Made by a program: the position numbers and the translations under genes. A stretch of 45,835 nucleotides of DNA from positions 1-45,835 of the forward strand of contig JAESTZ010000086.1 in the NCBI GenBank assembly GCA_016763315.1, read 5' to 3'. Positions 1-45,835 of the stretch are shown in pieces (position 1 is the stretch's first letter; every line of letters begins with the position of its first letter). Source of the DNA: Robiginitomaculum sp. Lineage in GTDB: Bacteria > Pseudomonadota > Alphaproteobacteria > Caulobacterales > Maricaulaceae. The notes below the pieces were generated by a model. It made no database searches, was not told the origin of the DNA, and saw nothing but the letters and a program-made list of their open reading frames with translations.

Positions 1-383
1 CCTTGTTTTGCACCTAATGGCAAAGGTGTGACTTTAAGTGAGGGTTATTTAGCAAAGATTACACCCTTATTCACCCTTGTTAGCAATCAACAGGCGGGGA
101 TAAGTTTCAAGAATACCCCCAATATCCACGCTTGCTATAATGGTCATGGAGCAGGTCATAAACTACCTGTTTGCGGCTCTTTGACATGGTGAATACGTAA
201 AACAACCATATGAAATATGGGTTTTGCCAAAGTAATGTTTTGGCAATTCGTAAAAACAATATTGTTTCTTGCTGGAATCTTTTGAAACTTATCCATTGGG
301 AAAAGTTTGTAAATTAGTCAAGGTGTTTTTAATTATCTGAATTTACTCAATTAAAATTCTTAGTTTAAGAAAATAGCGAATAA
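1..383. other. Intergenic left margin, no gene recognised
   Basis: About 380 AT-rich bases without a convincing coding frame. Several strings resemble degenerate DnaA boxes (TTATTCACC near 69-77, CTTATCCCC on the minus strand near 98-106, TTATCCATT near 291-299), but they are scattered and imperfect. I see no clear promoter or terminator. It most likely separates an unseen gene to the left from the zinc-finger gene. Confidence 0.35.
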
Positions 384-581
384 TTAGCTACGTCCGTTAT
401 CAGCTTTGGAGCCTTTAAGAATAAAATGCTTGGAGCAATAAAAGCACCATGCCTCGCCATCATCATTAAGGTCATAATAGACCTTTGGGTGGCCGGATAT
501 GCCACCATCACAAGCAACCCGTAAGCTCTCGACAATGGTATCCAGTGGTTTTCCGTGTGGCTTGTTGGATGTTTGGGTCAT
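384..581 (-). CDS. Zinc-finger domain-containing protein (zf-CHCC family)
   Basis: A 65-residue protein with the layout of the zf-CHCC family, the bacterial relatives of the mitochondrial complex I subunit NDUFS6: a Cys near residue 24, GHPKVYY with the zinc-ligand His, and CFYCSKHF with the last two Cys of the C-H-C-C set. The tail is short and basic. Such small proteins are very common in Alphaproteobacteria and are thought to bind one zinc ion; their exact role in free-living bacteria is not settled. It reads away from the ABC ATPase gene on the opposite strand, so the two probably have divergent promoters in the 580-650 gap. The family call is confident; any link to complex I assembly is inference from the eukaryotic homologue. 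Confidence 0.8.
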   Translation of the reverse strand: MTQTSNKPHGKPLDTIVESLRVACDGGISGHPKVYYDLNDDGEAWCFYCSKHFILKGSKADNGRS

Positions 582-648
582 TAATATAGCCTGTTAGCTT
601 GTAGATGCTGTTGATTGCGCATAGTTATGCAAGCGTGCCTGTCGGTCA

Positions 649-1641
649 ATGCGGGTTTTCATCTACAAGGATAATAAATTGCCTAAATTAGCTGAGAATT
701 TACCAGAGTTTGCTATTTCAGCATTTGATATGGAAAAAACCTACCCCGGGCAAAAAGGCTTACCGCCTAAACAGGCGTTAAAGGGTATTAGTCTCAATAT
801 ACCACGCGGGTCGATATTTGGTTTGCTAGGTCCAAATGGTGCTGGAAAGTCCACCTTGATCAATATCTTTGCCGGGTTAGTGCGAAAAACTGGCGGGCGC
901 GGCGAAATATGGGGTGTTGATATTGATAAAAATCCGCGACAAGCAAGAGCCGCCATCGGTGTCGTACCGCAAGAAATCAATATTGATCCGTTTTTTACCC
1001 CGGTTGAAAGCTTGGAATTTCAGGCAGGGTTTTACGGAGTACCAAAGCGCGAAAGACGATCTATGGAAATATTGCGAGCCATGGGTCTGGAAGATAAAGC
1101 CAAAGCCTATGTGCGAACTTTGTCCGGTGGTATGAAACGAAGACTGCTGATAGCCAAAGCATTAGTGCATTCACCTCCGGTTCTTGTACTGGACGAGCCG
1201 ACCGCCGGTGTTGACATAGAGTTACGCCGTCAGCTTTGGAACTATGTGCGCGAGCTAAATGCTAATGGTGTAACCATTGTGTTGACCACCCATTATCTCG
1301 AAGAAGCACAAGAACTTTGCGATACTATAGCGATCATAAACCATGGAGAAGTGGTGGCTTGCGAGGCCAAAGACAGTTTGATCAAACGGCTTGATCAAAA
1401 AACCTTGGTAATACAGCCGCAAAAAGAATTAAAGGAAGTTCCTGCGGCATTGTCAGGACTAGATGCTACATTGCACGCCGACGGTAGCTTGGTAATTCGT
1501 TACTCTACGGCCAAGCAAGGGGTAGGCGGGTTGATCGAGCAAGTACGTAGCTGTGGTATCAAAATCGACGATCTACAAACTAAGGAGCCGGGCCTGGAAG
1601 AAGTGTTTATCGAGCTTACCGGCAATAAAAGCGGCAAATGA
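649..1641 (+). CDS. ABC transporter ATP-binding protein (ABC-2 / YadG type)
   Basis: Cytoplasmic ATPase subunit of an ABC-2 type exporter. Walker A GLLGPNGAGKST at about residues 58-69, Q-loop, signature LSGGMKRRL near 158, Walker B VLVLDEPTAGVD near 175, and the switch His in TTHYLEEAQ. The roughly 90 residues after the nucleotide-binding domain match the accessory C-terminal domain of the YadG/CcmA-like group. No permease follows, because the tRNA and the island come next; the partner may lie elsewhere or have been separated by the insertion. The ATG at 649 has no visible ribosome-binding site. An in-frame TTG at 679 has AAGGA about 8 bases upstream and may be the true start. Substrate unknown. 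Confidence 0.88.
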   Translation: MRVFIYKDNKLPKLAENLPEFAISAFDMEKTYPGQKGLPPKQALKGISLNIPRGSIFGLLGPNGAGKSTLINIFAGLVRKTGGRGEIWGVDIDKNPRQARAAIGVVPQEINIDPFFTPVESLEFQAGFYGVPKRERRSMEILRAMGLEDKAKAYVRTLSGGMKRRLLIAKALVHSPPVLVLDEPTAGVDIELRRQLWNYVRELNANGVTIVLTTHYLEEAQELCDTIAIINHGEVVACEAKDSLIKRLDQKTLVIQPQKELKEVPAALSGLDATLHADGSLVIRYSTAKQGVGGLIEQVRSCGIKIDDLQTKEPGLEEVFIELTGNKSGK

Positions 1642-1681
1642 GAAGGTTTGGATAGTCAATATTTTCGCATTTGCCCCGTTG

Positions 1682-3314
<1,633 letters not shown>

Positions 3315-3328
<14 letters not shown>

Positions 3329-3611
3329 TGGTTGCATCCTCACATTCTATCACAGGCACAGGCTCTTCGTTCGAATTTTCAAACTCTGCAACAAGCTTAT
3401 TCACAGGGTCAAGGCCATATCCCAGATTAACGAAGCTTTTCATGATAATGAAAAGTGATTCCAAGAGTTCAATTTTTTCTGCCTCTGAAAGACTTTTATA
3501 GCTTTCATCTTTCAAGCAATCCATATAATCATGTGCTTGTGGTGCACTGGTTTGTGTCAGTTTGTCTTCTGTATCGGCAAATGCCCCGGACAGGTCTTGC
3601 TTGTCCCTCAT
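3315..3611 (-). CDS. Hypothetical acidic protein upstream of the recombinase
   Basis: A 98-residue acidic protein with no recognised domain. A predicted helical stretch (LSEAEKIELLESLFIIMKS, around residues 41-59) dominates its middle, and the C-terminal quarter is Glu-rich. Its 3' end overlaps the start of the recombinase gene by about 14 bases, so the two are probably translationally coupled; a regulatory or directionality role is possible only by position. No helix-turn-helix motif is evident. Overlap and codon pattern make it likely to be real. Confidence 0.6.
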
Positions 3612-3714
3612 ATTACCCTCATTTTATCATCTCTAGGATGAGTTATCGTTATATTTCCAGTTTAACATAATTGGTTGAAATATTTCAAATTCATCAACTA
3701 TAGGTTGATTTTTA

Positions 3715-4017
3715 TTACCTCTCATAATCTTGAGCTTTATTATTAAATCCTGCCTTAGAGCGGTCTTTATGGATGCTTTTTAGGTGGTCGCGCTCCAACA
3801 TATCGCGGGAGGATTGCAGGCGATATTGTAGCTCGGTGATGCGCATCTCGGCCAGCCGGTTAACGGTTTGATTAACACTTACGGCTTCCCACGCATTTGG
3901 GGTGAGCTGTGGCTCTGGCTTTGGGGTGGGGCGCGCGTCCAGCCGCGCATCCAGCTCAGCCTTGGTGGTGATGGGCTGGTGGGTAGTATTCGCTGCGCCG
4001 TTGAAGCTCTCGCTCAT
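3715..4017 (-). CDS. Hypothetical protein, last gene of the coupling-protein cluster
   Basis: A 100-residue hydrophilic protein. The first half is Pro/Thr-rich and probably disordered (LDARPTPKPEPQLTP); the second half is charged and helical (VNRLAEMRITELQYRLQSSR). It has no signal peptide and no recognised family. Its start overlaps the stop of the upstream gene (ATGA type, 4014-4017), so it belongs to the same minus-strand unit as the VirD4-like ATPase. Helper proteins of this kind are common beside mobilization ATPases, but the function is unknown. Confidence 0.6.
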   Translation of the reverse strand: MSESFNGAANTTHQPITTKAELDARLDARPTPKPEPQLTPNAWEAVSVNQTVNRLAEMRITELQYRLQSSRDMLERDHLKSIHKDRSKAGFNNKAQDYER

Positions 4018-4328
4018 TCACCATGCCCCCGATCTTGGTCTGTGCGAGCAGATACTTCATTGTTGCGTTTGGCATCAAGGCGCTCACGAGGAGTGCGCAA
4101 GGTAATGCGTCCATCCACGGGTAGAGAGTCCAGTTGCAAATTAAAGCCCTGTTTGTCCTTATGCTCAAAGGCCGAGCCAACGCGGTTGAAATAGCTTTGA
4201 CCCTCATTGCCTTGGCGTACCGTGTAAGCAATGTGGCTGGGGCGGGATGGTTCTGATTTGCTCTGTTCCTGCGCTTGTTCCTGTTCTGGTGGTGCAGCTT
4301 GCGGCGTGGTTTGCTTTTCATCACTCAT
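4014..4328 (-). CDS. Hypothetical protein beside the VirD4-like ATPase
   Basis: A 104-residue soluble protein with a Gln/Glu/Pro-rich N-terminal third, probably disordered, followed by a compact core with YTVRQGNEGQSYFNRVGSAF and DGRITLRTPRERLD. The core resembles small conserved proteins found beside conjugation genes on alphaproteobacterial plasmids, but I cannot name the family with confidence. It sits 16 bases after the coupling-protein gene and overlaps the next gene by 4 bases, consistent with one transcript. No catalytic motif is visible. Confidence 0.6.
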   Translation of the reverse strand: MSDEKQTTPQAAPPEQEQAQEQSKSEPSRPSHIAYTVRQGNEGQSYFNRVGSAFEHKDKQGFNLQLDSLPVDGRITLRTPRERLDAKRNNEVSARTDQDRGHGE

Positions 4329-4344
4329 GAGGTTTTCCTTTGAA

Positions 4345-5964
4345 TTAGAGTGGATAACCTGCCAAGTGTAGCGTAGTGCCAGTGCTGTATTGGGGGAAAT
4401 GGCGCATGTTTTGTGGGACGGAGCCGCGTGTCACGGGCACAGTTTTCATGCCAAAGCGCCCGCGCACAGTCAGGCGATCCAGTGGCGGATGATATGGGTT
4501 GGGCAGATATTTGCCCGCCATGAAGCGCTGCTCATAATAGGCGTGCTTGCCGACCAGAAACGGGCGCAGCCCCAGCCCGGATACAAACACGATGGCTTGG
4601 GTTTCCGGCAGGTTGAGCACCTCATCCACGGACAGGAGCGCGCGGGCTTGCTTGGTGCGGGTGTTGGCGGCGCGGTTGAGCTGTGCATACTCATGGGCAA
4701 GCGTATAAGGATCACCACCCAGCAATACGCACCGGGCCAGATCGCGCTTTTGAAACTGCGCGGCATCACGGGCAAGGGTATCGTCATATTCAAGCGTTTG
4801 TGTGCCGAGCATCTGGCTGACCAGCTCTGCGGTTTGTGCATCGCGCACCCCAAACCAGATACGGGTTTGCGCCGAGCCGATCAGTGTTTGCAATCCGGCA
4901 TGACCGTAATGCGCCACCACTTGCCCGCTATCTTGGAACAAGGCCAATGTGCGCACACCAGCTCCGCGCCCGTAAGTGAATCCGCGCATCAAAAACTCCG
5001 CCCGGCCCAATTGCCCGGCTTCATCAATCACCATCAGGATTTGCCGCGCTTGGGGCTTGCGGGATTTATACAGCATCGCCGTGGTGAACATTACCCGCAA
5101 TATTGGCGACCAAAGCTTTAGATATTCCGCCGGGATGTTCAGAAAGATTTTGCAAATTCGTTCAGGATCAGTGAGCGCAGACAATGAGAAATCACCACCT
5201 TCCAGCGAGCGCAACAATGCCGGATCAGACAAAAAGGAAAGATTGGCGTAAATGCTGCCCATGATTGCGCCGAACTCGCGCGGGCTGTCTTGCTGTTTGG
5301 TGAGCGCTTCGGCGGCCATACGCCGGATATCGGCAAACCTTGAGGACAGCATAAATTCTAACTGATCTGCCCAAGTCCTTGGGTTGCTCTCAATGGCGTT
5401 GATAATCCGATACAATGCTGGAAACGACACAACGCCGGTTTGCTCCACACGGGCTTTTAGGATTGCGCCCACCCATTCACGGGCGCGCTGCTCAAAATAC
5501 TGCCCCGAAGTAGATCCAGAAAGCGGGATTAACCCCTCAGCAATGAAGCCCACATCCGCATGGAAGGTGGGCGCGGCCAAACTCAGTATATCCAGTGGAT
5601 TGACGCTGTGCTGTGGCAGCCAATCGCCAATGCCTATGGGATTCCAGTAAAACCCGTATTCGTTATTCTTGGCCTGCGTGTTAAATGAAATCGCGCCTAG
5701 CTCGCCTCTGGGATCAAGGGTAATCATCGGCACGCCAGTGCTGTCGCAGACCACATAGCCTAGAAAGTCACGGGTCTTGCCGGAGCCGCTGCCACCGAAT
5801 AATATCACTGGCGCGTCCGATACCAGCCTGATCTGGCGCTTACCAGCAAAACCCAGATGCAGGCCGCCACCAGCAAACAATCCAGCGCGGCGTAAACTGC
5901 TCTCATCGGCCCAATCCGCACTACCAAAACGCAATTCTTCGTGGTTGAAATGATCTTCGTTCAT
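4345..5964 (-). CDS. VirD4/TraG-like coupling ATPase (type IV secretory DNA transfer)
   Basis: A 539-residue ATPase of the T4SS coupling-protein family, which passes relaxosome-bound DNA to a conjugation channel. Walker A is ILFGGSGSGKT (about residues 54-64), followed by the DPRGELGA strand; Walker B is LMVIDEAGQLG (about 310-320), with an Arg-rich AAA-like region after it. The N-terminus lacks the pair of transmembrane helices usual in VirD4; the residues before Walker A are soluble. Two small membrane proteins are encoded just upstream on the same strand and might supply the anchor, but that is inference. No VirB genes occur in the window, so transfer would depend on another element's channel. 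The relaxase that could use it is at 30710-31978. Confidence 0.88.
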   Translation of the reverse strand: MNEDHFNHEELRFGSADWADESSLRRAGLFAGGGLHLGFAGKRQIRLVSDAPVILFGGSGSGKTRDFLGYVVCDSTGVPMITLDPRGELGAISFNTQAKNNEYGFYWNPIGIGDWLPQHSVNPLDILSLAAPTFHADVGFIAEGLIPLSGSTSGQYFEQRAREWVGAILKARVEQTGVVSFPALYRIINAIESNPRTWADQLEFMLSSRFADIRRMAAEALTKQQDSPREFGAIMGSIYANLSFLSDPALLRSLEGGDFSLSALTDPERICKIFLNIPAEYLKLWSPILRVMFTTAMLYKSRKPQARQILMVIDEAGQLGRAEFLMRGFTYGRGAGVRTLALFQDSGQVVAHYGHAGLQTLIGSAQTRIWFGVRDAQTAELVSQMLGTQTLEYDDTLARDAAQFQKRDLARCVLLGGDPYTLAHEYAQLNRAANTRTKQARALLSVDEVLNLPETQAIVFVSGLGLRPFLVGKHAYYEQRFMAGKYLPNPYHPPLDRLTVRGRFGMKTVPVTRGSVPQNMRHFPQYSTGTTLHLAGYPL

Positions 5965-5979
5965 AAAGCTTCTCTAAAG

Positions 5980-6003
5980 AAAAAAGGGAGGCCGAAGCCT
6001 CCC
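5980..6003 (-). terminator. Rho-independent terminator between the small membrane gene and the coupling ATPase gene
   Basis: On the minus strand a perfect 7-bp GC-rich stem (GGGAGGC / GCCTCCC) closes a TTCG tetraloop and runs straight into six T residues. It lies downstream of the 6019-6222 gene and 16 bases before the coupling-protein start, so it should limit read-through into that gene or attenuate it. Confidence 0.88.
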
Positions 6004-6018
6004 AAAGTTTGAGTTTTA

Positions 6019-6222
6019 TTAAAAAGTGATTTGATCTTTGTCAGGAATTTTACTGGCCAGCACGATAATCCCGATGCTGATCCCCGCGATAATTAACCCG
6101 AAGCCAGCATCGCCATTGGCAAAACCTGCAACAGAAAGTATCAGCCCAATAACGCCGACACCGGTCAGAAAGCTTTTGAATCCACCTTCTACTTTTTTGT
6201 GTTTTCCTCTTTTAACAGTCAT
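6019..6222 (-). CDS. Small membrane protein with two transmembrane segments
   Basis: A 67-residue protein with a basic N-terminus (TVKRGKHKKVEGG), two hydrophobic helices separated by a short NGDAGFG turn, and a charged tail (ASKIPDKDQITF). I chose the ATG at 6222 because AAGGAG lies 6 bases upstream; the longer frame has no such site. It sits between another membrane protein and the coupling ATPase, and a terminator follows it directly. Family unknown. A membrane anchor or entry-exclusion-like role would fit the neighbourhood but is not shown by sequence. Confidence 0.65.
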   Translation of the reverse strand: MTVKRGKHKKVEGGFKSFLTGVGVIGLILSVAGFANGDAGFGLIIAGISIGIIVLASKIPDKDQITF

Positions 6223-6243
6223 GTTTATCTCCTTCATGATTGA

Positions 6244-6708
6244 TCAGAAAAGACGCGCCGCAAGAGCTAGACCGCCTAGCGTAATCGCCGTGGCCAGTGA
6301 TGCCCGCGCAAACGCAAATACAGTCAGAGCCACAATCACCGCCCACAAAATGGCCGTAATGTCAGCCATCGCCGCGCCATATTGCGAAACGGCAAAATTA
6401 GTCACCGGCCCGACCGAGAATTTATAAATCGGCCCCGTGGCAAAAAAGGCTGCGGCAAAAGCCAGCACATTGGCTAGCAAAGACACCGAGGACGTAAACA
6501 CGCCCTTGGCCGCTTCTTTTTGAGTGTTGTTTTTACCAAGCATAGTGCGCCTCATCTTTTCCAACACCGCCGGAATTGGCGATGTCATGGGCAACCATAC
6601 GCATAGGTCAGGTCGGGCTTGGGGGAAGCGGAGGCGAATAAGCCGCACAAAATTGCGGGGCTTGTCTTGGGTATATGGATATTCATTATGGTTTTGGATC
6701 ATTGTCAT
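6244..6708 (-). CDS. Membrane protein, hypothetical (mobilization cluster)
   Basis: A protein of about 154 residues. The N-terminal half is soluble and Arg/Pro-rich; the second half has two long hydrophobic segments (FTSSVSLLANVLAFAAAFFA, then a helix around WAVIVALTVFAFA) and a hydrophobic C-terminus (GGLALAARLF). The start is uncertain: the open frame extends further upstream, but that stretch overlaps the preceding gene, and an ATG at 6708 (or 6702) leaves only a short overlap. Neighbours on both sides point to a membrane component of the transfer module. No family recognised. Confidence 0.55.
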   Translation of the reverse strand: MTMIQNHNEYPYTQDKPRNFVRLIRLRFPQARPDLCVWLPMTSPIPAVLEKMRRTMLGKNNTQKEAAKGVFTSSVSLLANVLAFAAAFFATGPIYKFSVGPVTNFAVSQYGAAMADITAILWAVIVALTVFAFARASLATAITLGGLALAARLF

Positions 6709-7162
6709 TGGCAGCGCGTATGCCCCACATTTGTACGTCTTGCCACCATATCGCCCGCGCCAGTGATGCAATCACAATGAAGCGTTGCTGCCCAATGCCG
6801 TGAAGCTGTGCATTTACACGATCATCCCACGCCCGCCCAAAATTATAGGCAACCCAGTCAAGAATACTTTCTCGCATCACCGCACCTCGCCCGGCATCAA
6901 TATCCGCATCCGGCACTTCAAAAACGTGGATGGGCAAATCAATTTTGCCCCACGCCCCATTGCGAAAATCACCTTCCATCAGCGAAACCGTGTTCAGCAA
7001 TCTGTCCAGCAAAGTGCCGGGCGTGATGTTATGGCGCACCATGCGACCGTGAATAAAATTACGCGCATCAATCACGAAATGCGGATTACGTAATTCATCC
7101 GGTGTCACCACCAGCCAACGGCGGCAAAATTTCTGCGCAAAACAAGCGGGGCAATGAGTCAT
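6686..7162 (-). CDS. Hypothetical cysteine-containing protein
   Basis: A 158-residue soluble protein that begins with a Cys cluster (MTHCPACFAQKFC), perhaps a small metal site, followed by a mixed alpha/beta body (PHFVIDARNFIHGR, LPIHVFEVPDADI). The ATG at 7162 is chosen because GGAGG lies about 9 bases upstream; the longer frame lacks one. It overlaps the next membrane-protein gene slightly and appears to head the minus-strand cluster that ends with the coupling protein. I do not recognise the family. Confidence 0.6.
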   Translation of the reverse strand: MTHCPACFAQKFCRRWLVVTPDELRNPHFVIDARNFIHGRMVRHNITPGTLLDRLLNTVSLMEGDFRNGAWGKIDLPIHVFEVPDADIDAGRGAVMRESILDWVAYNFGRAWDDRVNAQLHGIGQQRFIVIASLARAIWWQDVQMWGIRAANDNDPKP

Positions 7163-7275
7163 CTGAAAAACCTCCAAATTAAGATTCAAGAGGTTTTGTA
7201 ATCTGCACATGTAAGGCGAGCTGTCATCAAGTCTGCATAGTTCTTGTCAAGTTTGACGTACCTATGTAATCCAGT

Positions 7276-7929
7276 GTGAGAGCGAAGTTTGGTCAAGGGA
7301 TGAGCGTGCCGCGCAAATACTGGCAACAGAAAAATCGTTATTGCTGGAACAGCAATTTGGACGAAGAGATGTTTTTGTGCCTTGTGAAGCTGTATTGCAA
7401 AGGACATTCTTGCTCAAAAGCGGCAAGGGTCATTCAGAGATACGCACGGGTGAAGCAGACCAGAACCATAAGCCGCCAAACCATCAATCGGTATTTTCTG
7501 TTATTTGGGGATTATCTTTACGCAAAACTGCCACGGAAATATCAGTTCGCCCATGTGAAGTTAGAGGGCGGGGAGGCGTTTGCCGGTGTAGAAATCCCTG
7601 AAGAATACACCATACAGCTTATCATTATGGCTCTGCACCAAGCTCTATACGGTAAGTTGGATTATCGTGATCAGATAAATAAAATCCTGATCAGCAGCGC
7701 CACACCTGAAAGCTACGCCCAACTGGTGAAACTCTCAAAATCAAAACGCGGCATTCCTATCACCGCTTTTATCACTCATTTTACGTTATGTTTGTGGCTC
7801 ATGCTGGTCAAAACCACCCATCCGGATCAAGACCCATCAACGGCCTTGTTCGAGATGATGATAGCGTTTTTTGAAGAAGCACCCATCGGTACGTTTGAGC
7901 TAAGGAGTATTAGGTTGGTTAGAAATTGA
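7276..7929 (+). CDS. Hypothetical protein with a transposase-like HTH N-terminus
   Basis: A 217-residue protein. The first 75 residues are rich in Lys/Arg/Tyr/Cys and include KAARVIQRYARVKQTRTISRQTINRY, which looks like a helix-turn-helix of the kind seen in insertion-sequence proteins; the rest is helical and ends with a hydrophobic stretch around FITHFTLCLWLMLV. The start is uncertain: the GTG at 7276 has no clear ribosome-binding site, and an ATG at 7300 has AAGGG too close. It is divergent from the gene at 7162 and convergent with the resolvase. There is no DDE triad, so it is not a complete transposase. Confidence 0.5.
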   Translation: MRAKFGQGMSVPRKYWQQKNRYCWNSNLDEEMFLCLVKLYCKGHSCSKAARVIQRYARVKQTRTISRQTINRYFLLFGDYLYAKLPRKYQFAHVKLEGGEAFAGVEIPEEYTIQLIIMALHQALYGKLDYRDQINKILISSATPESYAQLVKLSKSKRGIPITAFITHFTLCLWLMLVKTTHPDQDPSTALFEMMIAFFEEAPIGTFELRSIRLVRN

Positions 7930-7939
7930 CATGTTTCCG

Positions 7940-8458
7940 TTAGCTGCACACCAACAATTTTGCTTGGTCACGCTGCGCCTGTGCTCTTGAATCTAGGGCA
8001 TCACGCTCGCTCAGCTTCTTCGGCCTGCCAAGCTTCACACCACGCGCCCGCGCTGCCGCAAGCCCCTCCTTAGTTCGCCGTGAAATGATCCGCCGCTCAA
8101 ATTGTGCAAGTGCTGCCAAAATACCAAACACCACTTCGCCAAATTCGGTTGATAAATCGAGATTAAGGCTGAGAATTTTCAGATTAACGCCCCGCGCTTT
8201 TAGCGCCTCCATCGTTAGCAATGCATCTATTGTGCTGCGAAACGCGCGATCAAGATCGAGCACTACCAGCGCATCCCCCGTTTTCAACCCTTTCAAGGCG
8301 CGCTCAAACACGGGGCGGGATTTGGCCGCGCCTGATATTTTCTCCACATACACCTTATCGCAAACAGCCATTAAGCGATCAGTCTGCCGTGCCTCATTCA
8401 TTCCCGACTGGGAAACCCGCGCATAGCCTATGCTACGGCCATTTTCACTATTTTTCAT
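7940..8458 (-). CDS. Small serine recombinase (resolvase/invertase family), shortened C-terminus
   Basis: A 172-residue protein of the Tn3 resolvase/Pin invertase family. It shows IGYARVSQSG with the catalytic Ser, LVVLDLDRAFRS with the Arg pair, the EFGEVVFGILAALAQFERR E-helix region and GLAAARARGVKLGRPKK at the hinge to the DNA-binding domain. After the hinge only about 20 residues remain (ending DQAKLLVCS), so the usual C-terminal helix-turn-helix is missing or replaced. Either the gene is 3'-truncated and only partly functional, or it binds DNA differently. It is separate from the large integrase and could have acted in dimer resolution or inversion within the island. Confidence 0.85.
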   Translation of the reverse strand: MKNSENGRSIGYARVSQSGMNEARQTDRLMAVCDKVYVEKISGAAKSRPVFERALKGLKTGDALVVLDLDRAFRSTIDALLTMEALKARGVNLKILSLNLDLSTEFGEVVFGILAALAQFERRIISRRTKEGLAAARARGVKLGRPKKLSERDALDSRAQAQRDQAKLLVCS

Positions 8459-8544
8459 ATCTTCAACCTTGCCTTTCCAAAAACGATCGATTTTGAAATG
8501 GGCTAAAATCAGCGCCCGATTTCGTCACAATTTTTGCTAAACCC

Positions 8545-9297
8545 TTGTACATATTGTGCCTTATTTTTTCCATATTCATGGGCGAGTACCGCCTTCATAA
8601 AGGATCCTTTTTGCACGCATCCGGCGCAAGCAACAATCAGCCAAAACTTGCTTTTATCCCGTACTTTTGTTACCGTAGCGCTGGCTGTAAAAATGATCAC
8701 AACCAAGAGATTGAAACTTTATTGCACGGCAATATTAGTCCAAGGGCAGACGATAAAAGCTCAAACCAAGGGTTCTCAAGGCTTTCAGGCGCTTTTAGCG
8801 GCGCACGTGGCGCGATTCTTGGTGCAACATTATTGTTTTCTTCAGCGGCCTGCGCGCAGGAAGGCCCGAATAATCAGACGCCGCCCACACCGGCGGCGGT
8901 GAGCACGACAGCCGCGCCAATAACGCAAGTAGCATCAACAACGACTGCGCCGGCACCTGTATCAATAAGAAACCCTTACATCTCGGCTTGCGATGAAATT
9001 TCTGAACAAGAATACAAAAGGGCATGCATGGATGCCGCGCATGGCACGGTGGTTATTTTAAGGAACCCGAATGAAGTATCTAACATTGTGAAGGTGGCTT
9101 TCTCAGAAGCAATCAACGAAAGATATGGCGGCGATATTCCTATTGAGTTCCGCGATACGGATGGCCCGACGACGATGTTTATGTTTGATAAAAGCGGACA
9201 AATCGATCAGAGAGGCTTGGTCAATGGAAGCCTTTTGTACGTAATTGGAGAGATATATCCTACAAAGATACGTGGCATCGATTTAGCTGCAGGCTAG
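8545..9297 (+). CDS. Putative secreted protein or lipoprotein, hypothetical
   Basis: An open frame of up to 250 codons whose true start is unclear. Around residues 82-105 there is a signal-like hydrophobic run (GAILGATLLFSSAACAQ) that could end in a signal peptidase I site (ACA|Q) or a weak lipobox (SAAC). A Thr/Ala/Pro-rich linker follows (about 106-140), then a compact domain with two Cys (ISACDEISEQEYKRACMDAA) that may form a disulphide. The stretch before the hydrophobic run looks non-coding, so translation probably begins at an internal codon such as TTG near 8721. It converges with the next gene with a 4-base overlap. Family unknown. Confidence 0.5.
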   Translation: MYILCLIFSIFMGEYRLHKGSFLHASGASNNQPKLAFIPYFCYRSAGCKNDHNQEIETLLHGNISPRADDKSSNQGFSRLSGAFSGARGAILGATLLFSSAACAQEGPNNQTPPTPAAVSTTAAPITQVASTTTAPAPVSIRNPYISACDEISEQEYKRACMDAAHGTVVILRNPNEVSNIVKVAFSEAINERYGGDIPIEFRDTDGPTTMFMFDKSGQIDQRGLVNGSLLYVIGEIYPTKIRGIDLAAG

Positions 9298-10409
9298 CGA
9301 AAAGTAGCGCTGTACGAATTTGCGTCATTCATTGTTTTTTGAGCCTCTCCATTCGCCTGCCCCTCATATCCGGATTCTTGCTGAATGATTTTCGTTTCAA
9401 TGTCGTCCGCTCCATTGTTCATAAAACCTTTTGCTTTTGTTGAAGTTTCCAAGAAATCGCGGTCTTTTTCTGCCTGAGATACGCTTGGATCATTCAGCTT
9501 TCTTTCCGCCTCAGGAAGGTCTTTTTCAATAAAATTATCGATCTCCTTCGCGCGCTTGTTCATTTGTGCCTCTTCACGTTCAAAGGCCTTCCATTGATCG
9601 GCGAATGCCGCATAAACAGCGGCCTCATTATTCCTGTCCACGGTTTGGCCGGTGCGCTCTTCATACTCCCGCAACGCTTTCTCAGCTTGTTCATTGGTAA
9701 TTTTACCGTCTTCACCAAGATCATAGCCATTTTCAAAAACGTCTTCGATGCCTCCGCGCATTTCATTGATGTCGTCACGGCGCTCTTCAATCCGGTTTAA
9801 TTCGTTTTGTAGATCATTGCGCAATGCCTCGAGCAATAGCTGTGTATCGGTTTGATTTTTGCGGGTTTTTTCTTTGGCATCTTGTGTGTCGCCTCTCATC
9901 TCGGCCTGCGCCCCAACGGCGGATGTCATCTCCCCCGCAGCCTCCGCCGCGCCCGACAATTGGCGTTGATGCGCTTGAAGTTTTTCTTGATCTGCGCGGG
10001 TTTTGGCAATCTGCTCTTCCGGGGAGGGTGTGTTCGGATCATTTTCGTCTATGGCAGGTTGCGCGGTTTCCTGTGCAGGTTCCGGCTTGGTCAAGGCATC
10101 ATATCGCGCCTGCAATCCCTCCCGTTCGTCAAAAATGTTTTGGAGCTTGGCTTTCAGAGCATCCCGCTCGGTGGGCGATTGCGCCTCTGCGATTTGCTCT
10201 TTAAGAAAATCGGTCATGGCGCGAAGAGAACGAACAGGCGGATCATCCTGCTCAACCTTGCTCGGAGTCGGTTTATCGGGATTTTCTTCTTCCATGCTCA
10301 TGGTTTTATCGTTAAAGACGAAACCCTTGGCCGCAAACTCAAACCTGCGCTGCAAGGTAATTTCTGGCAATGATTCTGCAACAGTCTGTATCGGTATTTG
10401 CTTACGCAT
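9294..10409 (-). CDS. Long coiled-coil protein with an EF-hand-like loop
   Basis: A 371-residue, very hydrophilic protein made largely of Glu/Lys/Gln/Arg-rich helices, predicted as extended coiled coil (about residues 60-110, 135-230 and 255-320). Near residue 231 is DLGEDGKITNEQAEKALREYE, which resembles a single EF-hand calcium loop (D-x-G-x-D-G-x-I) followed by its exit helix. No membrane segment or enzyme motif. The GTGG/GGGAGA-like bases just upstream of the ATG are compatible with initiation. The promoter region contains a perfect inverted repeat and a tandem repeat (separate entries). Function unknown; a structural or surface role is a guess. Confidence 0.6.
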   Translation of the reverse strand: MRKQIPIQTVAESLPEITLQRRFEFAAKGFVFNDKTMSMEEENPDKPTPSKVEQDDPPVRSLRAMTDFLKEQIAEAQSPTERDALKAKLQNIFDEREGLQARYDALTKPEPAQETAQPAIDENDPNTPSPEEQIAKTRADQEKLQAHQRQLSGAAEAAGEMTSAVGAQAEMRGDTQDAKEKTRKNQTDTQLLLEALRNDLQNELNRIEERRDDINEMRGGIEDVFENGYDLGEDGKITNEQAEKALREYEERTGQTVDRNNEAAVYAAFADQWKAFEREEAQMNKRAKEIDNFIEKDLPEAERKLNDPSVSQAEKDRDFLETSTKAKGFMNNGADDIETKIIQQESGYEGQANGEAQKTMNDANSYSATFR

Positions 10410-10447
10410 GACCCACCTTCTCCCCGCGCAAAGCTATGCATTCCCGA

Positions 10448-10478
10448 ATCTTGTTATTTACAGGGCAAATAACAAGAT
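10448..10478. promoter_or_regulatory. Perfect 12-bp inverted repeat upstream of the coiled-coil gene
   Basis: ATCTTGTTATTT (10448-10459) and AAATAACAAGAT (10467-10478) are exact inverted copies separated by 7 bases. AT-rich arms and the absence of a T-tract argue against a terminator. The position, about 40 bases upstream of a divergent start and beside a tandem repeat, suits an operator or a replication/transfer-initiator site. Confidence 0.6.
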
Positions 10479-10482
10479 AACT

Positions 10483-10525
10483 CAAAGTGCGCAATCTACG
10501 CCCCAAAGTGCGCAATCTACGCCCC
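10483..10525. repeat. Two tandem copies of a 21-bp repeat (iteron-like)
   Basis: The 21-bp unit CAAAGTGCGCAATCTACGCC plus one C occurs at 10483-10503 and again at 10504-10524 with no mismatch and no spacer. Length and phasing resemble plasmid iterons or a double operator. Only two copies are present and no Rep protein is recognised nearby, so a regulatory role is equally possible. Confidence 0.75.
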
Positions 10526-11033
10526 TTTGTCCCACCGCCCGTAAATGTCTGTATAGTGCCCCACATACCGATTATGCTTTGTTGTTTTTACTTAAATAAA
10601 GTATAGATTATCTTGGTTAAAAAATGGTTATTATGTAAAATATGATCTATGTTTATTTACCTACTTATAGTAACGATCAAGCATTGATGTTTGATGAATT
10701 ATACACTGCATTTTAACTGTATTTGATCTATGTGTTTTGCAGCAGTATCAAAGGCTTACCCTGTTTTATGTTTGGCCAGCGGACAACTGATGCGGATGCG
10801 CTTAAAAAGGCGTTACAATATTGGTGTAAGGGGGTATATTATGAACTGTGTTAGTGAATTTGAAGTTTGTGCGTTACGCAAGATGTAGTTTGTATGACAA
10901 ACTCTCTTGCCAAAGGGATGCTGCGCCCCTGTTGAATACCCAGCCTTTGGCACAATTCAAACCCATACTCCCAACTGACAAGCCAGATGAGAAGGGTGTT
11001 TTTGTACCAATCAAAACGTATCGCCGTTTCACC
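10526..11033. other. Non-coding stretch, AT-rich then hairpin-prone
   Basis: No convincing gene. The first half (10560-10760) is strongly AT-rich; the second shows imperfect short hairpins such as AAAGGG...CCCCT around 10912-10930. Small open frames here are short and lack coding character. It could hold the promoter of the restriction operon, an origin, or a structured RNA. Confidence 0.4.
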
Positions 11034-11364
11034 ACTCGTAAGGAGACTTCGCTCTCCTTGCATCCATCGCCTCTTTCAGAGAGACATAAGGGCGTTCCTA
11101 CCCCTAAGAACCCAGACAGCTCCATTGAGGCCAACCCTACGCGGATTGGATACACGCCAACTTCATCGCAGTTGAATTGCGACTAAGGGAGATTTCATCT
11201 CTCCCCTAGACCCCATAGAGCAAAGGGCATTGCCCCTTGGAACCCACTCGCAAGGAGACTTCACTCTCCCTGCACCCATCGACATAAGGACGTTTCTGCC
11301 CTTATGGAACCTGACAATGCCATTGAGGCTAACCGTCCGCCGTTTGGATGCGCCAGTGTTTCGC
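11034..11364. repeat. Duplicated hairpin-rich module (two diverged copies)
   Basis: Copy 1 (11034-11169) and copy 2 (11246-11364) align along their length; copy 1 has an extra stretch of about 13 bases near 11070. Both begin ACTCG(T/C)AAGGAGACTTC, contain the stem GGAGA...TCTCC and a CATAAGG-type segment, and share CCATTGAGGC. Further stems lie between and within them: CTAAGGGAGA/TCTCTCCCCTAG (11183-11210), AAGGG/CCCCTT (11222-11240) and CATAAGG/CCTTATG (11283-11306). The density of small GC stems is far above the surroundings and no long frame is kept. It ends about 70 bases before the restriction operon. Confidence 0.65.
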
Positions 11365-11435
11365 TACTGGATAACGTTGGGAATGGGCAAAAATAAGCGC
11401 TACACAACCGTGTATCCAATGTGTACATTACTTTG

Positions 11436-11618
11436 ATGATTAAAGATTCTGGATTTCGCATACGGGTTCAGCAGGAGCTTCGGGAAAAATTCCTGAAGAT
11501 TTGCCGCGACCAAGATAAGCCTGCCGCTCAGGTGCTTCGAGAATACATGCGGGAGTATGTAGCAGGGCATGAAGCCGCAAACGATGCGAAAAGAACGAAA
11601 AACAAGGACAAAGCCTGA
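11436..11618 (+). CDS. Small ribbon-helix-helix-like protein, first gene of the defence operon
   Basis: A 60-residue protein with the shape of a ribbon-helix-helix DNA-binding protein: a short strand (GFRIRVQQ), helix A (LREKFLKICRDQD), a turn and helix B (AAQVLREYMREYVAG), then a charged tail. I chose ATG 11436 because the next GTG upstream only adds residues before the strand. The stop is 2 bases before the SNF2 helicase start, so it is the leading gene of the operon and a plausible autoregulator of the restriction genes. No toxin partner lies beside it. The RHH call is by pattern, not by search. Confidence 0.65.
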   Translation: MIKDSGFRIRVQQELREKFLKICRDQDKPAAQVLREYMREYVAGHEAANDAKRTKNKDKA

Positions 11619-11620
11619 TT

Positions 11621-14464
11621 ATGGTTTCTTACACACCCTATCACAGCCAGTATTTGGCAAATCGGATTACCCTTGAGGGCTTAAGCGACGAGGCTTTTGC
11701 AAAATCCCTTTCCTCCGCTAGAGTTGATATGAATCCGCATCAAGTCGATGCCGCTTTATTTGCATTGCAATCACCTCTTTCCAAAGGCGTGATCCTGGGT
11801 GATGAGGTTGGTCTTGGAAAAACCATTGAAGCGTGTCTAGTCATTGCGCAGAAATGGGCTGAGCGGAAGCGCAAAGTTCTTCTTATCGTTCCAGCTTCGC
11901 TCCGTAAGCAGTGGGCGCAGGAGCTGCGTGAGAAATTTTCGTTCAATAGTCTCATTCTGGATGCAAAAACTTACAGAGAACGCTTGAAGGCGGTAACTCA
12001 CCGTCCGTTTGAGGCTGAAAATGCTGTGGTTATCGTTTCCTATGAATTCGCGGCGGGAAAGGCGGATGACATTGCTGTCATAGATTGGGATTTGGTGATC
12101 TATGATGAAGCTCACCGCCTTCGTAACGTCTATAAAAAAAGCGGATCAAAACGTGCCAAGAAATTGAAGGAAGCCCTGCAACGCCCCTTCAAGATGCTCC
12201 TTACCGCGACTCCCTTGCAAAATTCGTTGATGGAGCTTTATGGCCTTGTTTCCATGATCGATGACCATCATTTTGGTGATCAATATTCTTTCCGCACCAT
12301 GTACACCGGCGCAAGAGCCAGTCCGGCAACGCTGTCAGTTCTCAAAGATCGGTTATCTCAGGTTTGCCTGCGAACTTTGCGGCGGCAGGTGGTTGAGGCT
12401 GGCCACATAAACTTTACCAAGCGTCTTGTCCGTACCTTTGACTTTGAACCTGGAAACGAAGAAGTGTTGCTTTATGAAAAAGTGTCCGCCTTTTTACAGC
12501 GCAAGGATACGATTGCATTTGGCGACCGCACGAATCATCTACTGCTGCTCATTGCCCGCAAAATTCTTGGTTCTTCTACCTTCGCGATTTCACAATTTCT
12601 GCAAAGTATTATCAATCGCCTTGAAGAAAAAAAGCGTATTGATGAGAGCCTGTTAAACGACATTGATACAATCGATGAGCTCGCTGAAGAATGGGGTGAT
12701 GAAGGTGGAACAGAGCCGGAAAAACCGGCATATGATCCTGCAATGTTAGCCACAGAGGTTGCTGAACTAAAAGAGTATCGTGATCTTGCGCTTTCCATCG
12801 GATCCAACGCCAAGGGCGAGAAGCTGGTGGAGAAACTCCCTGATATTTTGGCCGAAATTGTCAAGCGGGGTGGGCAAGAAAAGGCTGTCATATTTACGGA
12901 ATCAGTCCGCACCCAGAAATATTTAAATGAGGTGCTCACTGCAAATGGTTTTGACGGTCGGATCGTACTGATGAATGGTTCCAATAATGATACCGGAAGC
13001 AAGGCTATTTACGCAGATTGGCTGGAACGTCATCAAGGAACAGATGCAATCTCTGGCTCAAAAAGTTCGGACATGAAGGCCGCTATTGTTGAGGCATTCA
13101 AGAGCGATGACAAAAGCATATTGATCTCTACTGAGTCCGGTGCCGAAGGCATCAACCTGCAATTTTGTTCGCTGATTGTGAACTTTGATTTACCCTGGAA
13201 CCCCCAAAGGATCGAACAGCGTATTGGCCGTTGTCATCGATACGGTCAAAAGCTCGACGTGACCGTGGTCAACCTGCTCAATCGCAAGAACAAAGCCGAA
13301 GCGCGTGTCTATGAGTTGTTGGAAAAGAAATTCAAACTTTTTGAAGGTGTCTTCGGGGTCAGTGATGAGGTGCTGGGTACAATCGAGCGCGGCATAGACT
13401 TTGAACGCAAGGTGCTGGCTATCGTTCAGGAAGCGCGCGGCGACGAAGAAGTACAGCTTGCTTTTGACCTGCTTCAAGAAGAGATGGAAGAAAAAATTGA
13501 TGCTGACATGCTGGATGCGCGTAAAAAACTGATGGAGCATATGGATCAGGATGTCGTCAATCGTCTCAAAACCAGAAAAGGTATGATCGAAGGCTCATTG
13601 AATGAATTCACACGGAGGCTGATCACAGTTGCCCGCGCTGAATTGCCTGACGCAAAGTTCCATAGCGACCAAAGCCCGCGCTTTGATTATCAGGACGAAA
13701 CATACACAACGGAATGGCCGCTTGCCGACGAGGAAGGTTGGCAATTCTTCCGTTTGACGGATGGAAATTTAGCGGAAACTCTTGTCAATCAAGCTAAAGA
13801 ACGAGAACTGGACGTTAAGTGCCTTCGGTTCGACCATTCGGCCTATCCGAATGTTATTGCCGATGTGAGGGATTTGGGTGGCAAATCTGGTTGGTTAAAG
13901 CTATCAAAACTCAGCATCAAAACCCCTCAATCTGTTCGTGAGCATATTGTTGCTGCGTGTATCACAGATAATGGAGAAGAAGTTCACCCTGAAACCGTGG
14001 ACCGGCTTTTTCTAATACCTGCGACTGAAAACGGTGCTCCGACAATACCTGTCCCCAATGATAAGTTGTTGAACGTAGAAGCTATACAGCAGCAGATTAT
14101 TATCGAGGAAGCCCAGCAACAAAATGCCGAGTGGCTAGACGCGGAAACCGATAAACTTGATGCCTATGCCGATGATCTGGAAAAAGCGGCAGAGGTCGAG
14201 ATCAAGGAAATGGATGGTGAAATCAAGGCCTCCAGAAAAGCTCTACGCTCCAACACAGCGATGGCCATGGCCGACAAGCTAACTGAAAAACGCCGTATTC
14301 AACGGCTGGAAAGCAAGCGAGACGATATGAAACTCAAAACCTTTGAGCGCCGCAAGAAAATCCGTGACGAAGTCAACCAGATGCTGGATGACATAGCGCA
14401 AAGCATGGATACGGCTCCTGTATTGGAACCGATGTTTTCAATCCGTTGGGAGGTTGTAGCGTGA
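11621..14464 (+). CDS. SNF2/HepA-family DEAH helicase
   Basis: A 947-residue SF2 ATPase of the SNF2/RapA type. Motif I is GDEVGLGKTIEA (about residues 60-71), motif Ia IVPASLRKQW, motif II YDEAHRLRN (about 161-169) and motif III LTATPLQNS. In the C-terminal RecA lobe are STESGAEGINLQFC and motif VI RIEQRIGRCHRYGQ. The last 350 residues hold a region ending in an Asp/Glu/Lys-rich coiled coil (about 830-915). SNF2 proteins translocate on duplex DNA and remodel bound proteins; in defence operons (for example drmD of DISARM) they act with a methyltransferase. No DISARM drmA/B genes are here. The gene overlaps the next by 4 bases (GTGA), implying coupling within the operon. Confidence 0.9.
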   Translation: MVSYTPYHSQYLANRITLEGLSDEAFAKSLSSARVDMNPHQVDAALFALQSPLSKGVILGDEVGLGKTIEACLVIAQKWAERKRKVLLIVPASLRKQWAQELREKFSFNSLILDAKTYRERLKAVTHRPFEAENAVVIVSYEFAAGKADDIAVIDWDLVIYDEAHRLRNVYKKSGSKRAKKLKEALQRPFKMLLTATPLQNSLMELYGLVSMIDDHHFGDQYSFRTMYTGARASPATLSVLKDRLSQVCLRTLRRQVVEAGHINFTKRLVRTFDFEPGNEEVLLYEKVSAFLQRKDTIAFGDRTNHLLLLIARKILGSSTFAISQFLQSIINRLEEKKRIDESLLNDIDTIDELAEEWGDEGGTEPEKPAYDPAMLATEVAELKEYRDLALSIGSNAKGEKLVEKLPDILAEIVKRGGQEKAVIFTESVRTQKYLNEVLTANGFDGRIVLMNGSNNDTGSKAIYADWLERHQGTDAISGSKSSDMKAAIVEAFKSDDKSILISTESGAEGINLQFCSLIVNFDLPWNPQRIEQRIGRCHRYGQKLDVTVVNLLNRKNKAEARVYELLEKKFKLFEGVFGVSDEVLGTIERGIDFERKVLAIVQEARGDEEVQLAFDLLQEEMEEKIDADMLDARKKLMEHMDQDVVNRLKTRKGMIEGSLNEFTRRLITVARAELPDAKFHSDQSPRFDYQDETYTTEWPLADEEGWQFFRLTDGNLAETLVNQAKERELDVKCLRFDHSAYPNVIADVRDLGGKSGWLKLSKLSIKTPQSVREHIVAACITDNGEEVHPETVDRLFLIPATENGAPTIPVPNDKLLNVEAIQQQIIIEEAQQQNAEWLDAETDKLDAYADDLEKAAEVEIKEMDGEIKASRKALRSNTAMAMADKLTEKRRIQRLESKRDDMKLKTFERRKKIRDEVNQMLDDIAQSMDTAPVLEPMFSIRWEVVA

Positions 14465-15306
14465 AGAAATTGTGGCATTGGTTTAAAACAACAGGATTAG
14501 GACTTTTAACTCGATTTCTTGCGCCGTGGACTAGTTTTATAGCTCTCATAAGTGGCGCACTGATTACTTACGATTTTACATCATTGCGAATTGACTATCC
14601 AAACTGGCCCGGCCTCTTTGATGTGCTTGATTCCAAGGCTCTTATTATTATTTTTCTCATTTCAGCCACTTTGGCCGCGCTTTTAGCCTGGGTGATGAAA
14701 AGGCGGCAGAAATCGCTGAATGATCTACAAAAGGAAATTGAGAGCACACGAGATCAAATTGGAGAAATTGGAAATAACATCAAGTTTTTGTTCGACGGAT
14801 TGCTCTTAAACCTATCCAAAAAACTTAACTTTAAACAGGGTGACCAAGCTCGCATTTCAATTTATGTTCATGAAAATTCTGACGGCCACTTTATTCCTTG
14901 CGGTAGATATTCGCCAAATCCAGAATTAAGAAAACCAGGACGCACTTTATACCCCGACAACCAAGGGTGTATTGCCAAAGGCTGGCAAAATGGATGGCAC
15001 TTTGACAAAGATTTTCCTGAGACATCCTCACGCCATAAAAGCTACTGTCAGTCACAATATGATATTCCAAAAAATACTCACGATGGTATGAAAATGCGCT
15101 CTCGCGTTTATGCCGCTCTTAGATTGGATGATCTATCTGGCAACCCTTTGGCGGTAATGGTTATTGAATCTAAAAATTCTGAACAGTTTGACGCAAATCA
15201 ACTCCAAACCGATTTAGAGAGTATTGCTGTTGATTTTTCTCAAATGATTTCAACGCTCAGGCAACACATTCCTAGTCCCTCTGATGCGACTGAAAGGGGG
15301 TTGTAA
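14461..15306 (+). CDS. Membrane-anchored GAF-like protein in the restriction operon
   Basis: A 281-residue protein with two N-terminal transmembrane helices (about 14-36 and 59-80), a short coiled coil (about 88-115) and a cytosolic domain of about 160 residues. Its pattern (RISIYVHENSDGHFIPCGRYS, then LAVMVIESKNSEQF near the end) resembles GAF sensor domains. The start is a GTG at 14461 with GGGAGG 7 bases upstream, overlapping the SNF2 stop by 4. A membrane sensor inside a restriction operon is unusual; it may recognise a ligand or place the complex at the entry site of DNA. The GAF assignment is by pattern and moderately sure; the ligand is unknown. Confidence 0.7.
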   Translation: MKKLWHWFKTTGLGLLTRFLAPWTSFIALISGALITYDFTSLRIDYPNWPGLFDVLDSKALIIIFLISATLAALLAWVMKRRQKSLNDLQKEIESTRDQIGEIGNNIKFLFDGLLLNLSKKLNFKQGDQARISIYVHENSDGHFIPCGRYSPNPELRKPGRTLYPDNQGCIAKGWQNGWHFDKDFPETSSRHKSYCQSQYDIPKNTHDGMKMRSRVYAALRLDDLSGNPLAVMVIESKNSEQFDANQLQTDLESIAVDFSQMISTLRQHIPSPSDATERGL

Positions 15307-15788
15307 TGGCTAAGTTAAAAGATGTGATGGCCTATCTGATCAAAAACTATCCTGAAAACATTCGTCATGAGATGTCAAATGCTCGTCTTACAAAAATGAT
15401 ATATCTGGCAGATTGGCATAAAGCGCTTACCTCAAATGAGCAAATGACAAGCATAGATTGGTACTTTGATAATTATGGCCCTTTTGTTCATGATGTCGAA
15501 AGAGTGGCTGCTTCTTATGGCGGCATTTTTTCAGTAAACTTGGGTAGCAATATGCATGGGCAACCTAAAAAATCTATTACTCTGAGAGATAACGCGCGCG
15601 CGCTAAAACTTACTGAAGAAGAGAGAATATCTTTAGATCACATAATTGATGTGACTAAGAGGCTGTATTGGGATGATTTTATCAAACTTGTTTATGCCAC
15701 ACATCCAATAGCTAGTTCTGAAAGATACAGTTTCTTAAATCTGGTCGAGAAGGCAGATGAATATCGAAAATTCAAGGAAGTAGACTAG
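15306..15788 (+). CDS. Panacea-domain (SocA-like) protein
   Basis: A 160-residue protein matching the Panacea/SocA-like family: KLTKMIYLADWHKA-like opening (NARLTKMIYLADWHK at about 25-39), the WYFDNYGPF(V)HDV block that is the hallmark of the family, and TKRLYWDDFIKLVYATHP near the end. Family members are best known as antitoxins or proteolysis adaptors (SocA hands SocB to ClpXP), and they occur inside many conflict operons. Its ATG overlaps the upstream stop by 1 base and its stop lies 1 base before mod, so here it is probably a regulator or neutraliser of the restriction complex rather than of a separate toxin. Confidence 0.82.
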   Translation: MAKLKDVMAYLIKNYPENIRHEMSNARLTKMIYLADWHKALTSNEQMTSIDWYFDNYGPFVHDVERVAASYGGIFSVNLGSNMHGQPKKSITLRDNARALKLTEEERISLDHIIDVTKRLYWDDFIKLVYATHPIASSERYSFLNLVEKADEYRKFKEVD

Positions 15789-15789
15789 A

Positions 15790-17538
15790 ATGAGTAAGAA
15801 AAAACAAAAACTGGAGCTGACATGGATTGGTAAAGATGCGCGACCAAAGCTGGAGCCGCGCATTCTGATTGAAGACCCGGAACTATCTTGTCACGCCAAA
15901 GAGCGCCGCTCGGACGATGATATTTTTGATAATATTTTGATCCATGGAGATAATCTTCTGGCACTCAAGGCACTGGAAGCCGAATACACAGGAAAAGTGA
16001 AGTGCATATATATTGACCCACCATACAATACTGGGAATGCATTTGAACATTACGATGATGGAATAGAACATTCGTTGTGGCTGTCATTGATGCGGGATCG
16101 GTTGGAAATTTTGAGAACTCTGCTTGCAGATGACGGCTTTATTTGTTGCCATATTGACGATTCGGAAGGTCATTACTTAAAGGTTCTTTTGGACGATGTT
16201 TTTGGCCGCGGAAATTACCAAACGACCCTGTACGTTCAGGTTAGGTATGCAAAAAAGACGTTAAAACAGGATATGAACTTTCATAAGCAAATTGAAATGG
16301 TTCACGTCTATCGGAAAGAGTATGGAGCGATACCGAATCTTCCAGAAAAAAAATCTTCGTTCGACAAATTTACTTTCTATGTTCATGAGCATGCCAAAGG
16401 ACGCGAGATTGAACTGGGGGGAAAGAAGGTAATTGTTTTTTCCAAGGATGAATTTGAAATAAAAAAGGATTTAGGAAGCGAAGATGGCAGAAAGGAAATT
16501 TGGGCATCTGGCAGTATTTTGGACGGAAATTCATCAGGACGATTCTTCCGTGATTTCTTGGCTGGACGTTATGATGATGACGGATACGGGGTTCTTTATA
16601 AAGTGTATGGCATCGGCGACGACAAGTTTGACAGCCGGTATTTCACGGGCCCCAAAAAAATAGGGGCAACCAAAGGAAAGTATTATCAAGGCGTCCCTAT
16701 GGCGCAGTTGAGAGACGCAAATGCTGTCAAAACGTCTCCGATTGAGAATTTTTATGACTTGGCTGGTGCGTTTGGCAACTGTCGCTTAGAGGGGGGGGTG
16801 GATTTCAGAAGTGGGAAAAAACCAGAAGCGCTACTTGAAATTATTTTAAAACATTTCAGTGACCCAGGGGATTTGGTTCTAGATTCCTTTGGTGGATCAG
16901 GTTCTACAGTAGCCGCAGCTCATAAGATGCGGCGACGGTGGATAACTGTTGAAATAGGAGAGCAAGCAAAAACCCATATTGCACCTCGCCTAACTCGAAT
17001 AGTCAACAATGAAGACATGACGGGGATTTCAGAACAAGTTGATTGGAATGGTGGCGGTGGTTTCCTCTATTACCGTCTTGCCCCATCCCTTCTTGAAAAA
17101 GACAAATACGGGAACTGGATAATTTCCAAGGAATATAACGCCGCCATGCTGGCTGAAGCCCTATGCAAGAATATGGGCTTCACTTACGCCCCATCGCAAG
17201 ACGAAAATGAGTATTGGCGGCATGGACACTCTACCGAAACCGACTTCATATTTGTAACCACAGCCTCCATGACACATTCAGCTTTGAGGAAGCTATCGGA
17301 AGATGTCGGGCCAGATCGAACCCTGCTGGTGTGTTGCAAGGCGTTCAATGCCAAAACAGATGCTTTTGACAATCTCACCATCAAGAAGATTCCCCATGCG
17401 GTTCTGTCAAAATGCGAATGGGGGCGAGATGATTACAGCCTCAATGTCGCCAACCTGCCCATGGCCAAAAGCGATGAGGAAATCGAACGGGAACGCATGA
17501 AAGAAGAGCTTCCTCTTTTCGCAAAGGAGGAGGAATAA
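15790..17538 (+). CDS. mod: Type III-like DNA adenine methyltransferase (Mod)
   Basis: A 582-residue beta-class amino-methyltransferase. The catalytic motif IV IDPPYNTG is at about residues 75-82 and the AdoMet motif I LDSFGGSGSTVAAA at about 363-376, the order typical of type III Mod; the variable segment between them is the likely target-recognition domain. The last 180 residues form a Mod-like C-terminal region. It should methylate adenine at an asymmetric site and, with the downstream Res, form the restriction complex. A run of eight G (16791-16798, about residue 334) lies upstream of motif I; gain or loss of one G would truncate the enzyme before the AdoMet site. The recognition sequence cannot be inferred. 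Confidence 0.92.
   Translation: MSKKKQKLELTWIGKDARPKLEPRILIEDPELSCHAKERRSDDDIFDNILIHGDNLLALKALEAEYTGKVKCIYIDPPYNTGNAFEHYDDGIEHSLWLSLMRDRLEILRTLLADDGFICCHIDDSEGHYLKVLLDDVFGRGNYQTTLYVQVRYAKKTLKQDMNFHKQIEMVHVYRKEYGAIPNLPEKKSSFDKFTFYVHEHAKGREIELGGKKVIVFSKDEFEIKKDLGSEDGRKEIWASGSILDGNSSGRFFRDFLAGRYDDDGYGVLYKVYGIGDDKFDSRYFTGPKKIGATKGKYYQGVPMAQLRDANAVKTSPIENFYDLAGAFGNCRLEGGVDFRSGKKPEALLEIILKHFSDPGDLVLDSFGGSGSTVAAAHKMRRRWITVEIGEQAKTHIAPRLTRIVNNEDMTGISEQVDWNGGGGFLYYRLAPSLLEKDKYGNWIISKEYNAAMLAEALCKNMGFTYAPSQDENEYWRHGHSTETDFIFVTTASMTHSALRKLSEDVGPDRTLLVCCKAFNAKTDAFDNLTIKKIPHAVLSKCEWGRDDYSLNVANLPMAKSDEEIERERMKEELPLFAKEEE
16791..16798 (+). repeat. Homopolymeric G8 tract inside mod
   Basis: Eight consecutive G within the mod coding frame, bracketed by A and T. 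It is in frame here, spanning the codons for Glu-Gly-Gly-Val. Poly-G tracts within type III mod genes are classic slipped-strand phase-variation sites; eight is near the lower end of lengths that slip readily. Confidence 0.7.
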
Positions 17539-17540
17539 GC

Positions 17541-20225
17541 ATGGTCATTGATCAAAAAATCAAGCGCCAGATAACCCAACGGCTTTCCCTTCGCGCACCG
17601 CAGGAACAATCCCTTTCCATTCTGGCGAATGTTGTATCAAAGATTGAGCTGTCAAAGGACGCTGATCCTGTTGCCGCACTTGAAACCATTCAGGCGGCTT
17701 ATCCAAGTGTCACGGATTTCGAACGTGATTTCCCCTCCCTTTGTTTTGCCCTAGCAACCGGCGTCGGTAAAACCCGTCTTATGGGGGCTTTCGCTGCATT
17801 TATGTTTTTAACAGGCCGATCAAAACATTTTTTTGTGCTCGCACCAAACACGACTATTTACGACAAGCTCATTCAGGACTTTACACCCGGAACACCAAAA
17901 TACGTGTTCAAGGGTATCGCTGAATTTGCTCTCAATCCGCCATTGTTGGTGACTGGTGACAATTGGGATAACGGACGCGGAGTCCAGGGCGGCGATCTTT
18001 TCGGCAATACGCTTATCATCAATATTTTCAATGTGGACAAGATCAACAAGGATAAGGGGCGAATAAAAAAACTGAATGAATATATTGGCGAATCTTATTT
18101 TGATTACCTCGCAGGGCTGCCTGACCTTGTCCTGATGATGGACGAAGCTCATCGTTATCGCGCCAAGGCAGGCATGAAGGCCGTTGCTGAGTTGAAACCC
18201 GTGTTAGGGTTGGAACTGACCGCCACACCGAAAACAGTTGGGGCGAACTCAAGAGAATTCAAGAATGTGATTTTTGACTACGGCCTTGGAAACGCCATGG
18301 CGGACGGTTTTGTCAAGGAGCCAGCGGTGGCTACCCGTGCCAACTTTGACCCCAAATCTGTTACAAATGAACAGCTTGAGCAGATCAAGCTTGAAGACGG
18401 CATTCATTACCATGAACATGTCAAAGTCGAGTTAGACATCTATTCTCGTGAAAGCGGAAAACATAAAGTGCACCCGTTTATGCTCGTCGTCGCGCAGGAC
18501 ACGACCCATGCCAAGGCATTGCGGGATCAGATCGAAAGCGATGGTTTTTTTGGCGGACGCTACAAGGGGAAAGTTATTGAAATCCACTCGGCACTAAAAG
18601 GTGTTGAAAGTGACGAAGCGTCCGAGCGTTTGGTAGCGCTGGAACATGACGGTCAAACCGATATTGTCATTCACGTAAACAAGTTGAAAGAAGGCTGGGA
18701 CGTTAACAATCTTTATACAATCGTTCCCTTGCGTGCATCGGCTTCTGATATTCTGACCGAACAAACATTGGGGCGTGGGTTGCGCTTGCCATACGGCAAG
18801 CGCACTGGTGTTGAAACCGTAGACACTCTGACTGTTATTGCGCATGATCGTTTTGATGAGGTTATCAAACGTGCCCGTCAAGATGACTCGCCCTTCGCCA
18901 TCAAGAAAATTTCTATTGGGGATGATGCGGATGTTTCTTCCTCTGGCGCAACCGTTTTGGAATCACCAACAGTTCTGGATAGCATGTTGACGGGCGCTTC
19001 TTCAGGAATACCCGGCATGGCCGAGCAGGAACAAGCACCGTTAGTTTTTGAAACACCACAAGAGCAACAAGCGGCGCAAATGACTATTGAACTGATCCAG
19101 CAACAATATGAACGTAAATTAAAGCGCGGCGTTGGACAGTTGAATGAACCAGCGGTTCAAAAGGAACTTGTTGTAGCAGTTACGGTTGCCATGAAACCCG
19201 TACAAGGTGAATTTGAGGGTGTTGGCGATAAGCCTGATATCGAGAAAATTGTAAAAACGGTCACGGACAAGATCGTTGAGTTGACGATTGAAATTCCGGA
19301 AATTGTAGTCATTCCAACCCGTGAAGTGACCTTTGGGTACAAAAACTTTGACTTGCAGGGGCTTGAAGCTGTTTCCAAGCAGCCCATTTCTGATGAAATC
19401 ATGATCACCAATATGCGCACGGATGCCCGCTCATTTCTGGCACGTACTTTCGAAGGTGCAGGCGAGGATGTGATGGAAAACTATATTGTTCGCCATTTGA
19501 TCGAATTTGATCAGGTTGATTATGATAGCCAGTCGGATCTCTTGTACAAATTGGCAGGGCAAATGGTTGAACGTGTGCGTTCGTATTTATCTGTTCCTGA
19601 AGATGTTGAAAATGTGTGTCTTGTCCATGGAAAAGAGCTGGCTCGCTTTATATTCGAACAGATGAAGCAACATTATTGGGAAACACCCACTGATTATCAG
19701 GCCACGATATCACGTGGATTTCAGGTGCTGCGTCCACAAGCTTTCAATGTATCCGACTCGTCCAAAGTCAGAGACTTCAGGCAACCAGCGATACTTCTAG
19801 GTGATACAAAGAAACATGTTTTCACTGGCTTTCAGAAATGCTGTTACCCGTTCCAGAAATTTGATTCAGATGATGAACGACGTTTTGCAGTTCTGATCGA
19901 TTCTGACCACGAAACCAGTGTCACTCGTTGGATGAAACCTGGTTCCAAACAGTTCCAGATCGAATATCTGGCAGGCAAAGGGTATGAACCTGATTTCGTG
20001 GTTGAAACGGATACTGAAAAGTTAATCGTTGAGGTGAAAGCCAAAAACGAAATGACAGATGAAGTTGTTCTGGCAAAAGCACGCGCTGCTTGTGAATGGA
20101 TCGGCTATGCAAATACTCATGCGGGAGAAAACGATGGCAAGAAGTGGCTCTACGCTCTCGTGCCACATGATGAGATCAAAGAAAGCTCCACATTAGCTGG
20201 CCTTATGGCCGCGTATGGGAGGTAG
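17541..20225 (+). CDS. res: Type III-like restriction helicase-nuclease (Res)
   Basis: An 894-residue SF2 helicase joined to a nuclease. Motif I is LATGVGKTRL (about residues 71-80), motif II MMDEAHRYRA (about 199-208), motif III ELTATPKT; the second RecA lobe includes VNKLKEGWDVNN and TLGRGLRLP. The C-terminus has a PD-(D/E)xK pattern, EPDFVVE about 14 residues before IVEVKAK (about 816-832), as expected for type III Res. It acts with Mod to translocate along or switch on DNA and cleave unmodified invaders. The ATG is 2 bases after mod; the stop overlaps the next gene by 1 base. No frameshift is visible and all core motifs are intact. Confidence 0.92.
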   Translation: MVIDQKIKRQITQRLSLRAPQEQSLSILANVVSKIELSKDADPVAALETIQAAYPSVTDFERDFPSLCFALATGVGKTRLMGAFAAFMFLTGRSKHFFVLAPNTTIYDKLIQDFTPGTPKYVFKGIAEFALNPPLLVTGDNWDNGRGVQGGDLFGNTLIINIFNVDKINKDKGRIKKLNEYIGESYFDYLAGLPDLVLMMDEAHRYRAKAGMKAVAELKPVLGLELTATPKTVGANSREFKNVIFDYGLGNAMADGFVKEPAVATRANFDPKSVTNEQLEQIKLEDGIHYHEHVKVELDIYSRESGKHKVHPFMLVVAQDTTHAKALRDQIESDGFFGGRYKGKVIEIHSALKGVESDEASERLVALEHDGQTDIVIHVNKLKEGWDVNNLYTIVPLRASASDILTEQTLGRGLRLPYGKRTGVETVDTLTVIAHDRFDEVIKRARQDDSPFAIKKISIGDDADVSSSGATVLESPTVLDSMLTGASSGIPGMAEQEQAPLVFETPQEQQAAQMTIELIQQQYERKLKRGVGQLNEPAVQKELVVAVTVAMKPVQGEFEGVGDKPDIEKIVKTVTDKIVELTIEIPEIVVIPTREVTFGYKNFDLQGLEAVSKQPISDEIMITNMRTDARSFLARTFEGAGEDVMENYIVRHLIEFDQVDYDSQSDLLYKLAGQMVERVRSYLSVPEDVENVCLVHGKELARFIFEQMKQHYWETPTDYQATISRGFQVLRPQAFNVSDSSKVRDFRQPAILLGDTKKHVFTGFQKCCYPFQKFDSDDERRFAVLIDSDHETSVTRWMKPGSKQFQIEYLAGKGYEPDFVVETDTEKLIVEVKAKNEMTDEVVLAKARAACEWIGYANTHAGENDGKKWLYALVPHDEIKESSTLAGLMAAYGR

Positions 20226-21196
20226 TGGTGTCTCTCAATAGAAAAACAGACTTGGATCGTATAACTGAGATACTTTCATATCTAAAGTCGCAGGTTGAGC
20301 TGTCTAATCCAAGTAATTTCACGGACATAAATATCTATGCCGAAAGTTTTTACCGTGATTTTCTGAACCTGATTTTTGGCTATGAATTGTCGAATATTAA
20401 CATCATTGAACCCAATTCTGCAGCAATAGACCTTGGTGATAAGGTTTCGAACATTGCTGTTCAGGTAACATCAACAAGTGACCTTTCTAAAATAAAACAA
20501 ACGGTTGCAAAATTTATTGGCAAAAACCTTCATGAGGAATATGACAGATTAGTCATACTTAATATTTCAATGAAGAAAAATTATCGGACGAAGACCGTTG
20601 GTGAACAAGAAAAATACGAGTTGGATACTACAAAGGATGTTTGGGATTTCTCTAATCTAATCAAAAAAATTGGAGATAAGGGTGTTGATGAAATATCGGC
20701 AATAAAAATATTCCTAGAAGGGCAAGCCACGATTGATAATGTTGAAACGGTTGCGACGGAAATACTAACATTTCAGGCCTTAATCAGTTTATTAAGCAAC
20801 GAAAATCATTCCGCTGCGGGTGGAGGATTTGTTGAGGAACCAGACCCCAAAGGTAAGCTCGAAGAGCGGTTCTCGAACCATACTGATTACCTTAAGACTG
20901 AATTTAAGGAACTATATACCGAATATGGAGACGTGCTGATTGACGTCTTTGCACACCAAGATTTGGGGCAGGTCAAGTTGAGGCGTTTGCGTTTACATTT
21001 GAAGACTTATAGCGATAAGGTTCTCACGGAGTGCGAAGGGGATGCAAAGCAAGCGATCGGTGTTTTGGTCGATAAATTTTCTGAACGTCTTATGGCGAAT
21101 GGCATTGAATACGACGTTACGGCAATCCGGTTCTTTCTGATTGATGAGTTAATTAGGTGCAATGTGTTTCCTAACAAGGAGGCCGCAGTTGTCTAA
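20225..21196 (+). CDS. SMEK-domain protein, C-terminal component of an ABC-3C system
   Basis: A 323-residue protein. Residues 1-150 match the SMEK domain (YAESFYRDFLNLIFGYEL, then AIDLGDKVSNIAVQVTST), a nuclease-like fold of the restriction-endonuclease superfamily found in conflict systems. Residues of about 205-320 (FKELYTEYGDVLIDVFAHQ to FFLIDELIRCNVF) match the C-terminal domain that defines ABC-three-component systems. In those systems this protein is the effector or target-binding arm of the ATPase complex. The start is GTG (20225, or 20228), overlapping the Res stop by 1 base. The 3' end overlaps the middle component by 8 bases. The nuclease-like role of the SMEK domain is predicted, not proven. 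Confidence 0.78.
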   Translation: MVSLNRKTDLDRITEILSYLKSQVELSNPSNFTDINIYAESFYRDFLNLIFGYELSNINIIEPNSAAIDLGDKVSNIAVQVTSTSDLSKIKQTVAKFIGKNLHEEYDRLVILNISMKKNYRTKTVGEQEKYELDTTKDVWDFSNLIKKIGDKGVDEISAIKIFLEGQATIDNVETVATEILTFQALISLLSNENHSAAGGGFVEEPDPKGKLEERFSNHTDYLKTEFKELYTEYGDVLIDVFAHQDLGQVKLRRLRLHLKTYSDKVLTECEGDAKQAIGVLVDKFSERLMANGIEYDVTAIRFFLIDELIRCNVFPNKEAAVV

Positions 21197-21425
21197 TTTA
21201 TTTATAACGGATGAAGACATCGAAACAGCCCCACCTGTTGTAGGATATAAGATTATGCAATTGCTTGAGAAAAAGGAAGGCGGACAGATTAGCATTTTTG
21301 AGGTGACAGATAAGCTGAAAAAGGAGAAATGGTTTTCTTCACGCCATCTGTACTTAGGGATGATTTTTCTATTCTCAGTAGGACTGATAGAATTCAAGCA
21401 ACCATATATTGTGAAGCATGTTTAG
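21189..21425 (+). CDS. ABC-3C middle component
   Basis: A 78-residue protein consistent with the small 'middle component' of ABC-three-component systems: a compact winged-helix-like pattern (VVGYKIMQLLEKKEGG, ISIFEVTDKLKKE, FSSRHLYLGMIFLFSVGLI). I place the start at TTG 21189 because AAGGAGG lies 6 bases upstream, while the ATG-less longer frame from 21162 lacks a site. It overlaps both neighbours by 8 bases, so it is encoded strictly between the SMEK/CTD protein and the ATPase, as is typical. It probably links the ATPase to the CTD protein. Confidence 0.75.
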   Translation: MSNLFITDEDIETAPPVVGYKIMQLLEKKEGGQISIFEVTDKLKKEKWFSSRHLYLGMIFLFSVGLIEFKQPYIVKHV

Positions 21426-23121
21426 AATCAGAAAACTTTACACCGAACCCAAGATCATCGATCCAATTGAGTTTTTCGATGGGGTCAATCTCGTTTTGGG
21501 CGTGAAAGATCAAACAAGTAATAAAACTAATGGTGTAGGAAAGTCCCTTTCAATGGAATTCCTTAACTTTGCACTATTAGCGAGTAAAAATAAGAGCCGT
21601 GTAAATCTTATTCCAAAAGACATATTGCCACCAGAAACCGAAATCTGTTTAGACATCGAACTTGGTGGTGATAGTTATACAATTAAACGATCAATTGAAA
21701 ATTCTGAAGAGCCGAAGATTATAACTAATGGTGACGAGACGGTGTTTTCAAATATTAGCGATGCCACAGAATTTTTGAGTGGAAAACTCTTCTCAAAATC
21801 AGAAAGAAAGTCTCCGTCATTTAGGTCGATATTGGGGCCTTTAATTAGGGATGAACGTTCTGAATTTAAGTCCCTCGTTGCATGCTACGATACAAATTAC
21901 AGAATTCCGGATGATTATTCACCGCATATTTTTCTGTTCGGACTCGACATTAACCTTTATGCGTCCATTCGATCCACAATTAATCTAATCGATGATTTAA
22001 CAAAAGATATCAAGAAGATAAAAGATAACGTAAAACTTCTCAGGCAAAAAGATATTACGGACGCGCGGTCAGATTTGAACGAATTAGACAGCGAGGTTGA
22101 GGAAATAGAAAAGAGCATTGACGCTCTTGAAAATATTTCTGGCTATGAATTCATCAAAGATGACATCATAGCACTCGAAGCAAACCTTGAAGACCGTCGC
22201 CGTGAAAAATCACTTCTGAACCAAAAACTCAACAGAACGAAACTGATTGCTGACGGGCGACGGGTAGATAGCAACGAAATCGGTGAATTTTTTAAACAAA
22301 TGAGTGAAAGACTGGGAGATATGATAAAACGAGATTTGGATGAAGTGTATTCCTTCAAAGCAAAAATCGATGATTTCCAGAATCAATTAATTCAAGAACG
22401 CAGGGGAATCTTATCTCAAGAGATTAGCAGGCTAGCACACGAGATCGCTGCCTTGGACAGGCAGTATACGCAAAAACTCAGCATTTTAGATCAGCAGGGG
22501 AGCTTAAGAAACCTAAAGCAAACTTACGCGGCGTTTCAGGCCAAAGCTGGTGAAGCAAGCCAATTAAGGGCATTTATAGATAGATTTGAAGAGCTGGAAA
22601 CACTTAAGCAGGAGGCGAGAACAAAGAAAGAAGCGGAATTATTGCAATTGCAATCGGATATACAAGTAGCGAAAGAAACTATTAAATCTTTCGAGGGAAC
22701 TATTCTTGATATTCACAATTTCATTCAGGGAAATAAAAAGGCAGCTTTCGAAATTAAACCAACCAGCAAAAAGCAGGTTGTTGAGATTGTAATGAGAATC
22801 GACGACGACGGTAGTCATAGTGTTGAACGAGAAAAGGTTTTTATTTACGATTTGGCTTTGCTCTTAAATGAGAATGTTTCCAAAAATCATCCAGGTATAT
22901 TGATCCACGATAATATTTTTGACGTTGACCAAGATACGTTGATCAAGAACATTAAATATCTCGTTGAAAAAGCAGAGTTTCGCAATCATCAGCAATACAT
23001 ACTCACACTGAATTCTGATCGACTAGATCAAGATATGATGAACCTTATATCCCCGTATGTACGAGCAGAATTTACCAAGAAAAATAGGTTCCTAAAAGCT
23101 CACTACCAAGAGCTACATTAA
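21418..23121 (+). CDS. SMC-like ABC ATPase of an ABC-3C system (DUF2326 family)
   Basis: A 567-residue SMC/Rad50-like ATPase. The N-terminal half-site has FFDGVNLVLGVKD and Walker A NGVGKS (about residues 38-43). A long antiparallel coiled coil fills about 190-450. The C-terminal lobe carries the DUF2326 signature region HPGILIHDNIFDVDQDTL, the Walker B-like strand, followed by the LTLNSDRLDQD strand. In ABC-3C systems this ATPase is the sensing and clamping engine on DNA or nucleoprotein. It ends the nine-gene run: the following 227 bases are non-coding before ardA. Only the ATPase class is certain; the trigger is unknown. Confidence 0.85.
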   Translation: MFRIRKLYTEPKIIDPIEFFDGVNLVLGVKDQTSNKTNGVGKSLSMEFLNFALLASKNKSRVNLIPKDILPPETEICLDIELGGDSYTIKRSIENSEEPKIITNGDETVFSNISDATEFLSGKLFSKSERKSPSFRSILGPLIRDERSEFKSLVACYDTNYRIPDDYSPHIFLFGLDINLYASIRSTINLIDDLTKDIKKIKDNVKLLRQKDITDARSDLNELDSEVEEIEKSIDALENISGYEFIKDDIIALEANLEDRRREKSLLNQKLNRTKLIADGRRVDSNEIGEFFKQMSERLGDMIKRDLDEVYSFKAKIDDFQNQLIQERRGILSQEISRLAHEIAALDRQYTQKLSILDQQGSLRNLKQTYAAFQAKAGEASQLRAFIDRFEELETLKQEARTKKEAELLQLQSDIQVAKETIKSFEGTILDIHNFIQGNKKAAFEIKPTSKKQVVEIVMRIDDDGSHSVEREKVFIYDLALLLNENVSKNHPGILIHDNIFDVDQDTLIKNIKYLVEKAEFRNHQQYILTLNSDRLDQDMMNLISPYVRAEFTKKNRFLKAHYQELH

Positions 23122-23348
23122 ATCTAAGAATTATTATTATCTTGGAGTTCGCGTGAAACTAATTTGTTCTCTTCCCCCCTCCTTCGTTTTGAGTCATCGC
23201 GCTTTAATGGCTGCGGCCTCGTTCACAACTGACCTTCCGCTCCCAGATGCGCTTGCGCTTTTCCGTGAAGGCAGTTGTGTCCAAGTTCCCAATAAATTGG
23301 CCCTTGCAGCCAGTGCTCGTCTTCTTGTTCAAAACAAGGAGAAAAACA
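23122..23348 (+). promoter_or_regulatory. Leader region of ardA
   Basis: About 227 bases between the ATPase stop and ardA. Open frames cross it but look non-coding. Just before the start, CTTGTT (23324-23329) and AACAAG (23333-23338) form a 6-bp hairpin that buries the first half of the AAGGAG ribosome-binding site (23336-23341), so translation could be limited until the stem opens. ardA genes are often expressed early, from single-stranded leading DNA; no such promoter can be proven here. Confidence 0.45.
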
Positions 23349-23852
23349 ATGACAAATACATATCACGCAACACCTTACGACATTTCAGCATCAGGCTTCT
23401 ATTTCAACACTTACGAAGACTATCTCGAAAAATCTGCTACCCATCGCAATGAGTATGGCGATCCTGTTGAGGAATACGAAATCCAGTTTATCGACGGTGA
23501 TAATTACCGCTTATTCGGTGCCCTTGGTATCAATCAGGCCAATCTCAAAGACTGGTTCGATAGCTTTGAAGAGCTTGACGACGAAGACGTTATCAAAGTC
23601 ATCTATCTGAGCGAAGATTTAGGCTATGCCATGGACGGCATTCTTGATCGTCTGGACGATGTGATCTTGTTTGAAGGTTCAGTTCTCGATTACGCGATTA
23701 GCTATCTCGAAGATACTGGCCTTTTGGATCAAATCCCTGAAAATCTACGCTATTATTTTGATACCGAAAGCTTCGCTCGTGACCTTGAGCGCAATGGCGA
23801 TATTGCTAGCCTTGAAGTCGATAATACGCATTACGTTGTTCAGGCCTGTTAA
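23349..23852 (+). CDS. ardA: Antirestriction protein ArdA
   Basis: A 167-residue, strongly acidic protein with the ArdA pattern: N-terminal SGFYFNTYEDYLEKSA, a central acidic segment (WFDSFEELDDEDVIKVIYL), and the conserved end PENLRYYFDTESFARDLERNG. ArdA dimers mimic bent B-DNA and block type I restriction enzymes, and sometimes others, protecting an entering element from host restriction. The ATG at 23349 is chosen for the AAGGAG 7 bases upstream; the longer frame has no support. It follows the island's own restriction operon, so the island carries both a restriction system and an anti-restriction protein. A decayed second copy lies at 27736-27873. Confidence 0.9.
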   Translation: MTNTYHATPYDISASGFYFNTYEDYLEKSATHRNEYGDPVEEYEIQFIDGDNYRLFGALGINQANLKDWFDSFEELDDEDVIKVIYLSEDLGYAMDGILDRLDDVILFEGSVLDYAISYLEDTGLLDQIPENLRYYFDTESFARDLERNGDIASLEVDNTHYVVQAC

Positions 23853-23853
23853 A

Positions 23854-24150
23854 ATGACTTCAGAAACATATAAAATACATTGGTGCGGCATTGAGATTGA
23901 AGCCTGTTATAAACCACTAGACTTTGGCGGTTCAATTGCTCACCTTGAAATTAAATCAATCAACCCGCCTCGCACCCCACTTCCAATAACAGAGACGGGT
24001 TACAAGTCGCATTTTCACCCCATAGGTACGATTGAAAATCTTTATGACGGTAATGTTGTGGCTTGTGTTGTCGATTGGCTGGACAAGGAAGCGCAGTCAA
24101 AAACGTGGAAAGAATACGAGACGGCGGCGCGGCAAGGTGAATTATTTTGA
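23854..24150 (+). CDS. Small protein linked to ardA (HWCG family, unnamed)
   Basis: A 98-residue protein beginning MTSETYKIHWCGIEIEACYK, with FGGSIAHLEIKSINPPR in the middle, a GYKSHFHPIGTI block and a Lys/Glu-rich end (SKTWKEYETAARQGELF). The sheet-like pattern with scattered Cys and His could be a small beta-fold; I do not recognise a named family. It starts 1 base after the ardA stop, so they are co-transcribed. A near-identical copy follows the ardA remnant at 27875, so ardA and this gene travel as a cassette. It may help ArdA or have a separate anti-defence role; that is inference from linkage only. Confidence 0.72.
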   Translation: MTSETYKIHWCGIEIEACYKPLDFGGSIAHLEIKSINPPRTPLPITETGYKSHFHPIGTIENLYDGNVVACVVDWLDKEAQSKTWKEYETAARQGELF

Positions 24151-24191
24151 GTGAATCATAAAGCGCAACGTCACACATTATGATTTGTAAT

Positions 24192-25427
24192 TTACTGCAC
24201 CGCTCCCATGCGGTTTTTAATCAAGCGTATATTTGCCGCGCGAACGCCGTGGGTTTTAGCAAGGCTTTCCCAATGTGACAAAGCCGTTTGGGTTTGGTTA
24301 ATGACGCTCAATATTTTTGGTTTAGCTAATCCCGCCTCTTTGCCAAGTGCCTGCAAATGCGTAAGGCTTGGCGCTTTGCCTTCACCCATGACCATTGTAC
24401 TTTGCTCACCGCTTGGCCCAGATGAGAATGTTAAATCATAGGCCGGGGAAACGCGCCAAGAGCCGTTTGCATCCATCAAAAATGTAAAGTTCTTTGTGTG
24501 GTCGTCACGATTATGCGCCAGCACATTAAAGGCAGCAATGCGGAACATTTTTTCAACCTCACGCATATCACGGGTTAAATGATGGGTGAGCGCCAGCAGG
24601 TCTTGGTAATCCAATGACGGTGTTCTAAAATCTGAATGTAGAAGTCCGCAAGCCGTATGGGTATGCAGCCGCGCCGTGCCATCACGATCAGAGCGTTTTG
24701 TTGCAAAATATCCCGCGCCATTTTGCGCGTCAAAAAGATGGCACGGCATCATGTCTATACCAGCCTCCCTAGCCATGAGCGCATAAACATATTCGGTCGC
24801 GCCAGCATCTATACCGTCTTGAGCATTGGCAAATTTAACCAGCCACGGCGCATAGTTTTTTGGCAATGTGGACGCACCATGCACAATGCGGTTATGTTTT
24901 TCATCAAATCCAATGAGGGCTTTTGGCCGCGCTCCTGCCGATGAGCCGTTTAGCGCAAGTAAACCCTCTAACACATCATCTGATTGTCCTTGCAACACCG
25001 CGTGAGCTTGCTGTGCCAGGTGGTCGAGGTTAATATCAGGCGCGGTTACATCAGAGGTAAAGTCTGGCTCATAGGTCAATGCGCCCATGCCTGTGCGGCC
25101 AGTATAAGCCAGCCTATCAAGAGGGCTTAACTCTTGCGGCAATATGCCTTGCGCTCGCATGGCGCGGTCAAACAATAACCGCCCCCAGCCATCGGGCAGG
25201 CTGTCATTGAAAGCGCTCGGCAATCCTTCAAAGAGCTTATTATCAAACTGTTGAAGCTCTGGTTTCAAGGGTAGGTGAAGCGGGGAAATATTTAAGCCTC
25301 GCGATAAAAATTCAGGCTCATACTCAAAATAGATGGTGCGCTCCCGCAAGGCGAGGCGACCAACATCAATTGAACCGCTCCCAAAATCTAAGCCAACTTT
25401 TATTTGTGTAACAGGCGCGATACTCAT
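24192..25427 (-). CDS. hipA: HipA-family serine/threonine kinase toxin
   Basis: A 411-residue HipA-type kinase. It shows the N-terminal couple domain (VGRLALRERTIYFEYEPEFL), the Gly-rich segment NGSSAGARPKALIGF, the KFANAQDGIDAGATEYVYALMAREAGI block and the catalytic loop FNVLAHNRDDHTKNF, followed by the metal-binding SPAYDLTFS (DLT). HipA toxins phosphorylate glutamyl-tRNA synthetase or related targets and cause growth arrest; the specific target here is unknown. Its start overlaps the hipB stop (ATGA), so the antitoxin is translated first. All motifs are intact. Confidence 0.93.
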   Translation of the reverse strand: MSIAPVTQIKVGLDFGSGSIDVGRLALRERTIYFEYEPEFLSRGLNISPLHLPLKPELQQFDNKLFEGLPSAFNDSLPDGWGRLLFDRAMRAQGILPQELSPLDRLAYTGRTGMGALTYEPDFTSDVTAPDINLDHLAQQAHAVLQGQSDDVLEGLLALNGSSAGARPKALIGFDEKHNRIVHGASTLPKNYAPWLVKFANAQDGIDAGATEYVYALMAREAGIDMMPCHLFDAQNGAGYFATKRSDRDGTARLHTHTACGLLHSDFRTPSLDYQDLLALTHHLTRDMREVEKMFRIAAFNVLAHNRDDHTKNFTFLMDANGSWRVSPAYDLTFSSGPSGEQSTMVMGEGKAPSLTHLQALGKEAGLAKPKILSVINQTQTALSHWESLAKTHGVRAANIRLIKNRMGAVQ

Positions 25428-25726
25428 GAGCGAAAACCCCGTTGACGTGGTTTACTACTCGCCAAGACTTCATCAATAGAGGTGAACTCGCTTTGTGCGG
25501 GGGCGCTTGCCTCCACAAGCTGCTCTAATCCACCAACGATCATCATCAATTTGCACAGGCTTTTCACTGATATTGCGCCTGTGCGCTCAAACTTACGCAG
25601 GGTCGCCAGAGCCACACCAGAGCGTTCCGATAGTCCCGCTTGCGTGAATCCAATGGCAAGCCGCCGCGCACGAATATTTTTGGCGAGCATCTCTTGGGCT
25701 TTGTTTGGTGTAATAAGTGTCATCAT
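25424..25726 (-). CDS. hipB: HipB-like HTH antitoxin
   Basis: A 100-residue protein with an XRE-type helix-turn-helix at about residues 15-70 (IRARRLAIGFTQAGLSERSGVALATLRKFERTG is split by me into its two helices, RARRLAIGFTQAGLSERS and VALATLRKFER). It should bind HipA, neutralise it and repress the operon. Start ATG 25726, or 25723. It overlaps hipA by 4 bases. The spaced inverted AT-rich arms just upstream (25728-25772) suit an autorepression operator. Confidence 0.9.
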   Translation of the reverse strand: MMTLITPNKAQEMLAKNIRARRLAIGFTQAGLSERSGVALATLRKFERTGAISVKSLCKLMMIVGGLEQLVEASAPAQSEFTSIDEVLASSKPRQRGFRS

Positions 25727-25727
25727 A

Positions 25728-25772
25728 ATGATTATTATAGCATAAAAAGGTTATAAATAATACTATAATGAT
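25728..25772. promoter_or_regulatory. Candidate HipB operator
   Basis: ATTATTATAG (25731-25740) and CTATAATGAT (25763-25772) match 9 of 10 as inverted arms around a 22-base AT-rich spacer, directly before the hipB start. The arrangement of paired arms overlapping a promoter is typical of HipB binding sites, although the arms are low in sequence complexity. Confidence 0.45.
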
Positions 25773-25837
25773 GTTAATATCACATAAAATTAGCGTAGTT
25801 TAACGTCAAAATTACGCAAACGATGGCATTTACGGCG

Positions 25838-25903
25838 AATGGGTGTTATTGGGTGTATTACTGGCTTGCTAAATGGGTGTAATTGGGTGTAGTATTGGTT
25901 GTT
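25838..25903 (+). repeat. Two imperfect 33-bp direct repeats before a fic gene
   Basis: Two adjacent 33-bp copies, 25838-25870 and 25871-25903, each holding two GGGTGT hexamers about 10 bases apart (25841, 25851, 25874, 25885). The second copy ends exactly at the fic start codon. Helically phased hexamers suggest a regulator-binding array or a repeat inherited at a recombination joint. Confidence 0.6.
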
Positions 25904-26953
25904 ATGATTAAAACAGACAATATAAACATTACAACTGACATACTTTCTTTGATTTCAACGATAGATGAATTCAAAGGCGCATGGCGTGCTTTAGGCACTT
26001 TAGCGCCAGAAAGGCTGTCTGCGCTAAGGCGCGTCGCAACCATTGAAAGCATTGGTTCATCAACACGCATTGAGGGCAGTAAGCTCTCTGACCGTGATGT
26101 TGAGAAGCTCCTCGCCAATTTAGAGATTAAATCATTTGAAACAAGAGACGAGCAAGAAGTTGCTGGTTACGCTGATGTCATGGAGACGGTTTTTCAGTCT
26201 TGGGCAGAAATACCCATTACAGAAAATCATATCAAACAGCTTCACCGTGATTTATTGGCCTATAGCCAAAAAGACCAAAGACATCGTGGCAACTATAAAA
26301 CAAATTCAAACAGCGTTGCCGCCTTTGATGAAACTGGCAAACAAATCGGAATTGTTTTTGAAACGGCCACGCCCTTTGACACGCCCAAGCTTATGCAGGA
26401 ATTAGTTACATGGGCGCAGGAAACATTAGAAAATAAATCTCTACATCCATTGCTTGTGGTCGCAATTTTTATTGTTGTTTTTTTGGAAATTCACCCTTTT
26501 CAAGATGGGAACGGGCGGCTTAGTCGTGTCCTGACAACCCTTCTTTTGCTACGTTCTGGCTATGCTTACGTTCCGTATTCATCACTGGAGAGCATCGTAG
26601 AGAAAAACAAGGAAAGCTATTATCTAGCCTTGAGACAAACCCAAGGCACAATCAGAACCGATGCTCCAAATTGGCAGCCATGGCTTGTGTTCTTTTTGAG
26701 ATCATTGCACCAGCAGGTAAAAACCCTGTCCAAGAAAGTTGAACGGGAAAAATTTGTTCTGGCCGCATTGCCTGAACTTTCTGTTCAAATTCTAGAGCAA
26801 GCCCGCGAACATGGGCGTGTGACCATTGGCGATATGATTAAACTCACAGGCATCAGCCGGAATACTCTGAAAGAGCATTTCCGCATCCTTGTCGATAAAG
26901 GGCATCTAGTCATGCATGGTCGCGGGCGCGGAGTTTGGTACGCGCTTGCTTAG
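25904..26953 (+). CDS. Fic-domain protein with N-terminal inhibitory motif and C-terminal HTH
   Basis: A 349-residue Fic protein. The core motif HPFQDGNGRLSR (about 197-208) is complete, so it should transfer AMP (or another nucleotide) to a target protein. An inhibitory helix with STRIEG (SxxxEG, about residues 50-55) lies N-terminal to the Fic domain, the class II layout in which the protein restrains itself. The C-terminus (RVTIGDMIKLTGISRNTLKEHF) is a winged helix, so it may bind DNA and regulate itself. The ATG at 25904 follows the 33-bp repeats and has a weak ribosome-binding site. An IS1595-type element sits 13 bases after the stop, leaving the gene intact. Confidence 0.88.
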   Translation: MIKTDNINITTDILSLISTIDEFKGAWRALGTLAPERLSALRRVATIESIGSSTRIEGSKLSDRDVEKLLANLEIKSFETRDEQEVAGYADVMETVFQSWAEIPITENHIKQLHRDLLAYSQKDQRHRGNYKTNSNSVAAFDETGKQIGIVFETATPFDTPKLMQELVTWAQETLENKSLHPLLVVAIFIVVFLEIHPFQDGNGRLSRVLTTLLLLRSGYAYVPYSSLESIVEKNKESYYLALRQTQGTIRTDAPNWQPWLVFFLRSLHQQVKTLSKKVEREKFVLAALPELSVQILEQAREHGRVTIGDMIKLTGISRNTLKEHFRILVDKGHLVMHGRGRGVWYALA

Positions 26954-26966
26954 CAAATTTTCTAAC

Positions 26967-27674
26967 GGGGCTGTCGTAGATAAGTTATAAATCCGTCCAT
27001 TTTTTGAGCGTTTTCAACTGCTCTTTATGTGACCCATAATTAAACCTAAATTCCGTTTCTTTCAAGAACCAATAAAATTGTTTTTCAGGAATGCCGTTGT
27101 ACTTTCTCAATACGCGCTTGGCCTGGTTCCAGTAGTTTTCAATGCCATTAATATGGTTGCGCCCGTTGGCAAACAATTTGGAATGATTGATCCGATAATG
27201 TTTAAATTCGGACACGCGCAAAGCATTATATCCTTTCCAACCATCTGTATAAATGACGCTGTCAGGCCTTACTTTCCGCCGAATAATTGGCAATAACGTT
27301 GCCGTATCGGCCCGTTGTATAATTTGCGTATACACTTTGCCACCACGTTTGAGGATTCCAAAGACCGGGACTTTCCCAGCGGCCCCACGCCCGCGTTTAC
27401 CCTTGCGGATACCGCCGAAATAGCTTTCATCAAGCTCAATTTCACCAGAGAATTCGGCAGATTCTGCTTCCAGTTGCCCGGCAATAATTATGCGGATTTT
27501 GCGATAAAATAGCGCCGCTGTATTCACTTGAAGGCCCATTAAATCAGCCGCTGTGCGTGCCGTTACCTCGGCCACAAAAAACTCCAGCAACTTACGCTGA
27601 TCTCTATCCTTTAATCTGCAACGCTTTAAACCCATAAACTATCCTAGATAATCTTACTTATCTACGACAGCCCC
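26967..27674. mobile_element. IS1595-family insertion sequence, complete
   Basis: A 708-bp element. The 19-bp terminal inverted repeats are perfect: GGGGCTGTCGTAGATAAGT at 26967-26985 and its exact complement at 27656-27674. It is flanked by an 8-bp direct target duplication TTTCTAAC (26959-26966 and 27675-27682), the size expected for IS1595. It carries one transposase gene. The insertion lies in non-coding sequence between the fic stop and the ardA remnant, so it did not break either gene. Perfect ends and duplication suggest a recent insertion. Confidence 0.95.
26985..27635 (-). CDS. IS1595-family transposase
   Basis: A 216-residue transposase of the DDE_Tnp_IS1595 type. The first acidic residue is in LDESYFGG (about residue 69), the second in YTDGWKGY (about 131), and the third in HINGIENYWNQAKR (about 161-174), where the family has Asn/Glu in place of a plain Glu. 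A short N-terminal HTH-like region (VTARTAADLMGLQVNTAALF) precedes them. The stop overlaps the end of the left terminal repeat by 1 base. It appears intact. Confidence 0.93.
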   Translation of the reverse strand: MGLKRCRLKDRDQRKLLEFFVAEVTARTAADLMGLQVNTAALFYRKIRIIIAGQLEAESAEFSGEIELDESYFGGIRKGKRGRGAAGKVPVFGILKRGGKVYTQIIQRADTATLLPIIRRKVRPDSVIYTDGWKGYNALRVSEFKHYRINHSKLFANGRNHINGIENYWNQAKRVLRKYNGIPEKQFYWFLKETEFRFNYGSHKEQLKTLKKWTDL

Positions 27675-27711
27675 TTTCTAACTGTGGTAATGGACGCGAA
27701 CTATTGTAAGA

Positions 27712-27736
27712 GCGGCAACTGCTTACGCAGGGCAGT
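27712..27736 (+). repeat. 25-bp repeat, copy 1
   Basis: GCGGCAACTGCTTACGCAGG plus GCAGT matches 28739-28763 at 22 of 25 positions in the same orientation. It ends where the ardA remnant begins to align, so it may mark a recombination joint. Copy 2 overlaps the end of the antidote gene. Confidence 0.6.
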
Positions 27737-27873
27737 TGACGGAGGCAACAACGCAAATCCCCGAAACAATTCGCTACTATATCGACTATGAGAAAATGGG
27801 GCGTGACCTTGAAATCAATGACGTGTTGACCATTGAAACAGGTAGTAGCGTTCATATATTTTGGAGGGCATAA
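27736..27873 (+). pseudogene. ardA remnant, C-terminal fragment
   Basis: 46 codons in one frame read TTQIPETIRYYIDYEKMGRD and continue with LEINDVLTIETG and VHIFWRA before the stop. They align with the C-terminal end of the intact ArdA at 23349-23852 (QIPENLRYYFDTESFARDLE...), but nothing upstream of the 25-bp repeat resembles the rest of ardA. It is thus a 5'-truncated copy, diverged rather than a recent duplicate. It is still followed by the same small partner gene, which preserves the cassette order. Confidence 0.85.
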
Positions 27874-27874
27874 A

Positions 27875-28177
27875 ATGACTTCCAAAATATATGAAATTCA
27901 TTGGTGCGGAATTGAGATTGAAGCCTGTTATAAGCCGCGAGACTTTGGCGGCTCAATTGCCCACCTTGAAATTAAATCAATCAACCCGCCTCGCGCCCCA
28001 CTTTCAATAACAGAAACGGGTTATAAATCACACTTCCACCCAATAGGCACGATTGAGAGGGTTTATAACGGAGATGTTGTGGCTTGCGTTGTCGATTGGT
28101 TGGACAAGGAAGCTCAGTCAAATAATGTACCGCCCTTGGAAAGTTGGACGGTGCGAGTTTTTCCAGCCCATTCATAA
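27875..28177 (+). CDS. Second copy of the ardA-linked HWCG protein, chimeric C-terminus
   Basis: A 100-codon frame. Its first 82 or so residues match the protein at 23854-24150 almost exactly (IHWCGIEIEACYKP, AHLEIKSINPPR, GYKSHFHPIGTIE), up to WLDKEAQS. The last 18 residues (NNVPPLESWTVRVFPAHS) are unrelated and lie antisense to the Fic remnant on the other strand, so the gene was cut at about 28115-28122 and joined to foreign sequence. It starts 1 base after the ardA fragment. It may still be expressed, but without the native Lys/Glu-rich end, so its function is uncertain. Confidence 0.65.
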   Translation: MTSKIYEIHWCGIEIEACYKPRDFGGSIAHLEIKSINPPRAPLSITETGYKSHFHPIGTIERVYNGDVVACVVDWLDKEAQSNNVPPLESWTVRVFPAHS

Positions 28178-28403
28178 ACATCTTGAAATAAAATGCGGTG
28201 AATATTTTGCCACAGCTTAAACGTGATTTTTTGGTTTTGAATGTATGTGTGGACTTCTGGCATTCGGGCAAGAGTAGCGTTAAGTTCTAACGCTTCCAGT
28301 TCCGCGCCATCTTTGGCATCAAAGCGGTTTCTTAATACTGTAGAATTGGATATTGATACGCATCGGAGTGACTATTCCAGTACGGGCTTTTCTCATCCGT
28401 CAT
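28122..28403 (-). pseudogene. Truncated, frameshifted VbhT-like Fic toxin
   Basis: The frame opens with an ATG that overlaps the antitoxin stop (ATGA, 28400-28403) and reads MTDEKSPYWNSHSDAYQYP; a single-base deletion near 28338 then breaks it. In the next frame it continues NSTVLRNRFDAKDGAELE, and later LWQNIHRILFQDVYEWAGKT and SKGGTLFD, a clear match to the N-terminal half of Fic proteins of the VbhT/Fic-1 type. It stops at the joint with the HWCG gene, so the HxFx(D/E)GNGR active-site motif is missing. It is thus a dead toxin with its antitoxin still present. Confidence 0.82.
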
Positions 28404-28636
28404 GCGCGAAGTTCACCCGAATATTGCTGGCAAAGTGCTATATATTCGGTCGGAGTCAATTTTTCTGCAGCAAAAGATTTTTGCAATCGCAAAGACAGAG
28501 CAGAAGGCAAAAGACCTTCAAACGCGCTGATCGCCATGAAATCTTCAATATGTTGGCGGCGGGCTTCAACCTCGCTTTCTGATAGGCGAGAGGTGCGCGC
28601 TTCAATCTCTTTAATTTTTTGCTCCAGCGAAGCCAT
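28400..28636 (-). CDS. VbhA-like antitoxin
   Basis: A 78-residue, mostly helical protein upstream of and overlapping a Fic toxin fragment. Its core ISAFEGLLPSALSLRLQKSF, followed by AEKLTPTEYIAL, resembles the VbhA antitoxin pattern (E-G-L-x-P-S then G-x-(I/L)-T-x-x-E). The inhibitory Glu-Gly is present, but the Ser/Thr expected four positions before the Glu is Ile here, so the motif is degenerate. With the toxin dead, it could persist as a relic or silence another Fic protein, such as those at 25904 and 29418. The family call rests on pattern plus position. Confidence 0.65.
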   Translation of the reverse strand: MASLEQKIKEIEARTSRLSESEVEARRQHIEDFMAISAFEGLLPSALSLRLQKSFAAEKLTPTEYIALCQQYSGELRA

Positions 28637-28738
28637 ATTATCTCCAATAATTTCAGTATACCATAAGCCAAACTTAGCAGCTAGTCTCGCAAAAAATGAG
28701 TGGAATCGGGTTTGCTAAATGCAGAAAAACCTAGAATG

Positions 28739-28763
28739 GCGGCGACCGCTTACGCAGGGCCGT
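28739..28763 (+). repeat. 25-bp repeat, copy 2
   Basis: Partner of the repeat at 27712-27736 (22 of 25 identical, direct). This copy covers the last codons and stop of the antidote gene on the minus strand. The two copies bracket the second HWCG copy and the VbhA/Fic remnant, a segment of about 1 kb. Confidence 0.6.
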
Positions 28764-29070
28764 CTATTTTTTGTGGCATTAGCTGATAACCAAAGGATTG
28801 CATAAGCGCATTGATGTTATCAAAACGCGGATTGCCTTGTGCGGAGAGGGCTTTGTATAAGCCGCGCCGCGTAAGTCCGATTTCGGTGGCGATATTGCTC
28901 ATACCTTTGACCTTGGCGATAACGCGCAAGGAGGCAAGCAATGCGGGCGCGTTGCGATCTTGTGCATAGCCCGCGAATATCTCTTGGATATAATCGTCCA
29001 TTTCTTCGGGATGCTTGCGGAAATAATCTTCTTCCACCGCGTCCAAATTTCGTAAGTTTCGCTTAGTCAT
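28750..29070 (-). CDS. Addiction-module HTH antidote protein (HigA-like), orphan
   Basis: A 106-residue protein matching the 'putative addiction module antidote' group: YIQEIFAGYAQDRNAPALLA, then IAKVKGMSNIATEIGLTRRG as a helix-turn-helix, and ending FDNINALMQSFGYQLMPQ. These proteins normally follow a RelE/HigB-like toxin. None is upstream here, so it is an orphan, or the toxin was lost with the rearrangements at 29.1-29.4 kb. I use ATG 29070 (AGCAGG 5 bases before) rather than the GTG at 29076, which lacks space for a binding site. A promoter with an internal palindrome precedes it. Confidence 0.78.
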   Translation of the reverse strand: MTKRNLRNLDAVEEDYFRKHPEEMDDYIQEIFAGYAQDRNAPALLASLRVIAKVKGMSNIATEIGLTRRGLYKALSAQGNPRFDNINALMQSFGYQLMPQKIDGPA

Positions 29071-29084
29071 ATTCACCTGCTTTC

Positions 29085-29112
29085 AGTATATCAAGTGTAC
29101 TATAGTTCACAA
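29085..29112 (-). promoter_or_regulatory. Promoter and dyad operator of the antidote gene
   Basis: On the minus strand TTGTGA (29112-29107), a 16-base spacer and TATACT (29090-29085) form a good sigma70-like promoter. The spacer region contains GTGAAC-TATA-GTACAC, an inverted repeat with one mismatch, placed where a bound antidote would block RNA polymerase. This supports autoregulation. Confidence 0.6.
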
Positions 29113-29143
29113 GTAAAATCTTTTGCTTCGGATTTTTCTGTCG

Positions 29144-29221
29144 TTATGGCTCGCGATCACGCTCATCATTCTTGGGTGTACGGTTGCGATTTCTAAGCGC
29201 TTCCAAGCGTTCTAATACTCG
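29144..29221 (-). pseudogene. Duplicated 3' end of mobA
   Basis: On the minus strand this stretch encodes VLERLEALRNRNRTPKNDER and then DREP and a stop, almost the same as the last 25 residues of the MobA relaxase ending at 30710. It lacks any upstream relaxase sequence. The reading frame and stop are preserved, so it is a genuine copy of a related mobA 3' end rather than chance similarity. Confidence 0.85.
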
Positions 29222-29243
29222 TCAGTTTTTGGGCGATGCATCA

Positions 29244-29385
29244 ATGAATAATGTCGCCGATTTTAAGAAATGGGGAGACATTTGGTACAATATAGGGCGA
29301 GGAGTGGCTCAAGTACACGGCGACACCAGCTGAAATGCTCGCTGATCCTGATAGATATGTTGTATTTGATAATGAACCTGAATAA
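29244..29385 (+). pseudogene. Possible gene remnant
   Basis: Two short frames in sequence look coding but are separated by a frameshift: MNNVADFKKWGDIWYNIGRG, then EEWLKYTATPAEMLADPDRY and VVFDNEPE before a stop. They may be the end of one decayed gene of unknown family. The neighbouring sequence between the mobA fragment and the Fic gene is otherwise featureless. Confidence 0.35.
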
Positions 29386-29417
29386 CTGCTAGGCTTTTAT
29401 TGGGAAGTGATTATGGC

Positions 29418-30554
29418 TTACTCTTTGAATAGGGCTAAATATTGCTGGAACACAAACAGTCGATTTCGGCGTTGGCCAGTCATTTCTCGCAGAACACCAA
29501 ATTTTACAAGATCGGTGATCAATGCGGTGGCTGTATTTGCCGTTGTATCCAAAAGGCGGGTGATGGCTTTTACGTCAACAACTGGCCGTGAGTATAAATA
29601 TTGCACCAATTTCAGCGCGTTATCCTGCCTGCGAGAGCTAAAACGTGGCAATATTTCTCGTTCTATTTTCTCTTTAATCGTGATTATCTGTTTGAATACC
29701 CCAGCAGAAGAATGCGCCGTTTCTTCTACTCCATGAAGAAAGAAAACCAGCCACTCCCGCATATGATTGCCTTCGCGCACAGCCATTAAATGATCAATAT
29801 AGGCGGTTTTATTGCGTTCAAAATAATCAGAAAGATACAGTGCCGGTTTCGATAACAATTTCTCGGATGCAAGATACAGCGAGATCATCAGCCGCCCCAA
29901 GCGGCCATTTCCATCCAAAAAGGGGTGAATTGTTTCAAACTGATAGTGTGCGATAGCAATTTTGATTAAGGCTGGCACATAGGCGGTATCATCATGCAGA
30001 AATTTTTCCAAATCACTCATTAAATCCGGCACATGCTCATGATGCGGTGGGATAAAGACCGCATTTTTAAGGCTAACCCCGATCCAGTTCTGGCTGTTAC
30101 GAAAGTCACCGGGTTGCTTGCTTTCCCCGCGCACCCCTTGCATCAAAATAGCATGAGTTTCACGCAATAAACGGTTGGAAAGCGGCAAGCGCTCTAGGCT
30201 CTCAATCGCATAATTAATAGCTGCAATATAGTTTTGAACCTCACCCCAATCATCACGCACTTCTGGCGACAAATCATCAACATCCTTAAACGCATCTTCG
30301 ATATTGGTTTGCGTGCCTTCGATCCGGCTGGATTGAGTGGCTTCTTTTGCCACATACATTTGGATGAAAAAGTCTATGTCGGGAATTAATTGCGAGAATG
30401 CATTTAGCTCGCCGATGGCCCGATCCGCCCGGCTGAGCAATTGTTGCACCTGCGGGTCGGATATAATCCATTTATGGTGAACAAGCGTCGGCATAAAGCT
30501 TTCATACTCGAATTGAGATTCGTACCCCCCTGATTTATAACCACTTATTTCCAT
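29418..30554 (-). CDS. Fic-domain protein with N-terminal inhibitory motif (second intact copy)
   Basis: A 378-residue Fic protein. The inhibitory motif SSRIEGT (about residues 75-81) precedes the Fic domain, and the core motif HPFLDGNGRLGR is complete around residue 214. The C-terminal region (VVDVKAITRLLDTTANTATA) is a winged helix. The overall layout is the common class II 'Fic/DUF4172-like' pattern, in which the N-terminus self-inhibits. It should AMPylate an unknown target. It differs from the gene at 25904 in length and N-terminus, so it is a separate acquisition. Inverted TTTCTCACA/TGTGAGAAA sites upstream (30574-30582, 30667-30675) could bind a regulator. Confidence 0.88.
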   Translation of the reverse strand: MEISGYKSGGYESQFEYESFMPTLVHHKWIISDPQVQQLLSRADRAIGELNAFSQLIPDIDFFIQMYVAKEATQSSRIEGTQTNIEDAFKDVDDLSPEVRDDWGEVQNYIAAINYAIESLERLPLSNRLLRETHAILMQGVRGESKQPGDFRNSQNWIGVSLKNAVFIPPHHEHVPDLMSDLEKFLHDDTAYVPALIKIAIAHYQFETIHPFLDGNGRLGRLMISLYLASEKLLSKPALYLSDYFERNKTAYIDHLMAVREGNHMREWLVFFLHGVEETAHSSAGVFKQIITIKEKIEREILPRFSSRRQDNALKLVQYLYSRPVVDVKAITRLLDTTANTATALITDLVKFGVLREMTGQRRNRLFVFQQYLALFKE

Positions 30555-30623
30555 ATATTAGAAACCTATCACTTTTCTCACATTAAATAATTTATAATGC
30601 AGATTCTCTCAAAATAAAAGCCT

Positions 30624-30654
30624 TATTTCAGAAAGCGTGCGCTTTTCTGAAATA
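30624..30654 (-). terminator. Long hairpin after mobA, probable terminator
   Basis: TATTTCAGAAAGCG (30624-30637) and CGCTTTTCTGAAATA (30640-30654) form a nearly perfect 14-bp stem with a 2-base loop and one bulged base. On the minus strand it lies about 55 bases after the mobA stop and is followed by a T-rich stretch. It may end the mobCA transcript; the palindrome could alternatively be part of an oriT or a Fic operator. Confidence 0.5.
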
Positions 30655-30709
30655 TAAAATTCTTTGTGTGAGAAAGATGAAATGGGCTGATTTGTAATTT
30701 TTGCACACC

Positions 30710-31978
30710 CTATGGCTCCCGATCATGTCCATCATTCTTGGGTGTGCAATTGCGATTTCTAAGGGCTTCCAAGCGTTCTAAATCCGTGCGCAGCTCTGTG
30801 CGGAGTGCTTGCGGTTTGGCTGTGGCCTGCTCATGGCGGTCGGCAAGGTCGCGCTGTTTTTGTAGGCGGCGCAGGATGAGTTCATCACGTTGTTGCTGGT
30901 CGCGCTTGGCAGCATCGAAGGCCTCGATCTTGTCTTGTGTATTGGTGCGCGAATGCTGCCCCGTAACACGGTCAAGCAGGCCACGAAGTCCTTTATTGAA
31001 ACGCTCTTGGCGTGCTTGTTCTTCTTTAGTAGCGCGTTGCTCTTGAAGTGATTTTTGTAAAGCACGTTGTTTTGCATGTTTTTCAGCCAAGGCTTTGGCC
31101 TTTGCCTGTTTGTCTTTTTCTAGGGCTTCGAGTTTGGTTGTTTGTTCTTGCGCAAGGCGTTCAACAGTTAGCGATAACGTGTTGGCGATATTAGCTTTTG
31201 CTTCTTCGAGGGACGGCAGGCTTTCTCTATCGCCAAGCTTGGCCTTAACTTCTTTGGTTTTAAGGCTTGCCCATTTAGGGATGGAATAAACCTTGCCCTT
31301 CATATCAGTAGCCACATAGCGGCACCGATCACCACGGGCGATATGATAGCCATGCGCCTTGAGTGAAGCCGCAAACGCTTTTTTGCTATCTGAATGCTTC
31401 CAACAGTCTTGGAATATAGCCTTTATCTCTCTTGGGTCTTGCCCTTGGCGCTTGGCTTGTTGCCATTCGGCCAAAGTGAAGTTTTTAGGGTCACGAAAGC
31501 GGGGGCTGATAAAGCCCTTGGGCATATCCCATTCATGTTCGAGATAAAGCTCTTTGGCTAGTTCATTGAGCCGTCGTTTGGAATAATCCATCGGAATGGC
31601 CTTCATGGCCTGCGTATCAATGCGGCTCCACACAACATGGCAGTGACGGCGGGTTTTTCCGTCCGCGCCTGATTTTTCATGAAAGACAACGGCTTTTGGT
31701 TGTCCGCTTAGGTTCAATTTATTTTCCACACGGGAAATTGTGTCGTTGAATACTTCAGTACCGACTTCCACGCCTTTGGGCGGATTAAGGCTTAGTGAGA
31801 ACAGGTATTTCTTACAGCGCGTACCACGGCTTACCGCTTCGGCTTCTTTGAACGCGCCGTGAAGATCATCGGACATAAAGCCATCGACAGCATGAACGCT
31901 CACATGCTCGTTTTCAGGGCTAAGCAGATGCCTTGCTAGATTTTGACCATTACCACGGCTATTGCCGACCATAATCAT
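30710..31978 (-). CDS. mobA: MobA/VirD2-like relaxase
   Basis: A 422-residue relaxase (MobA/VirD2 family, PF03432-like). The N-terminal 200 residues hold GNSRGNGQNLARHLL, the FSLSLNPPKG strand and motif III RRHCHVVWSRID with the metal-binding His pair. The C-terminal half is a highly charged Lys/Glu/Gln/Arg coiled coil (about 245-410). It should nick at an oriT and pilot the strand into a conjugation channel via the coupling ATPase at 4345. Its start overlaps the mobC stop (ATGA), so the two are coupled. A copy of its last 25 codons lies at 29144-29221. Confidence 0.9.
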   Translation of the reverse strand: MIMVGNSRGNGQNLARHLLSPENEHVSVHAVDGFMSDDLHGAFKEAEAVSRGTRCKKYLFSLSLNPPKGVEVGTEVFNDTISRVENKLNLSGQPKAVVFHEKSGADGKTRRHCHVVWSRIDTQAMKAIPMDYSKRRLNELAKELYLEHEWDMPKGFISPRFRDPKNFTLAEWQQAKRQGQDPREIKAIFQDCWKHSDSKKAFAASLKAHGYHIARGDRCRYVATDMKGKVYSIPKWASLKTKEVKAKLGDRESLPSLEEAKANIANTLSLTVERLAQEQTTKLEALEKDKQAKAKALAEKHAKQRALQKSLQEQRATKEEQARQERFNKGLRGLLDRVTGQHSRTNTQDKIEAFDAAKRDQQQRDELILRRLQKQRDLADRHEQATAKPQALRTELRTDLERLEALRNRNCTPKNDGHDREP

Positions 31979-32427
31979 AATGCGTCCTCCCCATTACCAG
32001 TGGAGAGACCGAGAGCGCTCATGAGCATGTGCCGCATATAGGCAATCTCAAAAGCAGCCTGTTTGAGATCATCGGCAATATCGTCCGGCAACGGCAAATC
32101 GCCTCTATGGACGGCCTTAGTAAGCTGATTAAGGTTGTTTGGCACATTGGAGCGCCCTAAAGAGCCGAGAAGTTGCCCCAACGCTTCATAGTCCTGCACA
32201 GTCTTTTTGCGGCGTGTGCGGTGCTTGGGCGCGTCTTTTCCCAAAACACAAAGGCGCACATAGGCGCTTAGGGTTAAATCGCCTGCTTTTTCTTCTAACA
32301 ATGCCCGCTCTGTGGCTGTAAAACGCACAGAAATCCGTGTCGGATAATGCTTCTTAGGCTTATCATTTTTGGAGTTTGGCTTGCCGTTGAAGGCAGATCG
32401 AGCCTGATCGATTATATTGCCGCTCAT
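31975..32427 (-). CDS. mobC: Mobilization accessory protein MobC
   Basis: A 150-residue relaxosome protein. It has the MobC/ribbon-helix-helix pattern: YPTRISVRFTATERALLEEK, then LSAYVRLCVLGKD, then the BfmRNA-like family block LGQLLGSLGRSNVPNNLNQL with the NLNQ(L/I) core, and a helical end. MobC proteins bind near oriT and help the relaxase open the strands. It overlaps mobA by 4 bases and its ATG overlaps the stop of the upstream short frame. The oriT itself is not obvious; on family grounds it should lie upstream of mobC, which here means next to the tRNA gene. Confidence 0.88.
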   Translation of the reverse strand: MSGNIIDQARSAFNGKPNSKNDKPKKHYPTRISVRFTATERALLEEKAGDLTLSAYVRLCVLGKDAPKHRTRRKKTVQDYEALGQLLGSLGRSNVPNNLNQLTKAVHRGDLPLPDDIADDLKQAAFEIAYMRHMLMSALGLSTGNGEDAL

Positions 32428-32669
32428 GGTCGCGGCTCATAATCTCCCTTCAAAGCTTCGGCATTGAGCACCTGATTCCACTCAGCAAGAGTGTCAAATA
32501 ACGCGTTCAATATTTCTTCGTCGAGGCGCACCATTTTTTGCGCTACTGTAGTGTTGGCACTTAGCTCTTGAGCGCGTGGTGCGGTGAGTTGGCGTGAGCT
32601 TATTTGATATAGCAGCGCAAGATTGCGCTTGAACTTTAAGCAAACATGGTGATCCCGGCGCGATTCGAA
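32424..32669 (-). pseudogene. Start-less open frame between tRNA-Arg and mobC
   Basis: 82 codons are open from the T-loop of the tRNA-Arg(CCT) gene to a TGA that overlaps the mobC ATG. The readable part includes FKRNLALLYQISSRQLTAPR, then AQELSANTTVAQK, then VRLDEEILNALFDTLAEW and ALKGDYEPRP, which looks coding. No ATG, GTG or TTG opens the upper half; the first ATG (32534) would give only 36 residues. The frame therefore looks like the 3' part of a gene whose 5' part lies across the island junction. In a circular island it would fuse in frame to the recombinase (see findings). If expressed in the integrated state, only the short form is likely. Confidence 0.6.
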
Positions 32670-32723
32670 CGCGCGACCCCCAGATTAGGAATCTGGTGCT
32701 CTATCCTGCTGAGCTACGGGACC
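32647..32723 (-). tRNA. tRNA-Arg (anticodon CCT)
   Basis: Complete 77-nt cloverleaf on the minus strand. The acceptor arms GGTCCCG and CGGGATC pair with one G-U, the discriminator is A, and CCA is encoded at 32649-32647. The anticodon stem CCAGA/TCTGG holds loop TTCCTAA, giving CCT (32689-32687). The T-loop has GTTCGAATC. It marks the right edge of the island, with its 3' end facing inward. Confidence 0.97.
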
Positions 32724-32804
32724 AAAACAGGATTACTCCTGTTAAAAACATCATTACTTAAAAACCAGATAAAGTAATACCCGGTTGGTGAAAAACAGTT
32801 ATAA

Positions 32805-34694
32805 TTATTTATCAGCCTGACGGCGAGCAGTTCTTGCAGCAAATCTGGCTGGATGCAAAGCAGTTGCTGCTTCTTTTTCCAAAGGTGATGAATGGCCAAG
32901 AATATCTGCAACAATAGCTTTGGCCAATATTGGCGCCAAGGTTAGCCCGCGCGAACCGAGACCATTTAACATGTACAGTCCAGATTGCACCGGCGCCGAA
33001 GAATAATCATCAAGCTTGCCCCAATATTGTTTCGCCCATTCCTTACATTTATCTACGTCCGGGACTTGCCCAGCCAATGGTTGCAGATCAGGACTGGCGG
33101 CGCGATAACTGGTTCTACCGACTAAAGTTGATGCATCTATCTGACCAGCCAATTCGGGAAGTAATATTTCTAACTCGGCAAGGTTTCTATGATGATCGCC
33201 CAGCTTAACATTAGTATCAGTTATTTCTTGCACCCGATCATGGGTCGCCCCGAAAAGCAAGTTTTCAGTGTCGATTGCCAACGCATAAGATTTACCAATA
33301 ACCGGTCTTTTGGGTCTGTTGGTTATATTGCTGGCAATCGATATTTGCCCGCGTAATTTTCGTAATTCCGGCAGCCCCAAATTAGCTATTTCACCGACTC
33401 CATGCGCCAATACAACTATATCGGCGCTGGAAATTACCTTGCCATCTGTATCGCGAGCTACCCACTGGTCATTCTCGTTGGTTAATTTATCTATTTGTTT
33501 TGTAACAGTATCAGTAGCTCCGACTAAAGTTTGTATTGCTTTGACCGGTTGTAATGTACCAGCGGTGGGAAGCTGCAATTCCTGCTTAGTCAGATTTAAT
33601 ATCAACATCTCATCAGGCAATGCTTTATACTTAAAAAGTTTGGTAAATTTGTCCCATTGTTCCGGTGATTGCGCCATACGATTGATGCCGGTTTGTACAA
33701 AACTTGAACTGATATTTTGCTGATAAAATTGAATAGCATAACAAAATGCGGTGCGGTAAAATCGTGCCAATGGCGTATCGTCCAAGTCAAGTCGCGGGCT
33801 TACCAAACCAACCGGATTACCACTGGCACCACTTGCTAGGCCAGAGCCATCAATGAGTAGGCAATCTATATCATGCTTTGCAAGTTGATGAACCAGGCAG
33901 GCACCGGCAATGCCAGCGCCCACCACCATTACGGTTTTGTCGTTTTCTAATTTGTCATTTTCTACTTTAACGGGTTCTGGTTTTTTGCAAGTAAAAACAG
34001 CCTCCAGGCGATGGCGTTTATACCCGTGACCGGGTTTTTTGTGCACCTCAAAACCAATTTTTCTTAGTCCGCGCCGGACACTTCCGGCAACACTAAAACT
34101 TGCTAAATGAGCATCTGGCGCACTTAGCCTTTGGATTTGATCAAAAACCTGATCCGACCACATTTGTGGATTCTTGGCCGGAGCAAACCCATCAAGAAAC
34201 CAGCTATCAACACTTGCTTGCAACTGCGGCAGCAGTTCATCAACCGGACCATATAACAAGCTAAGTTGAATATCATCTGTTATATGGCAATTGTGAAAGC
34301 CCTTAACGGCTGGTGGTAAAACTGCCCGCAGCTCGGTGGCAATTTTGTTGATGGCAGGGAATCGCAAATGAGCGCGCTGCATTTCTTCTGCTGATAGCGG
34401 GCTGCCTTCCACTGATATATAGTGTAACTTTTGTCGCGGTTGGCAGGTTTTTCGCCATAAATCCGCAGTTGCCAGAAAATTCAATCCAGTTCCGAAACCT
34501 AGTTCAGCAATAACGTGAAGCGGCTGTCCACTCCACCGATCAGGAAGGTTGCAGCCATTCAGGAATACAGTTTTGGTTTCTTGAACACCGTCAGCAGCAG
34601 AGAAATAAATGTCTTGCGAAATTTTATCTTGTGGCTCGCCAGCTTCTGTCCACAACAGTTGTGCTTTTGGTAAGCCAAGAAAGTGTGCTGTCAT
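32805..34694 (-). CDS. mnmC: tRNA 5-methylaminomethyl-2-thiouridine bifunctional protein MnmC
   Basis: A 629-residue two-domain enzyme acting on the wobble uridine of several tRNAs. The N-terminal methyltransferase (about 1-235) has LHVIAELGFGTGLNFLATA for AdoMet and WFLDGFAPAKNP near the active site. The C-terminal FAD oxidase (about 250-610) starts with VMVVGAGIAGACLVHQLA and ends GLYMLNGLGSRGLTLAPILA. The oxidase converts cmnm5s2U to nm5s2U and the methyltransferase then makes mnm5s2U. Length and domain order are normal. It begins the core chromosome to the right of the island, with no sign of transfer. Confidence 0.93.
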   Translation of the reverse strand: MTAHFLGLPKAQLLWTEAGEPQDKISQDIYFSAADGVQETKTVFLNGCNLPDRWSGQPLHVIAELGFGTGLNFLATADLWRKTCQPRQKLHYISVEGSPLSAEEMQRAHLRFPAINKIATELRAVLPPAVKGFHNCHITDDIQLSLLYGPVDELLPQLQASVDSWFLDGFAPAKNPQMWSDQVFDQIQRLSAPDAHLASFSVAGSVRRGLRKIGFEVHKKPGHGYKRHRLEAVFTCKKPEPVKVENDKLENDKTVMVVGAGIAGACLVHQLAKHDIDCLLIDGSGLASGASGNPVGLVSPRLDLDDTPLARFYRTAFCYAIQFYQQNISSSFVQTGINRMAQSPEQWDKFTKLFKYKALPDEMLILNLTKQELQLPTAGTLQPVKAIQTLVGATDTVTKQIDKLTNENDQWVARDTDGKVISSADIVVLAHGVGEIANLGLPELRKLRGQISIASNITNRPKRPVIGKSYALAIDTENLLFGATHDRVQEITDTNVKLGDHHRNLAELEILLPELAGQIDASTLVGRTSYRAASPDLQPLAGQVPDVDKCKEWAKQYWGKLDDYSSAPVQSGLYMLNGLGSRGLTLAPILAKAIVADILGHSSPLEKEAATALHPARFAARTARRQADK

Positions 34695-34730
34695 CGTGTT
34701 CCGTTCTGAAACATGGTATAATCTTTTTCG

Positions 34731-34775
34731 AGCAAAAGTGGGTACCGGTTTTGCTGTTAGGCAATGCGACCACTA
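34731..34775 (+). repeat. Intergenic repeat (AAAAGTGGGTACCGGTTTT type), copy 1
   Basis: CAAAAGTGGGTACCGGTTTT followed by TGC, then a short GCAATGCGAC segment, also occurs at 43061-43104. The core contains the palindromic ACCGGT and matches an element widely scattered between genes in Hyphomicrobiales/Rhizobiales, recalled from general knowledge. It supports an alphaproteobacterial origin. Confidence 0.65.
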
Positions 34776-34907
34776 AAAAACATCTATTTTGAAAACCTGC
34801 ATGCATTTTACACCAGATGCCAGTAGGAATGCAAAAAACAAAAACTAGAGTAACCTCTCGATTTAATTGAACCTGAACGGCTTTTTCAAGTTAATAATTC
34901 TCAATAA

Positions 34908-35411
34908 TTATTCGTCGCTATTTTCCACAGTAGCTTCATTTACCGGAACATCATCAGCATTTGGCTCAACCTGTTCCACCTGTGCTTCTATATCTGACAT
35001 AACTTCAGAGACCGGTTCAATGTTTTCGTCAAGTTCTGCTTCGCCAATTTTCGCTGCATCCTGTATTGCTGGAGCAACGGCATCAACCGCAGCGCCAACC
35101 ACTTCCTCAACAGCGTCTTCAACAATATCTACTGCTGCATCTTCAGCAATATCTACTGTTGCATCTTCGACAACATCTTCGGTAATTTTAACCTCACTGT
35201 CCGTCCTTACAGAAAGGGTTGCGTCCAAGACGGCCTCTCCAGTAGTTCCGACCATTCCTTTTGCTATCTTGGCAACAGTGTTGACTTTGTTATTGGCATT
35301 TTGCTTTGCCAGCTCCGGATCACCTTTAATTATGAAAACTGAAACCAAACCTGCGGCAATAAATACAACAATTACCCGCACCCATGTATTGATACCATTA
35401 CTTCCAGCCAT
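34908..35411 (-). CDS. Membrane-anchored acidic protein, hypothetical
   Basis: A 167-residue protein with one N-terminal transmembrane helix (VRVIVVFIAAGLVSVFII, about 9-26) and a very acidic periplasmic or cytosolic tail with repeated VEDA(V/A)xDI(A/V)EDA units (about 75-105). I take ATG 35411 because AGGGAGAG is placed just before it. The repeats look like low-complexity coiled coil or disordered sequence. It lies downstream of motA on the same strand, about 100 bases away, so it may share its transcript. No family recognised. Confidence 0.65.
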   Translation of the reverse strand: MAGSNGINTWVRVIVVFIAAGLVSVFIIKGDPELAKQNANNKVNTVAKIAKGMVGTTGEAVLDATLSVRTDSEVKITEDVVEDATVDIAEDAAVDIVEDAVEEVVGAAVDAVAPAIQDAAKIGEAELDENIEPVSEVMSDIEAQVEQVEPNADDVPVNEATVENSDE

Positions 35412-35508
35412 GTTTCTCTCCCTCTTCAAAACAGACTCCCATGAACATCCTCATACACAAAGAATTGGCATCTGTCGCTAGGAATAAAGGGATTTTAGCT
35501 AACTGTGA

Positions 35509-36375
35509 CTATACTGCCTCAATGCTGGACAATGCTTCTTCAAGTTCAGCAAAGCTAGGCTGGGCTGGACTTGGTACTACGCCTCGTCCTAATTCAACAG
35601 AAATTTGCGCTGCATTACCATGTAAATGCGCTACCAGAACTGTTTGGATTATCTTGTAAAACGTAGCTTCTTCATCAATTACAGCTTGTAGTCTGGTTCC
35701 AAACGGTCCAACCAGACCATAGGCCAAAAACACCCCTAAGAACGTACCGACCAAAGCAGAACCGATCATTCTGCCTAAATATTCAGGTGGAGCAGTAATC
35801 GCCCCCATTGTTTTAACAATACCTAGTACCGCAGCAACAATGCCCAAGGCCGGCAAAGCATCGGCCATGTTCTGAATTGCGTGTGCCGGATCAAGCGCTT
35901 CATGATGGTGTTTTTCTAATTGCCGCTCCATAGCATCTTCTACCTGATGCGGATCTTCAAGATTCATCGTCATCATTCGCAGAGTATCGCAAATAAAATC
36001 TGTGGCAAAATGATCTTTCAAAATTCTCGGGTATTGGGTGAATATTGCACTTTCTTTTGGGTTCTCGATATGAGTTTCCAGTGCGATCACGCCTTTCATT
36101 TTCATGGTTTTAGTTAACGTAAATAATAATGCCAGCAGATCTGAATAGTCTTTCTTTTTCCACTTTGATCCCGCCGCCATTTTAAGGATACCAGCCGCAG
36201 CCCCAAGCGAGGTTTTGCCTTTGTTGCCTATCAATAAGGCTCCGACCGCAGCACCACCGATCATCATCATCTCGAAAGGCACTGCTTTTAGCACCGGTGC
36301 CATTTGCCCGCCGGACAAAATAAATCCTCCGAATACCATACCGAAAACGATTACTACCCCAATGACCTGTAACAT
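35509..36375 (-). CDS. motA: Flagellar motor stator protein MotA
   Basis: A 288-residue inner-membrane protein with the MotA layout: two N-terminal helices (VIGVVIVFGMVFGGFILSGG and PFEMMMIGGAAVGALLIG), a large cytoplasmic loop with the charged residues that meet FliG (ESAIFTQYPRILKDH to EKHHHEALDP), and two C-terminal helices (LPALGIVAAVLGIVKTMGAI and ALVGTFLGVFLAYGLVGPFG) with the Pro-containing proton-path segment. With MotB it forms the stator. No motB follows directly; the partner must be elsewhere or encoded differently. The end VSVELGRG(V)VPSPAQPSF is typical of alphaproteobacterial MotA. Confidence 0.92.
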   Translation of the reverse strand: MLQVIGVVIVFGMVFGGFILSGGQMAPVLKAVPFEMMMIGGAAVGALLIGNKGKTSLGAAAGILKMAAGSKWKKKDYSDLLALLFTLTKTMKMKGVIALETHIENPKESAIFTQYPRILKDHFATDFICDTLRMMTMNLEDPHQVEDAMERQLEKHHHEALDPAHAIQNMADALPALGIVAAVLGIVKTMGAITAPPEYLGRMIGSALVGTFLGVFLAYGLVGPFGTRLQAVIDEEATFYKIIQTVLVAHLHGNAAQISVELGRGVVPSPAQPSFAELEEALSSIEAV

Positions 36376-36595
36376 CAGCTATAACTTTCCTGCTCGTCAA
36401 AACTTCAAAACAGGCTCGAACCTGTCCCAATCTGGTACTATCATGACTTGGAATGTTTAATGCAGTGTTGCTGTAATTAAATGTTTTTGTGTATTATTGC
36501 GGAACTAAAGAATGGGTGCTAAGATAAAATCTCTGGAACCGACCACTCGCGAGGGACACCGCGTTTGTAATTTATCCGGCCCAGGAGCTGTCATA

Positions 36596-36949
36596 ATGTT
36601 GAAAATTACATCACTGGCTATTGTAATGGTGCTTGCCGGAGTCAGCTCCGGTTTAGCGTCTGAGGCCTGTTTGGCGCCCTCTGTGCCAGAGTTACCGAGC
36701 AATGGCGCGGTAATTACCTATGAACAATTAAATCACTCGGCCAGTATGGTTGCTGTTTTTTCTAAAGAAAACACAGCTTATAAAACTTGTCTTGACCATA
36801 TAATTACCGCTCCGGGAGATCACTCAAGAAGCAGATGGAGGGAAGCTCTGGAGTCATATAATCAAAGCATTCCTACCGAAAATGCTATATGGGCAGCTTA
36901 TGAAAAGCTTTCAAGAGATTGGGTAGAGGCTAACCAAGCAAACAAATAA
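36596..36949 (+). CDS. Periplasmic protein, hypothetical
   Basis: A 117-residue protein with a signal peptide (MLKITSLAIVMVLAGVSSG, cleavage after LAS|EA near residue 22) and two Cys (ACLAP and YKTCLDH) that may form a disulphide. The body is helical. I chose ATG 36596 because AGGAG lies 9 bases upstream; the longer frame from 36512 adds only sequence before the signal peptide. It is followed 42 bases later by another small secreted protein, so the two may form a unit. Family not recognised. Confidence 0.72.
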   Translation: MLKITSLAIVMVLAGVSSGLASEACLAPSVPELPSNGAVITYEQLNHSASMVAVFSKENTAYKTCLDHIITAPGDHSRSRWREALESYNQSIPTENAIWAAYEKLSRDWVEANQANK

Positions 36950-36991
36950 ACTTCGATAAATAATTTTCATTTAAGTATTCAGGAATTAAAA

Positions 36992-37483
36992 ATGATAAAT
37001 TTAAAACTTGCCATCGCCATATCAATTATTGCCATGTTTTCTACGACTACGATGGCCGCAGATGGATACCGTCCGCAAAATGATGCTCAGCGTAATTACA
37101 AAGCCTGTCCGCTTGATATGATGGTAAAGGGTGTGGAACTGGTTGGGTCAATGTGTGGTACTTTGCCAGAACGTCCAGTATTTCCGGGCTATAAAGATGC
37201 TTTTACTGGAAAATTGTCAAAAGCCGAGCTTGATGCGTTCTCTGCGCGATTGGGAATATTCAAAAGTTTGGTGGCGAAATATCAAAATTGTATCAACAAC
37301 CGGGTAATGGCTGATGGCTCATTATCAAATGATACATTGAATTTTGCTGCCTGTGCCGATCAGTGGGCAGTTGAGCAAAAAGGTAAATCGGCCGAAGAAT
37401 GGGGCTTTTCGTGCCTCGGGCAAAATGATTGGCAAAACCCCGGCTCTAGCGTTCCTGTTGGCTGCTTTGCCGAAGCAGAGTGA
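36992..37483 (+). CDS. Periplasmic protein with cysteine pairs, hypothetical
   Basis: A 163-residue protein with a signal peptide (KLAIAISIIAMFSTTTMAA|DG near residue 23) and six Cys in the mature part (NYKACPLD, VGSMCGTLP, KYQNCINN, NFAACADQ, GFSCLGQ, VGCFAE), an arrangement that suggests disulphide bridges. The body has the FKSLVAKYQNCINNRV helix seen in small exported alphaproteobacterial proteins of unknown role. An imperfect inverted repeat after the stop may end transcription. Confidence 0.72.
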   Translation: MINLKLAIAISIIAMFSTTTMAADGYRPQNDAQRNYKACPLDMMVKGVELVGSMCGTLPERPVFPGYKDAFTGKLSKAELDAFSARLGIFKSLVAKYQNCINNRVMADGSLSNDTLNFAACADQWAVEQKGKSAEEWGFSCLGQNDWQNPGSSVPVGCFAEAE

Positions 37484-37510
37484 TCACAGGTAAATAATAT
37501 TATGGGAGAG

Positions 37511-37547
37511 TGTCCTAGATAACGTACAAAATGTGTTATCGGGGACA
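37511..37547. repeat. Imperfect inverted repeat downstream of the secreted-protein gene
   Basis: TGTCCTAGATAAC (37511-37523) and GTTATCGGGGACA (37535-37547) pair at 11 of 13 positions. There is no T-tract, so it is either a weak terminator or the end of a small decayed insertion element; the 200 bases to the next gene hold no coding frame. Confidence 0.5.
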
Positions 37548-37701
37548 GCCGGATTCCTACGGTTAGTGGGTTTCTTCCTAATTATGTTACTCAAAAAGGA
37601 TGAACCTACTGTTAGGAAGAGGCATAAGTCCAAGTTCTTGTGACAAAATTCTTGAGAAAAGTGCATTAAAACGACATTTAGTGTGCGTCAGACAATAATT
37701 G

Positions 37702-38658
37702 TTACTCGTACTTACTATCGACGTTGCACCAATCAGGTGGCGACATTCCTGCGGGGTTGATTGGATGCGGGAATAACACGAATTCATTAAATTGTGTTAC
37801 TCTTGGTTCACCAGCCATTTCATTTAATCCATTTTTAATTTCCGTGATAATTGAAACGGGTAGTTCTAGTAAATGTTCGCCGGTACGCGATATTTTTCCA
37901 GAACTGAAAGTGATGCCGGCCTGTTTCTTCATTTCAATATGACCACCCAATAACCACTTTATGTTATGTGTGTTTGCAAAAGAGGCAATGCGGTTAATAG
38001 ATGAAGTAAATTCTTGTATCCTGCCACACTGGAAATAAAGCCTTCCTGGATAAATTACATCACCACTAAAGAGTATACCTGTTGTCTCATCGAATACCAT
38101 AATATGTGACGGGTGATGTCCCGGTGTCAGTAGTAATTCGACTGTACGATTGCCAAGGTTAAATGATATCGGTTGCGTCGGCTTGTTACCAAAACCAAAG
38201 AAGTTGGTAACACTTTCGAGCGAATGTCCAATTACGACTGTATCTGGACGACTCTCAAAAGCGGTGTCGCCACCAACATGATCGCCATGACCATGCGTGT
38301 GCATAACCACAAGTGAAATGGAATTCTGCCCGGTCCGTGCCAACCAGTTTTCAATCTGTTTATCGATTTCAACTCGAATATTGACACCCTCTACGCCAGT
38401 ATCAATTAAAAGTGCCTTTTTTTTCCCAAATACCAGATACATAAATGGCGCCTCTAAGGTGGTTCTTAATGACTGCCGGATTGCTATTGTATTTGTGTCA
38501 ATCTGTTGAACATGAAATGCAGGTTCTTTCGCACTTCGACCACTGTTCCACGATTGAGAGAAAATTGTAGATTGTGAATTATTAAAGTCTTCCGTTTCAC
38601 AGGAGGACACAAATATAATAGTAATCAAACTGATAATTGTTGATTTAAAATAATTCAT
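37702..38658 (-). CDS. MBL-fold metallo-hydrolase lipoprotein
   Basis: A 318-residue metallo-beta-lactamase-fold protein. It starts with a lipoprotein signal (ITIIFVSSC, lipobox VSSC near residue 20) and has the metal motif HTHGHGDH (about 120-127), a second His in LLTPGHHPSH, the SGDVIYPGRL Asp and a later GGHIE. These are the ligands of a two-metal hydrolase. The substrate cannot be told; relatives include glyoxalase II and lactonase-like enzymes. ATG 38658 follows AGGA; the TTG nine bases upstream is a less likely start. A MarR regulator gene lies 24 bases upstream on the same strand and may control it. Confidence 0.85.
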   Translation of the reverse strand: MNYFKSTIISLITIIFVSSCETEDFNNSQSTIFSQSWNSGRSAKEPAFHVQQIDTNTIAIRQSLRTTLEAPFMYLVFGKKKALLIDTGVEGVNIRVEIDKQIENWLARTGQNSISLVVMHTHGHGDHVGGDTAFESRPDTVVIGHSLESVTNFFGFGNKPTQPISFNLGNRTVELLLTPGHHPSHIMVFDETTGILFSGDVIYPGRLYFQCGRIQEFTSSINRIASFANTHNIKWLLGGHIEMKKQAGITFSSGKISRTGEHLLELPVSIITEIKNGLNEMAGEPRVTQFNEFVLFPHPINPAGMSPPDWCNVDSKYE

Positions 38659-38682
38659 AAAAGACAATCCTATAGATAGGCA

Positions 38683-39192
38683 TTAGTTATTATTGCACTT
38701 GAGATTTTCAATATTTTTCACACGGTCCATAATTGAACTACTATTTAATGCAGCCATAGCCCGTGTTGCAGCCAAAGTCAGATCACTCTCAATCTCATCA
38801 AATAATCGGTTAAATACTTTATCTGCCATCGCAAGGCTTAACTGCAATTGTTTAAACTGTTCTTGCCCTTTTAACGTTAGAGTCAGAATTTTTCGGCGCC
38901 GGTCTTTTTGGTCGCCGGTTCGCTTAATAATTTTCATGCCAAGTAATAGTTCAATTCGCTGCGTGACGAGTTGGTGAGGCTGGTTTAGTTGCATTGCAAT
39001 GTCGGCTGTAGAAATTTTACCTCTTTCCCCAATTATCAAAACTGATGATGCGGCTCTTGATGGAAACTCCAATCCTGCATCCAATAAAAACAATTCTCCT
39101 TGTTCCGCCATTTTGTCAGCAAGACGACCTAAGAGGTTGGCAACAAAAGCATTTCGTAAAGAATGTGAGTCTGTATAGCTGTCGTGCATCAT
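38683..39192 (-). CDS. MarR-family transcriptional regulator
   Basis: A 169-residue MarR protein: helical dimerisation ends, a winged helix with GERGKISTADIAMQLNQPHQ, LVTQRIELLLGMKIIKRTGD, and the wing DRRRKILTLTLKGQEQF. MarR proteins usually repress nearby export or detoxification genes and release DNA when a small aromatic or oxidant binds. Here the likely targets are its own promoter, the downstream hydrolase and the divergent transporter. A 28-bp dyad just upstream is the candidate operator. Confidence 0.88.
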   Translation of the reverse strand: MMHDSYTDSHSLRNAFVANLLGRLADKMAEQGELFLLDAGLEFPSRAASSVLIIGERGKISTADIAMQLNQPHQLVTQRIELLLGMKIIKRTGDQKDRRRKILTLTLKGQEQFKQLQLSLAMADKVFNRLFDEIESDLTLAATRAMAALNSSSIMDRVKNIENLKCNNN

Positions 39193-39206
39193 GAATTTAC
39201 TTTTAT

Positions 39207-39234
39207 ATACAATCAGTTGTACAATGGACTGTAT
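39207..39234. promoter_or_regulatory. Candidate MarR operator
   Basis: ATACAATCAGT (39207-39217) and its inverted partner ATGGACTGTAT (39224-39234) match at 8 of 11 positions around TGTACA, a palindromic centre. It overlaps the probable promoter of the MarR gene, as expected for autorepression, and lies about 285 bases upstream of the divergent transporter. Confidence 0.55.
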
Positions 39235-39518
39235 ACTTTCTCATATTAATTGTCAAATCGGCAGAATGCTGGATATTTATTCCTTGCCTTTGCCGACGCC
39301 TGCGCGCCTATTGCTTCGCTTATTATACCAAGATTGCTGATTCTTAAATTAGTTATGTAAATTTGGCGCTTTGATGTATATTCATTAGGCATATTTTGAC
39401 CAACCTGATGTTGGGCAATGCTAGTTTTTACAATCAATTCCGAATGAACAATGTTTTACAAACACAATTAGTGGATTCTCTATTTTTAGATCATAAATGC
39501 TCTAGCGATACTTTTTTT

Positions 39519-40742
39519 ATGAAAGAAAACATCATTCAGACAAGTCGTCATATCCCCTTTGCCTTGCTGTTCACGGTAATGGTTTTAATTGGCATGTCCA
39601 ATTCAATGATGTTTGTAATATTGCCGGCTCTTACCCGTGAATTAGGCGCTGGAGAGATGTATGTCGGACTGATTTTTGCCGGCTCATCAATACTCTATAT
39701 ATTTTTCAGCCCGTTTTGGGGTTGGTGGTCTGACATTATCGGGCGCAGGCCTGTAGTGTTGATCGGTGTATTGGGAAATGGTTTGTTCTTGTTATCTATG
39801 GGTCTGGTAGCTGCCTGGATAGTTAAAGACAGCGTCGGTGCATCTGCAGCTTTAGTGTTATTGGCATTATCACGAGCTATTTATGGAGCCTTTGGCAGTG
39901 CTGTACAGCCGGCTTCACAATCTTATATTGCCGATCGAACCTCAAGGCATGAGCGAACTGTATCTCTGTCTTTGCTGGCGGCTGGTGCCGGGGTTGGCAC
40001 GGCAATAGGCCCGCCCCTTGCCGCATGGATCAGTCATAGCTTTGGCGTTCCCAACTCTATGTATTTTCTGGTTGCAATTTCACTGCTCTTGTTTGTTTTG
40101 GTGGCTATTGGCATGCCGGAGCGCAAAAAACCAAGCCAGCAAACAGTAAGAAGTTCATCGCTTGTTTCTTTGATTTTTGACATCAGATTGCGATCATTAC
40201 TGATTATCGGCGCTATTGGCTGGATGGGGTATGGGGTGTTTTTGCAGACGCTTTTGTTTGTTCTTTCTGACCGTCTGGGCTTGTTGGTGATACATGCAAT
40301 ACCGATTGCCGGCATCATTATGGCAATTGGTGCGCTTGGTGTTTTGACCGTACAGTTTATCATTATTCCATTGCTTCACCCTTCACCGCGCCAGTTATTG
40401 ATCTCAGGTAGTGCCAGTGCAATATTCGGCGCAGGAATTATGATATTTGCCAATTCACAATGGTTGATAGGATTGGCATTTTTGCTGGCTTCGTCCGGCT
40501 TTGGTGCTATTCGCCCGGGAATGTCTGGCGCAGCTAGTCTTCGGGTTAGCGAGAATGAGCAAGGTGCGGCTGCCGGGTTACTCGGCTCAACCGCAGGCGC
40601 GGGGTTTTTATTGGCACCATTTACCGGATTGGCAATTTATCAGTTTTTTGGGTCATCAGCGCCTTATCTGTTTCTTTGCGGGTCATTGGCAATAGTATTT
40701 GTTATGGCCACTTTTCAACCAACTGATGATGAGGTTGGTTAG
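39519..40742 (+). CDS. MFS transporter (DHA1-like drug efflux)
   Basis: A 407-residue transporter with twelve predicted helices. Motif A is clear after helix 2 (GWWSDIIGRRPVVLIG), and motif C-like glycines follow in helix 5 (LLAAGAGVGTAIGPPLAAW), as in Tet/Bcr-type proton antiporters that export drugs. I take ATG 39519, before the first hydrophobic segment; the longer frame adds 41 non-conserved residues. It is divergent from the MarR gene, so it may be controlled by it. The substrate is unknown. Confidence 0.88.
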   Translation: MKENIIQTSRHIPFALLFTVMVLIGMSNSMMFVILPALTRELGAGEMYVGLIFAGSSILYIFFSPFWGWWSDIIGRRPVVLIGVLGNGLFLLSMGLVAAWIVKDSVGASAALVLLALSRAIYGAFGSAVQPASQSYIADRTSRHERTVSLSLLAAGAGVGTAIGPPLAAWISHSFGVPNSMYFLVAISLLLFVLVAIGMPERKKPSQQTVRSSSLVSLIFDIRLRSLLIIGAIGWMGYGVFLQTLLFVLSDRLGLLVIHAIPIAGIIMAIGALGVLTVQFIIIPLLHPSPRQLLISGSASAIFGAGIMIFANSQWLIGLAFLLASSGFGAIRPGMSGAASLRVSENEQGAAAGLLGSTAGAGFLLAPFTGLAIYQFFGSSAPYLFLCGSLAIVFVMATFQPTDDEVG

Positions 40743-40752
40743 CCTTTAAGTC

Positions 40753-41964
40753 TTACGGTAATGGCTTGCTTACTTTTAAATTTTGCAGCATTTGTTCAGA
40801 AGCAAAACCATCTGCCAATAAACCAATACGTTGTTGATATGCTCGTAAAGCCCGCCGTGTATTTGGTCCGGCTAGGCCATCAACACCACCGGGGTCGTGG
40901 CCATTGCTTCTTAGCAATTCCTGCATTTGTTTTATTTGCGCCCGTTGCAATGGTTTAACGTCTTGCGGCCAATCAGCAATCAAACCATGCTCATCAACCA
41001 ATGCTCGTGCTAGCAAGCCAACTCCCAAAGCATAGGCCGTGGAATTATTATAGCGCTTGATCACCCGAAAATTACCACTAACCAGCAATTTTGGCCCCTT
41101 TGCCCCGGCTGGCAATAATAATCTGGCGGCGTCACCTAATTCGTCTTTCGACCATTGGCGGTCTTCTGCCAAGCTGGCACCACGCACCTGCCATGAGCCA
41201 ATGGATAATACTGTATCCTCCGCTAGATGGTATGGAAAATTGGAGGTCAAATTTACCTCCACGCCCCATGATTTATCGGCTTTCCAGCCATGCCGCCGCA
41301 AGTAATTGGCGGTAGATGCCAACGCATCAGCTTTAGAATTCCAAATGTCAATTGTGCCATTTGCATCGCCATCAACGGCATATTCAAGATAAGTTGATGG
41401 TAGGAATTGAGTTTGGCCCATTGCACCAGCCCACGCACCTTTTAGGTTTTCCCGTGTTACTGCGCCCTGATCTAACATAGTCATCGCGGCTAATAGTTCA
41501 CCTTCAGCCCAGTTACGTCGGCGGCCATCATGCGCTAAAGTTGCCAGCGAGCGAATAATGTCAAAATCACCTTGTATTTTGCCATAAGCGCTTTCCAGCC
41601 CCCAAATCGCGGTGATTATTTCTGCTGGAACACCGGTAGAGCTTTGCAGTTCATTCAGTATTAAAGCATGATCTTGCATTGCCTGCTTGCCGCCTTTCAC
41701 CCGCAGGGGTGAAACAGCACTTTCAAGGTATTTCCAAATCGGACGGGTAAATTCAGGCTGATGCCTATCACGTTCCAACACAGCAATATCCGGCGTTAAA
41801 TCAGCAAGCAATGTCCTTACTTTGACTTCTTTATGGCCTTCGCTAACCGCGCGTTGTACAAATTGATCGAGCCAACTGGAGTAACTTAATTGCTGCTCAG
41901 CCTTGAGCGATTGCGGCCAAAACAAGCAGCCAATGAAAAACAGAATCAATATTTTTACATTCAT
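40753..41964 (-). CDS. Lytic murein transglycosylase with peptidoglycan-binding domain
   Basis: A 403-residue MltB/SLT_2-type enzyme. It has a signal peptide (ILILFFIGCLFWPQSLKA), then the catalytic domain with the Glu of IWGLESAYGK (about residue 124) and GAMGQTQFLPSTY, plus SKADALASTANYLRRHGW. A PG_binding_1 domain ends the protein (LLRSNGHDPGGVDGLAGPNT). It cleaves the glycan backbone and releases anhydro-muropeptides in the periplasm. It converges with the MFS gene with an 11-base gap. Length and order are normal for the family. Confidence 0.92.
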   Translation of the reverse strand: MNVKILILFFIGCLFWPQSLKAEQQLSYSSWLDQFVQRAVSEGHKEVKVRTLLADLTPDIAVLERDRHQPEFTRPIWKYLESAVSPLRVKGGKQAMQDHALILNELQSSTGVPAEIITAIWGLESAYGKIQGDFDIIRSLATLAHDGRRRNWAEGELLAAMTMLDQGAVTRENLKGAWAGAMGQTQFLPSTYLEYAVDGDANGTIDIWNSKADALASTANYLRRHGWKADKSWGVEVNLTSNFPYHLAEDTVLSIGSWQVRGASLAEDRQWSKDELGDAARLLLPAGAKGPKLLVSGNFRVIKRYNNSTAYALGVGLLARALVDEHGLIADWPQDVKPLQRAQIKQMQELLRSNGHDPGGVDGLAGPNTRRALRAYQQRIGLLADGFASEQMLQNLKVSKPLP

Positions 41965-42114
41965 GGCAAAATTCTTCTAAAATAATAATTGGAAATCAAA
42001 TCCAGTCAGTAATCTACAAATAGTTAGTCTAAATTATGGTATACTCAAAATACAGTACACTAATAGTGTTTTTGCGTATAATTTTATTTGTTCTCCAGTT
42101 GACAGCATGGCAAC

Positions 42115-42168
42115 AGAGCCATAAGTTCCGCGCTCTTTTGAGCCACAGCATGTAGGCTCTTTTATTTT
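42115..42168 (+). terminator. Tandem hairpins upstream of the L36 gene
   Basis: Two small stems in a row: AGAGC (42115-42119) with GCTCT (42132-42136), then GAGCC (42140-42144) with GGCTC (42155-42159) followed by TTTTATTTT. The second fits a rho-independent terminator on the plus strand. With no plus-strand gene just before it, it may act as a leader attenuator for the L36 gene 28 bases downstream. Confidence 0.5.
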
Positions 42169-42196
42169 ATGTATTTATAGCAATGGAACCGGGACT

Positions 42197-42322
42197 ATGA
42201 AAGTTCGAAGCTCTCTGAAATCCTTAAAAAATCGTCATAAAGACTGTAAAGTGGTTCGTCGCAAGGGTCGCTTGTACGTGATCAACAAGACCAACCCGCG
42301 GTTTAAAGCCCGTCAAGGTTAA
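42197..42322 (+). CDS. rpmJ: 50S ribosomal protein L36
   Basis: A 41-residue protein, too short for many gene finders: [20 protein letters not shown], then [20 protein letters not shown] and G. The spacing and basic composition are those of bacterial L36, in the alphaproteobacterial form that keeps only one Cys of the zinc-ribbon and so probably does not bind zinc. It stands alone and not in the spc operon. It is a core chromosomal marker. Confidence 0.95.
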
Positions 42323-42485
42323 TCATCAGCAACAGCTTTATTGACTTTTTGTTTGGACAGCAGGTCTGTGCCAAGTCATCTATCTGTGTTGATATTAAGC
42401 TACAAATTCTTATTGTCACAAAACCCTAGCTACTATTGCAAAAACGAAACGTGACGTTTTGCTCGGCAAGCTTTATAATAACTTC

Positions 42486-43037
42486 ATGAAATCAATTTTA
42501 TATATATTTATTGCCTTGATATTGCTGTTCCCGGCGGGACTTTTAGCGCAACAGGAAAACGCGCCAGTAGAGGAATTACTGGATCGCTTGTCCGTATCTT
42601 CCGAAGATCACGAGGCAGAACTTTTAGCCGAAGAGGTTTGGGCAAGGTTTTTTAGCTCTGGCTCGCCTAGCGTTGATCTGATTCTACAGCGCGGAATAGA
42701 TGCGCAATCTAGCGGCAATCTTGAGCTTGCCGGTGATTTTTTCTCTGACGTTATTGAATTTGCACCTGATTTCGCCGAAGGCTGGAACCGTAGAGCTGCA
42801 TTAGAATATGCTCGCGGCGAATATACTGCTGCGGCTGAGGATCTGGGAATGGCTATTGAATTACAGCCAAGGCATTTCGGCGCTTTGGTTGGTTTAGGTC
42901 TTGTGTTTGAAAGGCTTGGTAGTGCTACAGGGGCTTTTCAGGCATATTCAGATGCATTAGCCATTCACCCGTTTTTGTCGCAAGCACAAGAAGGCGTGGA
43001 TCGGTTAAGCAAACAAGTTGAAGGTCGACAGCTTTAA
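42486..43037 (+). CDS. Tetratricopeptide-repeat protein, exported
   Basis: A 183-residue protein with a signal peptide (MKSILYIFIALILLFPAGLL, cleaved near AQ|QE) and three TPR-like units in the mature part (about 75-175), for example AEGWNRRAALEYARGEYTAA and AIELQPRHFGALVGLGLVFE. TPR folds bind partner peptides; the partner is unknown. ATG 42486 starts at the signal peptide; the longer frame adds nine unsupported residues. The intergenic repeat follows 24 bases after the stop. Confidence 0.8.
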   Translation: MKSILYIFIALILLFPAGLLAQQENAPVEELLDRLSVSSEDHEAELLAEEVWARFFSSGSPSVDLILQRGIDAQSSGNLELAGDFFSDVIEFAPDFAEGWNRRAALEYARGEYTAAAEDLGMAIELQPRHFGALVGLGLVFERLGSATGAFQAYSDALAIHPFLSQAQEGVDRLSKQVEGRQL

Positions 43038-43060
43038 CCGGTTGCTGGAGCAATCCTCAG

Positions 43061-43104
43061 CAAAAGTGGGTACCGGTTTTGCGGCAAAGGATTGCGACGA
43101 CTAA
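43061..43104 (+). repeat. Intergenic repeat, copy 2
   Basis: Second copy of the element at 34731-34775: CAAAAGTGGGTACCGGTTTT, GC, then a related GATTGCGACGACTAAAG segment. Two copies in about 8 kb on the right flank and none seen in the island support the island's foreign origin. Confidence 0.65.
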
Positions 43105-43195
43105 AGAATCAGATAAATTTCAGTTCAAAGCAAACTGAGAATACTCTAGTATAACAATCAAATATGATTCTCATCTTGCCAACAGGAAAACCAAT

Positions 43196-43444
43196 ATGAC
43201 CGTAGATATGGGCCAAAGTACCCGTGAACAATTAAAATCGACTCTGGCTCGCGTTGAGCGCCTTGAAGAAGACAAAAAAGCAGTACTTGAAGATATAAAG
43301 GCTGTGTATGACGAAGCCAAGGCATTTGGCTTTGACACCAAAGTATTGCGGCAAGTGGTGCGTATCCGTAAAATGGATCGTGAAGAACGCCAGGAACAAG
43401 AAGCAATTTTGGATTTGTATCTATCAGCCCTTGGCGAGAGCTAA
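43196..43444 (+). CDS. gapR: GapR-family DNA-binding protein (DUF2312)
   Basis: An 82-residue coiled-coil protein of the DUF2312/GapR family, almost confined to Alphaproteobacteria. Typical blocks are [37 protein letters not shown] and [20 protein letters not shown]. GapR in Caulobacter encircles overtwisted DNA ahead of replication and transcription and helps topoisomerases. Start and length agree with the family. It stands in its own unit before the deiminase-like gene. Confidence 0.92.
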
Positions 43445-43461
43445 ATTCAGGAGCAGTTTGA

Positions 43462-44547
43462 TTGCCTTTATGGTTGAAAGCTTTGATCTCTGCAATAGTT
43501 GTGGCTTTGATAACCGCAACCAATGTTTCTTGCGCTGAAGATCAGCGAATGACTCAAGATACTGACAGCCAAGAGTTGATCATCTTAATGTCGCCAAAGA
43601 AAGGCGATACATATTATGCTGATATGGCAGAGGAAATATTAAGGTTTCAACTGGTTTTTGCACAACAAATTGCTGCTCATGATCGAGTACTTGTACTAAC
43701 GGATCAAAAAAATTACAGCTATTTTGCTGATTCTCTGGGAGAGCAAAGGGTACTAATATCGCCACAAGACGATATTTGGGCGCGTGATTTTTCACCATCA
43801 AACACTACTGATCCAGTAATGTTTCGTTATACTGCAGCCGGTCAGGGCGGCGGCGGAATTGGTCAAGTTGATGCCGATTCGGTGCAGGCGGTCTTTGAAA
43901 GTTTTGTAACAACAGCGGGGTTAAGGTTTGCCAAGAGTGCCTTGCTCAATGATGGCGGAAATTTCGTTGATGATTATGCCGGCAACGTCATTATCAGCAC
44001 CAAGTTTCTTGCCGATAACAGGCTTACCGAAAATAAAGCCCGAAAACTGTTACTGGCTATGACCGGCATCAACAATGTGGCTTTTATCGAAGCCGACGAG
44101 CAAGGTGGATTACAACATGCCGATGGCGTGGTGGCTTTCATTGATGAAAATTTATTGGCGATTAATTCTTATCCTGATGATCCCGACTATATGAAACAAT
44201 TAAAGTCCGACTTGAAGCGTGGATTGCCGAACATAAAAATATTCGAACTAATTACACCTTATGATGATAGCGGAATTTATGATGAGCGTTTTGGCTCTGC
44301 TTGCGGAATTTATACCAATATGCTGGTAACAAAAAACAGAATTTACCTGCCGCAATTTGGTATAAAAGAAGATGTAATCGCTTTGCAGCAAATCCGGGCA
44401 ATGACAAAAAAACAAGTAATTCCAGTGCAATCTGGCACTGTTTGTCAGATGGGCGGCGGGGTGCGTTGTATGTCGGCGCAATTTCATGGTATTGCCAGTG
44501 AGCAATTATTACGGGTTGTTGGAAAACCGGCTAATGGACAAGAATGA
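43462..44547 (+). CDS. Agmatine deiminase family protein, exported
   Basis: A 361-residue protein of the peptidyl-arginine/agmatine deiminase fold. An N-terminal signal (ALISAIVVALITATNVSC) precedes the beta/alpha propeller with DDIWARDFSP, LLNDGGNFVDD, LQHADGVVAFID and the active-site Cys block GGGVRCMSAQ. The usual reaction is hydrolysis of a guanidino group to a ureido group. A signal sequence is unusual for this family, so it probably acts in the periplasm or on a surface protein. The start is TTG 43462 with AGGAG 9 bases before it; it lies 17 bases after gapR. Confidence 0.85.
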   Translation: MPLWLKALISAIVVALITATNVSCAEDQRMTQDTDSQELIILMSPKKGDTYYADMAEEILRFQLVFAQQIAAHDRVLVLTDQKNYSYFADSLGEQRVLISPQDDIWARDFSPSNTTDPVMFRYTAAGQGGGGIGQVDADSVQAVFESFVTTAGLRFAKSALLNDGGNFVDDYAGNVIISTKFLADNRLTENKARKLLLAMTGINNVAFIEADEQGGLQHADGVVAFIDENLLAINSYPDDPDYMKQLKSDLKRGLPNIKIFELITPYDDSGIYDERFGSACGIYTNMLVTKNRIYLPQFGIKEDVIALQQIRAMTKKQVIPVQSGTVCQMGGGVRCMSAQFHGIASEQLLRVVGKPANGQE

Positions 44548-44998
44548 CGATAAAAAGCTTGAACGAGCGCGGTTGCGTAAAAAACGCAAAGCCTTGTCCC
44601 GATTGCGTAAAGCATTATTGAAATCAAAAGACCTGCCGCAAGATAATGAATTCACCGAATGGGAAAACGAATTTGCCAACGGCTTGGAGGAACGCTTGGA
44701 AACCTTTGGCAGCGCATTTGTTGACCCCGACAAAGGTAAGCCCGATGAGGCATTATCGTATTTACAAGCGATTAAATTAAAAGAAATAGAAGATAAAGCT
44801 AAAGGTAAAAACCCTAAAATCTGGAATCGTGGCGGCGGTTTTGGGAAAAAGAAACCTGCAGGTAAAAAGTATGGAGTTCGTTCTTTTATTGCTGATGATG
44901 ACACGACAGAAGAACCACCGGAGGCAATAAGTCCACCTCCGCCGAAACCAAAAGCAATGAAACCAAAACTAACTATTATCAAGGGCGGCAAGGAATAA
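44534..44998 (+). CDS. Basic, charged hypothetical protein
   Basis: A 154-residue hydrophilic protein. The start is a long Lys/Arg helix (KKLERARLRKKRKALSRLRK), the middle is Glu-rich, and the end is Pro/Lys-rich (SPPPPKPKAMKPKLTIIKGG). ATG 44534 lies within the end of the upstream gene, so the two overlap by 14 bases and may be coupled. It could bind nucleic acid or ribosomes, but no family is recognised. The Glu/Arg pattern resembles predicted disordered regulators. Confidence 0.6.
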   Translation: MDKNDDKKLERARLRKKRKALSRLRKALLKSKDLPQDNEFTEWENEFANGLEERLETFGSAFVDPDKGKPDEALSYLQAIKLKEIEDKAKGKNPKIWNRGGGFGKKKPAGKKYGVRSFIADDDTTEEPPEAISPPPPKPKAMKPKLTIIKGGKE

Positions 44999-45023
44999 CA
45001 AAGACTCTGCAAATGACCGAGTT

Positions 45024-45818
45024 TTACGGCTTTATTTCGCCAAGTTCACTTTTCACAAACTCATAAACCCCCGGTGTGCTGGCCAAAATAGACGAGCCAT
45101 CTATTTGCAACTCACCGTTCATGTCCGTCACTAGCCCGCCAGCTTCGCGAACTAGAACTATTCCGGCGGCAATATCCCAAATATTGAGGTTACGTTCCCA
45201 AAAAGCATCATAACGACCGGCAGCAAGCCATGCTAGATCAAGCGCAGCAGAACCCATGCGCCGGATACCGGAAACCTGTTGGCTTAGGCGGTGAATTTCC
45301 TTAACCGATTGAGAGTGACCGGGCTTGCCTTTAAACGGGATACCGGTAGCCAATAAAGAAGCTGACATTCCATTGCGTGCAGAAACCCGCAAACGTCGAT
45401 CATTCAAAAATGCGCCTTTGCCCTTTTCTGCCCGAAACATCTCGTCTCGCAGTGGATCGTAAATTACTCCGGCAATCAATTCGCCTTCACGCTCCAAAGC
45501 GATAGAAATGCAAAAATGCGGAATTGAATGCAAATAATTAGTAGTGCCATCGAGCGGATCAATAATGAAACGGTGCGATGGATCAGTACCTTTGATCTCG
45601 CCGCCTTCTTCAAGCAAAAAACCATAACCCGGACGAGAAATGGATAATTCCTCAACCAGCACTTCTTCGGCTTGTTTATCGGCACGGGTGACAAAGTCTG
45701 CCGGGCCTTTCTTCGAGACCTGTAAATGCTCGACTTCGCCAAAATCGCGATTAAGCGAGCGGGCGGCTTTGCGAGCCGCACCCATCATAATATTATGCAG
45801 ACCAGAAGCTGTTACCAT
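45024..45818 (-). CDS. suhB: Inositol monophosphatase family protein (SuhB-like)
   Basis: A 264-residue Mg-dependent phosphatase. It has the metal motifs of the family: LLEEGGEIKG (about 65-75), IIDPLDGTTNYLHSIPHF (about 87-105) and NIWDIAAGIVLVREAGG (about 215-230). Typical substrates are inositol-1-phosphate and other small sugar phosphates; in Escherichia coli SuhB also joins rRNA antitermination. Length and order are normal. It reads toward the charged protein gene with a short gap. The exact substrate here is unknown. Confidence 0.9.
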   Translation of the reverse strand: MVTASGLHNIMMGAARKAARSLNRDFGEVEHLQVSKKGPADFVTRADKQAEEVLVEELSISRPGYGFLLEEGGEIKGTDPSHRFIIDPLDGTTNYLHSIPHFCISIALEREGELIAGVIYDPLRDEMFRAEKGKGAFLNDRRLRVSARNGMSASLLATGIPFKGKPGHSQSVKEIHRLSQQVSGIRRMGSAALDLAWLAAGRYDAFWERNLNIWDIAAGIVLVREAGGLVTDMNGELQIDGSSILASTPGVYEFVKSELGEIKP

Positions 45819-45835
45819 AATCGTAATCCTTGAAA

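Follow-up and report, generated by a model that had tools for sequence, protein, structure and literature searches.

Three separable defence modules, a type III restriction core, a putative toxin–antitoxin pair and an ABC-3C trio, probably form a composite operon in Robiginitomaculum

In type III restriction-modification, the Mod protein labels the host's own DNA, and incoming DNA that lacks the mark is cut by Mod/Res. ABC-3C systems are counted within the Lamassu superfamily in passages of PMC10586767 and PMC12409362; according to passages of reviews, Lamassu systems sense DNA structure or ends, upon which LmuA is freed and forms an active tetramer. Among toxin–antitoxin pairs, passages of Ernits 2023 (PMC10440598) describe a 281-aa membrane toxin, with GAF and FtsL-like parts, that is neutralised by a stand-alone Panacea antitoxin, and report that the toxFtsL toxin leads to filamentation of E. 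coli. Here, we describe a run of nine plus-strand genes at positions 11436–23121 of a 45,835-nucleotide stretch of Robiginitomaculum sp. DNA (contig JAESTZ010000086.1; the whole stretch is referred to as the window), in which a SNF2–Mod–Res restriction core is interrupted by a GAF–Panacea gene pair (insert 1) and followed by an ABC-3C trio (insert 2). Every module belongs to a known kind, and a description of the nine-gene order was not found in the listed titles and abstract openings of open-licence papers.

All nine genes are intact, each with a terminal stop codon only, and their junctions in gene order measure +2, −4, −1, +1, +2, −1, −8 and −8 bases (gaps positive, overlaps negative), so that the run and all eight junction sizes given in an earlier sequence-only reading of this DNA are exact. 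Three start codons are not ATG (GTG for the GAF and SMEK genes, TTG for the middle component) and some junction sizes therefore hinge on the choice of start; an alternative ATG for the middle-component gene, at 21162, would give a 35-base overlap with the SMEK gene. Profile searches agree with the gene identities proposed in that reading (RHH-like, SNF2, Panacea, Mod, Res, SMEK, middle component and DUF2326 ATPase), with the RHH and middle-component matches below cut-off, and its GAF-like label is supported by a structure prediction that matched solved GAF domains. The 60-aa RHH-like protein that opens the run (11436–11618, plus strand) scores 23.0 bits with RHH_9, slightly below the cut-off of 23.4, and had no tblastn match at E 1e-5 among the loci compared; it is probably a regulator and lies outside the conserved core. 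Downstream of the run, an ArdA-like antirestriction gene (ArdA, 5.6e-10) is present on the plus strand at 23349–23852, and the window also encodes a relaxase, NikA, a coupling protein and serine recombinases.

The core consists of a 947-aa SNF2 helicase (11621–14464), a 582-aa Mod (15790–17538) and an 894-aa Res (17541–20225), all on the plus strand. Mod (N6_N4_Mtase, 8e-36; PADLOC MTase_III, 584 bits) carries DPPY and FGGSG motifs and matches the EcoP15I Mod structure at 1.2e-18, and Res (ResIII, 1e-19; PADLOC REase_III, 851 bits) carries GVGKT, DEAH and a C-terminal PD-x-ExK and matches the EcoP15I Res structure at 2.8e-9 (A1 profile). As in type III restriction-modification of the EcoP15I type, a mod gene encoding a beta-class methyltransferase adjoins a res gene encoding a helicase plus nuclease; the difference lies in the SNF2 gene ahead of mod, a feature that recurs among relatives (see below). 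The SNF2 protein (SNF2-rel_dom, 1e-35; motifs GLGKT and DEAH) is DrmD-like and scores best with the DrmD model (PADLOC, 605 bits), which likens it to a component of DISARM. Membership of DISARM was rejected on the scores: NCBIfam DrmD_b gave 604 bits against a cut-off of 950, and another DrmD model 248 against 610. The partners DrmA, DrmB and DrmC were not found among the nine genes with PADLOC, the sole match to a DrmA model among them being the SNF2 protein itself, at a score weaker than that for DrmD. The SNF2 gene, previously tied to DISARM, belongs instead to the Mod/Res core.

A genome collection was scanned with a Res alignment; at least 499 relatives were confirmed, and the best 80 of these were combined with six plasmid loci, three loci from same-family relatives and 26 viral-contig loci. 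The resulting 115 Res loci comprise 114 distinct ones (L020 and L045 represent one contig). SNF2, Mod and Res occur in order on one strand in 71 of the 114 (best 80 of at least 499 included), often with further genes between SNF2 and Mod. In the same sample, again including the best 80 of at least 499, an acceptable SNF2 call was missing from 33 loci and a Mod call from ten, many of these loci stopping at a contig edge; 13 have at least 7 kb before Mod yet no acceptable SNF2 call (L039, L047, L050, L070, L082, L098, L099, L101, L102, L129, L133, L134 and L137), and in L123 the gene order differs from SNF2–Mod–Res. SNF2 is thus a common, not universal, companion of Mod/Res.

A relative of the window's core that contains neither insert is L023, from an uncultured Sphingomonadaceae bacterium, with a Res 86% identical to that of the window and a SNF2 gene that overlaps Mod by 4 bases. 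Window positions 11619–14464 align to 5416–8252 of L023 and 15790–20116 to 8249–12576, the two aligned blocks overlapping by 4 bases in L023 and lying 1325 bases apart in the window. The DNA identity over SNF2 (77%) ends with the SNF2 stop codon and returns from the Mod start codon onwards, showing that a toxin–antitoxin-type pair can sit within a restriction operon with borders exact to the gene; homology over Res reaches approximately 20222, which places the near border of insert 2. Relative to L023, the window has 1.3 kb of additional DNA in the SNF2–Mod gap and a further stretch of about 2.9 kb behind Res. Downstream of Res, L023 has first an ArdA-like gene (12882–13385, 43% identical to that of the window) and then a small gene (43% identity), with a relaxase (44%) and NikA (42%) on the opposite strand; the window counterparts of all four lie beyond the trio. 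The stretch 3′ of the trio, where the far border of insert 2 would lie, gave no convincing alignment with L023. Base composition also shifts between the modules: the GC contents of the core genes are 47.4% (SNF2), 44.6% (Mod) and 46.6% (Res), those of insert 1 are 40.7% (GAF gene) and 37.5% (Panacea gene), and those of insert 2 are 39.1% (SMEK), 36.7% (middle component) and 37.8% (ATPase). Because of this composition, and of the 22 loci described below in which SNF2 and Mod are not separated by cargo, we infer that the window gained both stretches, rather than L023 having lost them. In L044 (Nitrosospira), which has a related relaxase and NikA, both places hold other cargo, an AbiJ-like gene between SNF2 and Mod and a Sacsin/GHKL ATPase after Res.

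Insert 1 encodes a 281-aa membrane GAF protein (14461–15306, plus strand) and a 160-aa stand-alone Panacea protein (15306–15788, plus strand; SocA_Panacea, 1.6e-10). For the former, profile searches returned no sequence-family match in support of the GAF label, and comparison of its profile with solved structures gave weak matches alone, which we read as coiled-coil noise. Its AlphaFold model (pLDDT 74.4, pTM 0.58, with a weak N-terminal part) is helical up to residue 121 and alpha/beta beyond, and solved GAF domains account for many of the top Foldseek matches to this model, with E values starting at 3.6e-6. A strong hydrophobic segment spans residues 61–79; at the same hydropathy cut-off, no hydrophobic segment was found in the relative in L107. 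The pair resembles toxFtsL–PanA, as described in passages of PMC10440598, in having a 281-aa candidate toxin with a membrane helical part and a GAF domain and a stand-alone Panacea partner, and differs from it in sitting within a restriction-modification operon. By analogy of architecture and partner, the GAF protein is probably a toxin of the toxFtsL–PanA type and the Panacea protein probably its antitoxin (PanA), a resemblance to toxin–antitoxin pairs that the sequence-only reading did not bring up. The gene for a GAF protein lies directly 5′ of the Panacea relative in all four viral-contig loci and in five of five other loci overall; on one plasmid record of the 72,556 searched, relatives of both genes are adjacent and overlapping. 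The Panacea protein had no match among phage records, and SNF2, Mod and Res had no match in any of the five other pair loci (tblastn, E 1e-4).

The gap between SNF2 and Mod is a general cargo slot. Among the 71 loci with SNF2, Mod and Res in order (best 80 of at least 499 relatives included), the slot is empty in 22 (at most 46 bases) and filled in 48 (at least 744 bases); L132 (676 bases) was set aside, as its SNF2 match ends at residue 660 with the C-terminus unaligned. Within 47 of these loci, from the same sample with the best 80 of at least 499, the slot holds 80 same-strand ORFs of at least 120 aa, a count that covers one strand and may include short ORFs that are not genes, and these fall into 50 sequence clusters. 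Many of the clusters are unrelated, and several of the genes belong to known defence families: an IetA–IetS pair in L058 (with relatives in L059 and L100), HEC-01 A and B in L010, a ThsB-like TIR protein in L120, the AbiJ-like protein of L044 (with relatives in L036 and L112), five Schlafen AlbA proteins, three PIN proteins and a Fic protein (L051). The first member of the largest cluster, which has 12 members, had no family match. The recurrent slot is a place to seek uncharacterised defence genes.

Cargo also follows Res. A same-strand ORF of at least 120 aa starts within 260 bases of the end of Res in 45 of 97 loci (best 80 of at least 499 included), many of these ORFs being ordinary-looking; 51 of 80 post-Res ORFs were scanned, with ordinary-looking or more distant ones left out. 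Cargo at this site includes phosphoesterase–ATPase pairs of the SbcD–SbcC type (L075, L122 and L128); L116 has an AAA_13 ATPase there, L090 a TIR protein of the Argonaute-associated kind and L044 its Sacsin/GHKL ATPase. SMC_N matched four of the 51 scanned proteins (L075, L116, L122 and L128), two of which, the ATPases of L122 and L128, are 64% identical, and in L008 a convergent pair of SMC-like ATPase and phosphoesterase genes lies behind Res. The slot and post-Res counts are raw, and enrichment is not claimed.

Insert 2 encodes a 323-aa SMEK protein (20225–21196; SMEK_N, 1e-45), a 78-aa ABC-3C middle component (21189–21425) and a 567-aa DUF2326 SMC-like ABC ATPase (21418–23121; DUF2326, 3e-19), all on the plus strand; a Lamassu-type module can thus follow a restriction operon without a gap. 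The middle component matches MC6 at E 0.0013 with 19.2 bits, below the cut-off of 27.2, and an MC-like gene sits between SMEK and ATPase in the other trios as well. Over profile positions 3–165, SMEK matches the solved Mrr domain of an Mrr-APAZ protein (1.2e-30), and it occupies the LmuA position as an effector with a predicted Mrr-like nuclease domain; its motif, D69..Q80-V-T82, shows no obvious catalytic lysine, and its nuclease activity is uncertain for that reason. With Foldseek, the AlphaFold model of SMEK (pTM 0.51) matched no structure at an E value of 0.001 or lower. The ATPase strongly matches PDC-M68B of the PADLOC candidate system PDC-M68 (6e-45) and weakly matches LmuB (1e-7, 28.8 bits); the PDC-M68 models did not match the SMEK or middle-component genes at E 1, and a comparison of the ATPase profile with solved structures listed no Lamassu chain, the matches listed being weak and read as coiled-coil noise. 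Residues D498 and N499 are invariant in six sequences, with Asn499 at the position expected for the Walker-B glutamate (motif placed by eye).

The trio resembles ABC-3C and Lamassu type II (DdmABC) in its effector, small middle component and SMC-like ATPase, in the same order, and in the substituted Walker-B glutamate position, a substitution that a review gives as usual in the group. It differs from DdmABC in its SMEK/Mrr effector, in place of Cap4, and in having Asn, rather than Gln, at the Walker-B position; unlike many Lamassu ATPases, that of the window is without a CxxC hook, a feature that passages of a review give as common but not universal. The trio is present in nine other loci: L003–L006 on plasmids, L108–L111 on viral contigs, and L143 (with a partial ATPase match in L003 and a split one in L110). 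The stretches around all nine gave no match to SNF2, Mod or Res (tblastn, E 1e-4 for eight, and L143 too). In turn, SMEK, middle component, ATPase, GAF and Panacea had no match in the 114 Res loci (tblastn at E 1e-4 with three query trios, which distant ABC-3C versions could escape; best 80 of at least 499 included), and the trio was found in none of the 97 with at least 2.5 kb downstream of Res (best 80 of at least 499 again included). In three trio loci, genes of restriction type are close: in L004 the trio begins 52 bases after a DpnII-type restriction-modification pair, in L111 it lies about 750 bases before genes for a C5 methylase, a FokI-type nuclease and Vsr, and in L005 an HSDR_N protein is encoded two genes upstream.

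Together, these results make it very probable that the run, carried by a mobilizable element, is a composite operon of three separable, layered and largely independent defence modules. Other loci hold the pair or the trio with no core, and L023 has the core without both, which argues for a three-module mosaic rather than one machine. The contrary proposal of the sequence-only reading, a single nine-gene system in which ABC-3C detects or clamps the DNA that Res or SMEK cuts and all parts are required, would fit junctions of −8 to +2 throughout and promoter-like and terminator-like sites that are no commoner internally than in shuffled sequence (20 against a shuffled mean of 22.5, and 14 against 13.2, respectively). 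It is nonetheless highly improbable, given that Mod/Res and the ABC-3C trio occur separately in the loci examined, that L023, the closest core relative among the matches listed, has neither insert, and that the inserts differ from the core in base composition. The fallback offered with that proposal, two neighbouring systems that share transcription, fares better, in that neighbouring systems are favoured, and errs in their number, which is three. An assembly chimera of unrelated contigs has a negligible probability: the genome consists of 122 contigs (92% complete) and the combination of modules was seen once, but genes abut or overlap at every border, and the genes downstream of the core in L023 (ArdA-like, small and mobilization genes) are found beyond the trio in the window.

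Separate occurrence is evidence of separability, not of an absence of co-operation, and with all junctions within 8 bases, coordinated use of the modules may have been selected for. The seamless, same-orientation borders, which suggest selection for co-expression, count against a chance accumulation of mobile-element cargo in which toxin–antitoxin addiction is the sole selected link; the filling of the SNF2–Mod slot in 48 of 71 loci by many unrelated clusters (best 80 of at least 499 included) and the relaxase, NikA, coupling protein and serine recombinases of the window count for it, and we regard it as a minority possibility. Coupling without a shared complex, in which DNA ends made by Res trigger ABC-3C and the trio serves as a back-up for cases where restriction engages without sufficing, is compatible with the composite reading and, as a proposal, unlikely. 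It draws on DNA-end sensing as a proposed Lamassu trigger (passages of reviews), on the backup effectors recruited to BREX loci (passages of PMC12839542), on the SMC_N matches in four of 51 post-Res proteins and the L008 pair, and on the three of nine other trios near restriction-type genes; the cases are few, however, the counts are raw, two of the ATPases are the 64% identical proteins of L122 and L128, and six of the nine trios had no such gene identified among those of their neighbours that were scanned. The BREX loci resemble the window in that further effectors lie inside a core based on modification, and differ in that the BREX core is PglX/PglZ-based; both mentions of 'type III' in the text of PMC12839542 refer to CRISPR. 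Whether defence modules that share a transcript simply travel together or one triggers the next becomes a testable question at this locus.

In the composite reading, Mod would mark host DNA and Mod/Res would cut unmarked incoming DNA, probably assisted by the SNF2 translocase. On disturbance of the Panacea antitoxin, the membrane GAF protein would bring about cell arrest, and a further effect of the pair may be to penalise cells that lose the operon. The SMC-like ATPase of the trio would recognise a DNA structure or end specific to the invader and then free the SMEK nuclease, resulting in DNA degradation and abortive infection. The modules are probably carried on one transcript and translationally coupled, yet would act largely independently. 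A broader and doubtful extension is that SNF2–type III restriction operons are a carrier platform with two cargo sites functionally wired to restriction, such that post-Res cargo (ABC-3C here; SbcCD-like or AAA_13 ATPases elsewhere) would read DNA ends made by Res and SNF2–Mod cargo would guard the core against inhibition or loss.

The ATPase is sparsely distributed, with matches in one of 137 genomes of the family (E 1e-20) and one of 385 of the class (E 1e-40), in both cases the genome of the window itself, and in four of 398 of the phylum (E 1e-30); two of the phylum matches are weak and without SMEK and middle-component matches, and one further genome has the whole trio. Mod was found in four of 200 genomes of the order, that of the window included.

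Among the loci compared, which include the best 80 of at least 499 Res relatives from the genome collection, the largest family in the slot between the SNF2 and Mod genes is that of L008 6582-8162 and 11 relatives (n = 12, 287-584 aa). Its first member had no match in Pfam or PADLOC, and the members from two further Res loci, L020 and L022, display a weak likeness (20-22%) to the SNF2 C-terminal region. Downstream of Res, SMC/Rad50-like ATPases are found in L075, L116, L122, L128 and L008; in three of these loci (L075, L122 and L128) the ATPase is paired with a phosphoesterase encoded on the same strand, and the ATPase-phosphoesterase pair in L008 is convergent. The Nitrosospira relative, L044, carries different cargo in both slots, with an AbiJ-like gene between SNF2 and Mod and a Sacsin/GHKL ATPase after Res. 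Positions 1692-17684 of this locus constitute a further mobilizable element, with a related relaxase.

On the 5' side of the operon, the stretch at window 10990-11400 looks repetitive by eye. A 64-base part of it shows 83% identity to the region that precedes SNF2 in L023 (5045-5107), the Sphingomonadaceae relative that has the SNF2-Mod-Res core and neither insert. An ArdA-like antirestriction gene (window 23349-23852) lies directly 3' of the operon, a relative position common to the window and L023. Past the ArdA genes, window 24192-27635 contains HipA accompanied by a small HTH gene, as well as a Fic protein and an IS1595-type transposase.

The end of a large minus-strand serine recombinase ORF (window 1682-3343) overlaps a tRNA-Arg (CCG) gene on the plus strand (1736-1812), a possible integration site. 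At window 30710-34694, a relaxase and NikA are adjoined by tRNA-Arg (CCT) and by an MnmC-like gene that has Methyltransf_30 and DAO domains, and this region may be a border of the mobile element.

Elsewhere, the SMEK-ABC-3C trios of the viral-contig loci L108 and L110 have P4-satellite-like Zn-ribbon Toprim primase genes nearby. In a third viral-contig locus (L111 8807-15570), a group of restriction-type genes, consisting of a C5 methylase, a FokI-type nuclease and Vsr, begins about 750 bases downstream of the trio.
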